Positions 1-32,384 of a DNA stretch of 32,384 bases are shown piece after piece; within the stretch, counting starts at the first letter, position 1, and every line of letters starts with the position of its first letter. The position numbers and the translations under genes were made by a program. The notes beneath the pieces are model-generated. The model saw nothing but the letters and a program-made list of their open reading frames with translations. It made no database searches and was not told the origin of the DNA. This DNA is from a virus. The stretch lies in the IMG/VR virus record IMGVR_UViG_3300033998_000063, positions 1-32,384 of that record; one strand, given 5' to 3'.

Positions 1-336
1 CCAGGAGTTCCCCCACCAAATAAAGCATAATTATCTATAGTAGTAGCTGCTAATCGATATCTAGCTACACTTAATGCAGTAGGTGTAGTTCTAGTAAGAG
101 ATGTATCATATGCATCTACTACACTAGATGCAGGATATCCACCACCAAACAGAGCATAATTACCTACAGTAGTAGCTGCTAATCGATATCTAGCTACACT
201 TAATGATGCAGATGTAGTTCTAGTAAGAGATGTATCATATGCATCTACTACACTAGATGCAGGATATCCACCACCAAACAGAGCATAATTACCTACAGTA
301 GTAGCTGCTAAATAATATCTAGCTACACTTAATGCA
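1..336 (-). repeat. 129-bp tandem repeats inside the kelch-like gene
   Basis: A 129-bp unit (43 codons) repeats in register: the same segment recurs at 51, 180 and 309. Copies are almost identical at the DNA level, including third codon positions. They differ mainly in a short patch (codons TCT GCA TCA versus CCT ACT GCA). The array runs off the left edge. Confidence 0.9.
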
Positions 337-383
337 TCTATTGTCCCATAGTAGCTTAGTCCTGCTTTTTTCTTTTGTTTCAT
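1..383 (-). CDS. Kelch-like repeat tail protein (3' part beyond window)
   Basis: The frame is open from an ATG at 383 to the window edge, giving 127 residues. GGTGG lies four bases before the ATG. After a lysine-rich start (MKQKKKAGLSYYGTIDA) the protein is built of 43-residue repeats, each with LSVARYRLAATT, a NYALFGGG turn, SSVVDAYDTSLTRTT and then the next LSVARY. The GGG turn followed by a 'VDAYD' strand resembles kelch-type beta-propeller blades, which occur in some phage tail fibre and receptor-binding proteins. It is the last gene seen of the late operon, 20 bases after the fibre gene at 404-1210. I infer a host-binding or virion surface role. The C-terminus is not in the window, so the number of blades is unknown. 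Confidence 0.75.
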   Translation of the reverse strand, partial: MKQKKKAGLSYYGTIDALSVARYYLAATTVGNYALFGGGYPASSVVDAYDTSLTRTTSASLSVARYRLAATTVGNYALFGGGYPASSVVDAYDTSLTRTTPTALSVARYRLAATTIDNYALFGGGTP

Positions 384-403
384 AAACCACCATATGTTAA
401 ACA

Positions 404-1210
404 TTATGTTTCAGCACTCCAGTCTCCAGCTATTGATACGGCCAGCCAGTCATATGTATCTGTCCCTGTCTGGAATGACGTGAATGATATGGCGTTGCCT
501 GCCTTGGCAGAAGACACACCAACGTACCCACCATCTGCCCCAGCAGTCCCATTGAGGTAAATTTTGTCATTGGCGTTTGGTTCTATGTGAAAATATTTAG
601 CTACCTCTGTACCAAGCACAACCATGAAAGTTAGCCCGTTGGCAGCAGCAGGCAATGTAAGAGTAACATCTTCACTCTGTCCGTAGTTATTTATGATTGT
701 GCCTGTAACTTCAGCAGTAGTTAGCGTAGCTGTAGAAGATTTTACAACTTCGTTCACTTTGCGTAGATTAACGGCTTCCCATTTCGAGTCAGCCTCCACA
801 TAAACTAGCGCATCTCCGTCAGCTTTGGTCGCAATACTAACATCTGATAGCTCTGATAATGCTGATGCTCCTTCACCATCTGTGCCACCGCTTGGGATAT
901 CAATAGGCACCCACTTTGTACCATTCCATGCAAGGATTTTATCTGTAGTAGTTGGAGCTTCAACATCTGATAGATTATTTAACGAATAAGTTATAGGCAC
1001 CCACTTTGTACCATTCCAAATCAGTATCTGATTGCTTGCCGTAGGAGGAGTAACATCTGATAAATTATTTAATGTATCACCCCCAAGCAAGTTCTGTAAA
1101 TTAAACTTCTTAGTAGTATAGGAAGCACCAGTTTTTTCTGAGACTTCAACTAACGTCTCATTTACAATATCCGTTAATGTAGTTGTTATCTCACTTATTT
1201 TTAATGCCAT
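404..1210 (-). CDS. Tail fibre protein with LSDV...WNGTKWVPI repeats
   Basis: The protein has 268 residues; the ATG at 1210 follows GGAGGGATAAAAG. Residues 47-73 and 77-103 are near-copies of LNNLSDV-x-PT-x-ILxWNGTKWVPI, and 118-149 is a diverged third copy ending SKWEAVNL. Such repeats are typical of phage tail fibre and tail tip appendages. The C-terminal 100 residues, rich in Gly, Thr and Ala, look like a beta-structured tip. The gene lies directly after the J-like gene and before the kelch-like gene. I infer a virion fibre, probably linking the tail tip to receptor-binding parts. The function is assigned from repeats and position only. Confidence 0.7.
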   Translation of the reverse strand: MALKISEITTTLTDIVNETLVEVSEKTGASYTTKKFNLQNLLGGDTLNNLSDVTPPTASNQILIWNGTKWVPITYSLNNLSDVEAPTTTDKILAWNGTKWVPIDIPSGGTDGEGASALSELSDVSIATKADGDALVYVEADSKWEAVNLRKVNEVVKSSTATLTTAEVTGTIINNYGQSEDVTLTLPAAANGLTFMVVLGTEVAKYFHIEPNANDKIYLNGTAGADGGYVGVSSAKAGNAISFTSFQTGTDTYDWLAVSIAGDWSAET

Positions 1211-1213
1211 CTT

Positions 1214-3409
1214 TTATCCCTCCACTATTCTTATCTTTCCATCTTCCGTCGCTCTCTCAACTCCATCTTGCGTTAGCCTCCTCTGCGCTCTGTAATAGTC
1301 TATCGTGAACCTATGCTTCTGCAATGATGTATATTCGTCTCTAACTGACCACAAGTCAACGTATGCTTGAACGTCAACGCTCAGCGTTATTGCTACTGAA
1401 TTTGCCGTTATTCCAGCTTGACTTGTTATCAGAGAATTATTGCTTTTGTTCCTGACTTCAACTGTGTATGTTGTGCCAGTTTCTGGCCCAATATTTCCTT
1501 CTGTATCAGCTACAATATACGCCGTCTGTTGCGTTCTGTCTCGATGATACCACGAAAGGTTTATTGGCACACCTTCTACCGATAAGCCTTCTGGATAAAC
1601 TACTCCATTTATCTTCGGATAGGCAGGAGGATACGGGCGGTCAAATCTGCTGGCAAGCGTGATATTTTGAGTTGGAGCCTGCGCGAGGTCTAACACACCC
1701 CTACCAGTTCGAGGACAAAGCTTGCCATATATCGTCTGTCCAGCTACCCTTTGTGTCTGATCCACTGCTTGCCAACCACTCACAAAGTATATCGCCACAC
1801 CTGCGGCATGAGGTTTAGGCACGGAGTCCAAGCATCCCCTCGATACGTTTACACTGCTTGTTGTGATGGTATTGACTCTCACGACCTCATCTTCAATTAT
1901 TGCGTAGAAGGTATTTCCTGTTCTCACGAGGTCAAGGTCTGTTCCGTTTTCTATTTGAAACGTTGTCTCAGTATAACCAACTGAAGCTGATAGAAATGCA
2001 ATTGGGCAAAAGTTTTCAGTGTCTCGCTTAACGTATCCGCTGCTTGAAGACGTAGATGTGTAAAAATCATAATTCATTGCAACTCCGCCTGGTCGAGATC
2101 CTAAAGCACCTACAAAACCGATATCTTCATTTTTGGGTAGGTAATCAAAATCCGCTTCAGATAACGACCTAACAAGATCCCAATAAGGCACTTCAAACAA
2201 CCTTTGTTGTGGGCAAGGCGTAGGATCGGTAACTGGCTCTTGCCAATAAGGGTCTTGCACTTCAATATATGAAGCTACAGGCAACGAGTAAACATCTTCG
2301 ATAGCATCGATCGTAATGGTGGAGTCGCTCAACGTGCCATAGTTGACTTCACCAACTCGGAAGACCATTTGCTGTATTCCAAGTTTGGGCCACTTGAAGA
2401 CAAAGACGTCGCCAGGAACTAAATTGTACGCCTTGCGAGATACCTTTATTGTGAGCTTACTTAACATTGCCGCCGAGGCTGCAAGGTCTCTCATGGCCAC
2501 CTTGGTTGCAAGCGACAAGTTTGTAATGCCTAAATATTTTCGCTCATCCGAAACAACCCTACCCTGTGCGGCAAAGTTGGCAAGGTCTTGAACGCAAATG
2601 CTTCGTTCTTCGCCTGTATTGAAATCAGTATAGTAAACTGTAAGCTGGTTAATTGTATCAGCAAGAGCTATGCGCTGGTAGCTAACCATTTCTTTGATCG
2701 ATGCTTCATCAAATACAGGCAATAAGCTGACGTTGTAGTCGTTTCGGATGAGTCGTATTTGAAACAGGCCAGTTGTCGGGTTGACGAATAGCATTCCTCC
2801 TATGTGGTCGAGTATGAGCTGTAGGAATTCTTCGATCGATCCACCTGTCCAGGTTATGCTCATGCCGAAACTTTCGTTGTAAAGAGTTTTAGCAGCATTG
2901 GTAAAGGATATTTGATCTATTTGCCCTAAGCCATGCTCGGTGATAAGTTCGTAGATGATATGAACAGGGTTAGCGTTTCCGCCTATATTCGCATAACTTG
3001 ACTGCCAGCTTGAAGCTGGTATACGTCGAAATTTAGCTTTCCACGGTTTGATGTAGGGGTTCATCGCTGCAAGGTATATTTGCTTAGCTACAAGCGATAC
3101 AACCCCACGAAAGGCGGGGGTGTTTGATCCAAGCTTACTCAGTAGGTATGAATTTACCCCTTGTGAGTCCCTACCGAACATAACGTCTACATTACCCTGT
3201 ATTCCTCCTTCTCGTTCTTCGCCTCCAAAGAGATTTGGTTTATTGATATAAATAGTTGAATTGCTAGTCACATTGCCCGTCCAAGCCGTCTTATCCCCAA
3301 CTGCAATGGCAAGCAATGCATCGGCGGCGTCACAAAAAGCCATGTGAAGCCCTGCGTAGTATTTATAGCCAACTGTAAACTCTACTTTTCCCTTGCCGCC
3401 TCCGCCCAC
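1214..3409 (-). CDS. Tail tip attachment protein, J-like
   Basis: The protein has 731 residues. It starts with GTG at 3409, directly abutting the TAA stop of the 65-residue gene, with GGAGGGAGAATAA before it. The N-terminus is glycine-rich (MGGGGKGK). The middle carries features of phage tail tip proteins: a GSIEEFLQLILDHIGGML segment (residues about 189-206), then AYNLVPGDVFVFKWPKLGI (about 327-345). The C-terminal third looks like beta-sandwich (fibronectin-like) domains. Size and position after the BR0599 hub and two small tip proteins match the central tip protein of lambda J type, which closes the tail end and carries host-contact domains. The family assignment is good; domain edges are estimates. 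Confidence 0.8.
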   Translation of the reverse strand: MGGGGKGKVEFTVGYKYYAGLHMAFCDAADALLAIAVGDKTAWTGNVTSNSTIYINKPNLFGGEEREGGIQGNVDVMFGRDSQGVNSYLLSKLGSNTPAFRGVVSLVAKQIYLAAMNPYIKPWKAKFRRIPASSWQSSYANIGGNANPVHIIYELITEHGLGQIDQISFTNAAKTLYNESFGMSITWTGGSIEEFLQLILDHIGGMLFVNPTTGLFQIRLIRNDYNVSLLPVFDEASIKEMVSYQRIALADTINQLTVYYTDFNTGEERSICVQDLANFAAQGRVVSDERKYLGITNLSLATKVAMRDLAASAAMLSKLTIKVSRKAYNLVPGDVFVFKWPKLGIQQMVFRVGEVNYGTLSDSTITIDAIEDVYSLPVASYIEVQDPYWQEPVTDPTPCPQQRLFEVPYWDLVRSLSEADFDYLPKNEDIGFVGALGSRPGGVAMNYDFYTSTSSSSGYVKRDTENFCPIAFLSASVGYTETTFQIENGTDLDLVRTGNTFYAIIEDEVVRVNTITTSSVNVSRGCLDSVPKPHAAGVAIYFVSGWQAVDQTQRVAGQTIYGKLCPRTGRGVLDLAQAPTQNITLASRFDRPYPPAYPKINGVVYPEGLSVEGVPINLSWYHRDRTQQTAYIVADTEGNIGPETGTTYTVEVRNKSNNSLITSQAGITANSVAITLSVDVQAYVDLWSVRDEYTSLQKHRFTIDYYRAQRRLTQDGVERATEDGKIRIVEG

Positions 3410-3607
3410 TTATTCTCCCTCCATCCTATTGAGCTTCGCACGCTCTACTACTTTTAATGCCATAGCATCTCCTGTATTCAACAAAACATCTGAGTCTATA
3501 CCGTGAGCAACAAAGCTACGAAAGTCAATATTATATCGCTTGCAAAATTCCTTAATCCCTTTCACGCAATATCCTATCTCAACTGCATCTCTAATATATA
3601 CGATCAT
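3410..3607 (-). CDS. Small tail tip protein (65 aa)
   Basis: The 65-residue protein begins at an ATG that overlaps the TGA of the 78-residue gene (ATGA). It contains GIKEFCKRYNIDFRSFVAHG followed by TGDAMALKVVERA. This pattern (single helix pair, 'ID(W/F)R.FV..GI....L..TGDA.A..VVE') recalls a small conserved protein found between hub and J genes in D3112-like siphophages. Its molecular role is unknown; the tight coupling implies it is made together with the tail tip complex. There is no signal peptide or membrane segment. Confidence 0.65.
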   Translation of the reverse strand: MIVYIRDAVEIGYCVKGIKEFCKRYNIDFRSFVAHGIDSDVLLNTGDAMALKVVERAKLNRMEGE

Positions 3608-3840
3608 TTGAATTTTTCACTCTTTTTAATTGGCGTTGTTCGCAAGTCGCCGTACCAAACAACATTTGGCGATTTAATCCATACAGTGCCATAGATACGT
3701 GGTATAGGATCCGAAGCATTAACAACAGGAACGTCGGAATCTTCGATGGTAGACGGCGGAGGAGCAGAAGGTTTGGGTCGTAGCAAAAACGCTAAATAAC
3801 TAAAAAGAAGCCCAAGTCCAAGTGCGAGCCAAATACTCAT
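3604..3840 (-). CDS. Tail tip assembly protein with N-terminal membrane-like segment (78 aa)
   Basis: Residues 3-20 are hydrophobic, then a proline-rich linker (PKPSAPPP) leads to IPRIYGTVWIKSPNVVWYGD and LRTTPIK. The 'IP..YGT..IK.PNVVWYGD..TTPIK' block is a familiar motif of siphophage tail tip proteins. It also occurs as the N-terminal part of longer J-type proteins, so this may be a split-off domain. It overlaps the next gene by four bases and sits 12 bases after the hub gene. Whether the hydrophobic start really enters a membrane or packs into the tail tip cannot be told from sequence. Confidence 0.7.
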   Translation of the reverse strand: MSIWLALGLGLLFSYLAFLLRPKPSAPPPSTIEDSDVPVVNASDPIPRIYGTVWIKSPNVVWYGDLRTTPIKKSEKFK

Positions 3841-3852
3841 TTCATCCCCTCC

Positions 3853-4674
3853 TCACCAAAAGATTGCACTCGTTGACGCGAACGGATTGCGTCCTGGTAT
3901 CCAAGGGAAGCCGCCGAAGTTTATGTGGTTGTTGAATTTATATCTACAAGTGTTTAACGTATGGTCGCATCCAGGATATACCTCAACTTGTTTGTTAGCT
4001 GTAAGCTCTGGTATCTGGTTGGACAAAGTAATCGTGCTGCCTGAGTGAGCACTGATATATCGCATATGAGTTAGTCCTGTAGATCCATCATGAAACATAA
4101 GATAGCCGCCAACAAAGTAACGGTTTGGCTTAGTGCCGAATGCGGAAGCAGTAATGTTCGTTCCGCTTACACCACTGACAGTAGCTATAGTGCGATAGTT
4201 TATCCTGCTGACCTTACATCTATCGCCATATAACATATGTGGACATGAGTAACTATAGTATCGCATGTTAGCGTTGCCCTGTATTGCTGAATAATAAGAC
4301 TCGCAATACATCTGAACTCCGCTGTGCTTCCATTCGGCTGTTATAATTCTGCCAATCCATTCCGTAATCACTTCGGGATCGTTTCTGTGTTTCTTTTTAA
4401 TCGTTACTGATATTGGTGTGGCTGGTATGCTGGCTCTAAAGAAGTTGGCTACTTCGAAATTAGAAGGGGCTGTGATTGTAAGCTGTGAACGCCTTATATC
4501 GCTTGTTAACGTTATAGCTTCACGAGACAGCGGCATCGGTAGATAAGTGAAATTGTTTATCGCAACTTCGCTAGCTGTAGTATTGTAACGGTATATGTAG
4601 GCACCATATTTAAATTCGTAAAGCTCTAACGGTTGTCCCGTACTTCTGCTTGTTTCAAAGCTTAAAAAGCTCAT
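3853..4674 (-). CDS. Tail hub protein, BR0599/DUF2163 type, probable Fe-S cluster ligand
   Basis: The protein has 273 residues. The C-terminal half carries CPHMLYGDRC (C144, C153) and GCDHTLNTC (C236, C243), then FNNHINFGGFPWIPG, the hallmark of the BR0599 family. In gene transfer agent hub proteins and lambda gpL, four such cysteines are known to hold an iron-sulfur cluster; the spacings here (9 and 7) fit the pattern I recall for lambda gpL. C124 is an extra cysteine. The N-terminal half (about 1-130) would be the hub beta-domain that closes the tail tube. The start overlaps the end of the 547-residue gene (ATGA), so the two are translationally coupled. The family is confident; cluster binding is inferred. 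Confidence 0.85.
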   Translation of the reverse strand: MSFLSFETSRSTGQPLELYEFKYGAYIYRYNTTASEVAINNFTYLPMPLSREAITLTSDIRRSQLTITAPSNFEVANFFRASIPATPISVTIKKKHRNDPEVITEWIGRIITAEWKHSGVQMYCESYYSAIQGNANMRYYSYSCPHMLYGDRCKVSRINYRTIATVSGVSGTNITASAFGTKPNRYFVGGYLMFHDGSTGLTHMRYISAHSGSTITLSNQIPELTANKQVEVYPGCDHTLNTCRYKFNNHINFGGFPWIPGRNPFASTSAIFW

Positions 4675-6314
4675 GAGTTAACACTCCTTACTGGTATTGA
4701 ACATTTAACAATTAAACCGTTATATTCTAAGGTCACCTCGTCGGTATCAAGCCTCATCAAATTAATGATTTCCCAACGTTTTATATCCTCGGGGTAAACG
4801 TTAACGGTGAAACCTTGGTCGATGACAATGTATTCGTCGTCTGAGTCTGGTATTGGCAATGCACTCATTATCTTTCGATACTGTATCGAGCCGTCGCTAA
4901 ACGTTATCGCTGAGCGCATAGGGAAAGTGCCATAATTGGAAAGTCCAAGGCCTTTTATCTTCGCTGACGTTGCGCCACTCCCAAGCATTTCTATCAATTT
5001 AATATCTTGCATAAAAGTCGGAAGTAGAAATGTTTTCTGACGGCCACTAAGCCAGTGAAGGAATTGTCGCCATCGCCACAAGTCAACTTTATTTGCTGTG
5101 ACCTTGCCAAGCAAGCTTGTCTTTTCAATAATACTTCTGTTTGGTTCCACCTCGATAAGCCCCTGTCCATTATCGATGAACTCCGATGCTCGATAGATAC
5201 GCTCGTTGAACTCTTCAACCTTCACTCCGACGTCTCGTAATATAGGATATCCATCCAGTGTAGGATAATTTTGTGCTCCTACGTATTTGTCATCCACAAT
5301 AGTGAACGTAGCAGAAGCCTGAACGACTGCGTAGTCTTTCTTCATGTGAAGTCCATCTTGCATAATGCCGAAGAGTAACGGCATGATCAAAGCGTTGGAG
5401 TAATTATGTTTTACGGGCTGGTCGATATCAATGCCATTGTCCCTTAAAGTCACAATATTAACTGCTTCGTTTTTATCGTCGCTTTCCCATATGAATGCTG
5501 CATTGGTGTAACTTGCATATCTCGTATCAAAGCTTATCGTCGTTACTCCACTTGAGATAGATGCTATCTTCTCGGCTTCCGCCCAAATAGGAACACCCCA
5601 AGTACGGAATACCCAAGCTTTTGCTAGGGTTGCCATCTCTGATCCATAATGGGGCGTTTTAGCATACGAGTAGGTGATGTGCCGCCTTGGAGCTATACGC
5701 AAAGCAATGCGTTGTTCGTCTGAATATGTTTCGATAAGGTCAGTCAACCATTCTAATTTCTCAGTAAAGTCTTTCTTTGGCATCCAGTAAAATACAACTA
5801 GCCGTCGACCTTCAATTCGGATTGGGATTGAATAGGCATCAAAATTAAGGGAAATTGTGGCATTTATAACGGGCGGGCCGCTCATTGTTACTTTAATTCT
5901 GTATTCTTCAGCTTGATTGATACCGAATGTGTAAGGATAGGATAAAGGCCCTTCAAATTGTATTCCTTCTGTGTTTACCAAACCGAGACTGTTTAGAGTT
6001 ACGGTATTATAAAAATCAGCGTTCCATATTTCTATCGTATGCGTTTGATCTGCTAACAATGTACCAACATTGAAATAGGTGGGTTCGACATGGACATATC
6101 CATAAACATCGTCGTAAAGTGACATAAGCGCGTAACCGCTATGCTGTGTTGGTATAATCTGCCTTGTCGGGGTAAAACTACCAAGCCTAATCGTCGGCTG
6201 AAGGATATGGTTAGTGTTAGATAGTTGAGGGGCTGCATCCCAACTATGGTATGACCAGAAGGGATAATCGCTATTGTCATAAACTTCTGGCGTTGGAACA
6301 AAATAAAAGCTCAT
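4671..6314 (-). CDS. Distal tail / baseplate protein (547 aa)
   Basis: This large beta-rich protein lies just before the hub gene. Two blocks resemble a family seen in D3112/YuA-like siphophage tails: EKLEWLTDLIETYSDEQRIA followed by LRIAPRR (about residues 185-212), and LWRWRQFLHWLSGRQKTFLL followed by PTFMQD (about 411-436). In its first copy the motif is 'LEWLTD(V/L)....EQR..LR.APRR', in the second 'W..FL..L.GR...F.LP....D', suggesting an internal duplication of a distal-tail-like domain. I infer a structural protein joining the tube end to the hub. The start is an ATG whose first base is the last base of the previous stop (TAATG). Confidence 0.65.
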   Translation of the reverse strand: MSFYFVPTPEVYDNSDYPFWSYHSWDAAPQLSNTNHILQPTIRLGSFTPTRQIIPTQHSGYALMSLYDDVYGYVHVEPTYFNVGTLLADQTHTIEIWNADFYNTVTLNSLGLVNTEGIQFEGPLSYPYTFGINQAEEYRIKVTMSGPPVINATISLNFDAYSIPIRIEGRRLVVFYWMPKKDFTEKLEWLTDLIETYSDEQRIALRIAPRRHITYSYAKTPHYGSEMATLAKAWVFRTWGVPIWAEAEKIASISSGVTTISFDTRYASYTNAAFIWESDDKNEAVNIVTLRDNGIDIDQPVKHNYSNALIMPLLFGIMQDGLHMKKDYAVVQASATFTIVDDKYVGAQNYPTLDGYPILRDVGVKVEEFNERIYRASEFIDNGQGLIEVEPNRSIIEKTSLLGKVTANKVDLWRWRQFLHWLSGRQKTFLLPTFMQDIKLIEMLGSGATSAKIKGLGLSNYGTFPMRSAITFSDGSIQYRKIMSALPIPDSDDEYIVIDQGFTVNVYPEDIKRWEIINLMRLDTDEVTLEYNGLIVKCSIPVRSVNS

Positions 6315-7267
6315 TATGCCTCCTTTTTAATCGCCCAACCAAAATTGCCCGTGAAGTCAGCTGAAGACAATGAAAAACTATAGGGCGATTTATAAACCTT
6401 TTTGAAATAAGGGAATACCATCCATTGTTCATAGCCATGGTAAATAATAGTTTCAGGATCAAGATAGTTTATCATTATATGCCGTGCCTTTTGAATATGA
6501 GCAACTAAAAATAAACTCTTATAAACTAAAACTGGCAGAAGTAAAGATTGTTGATTAAACTCATTAGGTTGACTTTCTAAATGAGTAATTAAATATCCTA
6601 TGCCTGCTGGGCCATAAGTGTAATAACTATCCCCGTCTGACGCTAAAGACCATGGATAATCTGAAGTGATGTTCGAATGAAGCCAATAATTTTTTGCTGG
6701 GACTATATAAGATATGCTAAGGGCTCCCCGTAACCAAATAAAAGCAGCATTAGTGAATTTATCCCAAGTAGTGCTGGAAGATGGTCTATTACCAGACGAA
6801 TTTATCGTAATTAACGCAGGCTTATATGACGGGTTTAATCCCGAAGTACCCGCAACCCAAAGCCCTGTTCCAGGTAAGGGGATATTACTTTTGCCAAATG
6901 CTATCCATTGATACATATCAGCGTAATTTATCAGAAAATAGACTTCATCAATATCGCTATAGGTAAAGCAAAAATACTTCACAGGAAATTGTACTGGCCC
7001 AGGGCAAGTGTAAGAGCTGTAAGGATAAAAATCAGAAATACCAACTCGTCCAGGGGCGCTTCCTTCGTTTACCCCTGTTCTACCGGTTATGCCAAAGCTG
7101 TTAAAAGTACCAGACGTAGTATCAAGCATAAGGTAAAGATTATCTTTGTAGATTACATCTTTACCACTGCTGTCGGTGGTGTGCGTCCAACCGTTATCCT
7201 CGCAGCAATCTATCAATGCTAATTTTATATCCTCGAAACTATTACAAAATCCAGTATAAAATGCCAT
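6314..7267 (-). CDS. Tail structural protein, paralogue of next upstream gene (317 aa)
   Basis: No enzymatic motif is seen. The N-terminus (MAFYTGF...NGW) and the C-terminal part (DPETIIYHGYEQWMVFPYF) parallel the neighbouring 291-residue protein (MPFTSGY...NGW; PEDTITVDGTTYIAFPSRN). The two are likely an old duplication. Pairs of such roughly 300-residue proteins after the tape measure gene are characteristic of D3112-like siphophages, where they are virion proteins. High Tyr, Phe and Trp content suggests a beta-rich surface or tail tip part. The gene is 16 bases from the upstream gene. Confidence 0.55.
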   Translation of the reverse strand: MAFYTGFCNSFEDIKLALIDCCEDNGWTHTTDSSGKDVIYKDNLYLMLDTTSGTFNSFGITGRTGVNEGSAPGRVGISDFYPYSSYTCPGPVQFPVKYFCFTYSDIDEVYFLINYADMYQWIAFGKSNIPLPGTGLWVAGTSGLNPSYKPALITINSSGNRPSSSTTWDKFTNAAFIWLRGALSISYIVPAKNYWLHSNITSDYPWSLASDGDSYYTYGPAGIGYLITHLESQPNEFNQQSLLLPVLVYKSLFLVAHIQKARHIMINYLDPETIIYHGYEQWMVFPYFKKVYKSPYSFSLSSADFTGNFGWAIKKEA

Positions 7268-7283
7268 TAGCCTTCACTCCCAT

Positions 7284-8159
7284 CTATGTATCTGCCCTAA
7301 GTAGATATGTTGCTTCAGTAAGATTTCTGCTTGGGAATGCGATATAAGTTGTTCCATCAACCGTTATTGTGTCTTCAGGATAAATTTCAGGGTTATTCGA
7401 ATTTACTATGTAAACACCATCAAGCGTTCCATATATACCAGCAGTTAATCTTTGGCAGTTAGGATCGCTATTGTATTTCATTGTTAAATCTATATTGTAT
7501 ATTGGTTTTGTCCCATTTAGCTCAAACCCGGCAGATCCAAATGTTGCTTTATTCACGGCTTCCCATTTTCCGTCGAAACTACTATAAACTTGTCCGTTGT
7601 AACCGTAACCACTGTACTGACCGCCTACCCATGGCACTTCATGATAAGAATCATATAAGTATGATTGATTTTGTAAAATATAATTTTCATTCGAATAATA
7701 TCCAAACATTCCACCAACAAACACAGGATAAGGATATTGGAGCGGTGAGCTATAAGAGATAAACTTGCCCATATAGCCATGTTCGTAGTATCCAGCTGCT
7801 ACCTTACACACAAATACTATCCTTTGAGCATTGACGTTAATCCAATAATCCACTCTATCATAATATAATGGCACACCGATGCGCTTAAATTGCGGTTGAT
7901 CGTAATATGTTTGCGATTCAAGGTAACTAGTGGCCACGCCAACCGCAAGATTATATCCGTAGTAATTATCAAGCCCCACCCACACAGGATCTTCGCCAGT
8001 CAGCCCAGGCCCCCTAAGAAACACATAGCGACTTGGACTTTCGCTATACATCAATTCTTCCCAGCCGTTCGAGGTGGCAAAGCTTCTTACAACTTCTAAG
8101 AATTTATTATGAGCTGGGTCGCTCGTTGTCCCAGTTACATATCCACTCGTGAAAGGCAT
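7284..8159 (-). CDS. Tail structural protein (291 aa)
   Basis: This protein is rich in Tyr and Gly and has no membrane segment. It shares N- and C-terminal patterns with the downstream 317-residue protein, including a 'GVYIVN...PE...I...G..Y..FP' block near the end. The ATG overlaps the tape measure stop by one base (TAATG), so both are made from one message. By position and similarity to the pair known after tape measure genes in related siphophages I infer a virion tail component. Its exact role is unknown. Confidence 0.55.
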   Translation of the reverse strand: MPFTSGYVTGTTSDPAHNKFLEVVRSFATSNGWEELMYSESPSRYVFLRGPGLTGEDPVWVGLDNYYGYNLAVGVATSYLESQTYYDQPQFKRIGVPLYYDRVDYWINVNAQRIVFVCKVAAGYYEHGYMGKFISYSSPLQYPYPVFVGGMFGYYSNENYILQNQSYLYDSYHEVPWVGGQYSGYGYNGQVYSSFDGKWEAVNKATFGSAGFELNGTKPIYNIDLTMKYNSDPNCQRLTAGIYGTLDGVYIVNSNNPEIYPEDTITVDGTTYIAFPSRNLTEATYLLRADT

Positions 8160-10675
8160 TATGTCAGCCTCCTTATGTTTCTTTGCATTATATTAACAAT
8201 AACCCTCTCGCCTTCCGCCGTGCCAAGATAGTTACCAACGATAGAAGGATCAAGCACGTTAACTATCTTAACGCTCGTTGAGGATGGCGTATCAGCTCCC
8301 CTAGGTAATACCGTTTCTCCTTTTTGTAGTATGGCAGGGAACTCGTCAGGAGCAAGTCCATTGTGGAGGCGAGGTGCCCCAATGAACATCCCTGCAGGCA
8401 CAGTCATTGGCGTTCCAGCTAAACCTACTACACCTCCGCTGTGCATTTTGAATGCAGGCAAGCCAAATGCCGATCCCATGAAGCCCATTAATGAATTGAC
8501 AAGCGGCTTTATTACGTACATGCGCAATATTATCCTAGCAAGGTCTTCAAGTAGTCCAGCTAGAACGCTTCGCAAGTTTTCTCCTTCAATGATTGCATCT
8601 TCAAAGGCACTCTGAAAAGTCATGCCAAGATCCCTAACAAGATCGATTGCTGTTTTTGAAGTTTCGGCAGTTGTTTTCAATACTGAATCTAACTGATTAA
8701 CCGCAAGCGGCAAATCCTGAAATTGTGCTTTAAGTCTCGCAACTGCTTCATTAAATTCTTCTGTAGTTATCTTGCCAGCACGCAATTGTTCTGTTAATGC
8801 GTCAATATTAGTATTAACGATATCCAGCGCAACACGCTGAATCTCTTGAAATGTCCTCTTCCATTCTTCGCTACCTTGAGTAACACGCTCCAGCTCACCG
8901 CTTAACATGTCAAAATAGCTTTGAGCATCGATTAATCCTTGATTGTATTCCCAATTGACATCTCGCCAAAATCGTCTGACACCTTCTGCGGCTGCTTCTT
9001 GTGCTTCAAGCTGCATCTGTTTAACCTTTTCGATGCGCTCTATTTCAGCTGCTGTTGTAATGCCAATCTGACGTATACGCTCACGTTCAGCTTTAGCGGC
9101 TTCATCAGCACGCTTCTTGCTTTCCGTGTCAAGTAGCTTGCTTAAATCGATGGGTGCGCCTATTTGCGGTGCTGGTATAGTAGGTGTTCCTTTAGGTGCT
9201 GTAATTTTAGGCGTAACTTCAACTTCAACTTTTCGTTCTTTAGCTATTAGTTCATCAATTATTCTGTCAAGTTCCTTGTATTCTTCAACGGTAATTGGAT
9301 ATTTACCATGTCGCTCGGCGAATATCTCGCCAGCTCGTTGCATGTATTTTGACCGATCAAGCACTTCGGCTGGAGTTCTCCCAGTGATTTGTTTTTGTAT
9401 TTTGTCGAAATCTTTTAAAGCGTATACAAGAGCTCCTACAGAGGCTGCCGCCAATACCCAAGGGGATCCAGGAAGCACAAACGACGCTAGTACAACGCTG
9501 GCTAAATTTCTAACTGCGTTGATAGTTGCGCTTATTGCGATAAGTAGCGGCCCCCCAACCGCCAACACCCCAGCAAACTCAACAATTTTCTTGATTGAAG
9601 AATCGCTCATATTAGCAATTGACGTCGCTAGCCGTTCGGTAGCCTGTTGGAGCCGGGGTATCGTTCTTTCCGCTATGTTGAGGATCTCTCGGCCAATTGG
9701 CTCAAGAGCCAGCATGAGCGAATTTTTAGTCCTAGACCATGCCTCGGCAAACGTATCGGTGCTCTTTGTGGTTTGCTGTATTACGCCGTCCGCTTCACGT
9801 AGTGAATTTATAAGGTTTTCGACAGAAAAGCGCCCTTCCCTGATAGCTACTGCCATTTCAGCGCCAGAACGCCCAAATACCTTAACAGCTATATTAGCCG
9901 CCTCTGTATTTGTTTTTGCATTTTGTATCTCACGTATAAGCTGTATGAAAGCTTGATTAACATCAGCGACGCCCGAACGTGCCATGCGGTTTAATCCCAT
10001 CGTCATTGCGCTCATAATCCGCTCGACGTTAACACCTTCACGCTCAAATTGTGCGAGCAATGCAATAGACGAATCAAGGTCAAAGCCCATAGCTTTAAGC
10101 GATGCACCATAGCGATATAATTGACTTGAAAGACTGCTCATCCCAACGCCAGTAGTCTGCGATGCTTTGAAGATTTTATCGAGAAATTCACTCATATTTT
10201 CAGCTTCGACGCCCCAGCTTTGCATTGCTTTTGCGCTTTCTGTTACAACGGAATTAACATCTTCTCCCATCATGCGGGATGCATCGAGCGCTTGTTTTGA
10301 TACATCACGTAGAGCTTTGCCAGTCAAACCAAGTCTTGTATTGTAATCAGCTAAAACCCTAGCTGAATCTTCAAAGCTTTGAGTCACCGAAACCGCTAAT
10401 TTGCGCCATTCTCGTTCTAACTCTCTGAGTGCTTCCCCCTGTGCTCCCGTGCCTCTTGCAATTGTACGTACTGCTTTGTCTGTATCAAGCGCTGCTTTAG
10501 TAGCAACACCACCAATTGCGGCAAGGGGGACAGTGAAAGCCTTGCTCATAGCCATGCCGTAGTTGCGGACATTGCGGCTTAAGCTTTTGAGCTGGTAGTC
10601 GATGCGCTTCCATCCTCGCTCAAGTTCCGAGATATCGGCGCCGAAAACGTATGTAATTCTTCGACTTTTTGCCAT
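8159..10675 (-). CDS. Tail tape measure protein
   Basis: The protein has 838 residues from the ATG at 10675, which overlaps the chaperone TGA (TGATG) and has GGGGA before it; a GTG three bases earlier is less likely. The N-terminal 300 residues form the TP901-type tape measure core (ADISELERGWKRI, MMGEDVNSVVTESAKAMQSW, KVFGRSGAEM). A hydrophobic stretch at about 360-425 may insert into the host membrane. A coiled-coil, charged middle (about 520-660) follows. The C-terminus has FQSAFEDAIIEG, LARIILRMYVIKPLVNSLMG and ILQKGETVLPR, as in lambda-like tape measures. It sets tail length; at about 0.15 nm per residue the tail would be near 125 nm. Confidence 0.92.
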   Translation of the reverse strand: MAKSRRITYVFGADISELERGWKRIDYQLKSLSRNVRNYGMAMSKAFTVPLAAIGGVATKAALDTDKAVRTIARGTGAQGEALRELEREWRKLAVSVTQSFEDSARVLADYNTRLGLTGKALRDVSKQALDASRMMGEDVNSVVTESAKAMQSWGVEAENMSEFLDKIFKASQTTGVGMSSLSSQLYRYGASLKAMGFDLDSSIALLAQFEREGVNVERIMSAMTMGLNRMARSGVADVNQAFIQLIREIQNAKTNTEAANIAVKVFGRSGAEMAVAIREGRFSVENLINSLREADGVIQQTTKSTDTFAEAWSRTKNSLMLALEPIGREILNIAERTIPRLQQATERLATSIANMSDSSIKKIVEFAGVLAVGGPLLIAISATINAVRNLASVVLASFVLPGSPWVLAAASVGALVYALKDFDKIQKQITGRTPAEVLDRSKYMQRAGEIFAERHGKYPITVEEYKELDRIIDELIAKERKVEVEVTPKITAPKGTPTIPAPQIGAPIDLSKLLDTESKKRADEAAKAERERIRQIGITTAAEIERIEKVKQMQLEAQEAAAEGVRRFWRDVNWEYNQGLIDAQSYFDMLSGELERVTQGSEEWKRTFQEIQRVALDIVNTNIDALTEQLRAGKITTEEFNEAVARLKAQFQDLPLAVNQLDSVLKTTAETSKTAIDLVRDLGMTFQSAFEDAIIEGENLRSVLAGLLEDLARIILRMYVIKPLVNSLMGFMGSAFGLPAFKMHSGGVVGLAGTPMTVPAGMFIGAPRLHNGLAPDEFPAILQKGETVLPRGADTPSSTSVKIVNVLDPSIVGNYLGTAEGERVIVNIMQRNIRRLT

Positions 10676-11315
10676 CACTTGTCCCCTTTCTTTTTGCTGG
10701 CTACCTTTCGCTTGAGGTACTCTCTATGTTCCTTTATCGACATTACCCGTCCATCTACCCACTTGCCTATCAAGTCTTCGATGTGTACGGGATATTTTAG
10801 GTTGCCCGATCCGTTTAGAAGCCAAACTGCTAATTGTGCTATCTTTTGCGTATCTATATAGTTTGTATACATCCAAGCACGGCAAAGATCCTCATATTCT
10901 CCAAGTGTGAGCTGCCATAAGTCGTTGTGTGTCCGTCGCAAAGGGCCGAGAAGCATTAAAACTGCGTGGTTTAAGTATTCTTCCCAGTCCTTTTTTGTGA
11001 GTTTTTTTCTTCATCTACCTCTTCGAGCTCAACTTTAAACTGTCGCTGAAACGATGCGACTAACGCATTCACGGCATCGGTTATAGCTTGGCTATATATC
11101 CCGTCGTCTACTTCGAGCCAGTCGCCGACCATATCGGGCGTCAATTTCGGGTTTTCCCATAGCAAACCGCAACATATAAGCTTGACACCTAAGTCAAAGT
11201 CAGTTGGATCGAAGCCGTTTAGTATTTCGGACGGCGTTTTACCGGTCATGTTTATCAAATGTCTTATTGAATTGACGGTGTATTTAAACTCTCTATTCTT
11301 CCCGCCCAACTTCAA
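10675..11315 (-). CDS. Tail assembly chaperone GT, product of -1 ribosomal frameshift
   Basis: Reading starts at the TTG at 11315 and shifts by -1 at the slippery site 11007-11001. The second frame is open from 11001 to the TGA at 10677-10675. The fusion would have about 213 residues: 105 from the first frame, then 108 beginning LTKKDWEEYLNHAVLMLLG. The T part (LWQLTLGEYEDLCRAWM, TNYIDTQKIAQLAVWL) alone would start at a late ATG (10956) with no good ribosome binding site. Like lambda gpG/gpGT, the two products would coat the tape measure protein and recruit tube subunits. Order (tube protein, G, T, tape measure) is the canonical one. Confidence 0.85.
10971..11315 (-). CDS. Tail assembly chaperone G (unshifted product)
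   Basis: The protein has 114 residues. The start is TTG at 11315 with CGAGGTGAT before it. The helical sequence (TVNSIRHLINMTGKTPSEIL, GFDPTDFDLGVKLICCGLLW) fits small tail assembly chaperones encoded between tube and tape measure genes. The C-terminal acidic stretch (ELEEVDEEKN) runs into the frameshift site and ends a few codons later at TAA. Most ribosomes are expected to stop here and make the short form in excess over GT. Confidence 0.8.
   Translation of the reverse strand: MKLGGKNREFKYTVNSIRHLINMTGKTPSEILNGFDPTDFDLGVKLICCGLLWENPKLTPDMVGDWLEVDDGIYSQAITDAVNALVASFQRQFKVELEEVDEEKNSQKRTGKNT
11001..11007 (-). promoter_or_regulatory. Programmed -1 frameshift slippery heptamer A AAA AAC
   Basis: On the minus strand a run of seven A then C reads GAA AAA AAC in the G frame, so the heptamer A-AAA-AAC is exactly in the X-XXY-YYZ phase. 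The -1 frame remains open into the T coding sequence. A second run of six A lies a few codons downstream but is not in canonical form. Confidence 0.85.
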
Positions 11316-11329
11316 GTTATATCACCTCG

Positions 11330-11749
11330 TTAAGGAGTAGTTACGGTCTCTACGGTCAATTCCCCATTACCCTGGAACGTGATAGACAGGCCGACGGCGT
11401 CTTCGGTCGCCACGCTCGTTGTAACGTTCGTTATAACCGCATTACCGCTCTTTTTTGGCTTCCCTACTTCGTCACCAAGGTCAAGAAAAGTCAAATGCAC
11501 GTCAAGTCCTGCGTTTACTCGAGTTTCAAGTTCAGCTTGTGCCGGATCTGTAGGATCATACCAACACTGCAATGTACCCGACCAACCTCGCTGCCCCCGC
11601 AAAAATTTCTTCCAGTCGGTGCTTATTGTAGAAACATCAATTGTTCCAGCATCGATACTTAATTCGTATGACCTTACCTCTCCAAATTGAGTTGGGGTGC
11701 CGTTAACGTCTATTTGTAGTATTGCCTTTTTACCCTCAAAAGCTGCCAT
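11330..11749 (-). CDS. Major tail tube protein
   Basis: The protein has 139 residues. The ATG at 11749 follows AGGAGATGAAGTAA. The sequence (FEGKKAILQIDVNGTPTQFG, EVRSYELSIDAGTIDVST, RGWSGTLQCWYDPTDPAQ) is the pattern of small tail tube subunits of the TP901/lambda-V type, a beta-sandwich that polymerises into the tail tube. Length is typical of the short form without an added Ig domain. Position between the tail completion protein and the chaperones is the usual one. Confidence 0.85.
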   Translation of the reverse strand: MAAFEGKKAILQIDVNGTPTQFGEVRSYELSIDAGTIDVSTISTDWKKFLRGQRGWSGTLQCWYDPTDPAQAELETRVNAGLDVHLTFLDLGDEVGKPKKSGNAVITNVTTSVATEDAVGLSITFQGNGELTVETVTTP

Positions 11750-11754
11750 TTACT

Positions 11755-12111
11755 TCATCTCCTTTCATATCCTCTAATTGTTAAAACTCCGTGAAACCAG
11801 CCCGACGGGTCACGCATGACCATTAATTCTTCAAAAAACCAGCTATCGTCGAGTGCTTTCACTACCAAGTCCGCAATTTCTAATACTTCTTTTTTGCCCT
11901 TGTAGCTACTCCAAATATGCACATCGACGGCCCATCGTCGCTCTGAAGCGTTCAAAAGTCGTCCTTCGAGGCTTTGCAACGTATCGATGACTATGTATGG
12001 TGACGGCTGGTCCTCTGGCGGGACGTCGAAAACACCTGTTACCTTACCCATGACGCCTGCGTTCGTAGACAAAGCGGTGTAAATATCCTGAATTATCGCC
12101 ACGTGGCTCAT
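11755..12111 (-). CDS. Tail completion / terminator protein, DUF3168 type
   Basis: The protein has 118 residues. An N-terminal helix (IQDIYTALSTNAGVMGKVTG) and strands (PYIVIDTLQSLEGRLLNASE, RRWAVDVHIWSSYKGKKEVL) match the DUF3168 pattern of phage tail terminators (lambda gpU / SPP1 gp17 class), which cap the finished tail and dock it to the head. It overlaps the gp10-like gene by one base and precedes the tube gene, as in HK97-like phages. Confidence 0.8.
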   Translation of the reverse strand: MSHVAIIQDIYTALSTNAGVMGKVTGVFDVPPEDQPSPYIVIDTLQSLEGRLLNASERRWAVDVHIWSSYKGKKEVLEIADLVVKALDDSWFFEELMVMRDPSGWFHGVLTIRGYERR

Positions 12112-12503
12112 TATTTCTCAACCTCTTTACTGATCAAGCGATACATTTCATCGCCCAACCGATCGGCTATTTCTTCTTCGTGGGCACGTGCAGCTGGATA
12201 GAAAAACGGTCTCGCTGGCATGTTTTTGGTACCAAATTCAATGAAATATGCGTAATATGTATCTACACCTCGTCGCTTCCCGCCCGCTGACATAGTAGCC
12301 GTTAGGTTCTTCTTTGAAACCGAGCGAGTAATGCCATCTCTTAGTGCGCCCGTGTCGACTGGCGCTCTACTCTTGGCATCCTCCACGGCTTCTTGGACTT
12401 CTTCACGTAAAACTTGGACAATTTTGTCCTTCGCTTGAGCGTTTACCCGCCTCAAAGCGTCTATATTTTCTTCGACACCCTTAACGCTCACTGAAAGTGG
12501 CAT
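12111..12503 (-). CDS. HK97 gp10-like head-tail joining protein
   Basis: The protein has 130 residues. The signature region is AKSRAPVDTGALRDGITRSV, then YYAYFIEFGTKNMPARPFFY, which is diagnostic for the HK97 gp10 family. Members sit between head-tail connector and tail completion genes and act in neck or tail assembly. The N-terminus is a long helix (VEENIDALRRVNAQAKDKIV). One base separates it from the stopper gene upstream. Confidence 0.88.
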   Translation of the reverse strand: MPLSVSVKGVEENIDALRRVNAQAKDKIVQVLREEVQEAVEDAKSRAPVDTGALRDGITRSVSKKNLTATMSAGGKRRGVDTYYAYFIEFGTKNMPARPFFYPAARAHEEEIADRLGDEMYRLISKEVEK

Positions 12504-12504
12504 A

Positions 12505-12825
12505 TTATTTCACCTCTGGTACGCAGTCGAGGTACATCCATCGTCTTCTTGCGTCGTGTCTCACCGCTTGAACTACCAACCTTTGACTTAAAAATTCCAC
12601 GATATCGCCCATTTTGGGGCCCAAAGAGTAGCGAATTAACACCTCATGCGACCTAATTTCCGTGTCTTTTTGCGCTATGACGCCACTCTTCGAACGTGGA
12701 GCTTCAACTCGAGCGAAAGCCGTCATGATCAAGGTTTCCTGCTCTTCCCAGCCACCCATGCCATCTTCGGTTCGCTCTTTTCGATATATTTTTATCTTAT
12801 CTCTGAGCTCCCCGATGCTCGTCAT
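12505..12825 (-). CDS. Head-tail stopper (SPP1 gp16 / adaptor family)
   Basis: The protein has 106 residues with the family pattern 'IGELRDKIKIYRKERTEDGM ... GGWEEQE', then VEAPRSKSGVIAQKDTEIRS and a closing beta-region (LSQRLVVQAVRHDARRRWMY). These small beta-barrels plug the connector below the gp6-like adaptor until the tail is attached. The gene overlaps its upstream neighbour by four bases. Confidence 0.85.
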   Translation of the reverse strand: MTSIGELRDKIKIYRKERTEDGMGGWEEQETLIMTAFARVEAPRSKSGVIAQKDTEIRSHEVLIRYSLGPKMGDIVEFLSQRLVVQAVRHDARRRWMYLDCVPEVK

Positions 12826-13367
12826 ATCGGAATTATCCTTTCTTGTAGAAGCAAAAGTTCTGCTGTGTATGGGATATCATTGGTGGGTTTGTCGGATATT
12901 ATCTCTCTATTCTCGTACCAGTGACCGATGAGGAGTAACATGGCTTGTTTAACTCGATGAGGAAGCGAGGCTGGGTCGTCTCCATATCCAGCTTTGTATG
13001 TTATCTTCATGTAACGAACGTCTCCGTCTGGAGGTGGCTTGTAAATATGGAGTCGACCAAGCGGATCTAACATGTATTCGTCTTGAGCAAGCGTATATTC
13101 CCCATCATCAGTTGCATATTTTACGCTCGTGATCTCCTGAATGGGCGGTCGTGGAAGTTGGACGGGGGATTGAGGCCATGCGTCGATAAAGTAGTCGATG
13201 GATCTCGTGATCCATGACCGCCCCTGGAACGTCTCACCCCACTCACGAGCGACTGGAATAAGGCTTTGTATGTAGTCGTCCTCATCATCGCTCGTCACTC
13301 TCAAGTGGGCTTTAGCTTCTTCAAGCGTGATCGGCTCCACACTGGGCGTCCCTATCTCCAAAAGCAT
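12822..13367 (-). CDS. Head-tail connector, gp6-like adaptor
   Basis: The ATG at 13367 is preferred (AAGGGGG seven bases before it) over a TTG at 13373, giving 181 residues. EPITLEEAKAHLRVTSDDED followed by DYIQSLIPVAREW is the helical start of HK97 gp6-like adaptors. The C-terminal helix (VKQAMLLLIGHWYENREII) is also typical. This protein forms the ring below the portal. It precedes the stopper gene as expected. Confidence 0.88.
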   Translation of the reverse strand: MLLEIGTPSVEPITLEEAKAHLRVTSDDEDDYIQSLIPVAREWGETFQGRSWITRSIDYFIDAWPQSPVQLPRPPIQEITSVKYATDDGEYTLAQDEYMLDPLGRLHIYKPPPDGDVRYMKITYKAGYGDDPASLPHRVKQAMLLLIGHWYENREIISDKPTNDIPYTAELLLLQERIIPI

Positions 13368-13383
13368 GACCAATCCCCCTTTC

Positions 13384-13620
13384 TCATCGTTTTTTGCCTC
13401 GTTTCGCCGGTCGAGGCATTATTTCTGTCTCTTCCGGCTCCATTGAAGTCGCTTCGATCTTTGTCGGCTCCTCTAGTTTTTCCGGCTCAAGGATCACGGC
13501 GGCTTGGCACGCTGCCAATATCTTGGCTTCTCGTTCGGTAACATCGTATATCTTACCGCTTAGCTTCACGCCTGACGGCCCCGCCGCCGTCTTGAGCATT
13601 TTTATCTTCATCGCTATCAC
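13384..13620 (-). CDS. Small head-region protein of unknown function (78 aa)
   Basis: The frame opens at a GTG that shares one base with the capsid stop (TAGTG); in-frame ATGs at 13611 and 13599 are alternatives, none with a clear ribosome binding site. The N-terminal half (KMLKTAAGPSGVKLSGKIYD, VTEREAKILAACQAAVIL) looks like a small compact domain. The C-terminus is charged (EPEKLEEPTKIEATSMEPEE, then a basic PRPAKRGKKR tail). Similar small proteins with a 'MLKTxAGPSG' start lie between capsid and connector genes in many phages. The role is not known. Confidence 0.6.
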   Translation of the reverse strand: MIAMKIKMLKTAAGPSGVKLSGKIYDVTEREAKILAACQAAVILEPEKLEEPTKIEATSMEPEETEIMPRPAKRGKKR

Positions 13621-14819
13621 TATGCAGCTATCTTAATACGTGCAAACGCCGACTCAAGCACTGGTGCTCCGTCTACCCACATGCGCCCAATGAAGCCAAC
13701 CTGGCTCGTTTGTGCAAAGAGCTCATTCAAACGTTGCAACTCCATACCCATTAGTTCGGCGATCCAGTAGTATCTAAAGTTGCCAATTATACCAACGTAG
13801 CTATTTACGGCAACAGTATTTGGCGCATATTCTGACTCATTCACGGGCAAATTCAGCAACGTATCGGGCTGACCAAGTGATATGCCGGGCCTCCACAGGT
13901 ATTGGTCGTCATTATCTTTTAGTTTGGCTATAAGCTTCACAACGTCCCTATGGAAGATCCACTGGGCGCCATTGCGATACTGCGCTTTCAATGCATATTT
14001 TGCATCGATCAAGCTGTCGGCGGTAATCCCGCCACCTGTGGACGAAACATCTCTTGCGGCGCTTATACCATCTGTGCTTACCGTGAACAAGCCCAACGGT
14101 TCGCCCGTACCCGAGCCAAGCAAAAACGCCTTTTCTTCCGTTATCGCAAACTTATACGCCAATCGCTGAGATACTAAGCTTTCTACGGGTATTGCTGAGG
14201 TACGCAAGAGCTTCATGCTAACCTTGACAAGCTTTGACAACTGGTTTGGCTTAAGCTCTCTTTTCCCGAAAGTCATTGTGCCTTCGGTGATGCTTTGTAC
14301 TTCAGCGGTCCAGTCTGCGTCATCAAGGTCTGTATCAAGCGTCGATGCGCCAAGCGAGTCCGAAGTATTTACTGGGATAACGGTGGCTAGTCGCCGTATA
14401 AACACCGCATCGTCTATTTCTTTTATCAGTTCAGCAACAAACTGCTGCGGTGGCAAAAGGTTTCCGCCTTGGGTGGCTGGGTCTACCTGCAGTGCCCTCA
14501 ATTCTGGCGATACAACACCCGTCTTAATGAAGGCACGGAACTCGGGCATTAAGTCTTTGCCACGGTCTTCTTTTTGCTCGGTTGGGATAGCTCGAACTGG
14601 CTCGTTAATGGGCATCGACATTTGAGCCTCAAAACGTTGTTTTTCTTCAAGACGCTTGGCCCTTTTTGCGAGCTCATCCATCTCGTCCATCATTTTGTCA
14701 TATTGAGACTGCTCCTCGGCATTAAAGTCACGCCCCTCAGCCTCGACACGATCAATTAGTTCCTTTGCCTTTTCCCATATATTCGCTCTTTTTTCGAGCA
14801 ATTCTTTTACTTCTGCCAT
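13620..14819 (-). CDS. Major capsid protein, HK97 fold
   Basis: The ATG at 14819 overlaps the protease TGA (TGATG) and lies seven bases after GGGAGG; an ATG one codon earlier is possible. The protein has 399 residues. The first 70 form a charged coiled coil (the delta domain, which acts as scaffold and is normally cut off). After a linker, LRALQVDPATQGGNLLPPQQ followed by FVAELIKEIDDAVFIRRLAT begins the shell domain, with LVKVSMKLLRTSAIPVESLV and EEKAFLLGSGTGEPLGLFT as family marks. The exact cleavage site is not evident. Confidence 0.92.
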   Translation of the reverse strand: MAEVKELLEKRANIWEKAKELIDRVEAEGRDFNAEEQSQYDKMMDEMDELAKRAKRLEEKQRFEAQMSMPINEPVRAIPTEQKEDRGKDLMPEFRAFIKTGVVSPELRALQVDPATQGGNLLPPQQFVAELIKEIDDAVFIRRLATVIPVNTSDSLGASTLDTDLDDADWTAEVQSITEGTMTFGKRELKPNQLSKLVKVSMKLLRTSAIPVESLVSQRLAYKFAITEEKAFLLGSGTGEPLGLFTVSTDGISAARDVSSTGGGITADSLIDAKYALKAQYRNGAQWIFHRDVVKLIAKLKDNDDQYLWRPGISLGQPDTLLNLPVNESEYAPNTVAVNSYVGIIGNFRYYWIAELMGMELQRLNELFAQTSQVGFIGRMWVDGAPVLESAFARIKIAA

Positions 14820-15787
14820 CATATTGCCTCCCTTTTTAATAGTAGTTCCGCCTTTCGGCGAAGCATTTTAAACCTTGCTTGTCTTAGTGAGTCCTCTTCC
14901 CATGGTGGCGTCCTGTCGAATTGCCGATAATGTCTGCTAAGGTGTGTGCGTACTTTGTCGATATCGGCGTTTGGTAGGTTGGCTTGAGGCAACCTTGCCG
15001 CCGCATTCGACACCGCTCGCCATACGACAGCCCCATCGCTTGGCCTATGGTGTGGGAATTTCAAGTCGCCGTATGCTTCAGGCGGCATAGATGCGGCCCA
15101 TGCAAAATGTCTGGCAATTCGCCTTTTCTCCGCATCGCTTAAGTCTTCCCACTGCTCATCCGTGAAGTCCTCTAAGTTGGGGGCTTCCCATGGTTCGGCT
15201 TCTGGTGCGAGCTTACTTGACACGTCACCAGGGTCTACCCCACGTTCCTCGAGCTTCCGAAAATGCTCTTCGAATACTTCTTTTGCGCTTCTTACACCAA
15301 CGGAAGTTGAAGGATACGCCGGGTAAGTCACGGGGGACACATCGTATAGCCTCGCGACCTTAATGATACGCCTTAGTGGCATATCTCTTGAGTCGTCCCA
15401 CTCCTCTTTGCCACCTTCCATCGAGAAGGAAAACGAGGACTGGTCGACTTCACCTCGCCGGATGAGCTCCACTAAGTCTCGCCCTGCTGTGGTCTTCATG
15501 TTCGGCGTGAACTCGTAGCGGAGGCCATAGTCGTCCTCCCATACTCGTAGGGTGTTATTCTTCGTTCGAGCTACGATCTGGCTTGGGTCATGGTTGAATA
15601 ATGCACGGATATCAGTTGCCTGAAGAGCATCACGAAATGCTCCAGGAAGTATTATCTCCTTGAAACCGTAGAGCTCCTCTGACAACTCATTGAACCTCGC
15701 AGCGTAGCCAGAGATAATTGGCGTGGCGTCGTCTTCTCGTAGCTCTAGTGCGGTGTTAATATATCTACGTTCGAGGTTTTTAGCCAT
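14819..15787 (-). CDS. Prohead protease with C-terminal extension
   Basis: The ATG at 15787 is preferred (AAGGAG nine bases before it) over ATGs at 15796 and 15793, giving 322 residues. In numbering from the 15796 start, residues 15-170 are an HK97-type (S78) serine protease: GYAARFN, PGAFRDAL, the His in LFNHDPSQIVAR (H69), the Ser in DQSSFSFSME (S120/S121) and YDVSPVTYPAYPSTSVGVRS. It should cut the capsid delta domain. Residues about 200-300 are an added domain (FTDEQWEDLSDAEKRRIARH, MPPEAYGDLKFPHHRPSDG, then a 'HLSRHYRQFDRTPPW' end), known as an accessory domain in some phage head proteins, of unclear role. Confidence 0.9.
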   Translation of the reverse strand: MAKNLERRYINTALELREDDATPIISGYAARFNELSEELYGFKEIILPGAFRDALQATDIRALFNHDPSQIVARTKNNTLRVWEDDYGLRYEFTPNMKTTAGRDLVELIRRGEVDQSSFSFSMEGGKEEWDDSRDMPLRRIIKVARLYDVSPVTYPAYPSTSVGVRSAKEVFEEHFRKLEERGVDPGDVSSKLAPEAEPWEAPNLEDFTDEQWEDLSDAEKRRIARHFAWAASMPPEAYGDLKFPHHRPSDGAVVWRAVSNAAARLPQANLPNADIDKVRTHLSRHYRQFDRTPPWEEDSLRQARFKMLRRKAELLLKREAI

Positions 15788-15807
15788 TTGCATCATCTCC
15801 TTTCTGT

Positions 15808-15816
15808 ATTATATCA
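15808..15816 (-). promoter_or_regulatory. Possible internal promoter (extended -10) before protease-capsid genes
   Basis: On the minus strand TGATATAAT is a perfect extended -10 element. TTGCAT 16 bases upstream is a poor -35. It overlaps the end of a 12-bp palindrome ATACAATTGTAT (15816-15827). The start of transcription would fall just before the protease ribosome binding site, leaving a very short leader. It could boost capsid production, but may be chance in an AT-rich gap. Confidence 0.35.
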
Positions 15817-15827
15817 TACAATTGTAT

Positions 15828-17036
15828 TCATGCAATAGATATCATGTTACCATTTACAAGATATTTATCTCCGCCCTCTTCTTCTGGTATCGGGTTCATG
15901 TTTTCTAACTCTCGTATGTCATTTGCCGAAAGCCAACCGTTGTTTCTGCCAGCTTGGTAGTATTGCGCCCTTGTCGCCATATCACCCCGAAGAAGCCCGT
16001 CGAGCAAAAACTCTGCATAATATTTTGACTTTTCGGCTGGGCGCAATATTTGTCGATGTATTGCCTGCTCCCAATTTACCACACGAGGTCGTATGCAGTC
16101 CTGAACAAATTCAATTGACTGATGTTCTATATTACTATATGTGCTCCTATCTAAAGACGCTATCTTGTGAGGCGGTACACCGAAGAATCGGGCAACCTCT
16201 TCTACTTGGTATTTTCTGGTTTCGATGAATTGAGCGTTATCCTGTGGTATCGTAGTTTGATGGAATTTTAGCCCTTCTTCTAGAAACATTATGCGATGTT
16301 TATTGCTTAACCCCTCATATTGCTTTCTGAACGAGTCCTCAAATCGCTTTTTGGCTTCTTCGGACAGCTTGCCAGGCATTTCGACAATGCCGGATGCCAC
16401 AGCTCCATTGCTGAAAAACTCTGCACCATAACCTTCGGCGGCTAAAGCCAATGCGGCTATTTCACGAGCATACTTCAGAGGCGGATAGCCCAAAAGACCG
16501 TCACCAAGCCCTTTTAAATGCAATATTTCATAGTCCAAAAGCGTACGAAACTCGCCGCCGGGCAAAGAAACGTCATAAACGAGCTTCTGGTTGCTTGAAT
16601 TTCGCCTAGGACGTACATTTACGGCCGGTATTGGCCACATTTCTATCACACGACCGGCGCTGTCTCGAACGATGTTAGCGTATGCGTTGCCGAAAAGCTC
16701 AAGTTGATATTGCATGAATTTGCGGAAGTCGAAGCTTGTCATTTCGGGGTTTGGCTCGTATTGAAGCACGTTATACAAATAGTGGTCACGTGCACGCTCT
16801 CTTCCCCGCTCTTTTCGTTCGTATACAGGAAACGGAAGAGAAGCGATCGTGTTTGATATTAAATTTATACAAGCATATACGGCCGAAACCTTCAGCATAT
16901 CGTCTTCGGTGATGTGCAAGCCCGACAAAGAAACACCACCGGTGAAAAAGTCGGTCAACCATGACGGTGGGTTGGCTATATTACCGGGCGATGCTCGTTT
17001 GCTTATTAGTTGCTTTATTCTTTGTACTATTCCCAA
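15828..17036 (-). CDS. Portal protein, HK97 family
   Basis: The protein has 402 residues. The start is TTG at 17036 after AAGGGGGTGTAGCG. Family signatures include MLKVSAVYACINLISNTIAS followed by LPFPVYERKERG, LFGNAYANIVRDSAGRVIEM and YEILHLKGLGDGLLGYPPLK, and RKYQVEEVARFFGVPPHKIA followed by SLDRSTYSNIE. It forms the dodecameric DNA gate at one capsid vertex. Order (TerL, portal, protease, capsid) is the canonical HK97 arrangement. Confidence 0.93.
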   Translation of the reverse strand: MGIVQRIKQLISKRASPGNIANPPSWLTDFFTGGVSLSGLHITEDDMLKVSAVYACINLISNTIASLPFPVYERKERGRERARDHYLYNVLQYEPNPEMTSFDFRKFMQYQLELFGNAYANIVRDSAGRVIEMWPIPAVNVRPRRNSSNQKLVYDVSLPGGEFRTLLDYEILHLKGLGDGLLGYPPLKYAREIAALALAAEGYGAEFFSNGAVASGIVEMPGKLSEEAKKRFEDSFRKQYEGLSNKHRIMFLEEGLKFHQTTIPQDNAQFIETRKYQVEEVARFFGVPPHKIASLDRSTYSNIEHQSIEFVQDCIRPRVVNWEQAIHRQILRPAEKSKYYAEFLLDGLLRGDMATRAQYYQAGRNNGWLSANDIRELENMNPIPEEEGGDKYLVNGNMISIA

Positions 17037-17048
17037 CGCTACACCCCC

Positions 17049-18593
17049 TTAAATTGCTATAACTCCTCTTGTTTCATATACTGAGACGCTGTGATCTTCT
17101 GTATTTTGCCACGCTGCGATGGCAATGATCAAGCTCACGATGGGGTCTATTCTCTCTGTGGCCTTATTTTTCATTGGCCGGATATTGTCATTTGGATCTG
17201 ATACCACCACAACATTATCCGCCGCCCAACGTAAGACGGGGTTACCTCCGTGACTTAGTTTGCCCTCCAATATGCGCCGTTCGAGCTCTTTACAAGCTGG
17301 CGATAGCGTCTGAAAGCCTTGCCGTATGGGTATAACTGCCATTCCGTCTTCCTGTTCGAGCTGAATTGCTAATTGTGTTGCGTTCCACGGATCATAACCT
17401 ATAACTTGAAGCCCCGGGTATTCGGCTTTGATGTCATTTATCTTCTTACGAATAAAGCCATAGTCGACCGCATTGCCGGGAGTAGCCGTGATCCACCCCT
17501 CACGCTCCCATTGCGAGAACGGAACACGGTCACGCCGTTTCCTTGCTATCATGTTTTCACGAGGGATCCATGACCAGTTAAAGACTGCCCCAGTTTCTGG
17601 ACAAAAAAGCGATGCACTTGTGATGTCCACAGTGCTTGATAAGTCTAGTCCTAAATAACATGGAGCACCCTCAGGTATTACTGGTTCACTGCTACAGGCA
17701 TCCCATTTATCCATATCAAGCCACCTGGTCTCCTGTGCCGTCCATTGGTTTAAATATAGGCGCCTGAAAGTGTTTTGATAGGCTGGAATTTCCAGTGCTC
17801 GTTTACATTCCTGCTGTAAAAATTGTGGTTGTATTGATACTCCATAATTCGGATTTGTCTTTTTCCATACTTCCTCATCGTTCCATGCATCTTCTTCATC
17901 AGCTTCGTAAATTAACTGAAAAAACGTAGGATCTTCTATAATACCATCTCTAACTTTGCGAGCGTAGTCCCAAATTTCCCAGCAAATAGAGTTCTTATTA
18001 TATCCAGCTGTCGTAATAGCAAGCATCATCGGCTGAGTGCGTGCGCCCATGCCAGAGGCCAATGTATCCCATAAGTCACGGTTAGGAGCACAGTGAAGCT
18101 CGTCATAAATTACAAAAGTAGGCGAATAGCCATGCTTTGAGTATGCTTCAGCTGAAATGGCATGATAAAAAGAGTTCTTTTCGTAATAAACTATTCTTTT
18201 TTGAGAATCAATGATCTTACAACGTGAGCTTAGTTCAGGCGACATCTTGATCATTTGGGCTGCCATATTAAAGACAAGGCTAGCTTGCTCCCTGTCCGCC
18301 GCTGCTGAATATACTTCTGCGCCATATTCGCCATCAGCAAAAAGTGCATATAGAGCTAATGCAGCTGCTAAAATAGACTTTCCGTTTTTTCTTGGTATGG
18401 CTATAAATGCGGTTCTGTATTGCCTTGTGCCGTCTGGGTTGACCGTCCCAAATAGTGGCCTAAGCAGCTTGTCTTTTTGCCATGGCTCTAACATAAAGCG
18501 TTGCCCAGCCCATTTACCCTTAACGTGATGCAGTGACTGGACAAATTTTACAATTCTATCGGCTTTTTGCTCATCAAACGGCACTAACAACAC
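17049..18593 (-). CDS. terL: Terminase large subunit
   Basis: The protein has 514 residues if started at GTG 18593, which abuts the TerS stop (TAGGTG); a GTG at 18584 is also possible. The ATPase domain has a Walker A-like IPRKNGKS (66-73), Walker B FVIYDELH (acidic D164, E165) and a coupling motif ITTAG (193-197). The nuclease domain has the first acidic residue in LGLDLSS (D317) and a late IDPIVSLIIAIA. This is the Terminase_1 / HK97-type packaging motor that cuts concatemers and pumps DNA. Length is normal and no key residue is missing. Confidence 0.95.
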   Translation of the reverse strand: MLLVPFDEQKADRIVKFVQSLHHVKGKWAGQRFMLEPWQKDKLLRPLFGTVNPDGTRQYRTAFIAIPRKNGKSILAAALALYALFADGEYGAEVYSAAADREQASLVFNMAAQMIKMSPELSSRCKIIDSQKRIVYYEKNSFYHAISAEAYSKHGYSPTFVIYDELHCAPNRDLWDTLASGMGARTQPMMLAITTAGYNKNSICWEIWDYARKVRDGIIEDPTFFQLIYEADEEDAWNDEEVWKKTNPNYGVSIQPQFLQQECKRALEIPAYQNTFRRLYLNQWTAQETRWLDMDKWDACSSEPVIPEGAPCYLGLDLSSTVDITSASLFCPETGAVFNWSWIPRENMIARKRRDRVPFSQWEREGWITATPGNAVDYGFIRKKINDIKAEYPGLQVIGYDPWNATQLAIQLEQEDGMAVIPIRQGFQTLSPACKELERRILEGKLSHGGNPVLRWAADNVVVVSDPNDNIRPMKNKATERIDPIVSLIIAIAAWQNTEDHSVSVYETRGVIAI

Positions 18594-19067
18594 CTACCCA
18601 TCTAACAATTCTTCAAGCTCAGTTTTTTTAGACTGTGGCTTAACACTCAGCTTACTACGAGACGAAGGAGTAAGTCCGAATTCTGAAGCAAAAGCTCGTA
18701 CGTGTTTTAGTGCATTACTAGCTATAGCCACGTGTGGCGCTTGTTGTTTATATTTTATAGATCCGTCCTCGTTATACAATACTAGTATATCGCCGTTTTC
18801 CTTCAAATATTCAACAGCCCTACGCCACTGAGCAAAAGACTCACAATAACCAGCCAAAGCAACCATATCTATATAAGTCAAAACACCAATTCTATGAAGT
18901 TCAGGTGCTATTCTGTGCCATTCTTCTTTGGCTTCATCGGTTAACCAGTTTGGGCATTCGGGGCATTCGCTGTTAGGTTGTGGTTCTGAATCATTTAAAG
19001 GTCGTTTGCCGGGATTTCCTTCTAAAATTTTTATGGCTGTTGGTTTAGGCTTCCTGCCTTTGCCCAT
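18594..19067 (-). CDS. terS: Terminase small subunit, P27 family
   Basis: The ATG at 19067 is preferred because GAGGGTGGGG precedes it; a GTG at 19076 would add three residues. The product has 157 residues. PTAIKILEGNPGKRPLNDSE followed by PQP, the WLTDEAKEEWHRIAPELHRI block and VLTYIDMVALAGYCESFAQW are diagnostic of the P27 family. It binds the packaging start site and recruits the large subunit. The C-terminus is basic and Ser-rich, with a short acidic end (TELEELLDG). It abuts the TerL start. Confidence 0.92.
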   Translation of the reverse strand: MGKGRKPKPTAIKILEGNPGKRPLNDSEPQPNSECPECPNWLTDEAKEEWHRIAPELHRIGVLTYIDMVALAGYCESFAQWRRAVEYLKENGDILVLYNEDGSIKYKQQAPHVAIASNALKHVRAFASEFGLTPSSRSKLSVKPQSKKTELEELLDG

Positions 19068-19076
19068 TGACCCCAC

Positions 19077-19155
19077 CCTCTTTAATTATGCGAAATGTTG
19101 CGCGAAGGCCCGCGCCGTTGTTCGGAGGCACAAGCTGTAGAGATTTGTACCCCCC
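19077..19155. other. Candidate cos / packaging start region
   Basis: This 79-bp gap between the HNH nuclease and TerS genes has a GC-rich core, GCGCGAAGGCCCGCGC (19100-19115), with inverted arms GCGCG/CGCGC around AAGGCC, set in AT-rich flanks. A run of seven or more C (19148-19155) lies near the HNH stop. HNH nucleases next to terminases are known to be needed for cos cutting in HK97-like phages, and cos commonly lies by the small terminase gene. Placement is inferred; no cut position can be stated. Confidence 0.45.
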
Positions 19156-19455
19156 CTACCCACCACCATGCTTCTTATTGTGACAAGCAATGCATAAGCT
19201 TTGCAAATTATCCCATTCCCACATATTCCCGCCATCATTCACGGCTATAATATGGTCTACCAAGTCTGCCGGCGTTATTATACCATTGCGTTCGCATTCC
19301 TCACATAGTGGGTGTTGCTTTCTATATAGCATCGATATTTGCTTCCATTGACTTGAATAGTATAACCTGTCACGCTTAGGTCTGCTTTTATTATATATTT
19401 TGTTTGTCTGCCTTATTTTTCGTTTTATGAATTGCTCGCCTGGTTTTCGTGGCAT
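19156..19455 (-). CDS. HNH endonuclease, terminase-associated
   Basis: The protein has 99 residues. Zinc ligands are in CEEC (C51, C54) and CIACHNKKH (C88, C91); the ββα-metal core is LVDHIIAVNDGGNMWEWDNL (H68 and N83), ending in the conserved HNKKH. The N-terminus is strongly basic. This is the HK97 gp74-like group, which works with the terminase in DNA cleavage at cos. The ATG at 19455 has no strong ribosome binding site and lies nine bases after the stop of a small upstream ORF, suggesting translational coupling. Confidence 0.9.
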   Translation of the reverse strand: MPRKPGEQFIKRKIRQTNKIYNKSRPKRDRLYYSSQWKQISMLYRKQHPLCEECERNGIITPADLVDHIIAVNDGGNMWEWDNLQSLCIACHNKKHGGG

Positions 19456-19464
19456 AATATTATC

Positions 19465-19669
19465 TTATAGTTGCCCCTCAAACATTAATATTTTTAGCAG
19501 TTTTGATTTTGAAATTTGCTCGCCATCCCAAAGCATATGCCCATCTTCTGGATTTGTATTTTCAAAAGTAAGTATATGCACCCCATAAAATTTAGGATCA
19601 TAACTGCAACTTTTGTCTAAAATATTCAACATTTTCGGTGAATAATTGTTTGGATTGGACTTTCTTCAT
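19465..19669 (-). pseudogene. Small first late ORF, apparently frameshifted
   Basis: The best start, ATG at 19669 after GGGGAGG, opens a frame that ends after only 23 codons. A second frame (19465-19632, 55 residues from ATG 19632; MLNILDKSCSYDPKF, then FYGVHILTFENTNPEDGHML) is open up to a stop nine bases before the HNH start. Removing one A from the GAAAG near the start (about 19660-19664) joins the two into a 67-residue protein starting MKKSNPNNYSPKMLNILDKS. It may be a disrupted gene, a sequencing error or, less likely, a recoded gene. I do not recognise the protein. Codon use in the second frame looks natural. Confidence 0.5.
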
Positions 19670-19693
19670 TGGGTACACCTCCCCTCTGATTTT

Positions 19694-19722
19694 AGATTAA
19701 AGCATTGTTGAATTTTTGTCAA
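19694..19722 (-). promoter_or_regulatory. Leftward late-operon promoter candidate
   Basis: On the minus strand a perfect TTGACA (19722-19717) is followed after 17 bases by TAATCT (19699-19694). Transcription would start near 19687, just before the GGGGAGG and ATG of the first late ORF. It is the only strong promoter-like element I find ahead of the 19-kb leftward gene block. The -10 is only 3 of 6, so it may need an activator. Confidence 0.6.
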
Positions 19723-19744
19723 GGTAAAATAAAGAATATTGTAT

Positions 19745-19787
19745 TTTATAAACATAAAATTAGACCCCGCAGTGGCGATGCGGGGCC
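19745..19787 (-). terminator. Leftward hairpin terminator ahead of the late promoter
   Basis: CCCCGCA (19765-19771) pairs with TGCGGGG (19779-19785) around a seven-base loop. On the minus strand it is followed by TCTAATTTTATGTTTAT, a broken T-rich tail. It would stop leftward transcripts arriving from the control region just before the late promoter. Confidence 0.5.
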
Positions 19788-20059
19788 TTGTTGCGAGATT
19801 GCTCTATATACCAACCCGAAAGGAGGAGATTGGTGTAATTGTATTATGCCACATTGGGGGGAGGGTTGTCAATAGGGTCGAATGGCCTGGGGAGTTGAAA
19901 ATTGAGGGGAGGGTGGAGGTGTGGGAGATTACACCCAAAAATACCCCCAAAAAAGGGCCCGAAGTGGGAGATAAGCCACAAGTCAATTGGCCTACGCTAG
20001 TTTACTGCTACTAGCACCCCTCTTCAGTGTATATACTATAGGGGCAAAAAACGCGATAA

Positions 20060-20371
20060 ACACTTTCGTTACGTAGACCCCTTGTGAAAGTGTGGTATAA
20101 AGTGAGGACGGGTGAGTGAGGGGTGAGGACACTTTAACAGACGTGGTGTTACTATATATAGACTGGGATCTCGGGGGTGAGTACATGAGTGAGGCAAAAA
20201 AAAATGGGCCGAAGCCCTTTTTCCACTTTTTATGTGTACTCAGCCTAGACCCCCATAACCATGCGGGTTAATCGAACTTTTCACGTGTACTCACATGTGT
20301 ACTCACCTCACTCACCTCTGAAACTCCAGTTTATTTTTATCGAAATTCGGTTCAAATTCGTAACACTTTCG
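20060..20371. repeat. ACACTTTCG repeat family
   Basis: ACACTTTCG occurs at 20060-20068 and 20363-20371. GAAAGTGT, its inverse, lies at 20086-20093, making an inverted pair with the first copy 17 bases apart. ACACTTT occurs again at 20129-20135. The first copy is followed, and the last preceded, by GTTACG or CGTA, extending the likeness. Such spaced inverted copies look like a binding site for a dimeric DNA-binding protein. Confidence 0.6.
20196..20222. terminator. Bidirectional intrinsic terminator at centre of control region
   Basis: Nine A, then GGGC (20206-20209), loop CGAA, GCCC (20214-20217) and five T. The A and T tracts on either side let it work in both directions. The purine-rich arms on each side point toward it. 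Confidence 0.7.
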
Positions 20372-20389
20372 CCATTTTAGTTCATTTTT

Positions 20390-20411
20390 GGGGCCTTTAG
20401 CCCCACTTTTT
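20390..20411 (+). terminator. Possible rightward hairpin terminator
   Basis: GGGGC (20390-20394) pairs with GCCCC (20400-20404) around a five-base loop, then ACTTTTTC. The stem is short and the T-run starts two bases after it, so strength is uncertain. Confidence 0.4.
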
Positions 20412-20523
20412 CAATTTCTCCCACCCAAATGTGGTGAATTATACCTGTACTCACCCCCTTTGGCCTACTCCCTTCGACCCACTTCTCCCCCTACCTAATT
20501 CAAAGTACATACTGCTTTGCTCC

Positions 20524-20552
20524 ATCCTACCACATTTTCATCTTCTTGTCAA
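20524..20552 (-). promoter_or_regulatory. Leftward promoter-like element 1 in control region
   Basis: On the minus strand TTGACA (20552-20547), 17 bases, then TAGGAT (20529-20524; 4 of 6). The AATGTGG of a partial repeat lies inside the spacer. Transcription would run toward the central terminator with no gene in between, implying a short non-coding RNA or a priming transcript if it is real. Confidence 0.4.
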
Positions 20553-20636
20553 GTCCCTCACCTTTACATGCCCCCTATGTGGGCTTGTCCTTCCCGTGCT
20601 TCCCCTATCTTCCTAACGATATACTACCTCTCCTAC

Positions 20637-20665
20637 ACTCTACCCCTTTTCTCAACTTCCGTCAA
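20637..20665 (-). promoter_or_regulatory. Leftward promoter-like element 2 in control region
   Basis: On the minus strand TTGACG (20665-20660), 17 bases, then TAGAGT (20642-20637; 4 of 6). It lies just downstream of a full CCACATTTGGGGGG copy (20684-20671), which would sit at a usual activator position. Same direction as element 1. Confidence 0.35.
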
Positions 20666-20941
20666 GCAGCCCCCCCAAATGTGGACTCCTCAACCCGCTT
20701 TACACCTCCCCCAAAACACCCTCTCAGCCGCCCCAGAACGCCCCATCTTTCCTTCCAAGGCATAAAACACTACCCCCACCCCTTCAAATTCAATCTACGC
20801 CATCCTAGCCTCACATTCCCCCCAATGTGGTACTCCAGGCCTATTTTTTTATCTTGTTCATCCCAAATACTTAGGTCTACAGCCCCACAACACCCCAAAA
20901 CCCCAGCATTAGCAAGGCTTCTTTCAATTACAACCTCCCTC

Positions 20942-20969
20942 TTGACATTCAGTCCAAAGGGCCTATAAT
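20942..20969 (+). promoter_or_regulatory. Consensus rightward early promoter
   Basis: TTGACA (20942-20947) and TATAAT (20964-20969) are both perfect sigma-70 hexamers with a 16-base spacer. Transcription would start near 20976, 26 bases before the first early ATG, which has GAAGGAGGAG ahead of it. Small inverted arms GCCT/AGGC (20961-20974) enclose the -10 and could be an operator. Confidence 0.88.
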
Positions 20970-21001
20970 AAGGCTACAATACCTAGAAGGAGGAGAGCAA
21001 G

Positions 21002-21604
21002 ATGGCAAAGAAAAGAACAAAGAGATTCTACGTGAGATTCTACGTGGAAGAAAGGGCAGTAAGAATAACAAACAAAAACGACATTGCCGCCATAAATTTT
21101 GCAGCACTCGCCACAGCTACCCCTACCTTTGACGATCGCTCTTGGGAGTACCTTTGCGTACGAGATCGTTATGTGGTAGGTACCGACACTCACAGGATAC
21201 ACCGAGCCTTCTTAGAAAGTACCATTGAAAACGGGCTTTACGCTCTTGTCAAAAGCACAAAGAAAGAAATTATCATCGAACGTATCAAAGATGATGAGGG
21301 GTACCCTTCACAAAGCGCCATCGACAAATATATGCAAGCCAATGGTCGCAAGGTAGAAGTCAAAGAAAAAATACTTAAATTCCTACCAGCCATCCTGGTC
21401 TATCTTGTGGGCGGCAGCGGGCAAGCAATCAAGCCAGAATATCTCATCGATGTATGCAAGTTTTTACCCTCAGCTAATGTTATTGTTACATTACCATCCG
21501 ACCCCAGCTATGGGGTACATATACTACATACAAGCGAAAACATGGAAGCTTTCATTATGCCCATCGTCTTAAACTCTAGCAAAATAGTAGAAAGAAAATA
21601 TTAA
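21002..21604 (+). CDS. First early gene; possible DnaN-like sliding clamp domain protein (200 aa)
   Basis: Start is well set by GGAGGAGAGCAAG before the ATG. Two parts recall bacterial sliding clamps. WEYLCVRDRYVVGTDTHRIH (about 48-67) is like the 'l.gv...l.atDghRl' strands, followed by a 'GLYAL...DEGYPS' stretch as in clamp domains. IKPEYLIDVCKFLPSANVIV (about 145-164), then HTSENMEAFIMPIVL, is like the last clamp half ('..p.yLld.lk.l......YLiMP.rl'). The length fits one domain, or parts of two, rather than three, so a ring would need more subunits. The N-terminus is basic (KKRTKRFYVRFYVEER). Similarity is from memory of motifs only; it may be another early protein. Confidence 0.45.
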   Translation: MAKKRTKRFYVRFYVEERAVRITNKNDIAAINFAALATATPTFDDRSWEYLCVRDRYVVGTDTHRIHRAFLESTIENGLYALVKSTKKEIIIERIKDDEGYPSQSAIDKYMQANGRKVEVKEKILKFLPAILVYLVGGSGQAIKPEYLIDVCKFLPSANVIVTLPSDPSYGVHILHTSENMEAFIMPIVLNSSKIVERKY

Positions 21605-21618
21605 TGGAGGAGACTAAC

Positions 21619-21822
21619 ATGTCCAAAGCAAGGAACGTAAGTTTTTATTTCGTCCCCACAGGTGGAAGTAAGCTCTTCACTTGTGGTAAGGGCAAGTTTG
21701 ATAATGGCAGTAATATAGAACATTGCTTTTACTTCATCATTAATATCCCCATCCTTAAGAAGCTCTTTCATATTACCTATTGTGGTATGTATGGTGACAT
21801 AAAGATTAAAACTTATGCCTAA
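21619..21822 (+). CDS. Small early protein of unknown function (67 aa)
   Basis: The ATG at 21619 is chosen because ATGGAGGAGACTAAC lies before it; an in-frame ATG at 21604 overlaps that site. The protein begins MSKARNVSFYFVPTGGSKLF and has three cysteines and a hydrophobic FYFIINIPILKKLFHI stretch, too charged at its end for a clear membrane helix. I do not recognise it. Early position suggests host takeover or regulation, but nothing in the sequence shows which. Confidence 0.55.
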   Translation: MSKARNVSFYFVPTGGSKLFTCGKGKFDNGSNIEHCFYFIINIPILKKLFHITYCGMYGDIKIKTYA

Positions 21823-21844
21823 TAGGCGGAAGGAGGAGAATAAT

Positions 21845-22162
21845 ATGACAAAAGAAGAATTACTATACCAGGCATTCCAAGAAAAAGGCTTCACAGTCAG
21901 AGCTTCAAAGGTCGACGAAGAAATCGAAGACTACATCTTCGTTGTGGAAGACAGAGAGGGAGATATACAAGTCTATCATTTTTACTTAGCGTGGCTATCA
22001 TTAGTCCCTATGGTCGAAGTATATCTTTTCAATTCATTCAAAAAAAGAGAACGCAACAAACTGCGCAAACGTCCAAAGGAATTTCTTGAAAGTTTTGATC
22101 GTTATATGCTCCACAACTTGGCAGATATAACGATGGAAGAAGACGAGTGGCTAGCACAATAA
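21845..22162 (+). CDS. Early protein of unknown function (105 aa)
   Basis: The ATG at 21845 follows GGAAGGAGGAGAATAAT, so it is preferred over an earlier in-frame ATG at 21815. The first half is acidic (ASKVDEEIEDYIFVVEDREG), the middle hydrophobic and aromatic (YHFYLAWLSLVPMVEVYLF), then a strongly basic patch (KKRERNKLRKRPKE). No cysteine or enzymatic motif is seen. Mixed alpha/beta fold is likely. Not recognised. Confidence 0.6.
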   Translation: MTKEELLYQAFQEKGFTVRASKVDEEIEDYIFVVEDREGDIQVYHFYLAWLSLVPMVEVYLFNSFKKRERNKLRKRPKEFLESFDRYMLHNLADITMEEDEWLAQ

Positions 22163-22177
22163 AAGGAGGAGATAAAG

Positions 22178-22564
22178 ATGAAAGACTGGGAACTAATACT
22201 GAATGCGGGACGACAAAGAGTTTATAAATTAAATTTTAAGGTACGATACTTTAAACGACCAGATGAAGAATTAACACCCATTAAAGAAGCATTCGACTAC
22301 AACATTTGCTTACCAGAACACTTAGAAATAATTGACGACACTGAAACGATAGACAAGGTTTGTGTATCTGACGCTCACGACCACGTGGAACGGTTGGTCT
22401 TCCCTGTCATTTACGTGATCGACAAACGTACGGGGACTGAACATCTATTTGTAAACCCCCTTGACATAGATGGGTATATGACGCCACTAATTGGATACGG
22501 CAACGCAAAGACTATATATAAGGACGAGGTTTACTTGAGACATCTTAGAATGCTTAACAAATAA
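22178..22564 (+). CDS. Early protein of unknown function (128 aa)
   Basis: AAAGGAGGAGATAAAG precedes the ATG. The sequence has alternating strands (KLNFKVRYFKR, RLVFPVIYVIDKRTGTEHLF) and a histidine/aspartate cluster (VSDAHDHVE) in the middle. No known family comes to mind. It ends with a short helix (YLRHLRMLNK). It is part of the evenly spaced early string with strong ribosome binding sites, so it is probably well expressed. Confidence 0.6.
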   Translation: MKDWELILNAGRQRVYKLNFKVRYFKRPDEELTPIKEAFDYNICLPEHLEIIDDTETIDKVCVSDAHDHVERLVFPVIYVIDKRTGTEHLFVNPLDIDGYMTPLIGYGNAKTIYKDEVYLRHLRMLNK

Positions 22565-22585
22565 AAACATAAGGAGGGGATTTAT

Positions 22586-22936
22586 ATGATAAACATAGAA
22601 AGTAGGGCTTGGAAGATTTTATCACCCAGCGGCGAGGGCACAAAAGACTATTTTCTTTTTATGACACGTTTTGACCTGGGTATGATGTTCCATTTTCATA
22701 GAGACAATGACAAGGATGAATTTGATGTAGATGCATACTTAGTACAGTGGGTAATAAGCGAAAAAGATGTACTTGAGGCCAACGCTCAAGAAATACTTAG
22801 AGAAACTAAGGACGAGTTTTTTAAGATGGTTAAAAAATATAACGAGCGTGGTGAACTAAAGAGATTGTATAAAGAATTAACTCAACGAGAGTTAACATGT
22901 AGGCCTGATTGGTATGTTAAGTGGGAGGAGGATTAA
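22586..22936 (+). CDS. Early protein of unknown function (116 aa)
   Basis: AAGGAGGGGATTTAT precedes the ATG. The N-terminal half is aromatic and histidine-containing (YFLFMTRFDLGMMFHFHRDN); the second half is a charged helix (EANAQEILRETKDEFFKMVK, KYNERGELKRLYKELTQREL). No catalytic motif is apparent. Its stop is directly followed by the next ATG. Not recognised. Confidence 0.6.
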   Translation: MINIESRAWKILSPSGEGTKDYFLFMTRFDLGMMFHFHRDNDKDEFDVDAYLVQWVISEKDVLEANAQEILRETKDEFFKMVKKYNERGELKRLYKELTQRELTCRPDWYVKWEED

Positions 22937-23383
22937 ATGAATAAGGCAAGATGTTTTATTTGTGACGACCAAATTAATAGAATAAGCGAAGTTGGTACGA
23001 TAATAAGGGGTGACTATATGTTTAAAATATGTCGCCAATGTAGTAAAGCTATTAATGAGGTATACAATGAAGCTGTTGAGGAGGTGCGCAAGATGGGTAT
23101 TACAAGAAAAGAGGTAAGAATATCAGACGCATCGTTAAGTTATTTGCAGTCAGATGAACTGGCCGAGGCGTTCTGTGGAGAATGCCCGTGGAACACATAT
23201 GAACCTTATCGCAAGAATATTGTTACGGGCGAAATAACACAGCCTCATCAAGAATGCCCTGCTGACTTCAGCATCGGCAGCGACAGGTGTGCCATGAAGG
23301 CCCAGTTTGCTGAGGTCGTAGAGGCCTTGGCGGATGCAGACAAACTGGCAGGATTGAAGAGGGAAGTGAAGATTGTATTATGA
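22937..23383 (+). CDS. Eight-cysteine, probably zinc-binding early protein (148 aa)
   Basis: GGGAGGAGGATTAA precedes the ATG. There are two four-cysteine sets. C6-x2-C9 with C32-x2-C35 forms a likely zinc ribbon at the N-terminus. C80-x2-C83 with C107 and C118 (FCGECPW, QECPAD, DRCAM) forms a second site. They flank a charged helix with a basic segment (KMGITRKEVRI). Such proteins often bind nucleic acid or act as regulators; an iron-sulfur site is not excluded. The C-terminus is helical (FAEVVEALADADKLAGLKRE). It overlaps the next gene by four bases (ATGA). Confidence 0.65.
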   Translation: MNKARCFICDDQINRISEVGTIIRGDYMFKICRQCSKAINEVYNEAVEEVRKMGITRKEVRISDASLSYLQSDELAEAFCGECPWNTYEPYRKNIVTGEITQPHQECPADFSIGSDRCAMKAQFAEVVEALADADKLAGLKREVKIVL

Positions 23384-23550
23384 AGGATATGGAGCAAGAA
23401 TTAATTGATATTTTGGATGCTATGCTAAGTCCTGCATTACTAGGAGTACTAACCGATGAGGAGATAATAAGAGATTATGGCAATTTGGGACTTGATATCG
23501 TTCGACGAGGCAGAAGATTGTTAGACCAGATAAATGAGGATGTGTCGTAA
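23380..23550 (+). CDS. Small acidic helical protein (56 aa)
   Basis: The ATG overlaps the previous stop (ATGA). The 56 codons run MKDMEQELIDILDAMLSPAL, then GVLTDEEIIRDYGNLGLDIV, then RRGRRLLDQ to TAA at 23550. It looks like a three-helix protein, acidic overall, with an RRGRR patch. Translational coupling supports that it is real. Function unknown. Confidence 0.55.
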   Translation: MKDMEQELIDILDAMLSPALLGVLTDEEIIRDYGNLGLDIVRRGRRLLDQINEDVS

Positions 23551-23582
23551 TGAGCATAATAGTTGATAAAGGGAGGAGATAA
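23550..23582 (+). other. Ten-codon mini-cistron (MSIIVDKGRR)
   Basis: An ATG overlaps the previous stop (TAATG) and reads ten codons to TAA two bases before the next ATG. It contains the GGGAGGAG ribosome binding site of the next gene. It may serve only to carry ribosomes to that start, or be chance. Confidence 0.3.
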
Positions 23583-23584
23583 GC

Positions 23585-23809
23585 ATGGCTGGCAAATATT
23601 GGATCAAGTCATTGTCTGAGTGGGCCCCCGAGGAGCCTGTCATTATGCACACGAACTTTAATAGCCTTATTAAGGATATTAAAGATTTACATCATGAGAA
23701 TTTAGAACTTAAAAAGCAGTTAGAAAATGCTGTGGCTATCATTCACTATCTCGATTATAAGATAACTGAACTGAAAGCAGAACTTAGTTTATTAAAGGAA
23801 GAACAGTGA
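23585..23809 (+). CDS. Small coiled-coil protein (74 aa)
   Basis: GGGAGGAGATAAGC precedes the ATG. Residues about 25-74 form a long amphipathic helix with heptad leucines (LIKDIKDLHHENLELKKQLE, then IIHYLDYKITELKAELSLLK), a likely dimeric coiled coil. The N-terminus (YWIKSLSEWAPEEPVIMHTN) is a short separate segment. It directly precedes the SNF2-like helicase gene and could be a partner or oligomeric adaptor; this is inferred from position only. Confidence 0.6.
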   Translation: MAGKYWIKSLSEWAPEEPVIMHTNFNSLIKDIKDLHHENLELKKQLENAVAIIHYLDYKITELKAELSLLKEEQ

Positions 23810-23825
23810 GATTGGGGGGGTAATC

Positions 23826-25472
23826 ATGGCCATTCACGCTTGGACTGAGGGACAGCGCATCTACGTGCGTACGCCGTACGAATACAAAGACATCATGAAA
23901 AGCATTACGGGCGGAAGGTGGGATAAACGAAACAAAGCATGGCATTACCCACGCTCTTACCGCACGCTCGATGAAATCATGAAGTCTTTGCCTGGCCCCA
24001 TTGGTCTGAGCGAGGATCTTATGAAACTACTCAATGAAGGAGACCCATACGAGCAAGCAGCACCTATAAAAGAAGCAACCAACTTACCAAATCCTCCAAT
24101 ATGCAAGGGTAATGACTGGCTTCATCAACGTAGAGCTTATTGGTGGGCGAAGGACTTGCCAGCAGTGCTACTCGATATGTGGATGGGGTCGGGCAAAACA
24201 CGTACAGCAATCAATATTGTCCAGAACTGGTATCCTGAAGGTAATGCACGAGTTTTAATAGTATGCCCGCCTAACGTAGTGCCAGTGTGGGAGGAACAGA
24301 TAGCGCAGCATGCCGCTATACCATGGAAGGTTACATTACTTCCTGCAGGTAAGCCTATCCCTAAGAGGGCTGAAATGGCAGAACAAGCGTGGCAGGACAC
24401 TGAGCCTGGGGCCATTACGGCATTGGTGTGCAACTACGAGGCAGTGTGGAGAAGCAAGCTAGGTGAATGGGTATTATCTAAGGAATGGGATGCTGTTATA
24501 GCAGACGAATGCCATAGGTTGCGCACTCCTGGATCTAAACAATCACTATTCTTTGCCAAGCTCCACAAGAGAAGCAAACGTCGCCTAGGCTTAACAGGCA
24601 CGCCCCTTCACGATGGCCCTCTTGACATTTACGGCCAGGCTCGTTTCCTATGTCCTGAGGTCTTTGGTACGAGCTTCGCCAATTTTAGGTCAAGATACGC
24701 TCGTATGGGAGGGTACGGTGGTTATCAAATCCTTGGCTACCAAAACTTAGATGAATTTTACGAAAAGTACAGGTCATTTACATTCTCTGTCGGTCCTGAT
24801 GAAGCACTGCCAGACTTACCACCGATCATCTTTGAACGAAGAGTATGTGAACTAAGCAAAGAAGAGCAACGAGTATACGCCTCACTTGAGAACGACTTTA
24901 TTGCTCAAATCAAAGGCGGGTACGTCACAGTTAACAACGCTCTTACTAAGTTAATTAAGCTTCAGCAAGTAACGTCAGGATACGTCAGAGATGACGACGG
25001 CCATGATAGATATGTTGGCGACAGCAAAAAGAGGTTATTGGCTGACGTGCTATCTGATTTACCAAAAGACGAACCAATTGTGGTATTTTGTCGTTTCACT
25101 CATGACCTTGATACTGTGCATGAGGTAGCCAAGGCCGATGGTAGAAAAAGCTTTGAACTATCTGGGAGGAGGCGTGAGCTTGAAAAGTGGGCGGACTTGG
25201 AAGGAGGTGAGGTGTTAGCAGTACAATTGAAGGCAGGTGGAGAAGGTGTTTCAATGCATAGAGCAAGATACGTCATTGATTATAGTTTAAGCTTTTCACT
25301 CGGCGAATACAACCAAACTCGTAGTCGCTTGCAACGACCAGGACAGACAAGACAAGTTATCTCTATAGCTTTAGTTGCAGAAAATACTGTAGATGAAAAG
25401 ATTTACAAGGCATTGAAACGAAAGGAGAAAGTCATAGAAACAATCCTAAGGGGGTATGGTGGCGATGCATGA
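23826..25472 (+). CDS. SNF2-type superfamily 2 helicase / DNA translocase
   Basis: The protein has 548 residues. Residues 1-70 are a small N-terminal domain with ITGGRWDKRNKAWHYP, common in phage SNF2 proteins. Motif I is MWMGSGKT (118-125), motif II DECH (227-230), motif III LTGTP (256-260). The second lobe has VVFCRFTHD (419-427), motif V QLKAGGEGVSM (467-477) and motif VI QTRSRLQRPGQ (497-507). All ATPase motifs are intact. Members move along duplex DNA and remodel it or displace proteins; phage versions sit with replication and recombination genes as here. A GGGGGGG run precedes the ATG. The end overlaps the next gene. Confidence 0.9.
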   Translation: MAIHAWTEGQRIYVRTPYEYKDIMKSITGGRWDKRNKAWHYPRSYRTLDEIMKSLPGPIGLSEDLMKLLNEGDPYEQAAPIKEATNLPNPPICKGNDWLHQRRAYWWAKDLPAVLLDMWMGSGKTRTAINIVQNWYPEGNARVLIVCPPNVVPVWEEQIAQHAAIPWKVTLLPAGKPIPKRAEMAEQAWQDTEPGAITALVCNYEAVWRSKLGEWVLSKEWDAVIADECHRLRTPGSKQSLFFAKLHKRSKRRLGLTGTPLHDGPLDIYGQARFLCPEVFGTSFANFRSRYARMGGYGGYQILGYQNLDEFYEKYRSFTFSVGPDEALPDLPPIIFERRVCELSKEEQRVYASLENDFIAQIKGGYVTVNNALTKLIKLQQVTSGYVRDDDGHDRYVGDSKKRLLADVLSDLPKDEPIVVFCRFTHDLDTVHEVAKADGRKSFELSGRRRELEKWADLEGGEVLAVQLKAGGEGVSMHRARYVIDYSLSFSLGEYNQTRSRLQRPGQTRQVISIALVAENTVDEKIYKALKRKEKVIETILRGYGGDA

Positions 25473-25878
25473 TTCATTGAAGGAACTTATAAGGCAGTAT
25501 GTGGAGGCAGAAAGAGAAAAGCGTATGGTGGAGGAGGAATTGGGGGAGATTAAAAACAAGCTGAATGCATTAGCTGATATGGTAAAAGAAGCTTTCGAAA
25601 CTATGGGGCTTCAAAACTTAAAACTAGAGAATGGAGTTACAATAGCTCTACGTACAGATATAAGGGCAAGAATACCTGAGGACAAAAAAGAGGAGGCTTA
25701 TGAGGAGTTCAAGAGACAGGGTTTTGATGGTCTCGTTAAAGAGACCATACACCCCAAGACCTTGGAGTCCTGGGTCAGAGAATATGCTGATATCAACGGT
25801 GTAGAATTGCCCGAATGGGCAGCAAAATACATAGAAGTATACGAGCAGGTAAGGCCAGTTATACTGGGCCTAAAATAA
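25456..25878 (+). CDS. Phage DNA-metabolism-associated protein with N-terminal coiled coil (140 aa)
   Basis: It starts inside the end of the helicase gene; ATG at 25456 or 25465 are both possible. Residues 5-50 form a charged coiled coil (IRQYVEAEREKRMVEEELGE). Then a compact domain follows: LENGVTIALRTDIRARIPED, a helix with FKRQGFDGLV, and HPKTLESWVREY with NGVELPEWAAKYIEVYEQVR. This order resembles a widespread phage family near replication genes ('...v.k..l.e...e....lP.gv....'). No biochemical function is known to me. Confidence 0.6.
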   Translation: MVAMHDSLKELIRQYVEAEREKRMVEEELGEIKNKLNALADMVKEAFETMGLQNLKLENGVTIALRTDIRARIPEDKKEEAYEEFKRQGFDGLVKETIHPKTLESWVREYADINGVELPEWAAKYIEVYEQVRPVILGLK

Positions 25879-25896
25879 ATAAGGGAGGTAATGAAG

Positions 25897-26625
25897 ATGG
25901 CATACGAAATAGTAAAGGCTGAAGGTTTTGCAATAGCAACGCAGGGGGAGAAGGTGAAGGTAGTTCTTGAAGCCAACCTTGGTGGGGACAAGATCAACCA
26001 GTTTGACCTTGATAAAGTCACAGTGCCCGCAGGAGGAGGTATAGCGTGGGAAGTACCTGGGCTCACGGGGCCTGAGTCTACGCCTGAAATTGAAGGCGTG
26101 ATTGTGGGATGGAAGCCTGTAAGATCATTGTATTTAACAAGCTTTCAAGATGCTCCAGGTACTCCACCAAACTGCTCAAGCGACGATGGTATTACTGGGT
26201 TTGGTGACCCCCTTGAGAAAGGATACGAGGAGCGCAGAGACTGTGCCACATGCCCGATGAATCAGTGGGGCAGTGCCCTTGACGGAAACGGCAAACGATG
26301 CGCCGAACGAAGGTTGTTATTTGTCCTGCGCAAGAACGACCAGATACCTATCATGGTAGTGGTACCGCCCACATCTTTGAAGAATGCTAAGTCATACTTC
26401 TTACGGCTGACTCAAGCCAACGTGCCTTACTATGGCGTAATAACTGGGTTAACTCTTTCTAAGGTTAAATCAAAGAGCGGTATCACTTATTCGCAGATTG
26501 AGTTTAAGGTCAAAGGTATTCTTGCAGACCCAGATGTAGAGATGTTCCAGTCTTATGCTGAGTTCTGGAACGGAGTAATGAAGGGCATTAAGTTCGATCC
26601 TGAGCTGGTAGAGCCAGAAGCATAA
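25897..26625 (+). CDS. Four-cysteine phage protein, possibly ssDNA-binding (242 aa)
   Basis: ATG at 25897 is eight bases after GGGAGG and is preferred over ATG at 25891, two bases after it. From this start, cysteines at about 93, 116, 119 and 135 (PPNCSSDDG, CATCPMNQWG, KRCAERR) likely bind one metal. The rest is strand-rich (RLLFVLRKNDQIPIMVVVPP, SYFLRLTQANVPYYGVITGL, YSQIEFKVKGIL), as in an OB-like fold. The 'CSSxDG...CxxCPxNQWGS' signature occurs in phage proteins beside replication genes. Being the abundant-type small protein between helicase and primase, an ssDNA-binding role is plausible but unproven. Confidence 0.55.
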   Translation: MAYEIVKAEGFAIATQGEKVKVVLEANLGGDKINQFDLDKVTVPAGGGIAWEVPGLTGPESTPEIEGVIVGWKPVRSLYLTSFQDAPGTPPNCSSDDGITGFGDPLEKGYEERRDCATCPMNQWGSALDGNGKRCAERRLLFVLRKNDQIPIMVVVPPTSLKNAKSYFLRLTQANVPYYGVITGLTLSKVKSKSGITYSQIEFKVKGILADPDVEMFQSYAEFWNGVMKGIKFDPELVEPEA

Positions 26626-26632
26626 CGTTTAC

Positions 26633-26657
26633 ATAGAGGGGCCTTGCGCCCCTCTAT
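26633..26657 (+). other. Perfect 10-bp hairpin between 4-Cys protein and primase genes
   Basis: ATAGAGGGGC (26633-26642) pairs fully with GCCCCTCTAT (26648-26657) around CTTGC. It is followed by TACTACC rather than a T-run, so it is not a standard terminator. It may protect the 3' end of the upstream message or adjust downstream expression. Confidence 0.55.
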
Positions 26658-26683
26658 TACTACCAGCGAAGGGAGGTGTAGAT

Positions 26684-28387
26684 GTGCTTGACTATATACC
26701 AATCACGTCAAAAACAAAGAACCTATGGTCATATATCTGGACACTGAAAGATAAAAAGTCTTTCTGGTTTCTGTTGAATGAATTTAGCCTTGGCAAGGCA
26801 AAGGAATACATAGAAAAACATAAAGATGAAACTGATATGTACATTGCCGTGTCGTTATTCAAGGAGGGCGGCGACAGAGTTACGAGGGGCAAAGCCGCTG
26901 ACTCGATAGGACTGTACGGTCTTTGGCTTGACATTGACGTTCAATGTTTACATCGTTCAAGGGCTGATCTACCACGTACTACAGCCGATGCAACAAAGAT
27001 CCTTGCTGATGGCCCTAAGCCGTCGCTTGTTATAAATTCTGGCTATGGCCTCCAAGCTTGGTGGTTATTTACTGAGCCGTTCATTTTTGATAGTCCTGAA
27101 GATAGATTATCTGCCTCAAAGTTAGCTGGGGCGTGGAATGAATGGTACAGGCTGAAGGCTTTGCATTTTGGCTGGGGGCTAGACAGCGTCAGCGACCTTG
27201 CTAGGATCATGAGGATTCCTGGTACCTTTAATCACAAGGGTGAATTCCCTGTCCCCGTAGAAATCATAGAAGATACTAAGTGCTTATATACTGTTGCAGA
27301 ACTAACAGACATGATACCACAGGAAGCATGGGATGCCAGGCGTGGTACGAGCGATCCTTCAATATCCGTAAACATAGTGATTAATCCTGATGCTGACTAC
27401 CCGCCACAATTTTCATCTATGTGTGCCAATATAGAAAATTTCGCTGTTACCTGGACGCATAAAAAGCCAATCAAAGACAGGTCAAACAGCGGTTACGACC
27501 TAGCTATAGCATCCTACGCAGCTATGGCTAACCTGTCAGATCAAGAGATATGCGACCTCTTGATATGCCACGCCAAAGAGCAGGGCTTTCCTATTAAACG
27601 GCTTGAATATTACCAGAGAACTATAGCCAAAGCACGTGAGGGCGGTCAGCTAGGGTTAGCTCCTGAAGAAACACACGACGTATCTTCTATTATCCCTAAG
27701 TTGAAAGACTTGAATGCCAGCGGCCAAGATACTGTATACGCTGAGAGAAAGTCAGTGTTTGCTCTTTTGTCGATACTCTTTGGTCTACAGATATATGACT
27801 TCATAGCATATAAAACAGACCCACGTGAGTATGAGCTTTTCACTGAGAATGGCAAGGTATTCTTTCACAAAGGGCAAGAAGACTTGGCCACATCTAACGC
27901 TTTTAGGAAAAGGGTGGGTGACATAACAAAGGTATACCCACCCCGTTACAAAACAGAGGACTGGGACGTTATTTTGCAGGCACTGAGGTTTGCCGCCCGT
28001 GACGTTGACATAGGTCAAGAATTGTCAGAGGAATCGCAGACCAAGATGTGGGTGGAAAGTTATTTGGCTAGCCACCCCCCATTACCTGAAGACAACATAG
28101 AGGAGGCTGTAATAGCTAGAAAGCCGTTTTATAGGAATGACAGTGTTTGTTTTTACATTGATGAACTTAGGTCATGGTTAATGTCACGGGGGGAAAGAAT
28201 TCCCTTGCAAAAGCTAGGTGCAAGACTACAAAGAATAGGCATTAAAAACACAAAGATAAACTATAGAACTCATATTGGCACAAGGGCACAAACGAGAGTG
28301 TTTGAAATGCCAGCGGAAGATATAAAAATAGAGGCGGAAGGAGGCGAAGAAGATGGAGACTACGAAGACTACGAAGACTACGAATGA
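26684..28387 (+). CDS. AEP-superfamily (PrimPol-like) primase
   Basis: The protein has 567 residues. Start is GTG at 26684, seven bases after GGGAGG; the nearby ATG at 26682 is out of frame. The catalytic core shows the three AEP motifs: LWLDIDV (D83, D85), NSGYGLQAWW (118-127) and DSVSDLARIMRIPGTFNHK (167-185). A helical domain follows (SGYDLAIASYAAMANLSDQE with ICDLL), like the PriCT module. The C-terminal part ends in a winged-helix-like segment (VCFYIDELRSWLMSRGERIP) and an acidic tail (EDGDYEDYEDYE). It makes primers and may also extend them. No helicase domain is fused, unlike many phage primases. Confidence 0.8.
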   Translation: MLDYIPITSKTKNLWSYIWTLKDKKSFWFLLNEFSLGKAKEYIEKHKDETDMYIAVSLFKEGGDRVTRGKAADSIGLYGLWLDIDVQCLHRSRADLPRTTADATKILADGPKPSLVINSGYGLQAWWLFTEPFIFDSPEDRLSASKLAGAWNEWYRLKALHFGWGLDSVSDLARIMRIPGTFNHKGEFPVPVEIIEDTKCLYTVAELTDMIPQEAWDARRGTSDPSISVNIVINPDADYPPQFSSMCANIENFAVTWTHKKPIKDRSNSGYDLAIASYAAMANLSDQEICDLLICHAKEQGFPIKRLEYYQRTIAKAREGGQLGLAPEETHDVSSIIPKLKDLNASGQDTVYAERKSVFALLSILFGLQIYDFIAYKTDPREYELFTENGKVFFHKGQEDLATSNAFRKRVGDITKVYPPRYKTEDWDVILQALRFAARDVDIGQELSEESQTKMWVESYLASHPPLPEDNIEEAVIARKPFYRNDSVCFYIDELRSWLMSRGERIPLQKLGARLQRIGIKNTKINYRTHIGTRAQTRVFEMPAEDIKIEAEGGEEDGDYEDYEDYE

Positions 28388-30023
28388 ATACAGAGTCTTT
28401 GGCCCGCCAGGCACGGGTAAGACTACATATCTCGCTCGACAAATCAAACGAGCTAGGCAAACTTACGGCGGCGAAAATGTATTTGTTACTTCGTTTACCA
28501 GAGCCGCTGCTATAGAAATAGCCTCACGTGACGGCGTAGGCTTGCCTAAAACATCTGTTGGTACATTACATGCACATTGTTATAGAGCTTTAGAATGCCA
28601 TGACATCGCTGAAAACCACTTTGCAGAGTTCAATGCAGAATATCCCGACATGGCCATAACAACTGATGTAGATATTGATGACCCCTTCGACGTTCAGCCT
28701 GCCACAACTCCAGGGGCTGAAGGATACCAAGAAATGCAACGGCTACGATCAATGCTCATACCTCCAGAGATGTGGCCTACGAATATAAGAATGTTATATA
28801 ACGCCTGGGAGACGTGGAAACGAGGCAATAACTTACTTGATTTTACTGATTTACTTGAGATTGCGCTGAAAGAAATCCCCTATGCACCTAACAAACCTGT
28901 TGTTGGTTTTGTCGATGAAGCGCAGGACATGACACCTTTGCAGTTTGCCTTAGTACGTAAGTGGGGCAGCCAAATGGATATGTTGATATTGGCAGGAGAC
29001 GATCAACAGTGTCTCTATAGTTTCCTTGGAGCTTCACCTGATTCAATGCTTGATCCGCCGTTACCCGAAGATCACATTATAATATTAGGGCAATCATATA
29101 GAGTGCCTAAGTCGATATTGTCTTGGTCTGAAAATATAATATCTAAAGTCAAAAGACGTCAAAAGAAAGAATACAAACCACGAGAGGAGGATGGTAAGGT
29201 CGTTGAAGGTAGGGTCAGACTTTCTCAAGCCAACGCCAAAGACCCATCGATGTTGCTCTTAGAAGTAGAAAAAGACATGAACAGAGGCAAAAAAATAATG
29301 GTCTTAGCCTCATGTGCTTACATGCTCATCCCCTTCATAAAACTTATGAGAGAGGAAGGCATAGCCTACCACAATCCTTACAGACTAAAGCAAGGTGCAT
29401 GGAACCCATTGAATCATGGTAGAGGTACTTCATCTGCTGACAGGTTAGCATCCTTCATGAAGTTTTCTAAGACTTTGTGGGGTGAGGCCGCAACGCCTAT
29501 GTGGTCAGCCGAAGACTTAGAGAAATGGATCCCATTGATAGATTCTAAAGTCTTAAAATACGGGGTCAAAGAAAAGATTAAAAGGGCTAAGCCAACTGAT
29601 AAGTTTACTATAGCTGATGCGTTTTCTGATGAAGAGGCTTTAACGATGGTCTTTGGCAATGAAGAAAGAAAGCTTGAGTGGTTTGAAGCAAACCTCACAG
29701 CTGAAGGGAAGAAAAAAATGCAGTATCCGTTAAAAATATTGAAGAAAAAAGCGTCACAGCTTTTAGATCAGCCACAAGTAATCATAGGAACAATACACAG
29801 CGTCAAGGGTGGTGAGGCTGACATTGTTTATGTGTTACCCGACCTTGCTAGACCACAAGTAAAAAAGTGGTACGGAGGTGATGACGATAGAGACTCACTT
29901 AGAAGGTTGTATTACGTTGCAGGCACAAGGGCCAGAGAAGAATTAGTTTTGTGTACGCCGTCGTTTGGCGTGCATGGCTTCCCTTTAATGGAGGGGTTAA
30001 CGTGTCAGAAAAACTTATTGTAA
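28353..30023 (+). CDS. UvrD/Rep-like superfamily 1 helicase
   Basis: The protein has 556 residues. The ATG lies 35 bases inside the primase end, after GGAGGCGAAGAAG. Motif I is GPPGTGKTT (17-25), Ia TSFTRAAAIEIAS, motif II VDEAQD (187-192), motif III AGDDQQCLYSFLGA (214-227), motif IV GQSYRVP (246-252), motif V GTIHSVKGGEAD and motif VI YYVAGTRARE. All are intact. It is expected to unwind DNA 3' to 5'. Between motifs III and V there is room for a reduced 2B domain. Together with the primase and SNF2 protein it forms the core of the replication module. The N-terminal METTKTTKTT comes from a 9-bp repeat. Confidence 0.92.
   Translation: METTKTTKTTNEYRVFGPPGTGKTTYLARQIKRARQTYGGENVFVTSFTRAAAIEIASRDGVGLPKTSVGTLHAHCYRALECHDIAENHFAEFNAEYPDMAITTDVDIDDPFDVQPATTPGAEGYQEMQRLRSMLIPPEMWPTNIRMLYNAWETWKRGNNLLDFTDLLEIALKEIPYAPNKPVVGFVDEAQDMTPLQFALVRKWGSQMDMLILAGDDQQCLYSFLGASPDSMLDPPLPEDHIIILGQSYRVPKSILSWSENIISKVKRRQKKEYKPREEDGKVVEGRVRLSQANAKDPSMLLLEVEKDMNRGKKIMVLASCAYMLIPFIKLMREEGIAYHNPYRLKQGAWNPLNHGRGTSSADRLASFMKFSKTLWGEAATPMWSAEDLEKWIPLIDSKVLKYGVKEKIKRAKPTDKFTIADAFSDEEALTMVFGNEERKLEWFEANLTAEGKKKMQYPLKILKKKASQLLDQPQVIIGTIHSVKGGEADIVYVLPDLARPQVKKWYGGDDDRDSLRRLYYVAGTRAREELVLCTPSFGVHGFPLMEGLTCQKNLL
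28358..28384 (+). repeat. Three GACTACGAA units read in two frames
   Basis: A 9-bp unit is repeated three times without change in the overlap of primase and helicase genes. In the primase frame it encodes DYEDYEDYE, the acidic end; in the helicase frame it contributes the TTKTTKTT start. The primase stop follows directly. Confidence 0.9.
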
Positions 30024-30346
30024 AGAAAATACAGGAATGGTTTAAAGCTAAGGGTGGTGTTTGTCATAAAGTGCATGGTGGGCCTATGTCGGCAGGATTC
30101 CCCGACATTATAGGGTGTATAAAGGGGCGTACGTGGGTGGTTGAGGTTAAAGTACCAGGTGCAAAACCTAGAGTACCCAAGGTTAAACGCAATGAAGTAC
30201 CACAAGAGATGCAAGAATGGTTAGCAATGGGGGCCACAATGCTTCAAGCTAAGACGCTGTATGATTGGCAGAAAGCTGGAGCCATAGTATTAGTGGCTAC
30301 CAGCATAGAAGATATGGAACAAAAATTTAAGGAGGGACAAATATGA
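30002..30346 (+). CDS. VRR-NUC family nuclease
   Basis: The start is GTG at 30002 with TGGAGGGGTTAAC before it; an in-frame ATG at 29951 lies within the helicase gene and lacks a site. The product has 114 residues. GFPDIIGCIKGRTWVVEVKV is the PD-(D/E)xK core in VRR-NUC form (G-x-PD ... E-x-K). The N-terminal helix and following GGVCHKVHGG are typical. Phage members are stand-alone structure-specific nucleases, thought to cut branched DNA. It overlaps both neighbours, so it is coupled to the helicase. Confidence 0.9.
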   Translation: MSEKLIVKKIQEWFKAKGGVCHKVHGGPMSAGFPDIIGCIKGRTWVVEVKVPGAKPRVPKVKRNEVPQEMQEWLAMGATMLQAKTLYDWQKAGAIVLVATSIEDMEQKFKEGQI

Positions 30347-30567
30347 TAAATTTGAAGAAAGATTTAACTGAGAAAGAATGGACGATAATTAAACTAAAGG
30401 CGCAGGGCAAGACAGCTAAGGAGATAGGTGAAATCTTGGATCGAAGCCCTAAAACAATTAAGAATAGACTACTTACTATCTACAAAAAACTTGAGGTAAG
30501 CGGAACTATTGAAATGCTCAAGAAACTTCATGATGAATATGGAGTAGATGTGTGGGACTTGGAGTGA
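30343..30567 (+). CDS. LuxR-type helix-turn-helix protein (74 aa)
   Basis: ATG overlaps the nuclease stop (ATGA) and has AAGGAGGGACAAAT before it. DLTEKEWTIIKLKAQGKTAK followed by EIGEILDRSPKTIKNRLLTI is a complete GerE/LuxR-type DNA-binding domain, with no receiver or ligand-binding domain. The last 20 residues are an acidic helix. A stand-alone HTH near the end of the early operon is a candidate for late-gene activation or early repression. Confidence 0.8.
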   Translation: MINLKKDLTEKEWTIIKLKAQGKTAKEIGEILDRSPKTIKNRLLTIYKKLEVSGTIEMLKKLHDEYGVDVWDLE

Positions 30568-30572
30568 GGTAA

Positions 30573-31028
30573 ATGTCCAAGTATGTTAAAAAACATACAA
30601 GGAGCAAAAATTGGACGCAGGAAGAATATGACACAGTCTTACAAATGGACTTAGAAGGATATACACAGCAGGAGATAGCTGATCATATTGGTCGTACAAA
30701 GTCATCTGTTAAATCTAAGATGTACACACTCCAGTATAGGATGGACAAGGCAGCAATAACAAAGGATCATAGATTTGAACAAGGTGCTGTGTATTTAATT
30801 AGAGAAAACGAGACTCCACAATGTGTAGTATTCTTACCTAATAAGTTTATATATGAGGGCAAGATGCAAGGCAGAAAGGAGAAACATATATTTAGAAGTA
30901 TTAATGGTGAGTACTTACTCACATTTACTGATGCTCAGTTTGGTGGGTACAGGTTTGAAAAGGAGGGGGAGGACTATGCCGAAAGGATACGAGAAAATGC
31001 GGAACGCAATAAAGGAGGATCTGATTAA
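30573..31028 (+). CDS. Myb/SANT-like HTH protein (151 aa)
   Basis: The N-terminus is basic (MSKYVKKHTRSKNWTQEEYD), then TQQEIADHIGRTKSSVKSKM completes a three-helix Myb/SANT-like DNA-binding domain within residues 10-60. The C-terminal part is strand-rich (CVVFLPNKFIYEGKM, HIFRSINGEYLLTFTDAQFG) and ends in a charged helix. As a second HTH gene beside the LuxR-type one it is probably a transcription regulator. The 43-residue gene begins inside its 3' end. Confidence 0.7.
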   Translation: MSKYVKKHTRSKNWTQEEYDTVLQMDLEGYTQQEIADHIGRTKSSVKSKMYTLQYRMDKAAITKDHRFEQGAVYLIRENETPQCVVFLPNKFIYEGKMQGRKEKHIFRSINGEYLLTFTDAQFGGYRFEKEGEDYAERIRENAERNKGGSD

Positions 31029-31107
31029 AAAAGGAATGTCACGGGAGAAAGCAGACAAAGAAGCCAAAAGGATTGCCGCTGCTACGTGGAACAAAAAAAC
31101 ATCCTGA
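30976..31107 (+). CDS. Small conserved phage protein, MPKGYEKM type (43 aa)
   Basis: ATG at 30976 follows GGAGGGGGAGGACT. The protein starts MPKGYEKMRNAIKEDLIKKG and continues MSREKADKEAKRIAAATWNK. This 'MPKGYEKM...G.S...A...AA.IWN' pattern is a well-known tiny phage protein of unknown role. It lies out of frame in the end of the HTH gene and is the last early gene before the terminator. Confidence 0.75.
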   Translation: MPKGYEKMRNAIKEDLIKKGMSREKADKEAKRIAAATWNKKTS

Positions 31108-31143
31108 TAATCCCGTCCCCAGGAAGCACAAGAAAAAATAGTT

Positions 31144-31168
31144 AAGTGGGGTCGTAATGACCCCACTT
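31144..31168. terminator. Strong bidirectional terminator between convergent operons
   Basis: AAGTGGGGTC (31144-31153) pairs perfectly with GACCCCACTT (31159-31168) around GTAAT. On the minus strand it is followed by AACTATTTTTTCTTG, on the plus strand by ATTTAC. It lies between the last rightward early gene and the last leftward lysis gene. Confidence 0.85.
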
Positions 31169-31170
31169 AT

Positions 31171-31269
31171 TTACATTGCTAACAAAACTATAGCCATAAC
31201 CACAATTAATGCTGCAATAAAAACCGCTTGTTTACCACTAATGGTAATTTTCTTTTTATCTTCAGACAT
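31171..31269 (-). CDS. 32-residue single-pass membrane peptide
   Basis: GAGGAGGTGGTATT precedes the ATG at 31269. A charged start (MSEDKKKITISGKQ) is followed by one membrane helix of about 18 residues (AVFIAALIVVMAIVLLAM) and the stop. It is the last gene of the leftward lysis cassette. Small membrane peptides in such places can be holin partners or antiholins; the role here is unknown. The very good ribosome binding site argues that it is real. Confidence 0.65.
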   Translation of the reverse strand: MSEDKKKITISGKQAVFIAALIVVMAIVLLAM

Positions 31270-31281
31270 AATACCACCTCC

Positions 31282-31725
31282 TCAGTCAATTATTAAGCCC
31301 ACACTTACCCCTATTATAAAGCCTAGAGTGCCTCCCTTAATAAAACCCTTATTATACGAGCGTGATAATTCTTTATTCATGTTATCCTGTAGTGATCTTA
31401 AGTTTTCTTCTGTAAGTGACAATTGACGCTCTAGCTCAGCATTAGCTCTATTAGCTTCTTCCATAGCTTCTTGTAACTGCTGTTCGATTGTAACCATGCG
31501 ATATTTGAACGTTTGAAGCTCCTCATGCTCTGCCATCGCTCCTGTGAGAACATCACGTCCCCAATCCCACGGTGCCGCCAGAAGCGGATCGGTAACGGTA
31601 TAACCTGGTAAAAGCTTCCTCCAACCTTCATTCCAATTGCTTGACTCGCTCGACCATGACGGTTGAGTAAGTATTAAGCTTATCAAGAAACTCATCATCA
31701 GAAACAAACCTAATCTCTTTAACAT
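31282..31725 (-). CDS. Exported coiled-coil protein with C-terminal membrane segment, spanin-like position
   Basis: ATG at 31725 lies six bases after AGGAG; upstream in-frame ATGs at 31761 and 31731 are less well placed. The product has 147 residues: a signal peptide (MLKRLGLFLMMSFLISLILT, cut probably near SWSSES), a segment LLPGYTVTDPLLAAPWDWGR, a coiled coil (TIEQQLQEAMEEANRANAEL onward) and a hydrophobic Gly-rich end (GGTLGFIIGVSVGLIID). The first 98 bases overlap the 108-residue gene out of frame, as in Rz/Rz1 pairs. There is no cysteine, so no lipoprotein signal: it is not a normal outer spanin. Confidence 0.6.
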   Translation of the reverse strand: MLKRLGLFLMMSFLISLILTQPSWSSESSNWNEGWRKLLPGYTVTDPLLAAPWDWGRDVLTGAMAEHEELQTFKYRMVTIEQQLQEAMEEANRANAELERQLSLTEENLRSLQDNMNKELSRSYNKGFIKGGTLGFIIGVSVGLIID

Positions 31726-31954
31726 ATTCATCTCCTGCCTTTTCGGCAATTTGTGAGACATCTTTTATTTCTTGTGCTATCTTGTCTAGCTTTAGTAATG
31801 CTTCTTGACTTTCCTTCAACGCTTCTTGAGTTTCCTTTATCGTTTCTTGCGCTTTCAACAACATGTCTTGAGTTGAAGTGTGATTGTGCCAAATAAAGAC
31901 AGCACTTAACAAGACGACAGCAATTATAATTAGCCAAAACCACTTAGAACTCAT
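31628..31954 (-). CDS. Inner-spanin-like (Rz-type) membrane coiled-coil protein (108 aa)
   Basis: Residues 5-22 are a membrane helix (WFWLIIIAVVLLSAVFIW) after a short basic-free start. The rest is a long charged coiled coil (LLKAQETIKETQEALKESQE, then LDKIAQEIKDVSQIAEKAGD). This single N-terminal anchor plus coiled coil is the form of inner spanins, which span the periplasm to disrupt the outer membrane. ATG overlaps the holin gene stop (ATGA). A general coiled-coil membrane protein is the alternative. Confidence 0.55.
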   Translation of the reverse strand: MSSKWFWLIIIAVVLLSAVFIWHNHTSTQDMLLKAQETIKETQEALKESQEALLKLDKIAQEIKDVSQIAEKAGDEYVKEIRFVSDDEFLDKLNTYSTVMVERVKQLE

Positions 31955-32184
31955 GAGTTCACCTTCCTCCCTGCGGTAGTGTCTATTTTATGTTCGTACG
32001 ATGACTTGCCAAAGTACCCCACAATAATGGTACTTCCAAGCCACTTGAGCAAGTCCGCCGATCGTTCAGTCAGTGGACATAATGACGTGACATCGAGCAC
32101 TATAAGGACGCAAGTGAATATGGTAAAGCATAATGCTATAAGCTTTGTAAGAGGTAGCTTCCTAATTCTATCATTAAACGGCAT
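31951..32184 (-). CDS. Holin-like membrane protein (77 aa)
   Basis: ATG at 32184 is preferred (TTAGGTGAATAGG before it, close to the previous stop); a GTG at 32193 is possible. Two hydrophobic segments are present: LTKLIALCFTIFTCVLIVLD and LLKWLGSTIIVGYFGKSSYE, separated by a short loop, with charged ends (basic start, EHKID...GRK end). Size and arrangement fit a small holin with two membrane helices, next to an XhlA-like gene and spanin-like genes. Holins set the lysis time by opening the inner membrane. Confidence 0.6.
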   Translation of the reverse strand: MPFNDRIRKLPLTKLIALCFTIFTCVLIVLDVTSLCPLTERSADLLKWLGSTIIVGYFGKSSYEHKIDTTAGRKVNS

Positions 32185-32185
32185 C

Positions 32186-32384
32186 CTATTCACCTAACAA
32201 CTTCAATACTACAGTTATGATAGTTGCAACGAGTCCCCCCACACCGCCAGCAGCGGCCACCATGCCCGTGAGCTTGGAGTTGCTCATACTAACCTTCCAC
32301 AACTTTTCTGGTACGTCTCTCAGTGCCCCAAGCTCACCCTCTACAGTTCTAATTCTCATCTCGTGATTTTCTATAGTCTTTTCA
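32186..32384 (-). CDS. XhlA-like membrane-associated lysis protein (N-terminus beyond window)
   Basis: The frame is open from the window edge to TAG at 32186, giving 65 residues. The visible part starts with a coiled-coil stretch (ENHEMRIRTVEGELGALRDV), then a linker, then a Gly/Ala-rich membrane helix (GMVAAAGGVGGLVATIITVV). Coiled coil followed by a C-terminal membrane helix is the form of XhlA/haemolysin-type and related holin-accessory proteins. It lies directly before the holin-like gene. The 5' end and ribosome binding site are not in the window. Confidence 0.5.
   Translation of the reverse strand, partial: EKTIENHEMRIRTVEGELGALRDVPEKLWKVSMSNSKLTGMVAAAGGVGGLVATIITVVLKLLGE

What the first reader, a model, noticed from the sequence alone, without database searches (positions are those of the whole stretch)
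20173..20458. TGTACTCA array bounded by a 13-bp inverted repeat
Five copies of an eight-base motif within 280 bp, two of them one helical turn apart, and the outermost copies extended to a perfect 13-bp inverted pair around the terminator. This looks like a binding array for a phage-encoded DNA-binding protein, for which the LuxR-type and Myb-like proteins at 30.3-31.0 kb are candidates.
Basis: partly seen in the sequence, partly recalled or inferred. Interest (0 to 1): 0.55.

Follow-up and report, generated by a model that had tools for sequence, protein, structure and literature searches.

The report
Phage inverted repeat array, likely origin
Just upstream of its replication genes this uncultivated phage carries two mirror-image clusters of a short DNA motif; close relatives keep the layout, more distant ones rebuild it with a different motif, and the best guess is a protein-bound start site for copying the phage DNA.

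Summary
The array is real and larger than reported. All five TGTACTCA copies lie in 276 bp; 0 of 300 shuffles of the region gave any 8-mer so clustered. With degenerate copies it is two inverted clusters: six GTGAG left of a centre near 20210, five CTCAC right (20102-20454). The "13-bp bounding pair" is not the boundary and is not conserved.

Two relatives (G001, G002) keep the array. Two more distant ones (G004, G005), with homologous replication and HTH genes, lack the TGTACTCA cluster but have a like layout built from GTGACACC; the common core is GTGA. The array goes with the early/replication module, not with the packaging genes. In G005 it overlaps a gene's 3' end and no promoter-like site was found within it. 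In the diverged right arm, sites are conserved above their flanks.

Best reading: a replication origin bound by a phage protein (0.47). Candidates: the Myb-like HTH protein, whose recognition helix changed with the motif (3 of 8 residues kept), and the prim-pol C-terminus; the LuxR-like protein fits less well. Main rival: a regulatory operator array (0.3), helped by a conserved leftward promoter-like site beside the array. No binding or replication was tested; the covariation rests on two motif states.

The parts
20102..20131 (+). Left outer cluster: phased degenerate copies GTGAGGACG, GTGAGTGAG, GTGAGGACA (GTGAG at 20102, 20112, 20116, 20123)
   Evidence: near-identical in G001 and G002
20173..20194 (+). 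Left inner copy GGGGGTGAGTACA plus ATGAGTGAGG
   Evidence: kept in G001 and G002
20195..20234 (.). Centre of symmetry: A-run, GGGCCGAAGCCC, T-run
   Evidence: outward AAAA maximum at 20209; the hairpin stem is not kept in the relatives
20235..20243 (-). Right inner copy, TGTACTCAG on + (motif on - strand)
20286..20316 (-). Right outer cluster: TGTACTCAC, TGTACTCAC (12 bp apart), CTCACTCACC
   Evidence: G001/G002 have TGTACTCAC, TGTCCTCAC, CTCACTCACC
20446..20458 (-). Far right copy TGTACTCACCCCC; degenerate (CTCACTCACCCC) in the relatives
20524..20552 (-). Leftward promoter-like site TTGACA-17-TAGGAT reading toward the array
   Evidence: 10 of 12; matching site in L005 at 2934-2906, 11 of 12; consensus match only
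20942..20969 (+). Consensus sigma-70-type early promoter TTGACA-16-TATAAT, downstream of the array
   Evidence: 12 of 12; same in L005
26684..28387 (+). AEP-type primase-polymerase, candidate user or binder of the array
   Evidence: phrog_2478 E 6e-22; 28% identity over 241 aa to a mycobacteriophage primase/helicase
30343..30567 (+). LuxR/GerE-type HTH protein, 74 aa
   Evidence: PF00196; GerE/LiaR/VraR-like model
30573..31028 (+). Myb-like/sigma-r4-like HTH protein, 151 aa; candidate array binder

Best explanation
The 20.10-20.46 kb segment is the phage's replication origin, or the recognition part of it. It is two clusters of short sites, phased at about 10-12 bp and mirror-imaged about a centre near 20210, upstream of the replication module. 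A phage-encoded protein of the early module (the Myb-like HTH protein at 30573-31028 or the C-terminus of the prim-pol at 26684-28387) binds the sites side by side, opens the duplex and lets the phage primase start. Shown: the sites, their inverted layout, their conservation, their turnover to another motif in relatives with a like layout, and their inheritance with the early module. Inferred: which protein binds, and that the act is replication initiation.
For: Clustering and perfect orientation segregation in the window: 0 of 300 shuffles each. A like design recurs with another motif: G004/G005 have GTGAC x5 left and GTCAC x5 right in about 215 bp (one further GTGAC/GTCAC pair lies 120-150 bp to the right, out of this order). 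In the diverged right arm, site positions are kept at 34 of 39 against 91 of 162 for the rest, p 2e-4. The array goes with the early module and not the virion module: G000 and G001/G002 share it, yet 8 of 8 packaging/structural queries from G000 find nothing in G001-G005, while G001/G002 share 14 kb of late genes with G005 at 77-78% and have a different motif. It lies about 0.5-2.1 kb upstream of the first early protein's homologue in the five records. In G005 it overlaps the 3' end of a leftward ORF after a rightward gene, and the only promoter-like site found in L064 2640-3700 lies over 90 bp to its right, reading toward it. Replication proteins are present: prim-pol, SNF2- and UvrD-type helicases. 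Origins with two iteron sets are known from PICIs (PMC6092414, passages).
Against: The centre is not AT-rich (0.55 against 0.56 for the window; core 0.63), unlike PICI origins. No DnaA-box-like TTWTNCACA lies in the region. No known initiator family was recognised among the proteins scanned. GC skew cannot help because gene direction changes nearby. The covariation rests on two motif states only, and other early proteins diverge as much or more between the groups (first early protein 39-64%, p21815 34-38%, p22937 37-39%). In G000-type phages a conserved leftward promoter-like site reads toward the array, which suits a regulatory role.
Confidence: 0.47

Rival explanations
1. Operator, roadblock or silencer/enhancer array: the Myb-like (or LuxR-like) regulator binds the inverted clusters, possibly looping the DNA, and controls transcription through or beside the array (leftward RNA from about 20.52 kb, the early unit, or in G000 the late unit).
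For: In G000 the array lies between divergent late (-) and early (+) units. A leftward promoter-like site sits about 60-70 bp right of the far right copy in G000 (20552-20524, 10 of 12) and at the matching place in L005 (2934-2906, 11 of 12). Candidates look like transcription regulators (PHROG 'sigma factor', 'transcriptional regulator'). Repressors and sites drifting together is known for phage stoperators (PMC6550527, passages). By eye an extended -10-like TGTGGTATAAAG precedes the left cluster, though the scan did not report a promoter there. A matrix hit at the LuxR/Myb gene junction (30562) recurs in G001 and G002, but it overlaps ribosome-binding-site-like sequence.
Against: In G001, G002, G004 and G005 rightward ORFs lie to the left of the array, so it does not face the late unit directly. 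In G005 it overlaps a gene's 3' end. The consensus early promoter is about 490 bp away.
Confidence: 0.3
2. The selected thing is a long hairpin (RNA, or single-stranded DNA as in the pRN1 stem-loop origin), the repeats being its stem.
For: Fold z-scores as DNA -4.2 (window), -8.6 (L005), -6.2 (L064); a neighbouring control stretch -0.9; as RNA -2.8, -7.9, -5.7. Two different motifs both give a long palindrome. pRN1's putative origin is a ~100-nt stem-loop (PMC4234260, passages).
Against: Of 92 pairs in L005 the window keeps 76, breaks 15, has 1 gap, and shows no compensatory change; lost pairs fall outside sites (14 of 61) more than inside (2 of 31). An inverted array folds well whatever its role. 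No Rfam family reaches its cut-off.
Confidence: 0.11
3. Centromere-like partition site of an extrachromosomal prophage.
For: Clusters of short phased repeats; no integrase-family match in 6 of 6 records (G003 among them duplicates G001).
Against: No partition gene was recognised among the proteins searched, but not all proteins of all records were scanned.
Confidence: 0.05
4. attP arm-type sites or packaging (pac/cos) sites.
For: Phased sites in two arms around a centre; terS is about 1 kb away in G000.
Against: PF00589 and PF00239: 0 of 6 records (controls ring in 14 and 10 of 14 genomes). The array does not follow the terminase module.
Confidence: 0.03

Closest known systems
PICI/SaPI replication origin (PMC6092414, passages)
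   Same: Two sets of short iterons beside or in a replication module. (That the sets are oppositely oriented in SaPIs is recalled, not from a call.)
   Different: No AT-rich region between the sets here; no PICI Rep initiator recognised; array is at the head of the module, not 3' of rep; it is in a whole phage.
pRN1 and phage BIP-1 stem-loop origin with AEP replication protein (PMC4234260, passages)
   Same: AEP-type prim-pol encoded; large inverted repeat in noncoding DNA; layout kept despite sequence change between the two groups.
   Different: Here the repeat is an array of short sites; the prim-pol has no recognised helicase domain; no compensatory pairing seen; not located 3' of the primase gene.
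NrS-1 PrimPol primer initiation at 5'-GTGA-3' (PMC8718748, passages)
   Same: GTGA is the core shared by both array motifs.
   Different: NrS-1 belongs to another AEP family (PrimPol proper; PMC5862659, passages); recognition there was shown on single-stranded templates; not tested here.
Cluster A mycobacteriophage operators/stoperators (PMC6550527, passages)
   Same: Short sites whose sequence drifts with the phage DNA-binding protein.
   Different: Those are scattered over the genome, mostly in one orientation with transcription; these form one local inverted array.

Membership tests
PICI/SaPI-type origin | Two sets of iterons | tested here: met
   Six GTGAG left and five CTCAC right in the window; 6 and 6 in G001 and G002; 5 and 5 in G004 and G005 plus one outlying pair
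PICI/SaPI-type origin | AT-rich region between the sets | tested here: not met
   AT 0.55 between the outer clusters against 0.56 for the window; L064 0.53 against 0.55
PICI/SaPI-type origin | Cognate Rep initiator gene immediately 5' of the origin | tested here: not met
   Gene order; no Rep family match among proteins scanned
Iteron-type replication origin (general) | Repeats bound by a cognate initiator; supports replication | not testable with these tools
   needs binding and replication assays
pRN1-type stem-loop origin | Stem-loop conserved in structure despite sequence change | tested here: inconclusive
   Strong folds in both groups; within one group 0 compensatory pairs and 15 of 92 broken between L005 and window, only three sequences
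AEP primase-polymerase (for 26684-28387) | Motifs I (hhhDhD), II (sxH, or Q in some families) and III | tested here: inconclusive
   LWLDIDV, GYGLQ and GLD read by eye; region aligned with a mycobacteriophage primase; phrog_2478; no Pfam or NCBIfam match and no meaningful PDB match
LuxR/GerE HTH (30343-30567) | GerE domain over its cut-off | tested here: met
   PF00196 43.5 bits, cut-off 23.5; Foldseek TM 0.73-0.78 to VraR, LiaR, GerE, though no E at or below 0.001
Phage attP | Integrase gene in the element | tested here: not met
   0 of 6 records for PF00589 and PF00239; records may be incomplete
pac/cos site | Goes with the terminase genes | tested here: not met

The most novel reading that the evidence does not exclude
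The array is a bidirectional origin whose sites are themselves the primer start signals of the phage's own AEP primase-polymerase. The core common to both motif versions is 5'-GTGA-3', a sequence that NrS-1 PrimPol uses to start primers just 5' of it. In the five records GTGA lies on the + strand left of the centre and on the - strand right of it, so primers would be extended outward on both sides and give two diverging leading strands. The flanking bases would then be free to change with the DNA-binding partner. Against: five stretches of distant prim-pol phages showed no such GTGA array, and NrS-1 is of another AEP family.
Probability: 0.12. Interest if true: 0.75.

Novelty: new variant of a known kind. 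Interest (0 to 1): 0.5.

Why it matters
If it is the origin, these phages give a clean natural experiment: one layout, two recognition codes, with a small HTH protein whose recognition helix changed too. That would make specificity switching of a phage initiator directly testable, and would show a PICI-like two-sided iteron layout in a whole phage with an AEP-type primase. If it is an operator array it is still a tractable example of a DNA-binding protein and its sites changing together.

Tried and rejected
attP: no match to two integrase/resolvase families in 6 of 6 records. pac/cos: array does not follow the terminase. CI operators for the G004/G005 type: the CI-like HTH there (PF13560) sits among TGTATACA palindromes, a different motif; that these are its operators is inference. 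Known RNA: no Rfam match at its cut-off. Structural RNA: no compensatory change. Transposon ends: the 13-bp pair is not conserved. Homology of the two array types by alignment: local score 30 for window against L064, not above 200 shuffles (mean 26.8, maximum 39); 31 for L005 against L064, no shuffles run. GTGA array as a general mark of prim-pol phages: 0 of 5 stretches (Strobilo, LKO4, BetterKatz, FP1, TPA4; 26-40 kb each, not whole genomes) and 0 of 4 other phage stretches (L163, L164, L065, L074). DNA search: no match in phages (6 kb query) or plasmids (321-base query). Exact pattern of the close pair in IMG/VR: none (it asks for 3 bases between TGTACTCAC and TGTGTACTCAC, where the window has 1, so it tested little). 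Relatives in genome contigs: none by two queries. IMG/VR: the first early protein, p25891, Myb-like and prim-pol queries found the records G001, G002, G004, G005, the G001 duplicate G003, and one weak 29-residue match; the SNF2 query kept 80 loci, four of them these records and 76 below 40% identity. Of 173 loci held at the end, those with 3 or more TGTMCTCA in 300 bp all come from G000, G001 or G002 (13 loci). Paper searches: (listings); TGTACTCAC gave 123 papers, 15 listed, none of these 15 about a phage binding site by title and abstract start (papers not opened).

Full report
What was given. A reader saw five TGTACTCA copies at 20173-20458, the outer ones extended to a 13-bp inverted pair, and proposed a binding array for two phage HTH proteins.

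The window. It is the whole of a virus record, G000, 32,384 bases; whether the record is complete is not stated. Virion genes run leftward from about 19.46 kb (HNH, TerS with PF05119, TerL). A replication module runs rightward from 21.0 to 31.1 kb: an unassigned protein, an SNF2-type helicase, a prim-pol (phrog_2478), a UvrD-type helicase, an endonuclease-like protein (phrog_93), a LuxR-type HTH and a Myb-like HTH. Spanin- and weakly holin-like genes lie at the right end. Between 19456 and 21001 lies about 1.5 kb without convincing genes. The best-listed terminase relatives, at 46-48%, are phages of Clostridia and Streptococcus (20 of 2,495 records listed), so the host is probably a Firmicute; this is inference.

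Five TGTACTCA are found where stated and nowhere else in the window; 1.03 are expected and 1 of 100 shuffles reaches five. Since the motif was picked after the fact, I asked how often any 8-mer clusters so: 0 of 300 shuffles of the noncoding stretch and 0 of 40 shuffles of the window reached five in 290 bp. The array is larger than reported. In 20001-20500 the pentamer GTGAG occurs at 20102, 20112, 20116, 20123, 20177 and 20189, and its complement CTCAC at 20290, 20302, 20307, 20311 and 20450: six on the left, five on the right, perfectly segregated. No pentamer did this at 5 and 5 in 300 shuffles. With a matrix made from the sites themselves, 12 of 16 hits of at least 9 bits in the window lie in the array. 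The layout is: a phased outer cluster, a gap of about 54 bp, an inner copy, a centre with an A-run and a T-run, an inner copy, a gap of about 51 bp, a phased outer cluster, and one far right copy.

Relatives. A scan with the first early protein gave two close relatives, G001 (39,953 bp) and G002 (41,297 bp). Window bases 20020-20259 are 82-100% identical to both in 40-base steps; to the right the window diverges. In 20262-20460 site positions match G001 at 34 of 39 and other positions at 91 of 162 (Fisher p 2e-4). I drew the site borders after seeing the alignment, which favours this result. Scans with the SNF2 and p25891 proteins gave two more distant records, G004 (25,127 bp) and G005 (42,252 bp); their proteins from SNF2 onward are 50-89% identical to the window's, those upstream 34-64% where a match was found. 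They have no GTGAGKACA and TGTACTCA only once, alone, in G005. They have an array of like layout with GTGACACC: 6 of 7 copies in G004 and 6 of 9 in G005 lie in about 345 bp. GTGAC stands five times left and GTCAC five times right of a centre within about 215 bp; one more GTGAC and GTCAC follow 120-150 bp to the right, out of this order. The most clustered 8-mer in both 17-kb loci is GGTGTCAC, five copies. A fifth record, G003, is 100% identical to part of G001 and was dropped as a duplicate. The sample is thus five records but only two motif states.

What the array travels with. Of ten late and lysis queries from G000, only the two lysis proteins match in G001-G005; TerS, TerL, HNH, portal-region and tail-region proteins do not (8 of 8 without a match at 1e-3). 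G001/G002 share 14 kb of late DNA with G005 at 77-78% identity. So G000 has G001's array with another virion module, and G005 has G001's virion module with another array. This speaks against packaging sites. Integrase and resolvase families were found in 0 of 6 records, which speaks against attP, with the caution that records may be incomplete.

Which protein. Both HTH proteins are 96-99% identical within the first group. Between groups the two HTH proteins and a small ORF overlapping the Myb-like gene are at 50-59%, their neighbours from SNF2 onward at 70-89%. This is not unique: the early proteins left of SNF2 diverge as much. In the AlphaFold model the Myb-like helix 3 spans residues 43-50 (local pLDDT about 86, whole model only 65.5); 3 of its 8 residues are kept, against 20 of 29 in the rest of the HTH. 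In the LuxR-like protein 10 of 14 recognition-helix residues are kept. The prim-pol keeps 229 of 240 residues in its middle, 154-156 of 210 in its N-terminal part and 32-37 of 65 near the C-terminus; that last region could bind DNA, but no family matched there. The Myb-like protein and the prim-pol C-terminus are therefore the candidates. Structure searches gave no match at E 0.001 for either HTH model; the best for the LuxR-like one are GerE, LiaR and VraR domains at TM 0.73-0.78.

Hairpin or sites. Single strands of the array fold far better than shuffles (as DNA z -4.2, -8.6 and -6.2 for window, L005 and L064; a neighbouring stretch -0.9). But an inverted array must do so. Between L005 and the window 69 of 92 pairs are unchanged, 7 changed on one side, 0 on both sides, 15 broken and 1 gapped; site-to-site pairs are kept at 29 of 31 and other pairs at 47 of 61. 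This favours sites over pairing, with only three sequences.

Function. In G005 the array lies at 28.56-28.78 kb, after a rightward ORF ending at 28,241 and overlapping the 3' end of a leftward 184-aa ORF without family match. A promoter scan of L064 2640-3700 found one weak site, 9 of 12, right of the array (fewer than in shuffles, mean 2.2). In G000 the array is about 490 bp from the consensus early promoter at 20942-20969. This is a poor place for an operator and a usual one for an origin near replication genes. Against this, in G000 and L005 a leftward promoter-like site (10 and 11 of 12) stands about 60-70 bp right of the far right copy and reads toward the array, so a regulated leftward transcript through the array is possible. 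[quoted passage not shown] here two sets are present but the region between them is not AT-rich. I put the origin at 0.47 and an operator array at 0.3.

The bolder reading. A blind scan of 240 tetramers for outward arrangement placed GTGA second or third by listed order in 5 of 5 records (ties are common; AAAA, GTAT, GGGG or TTTT scored as high or higher; the last 1,297 bases of G002 were left out), with its maximum at the array each time. Shuffles of G000 and of a 20-kb part of G005 never reached the score (0 of 100 each). Direct counts are 6 and 5, 6 and 4, 6 and 4, 5 and 6 outward with 0 inward in G000, G001, G002 and G005, and 5 and 6 in G004. GTGA is the core shared by the two motifs. NrS-1 PrimPol starts primers just 5' of GTGA (PMC8718748, passages), so the observed orientation would send primers outward on both sides. 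Against it, five stretches of distant prim-pol phages show no such array, and NrS-1 belongs to another AEP family than the motif-II-glutamine type seen here (PMC5862659, passages; motifs read by eye).

Limits. No binding, replication or transcription was tested. Host and lifestyle are unknown. The motif and recognition-helix change is a single contrast.

Noticed in passing
window 19843-19872 and 20524-20552: AATGTGG stands directly before the -10 of two leftward promoter-like sites (TTGACA..AATGTGG-CATAAT and TTGACA..AATGTGG-TAGGAT); further AATGTGG at 20428, 20678, 20824 and one at 16635.
   Followed up: partly
window 19762-19788: A leftward terminator-like hairpin lies between a leftward promoter-like site and the HNH/terS genes, as in antitermination-controlled late promoters.
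   Followed up: no
window 20300-20960: A long noncoding stretch is C-rich and G-poor on the + strand (GC skew -0.348 in the 20001-21000 step); the aligned stretches of the close relatives look alike; unexplained.
   Followed up: no
window 1-19455: The virion module is unrelated to that of G001/G002 although the replication proteins from SNF2 onward are mostly 93-98% identical to G001's: a whole-module swap.
   Followed up: partly
window 111-340: TAGATGCA five times within about 230 bp at the left end of the record.
   Followed up: no
L064 2931, 3334, 4254, 4266; L063 2187, 2590, 3493, 3505: Palindrome TGTATACA flanks the array and the CI-like HTH gene in the distant relatives, perhaps that repressor's operators.
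   Followed up: partly
window 21002-21604: First early protein has a sliding-clamp-like stretch (VVGTDTHRIHRA, resemblance recalled) but no Pfam, PHROG or NCBIfam match.
   Followed up: partly
window 26684-28387: Prim-pol with glutamine in place of the usual motif-II histidine, as described for the PrimPol-PV1 supergroup (PMC5862659 passages).
   Followed up: partly
window 30562-30572: A site-like GAGTGAGGTAA at the LuxR/Myb gene junction recurs in G001 (15011) and G002 (14323); may only be a ribosome-binding site.
   Followed up: no
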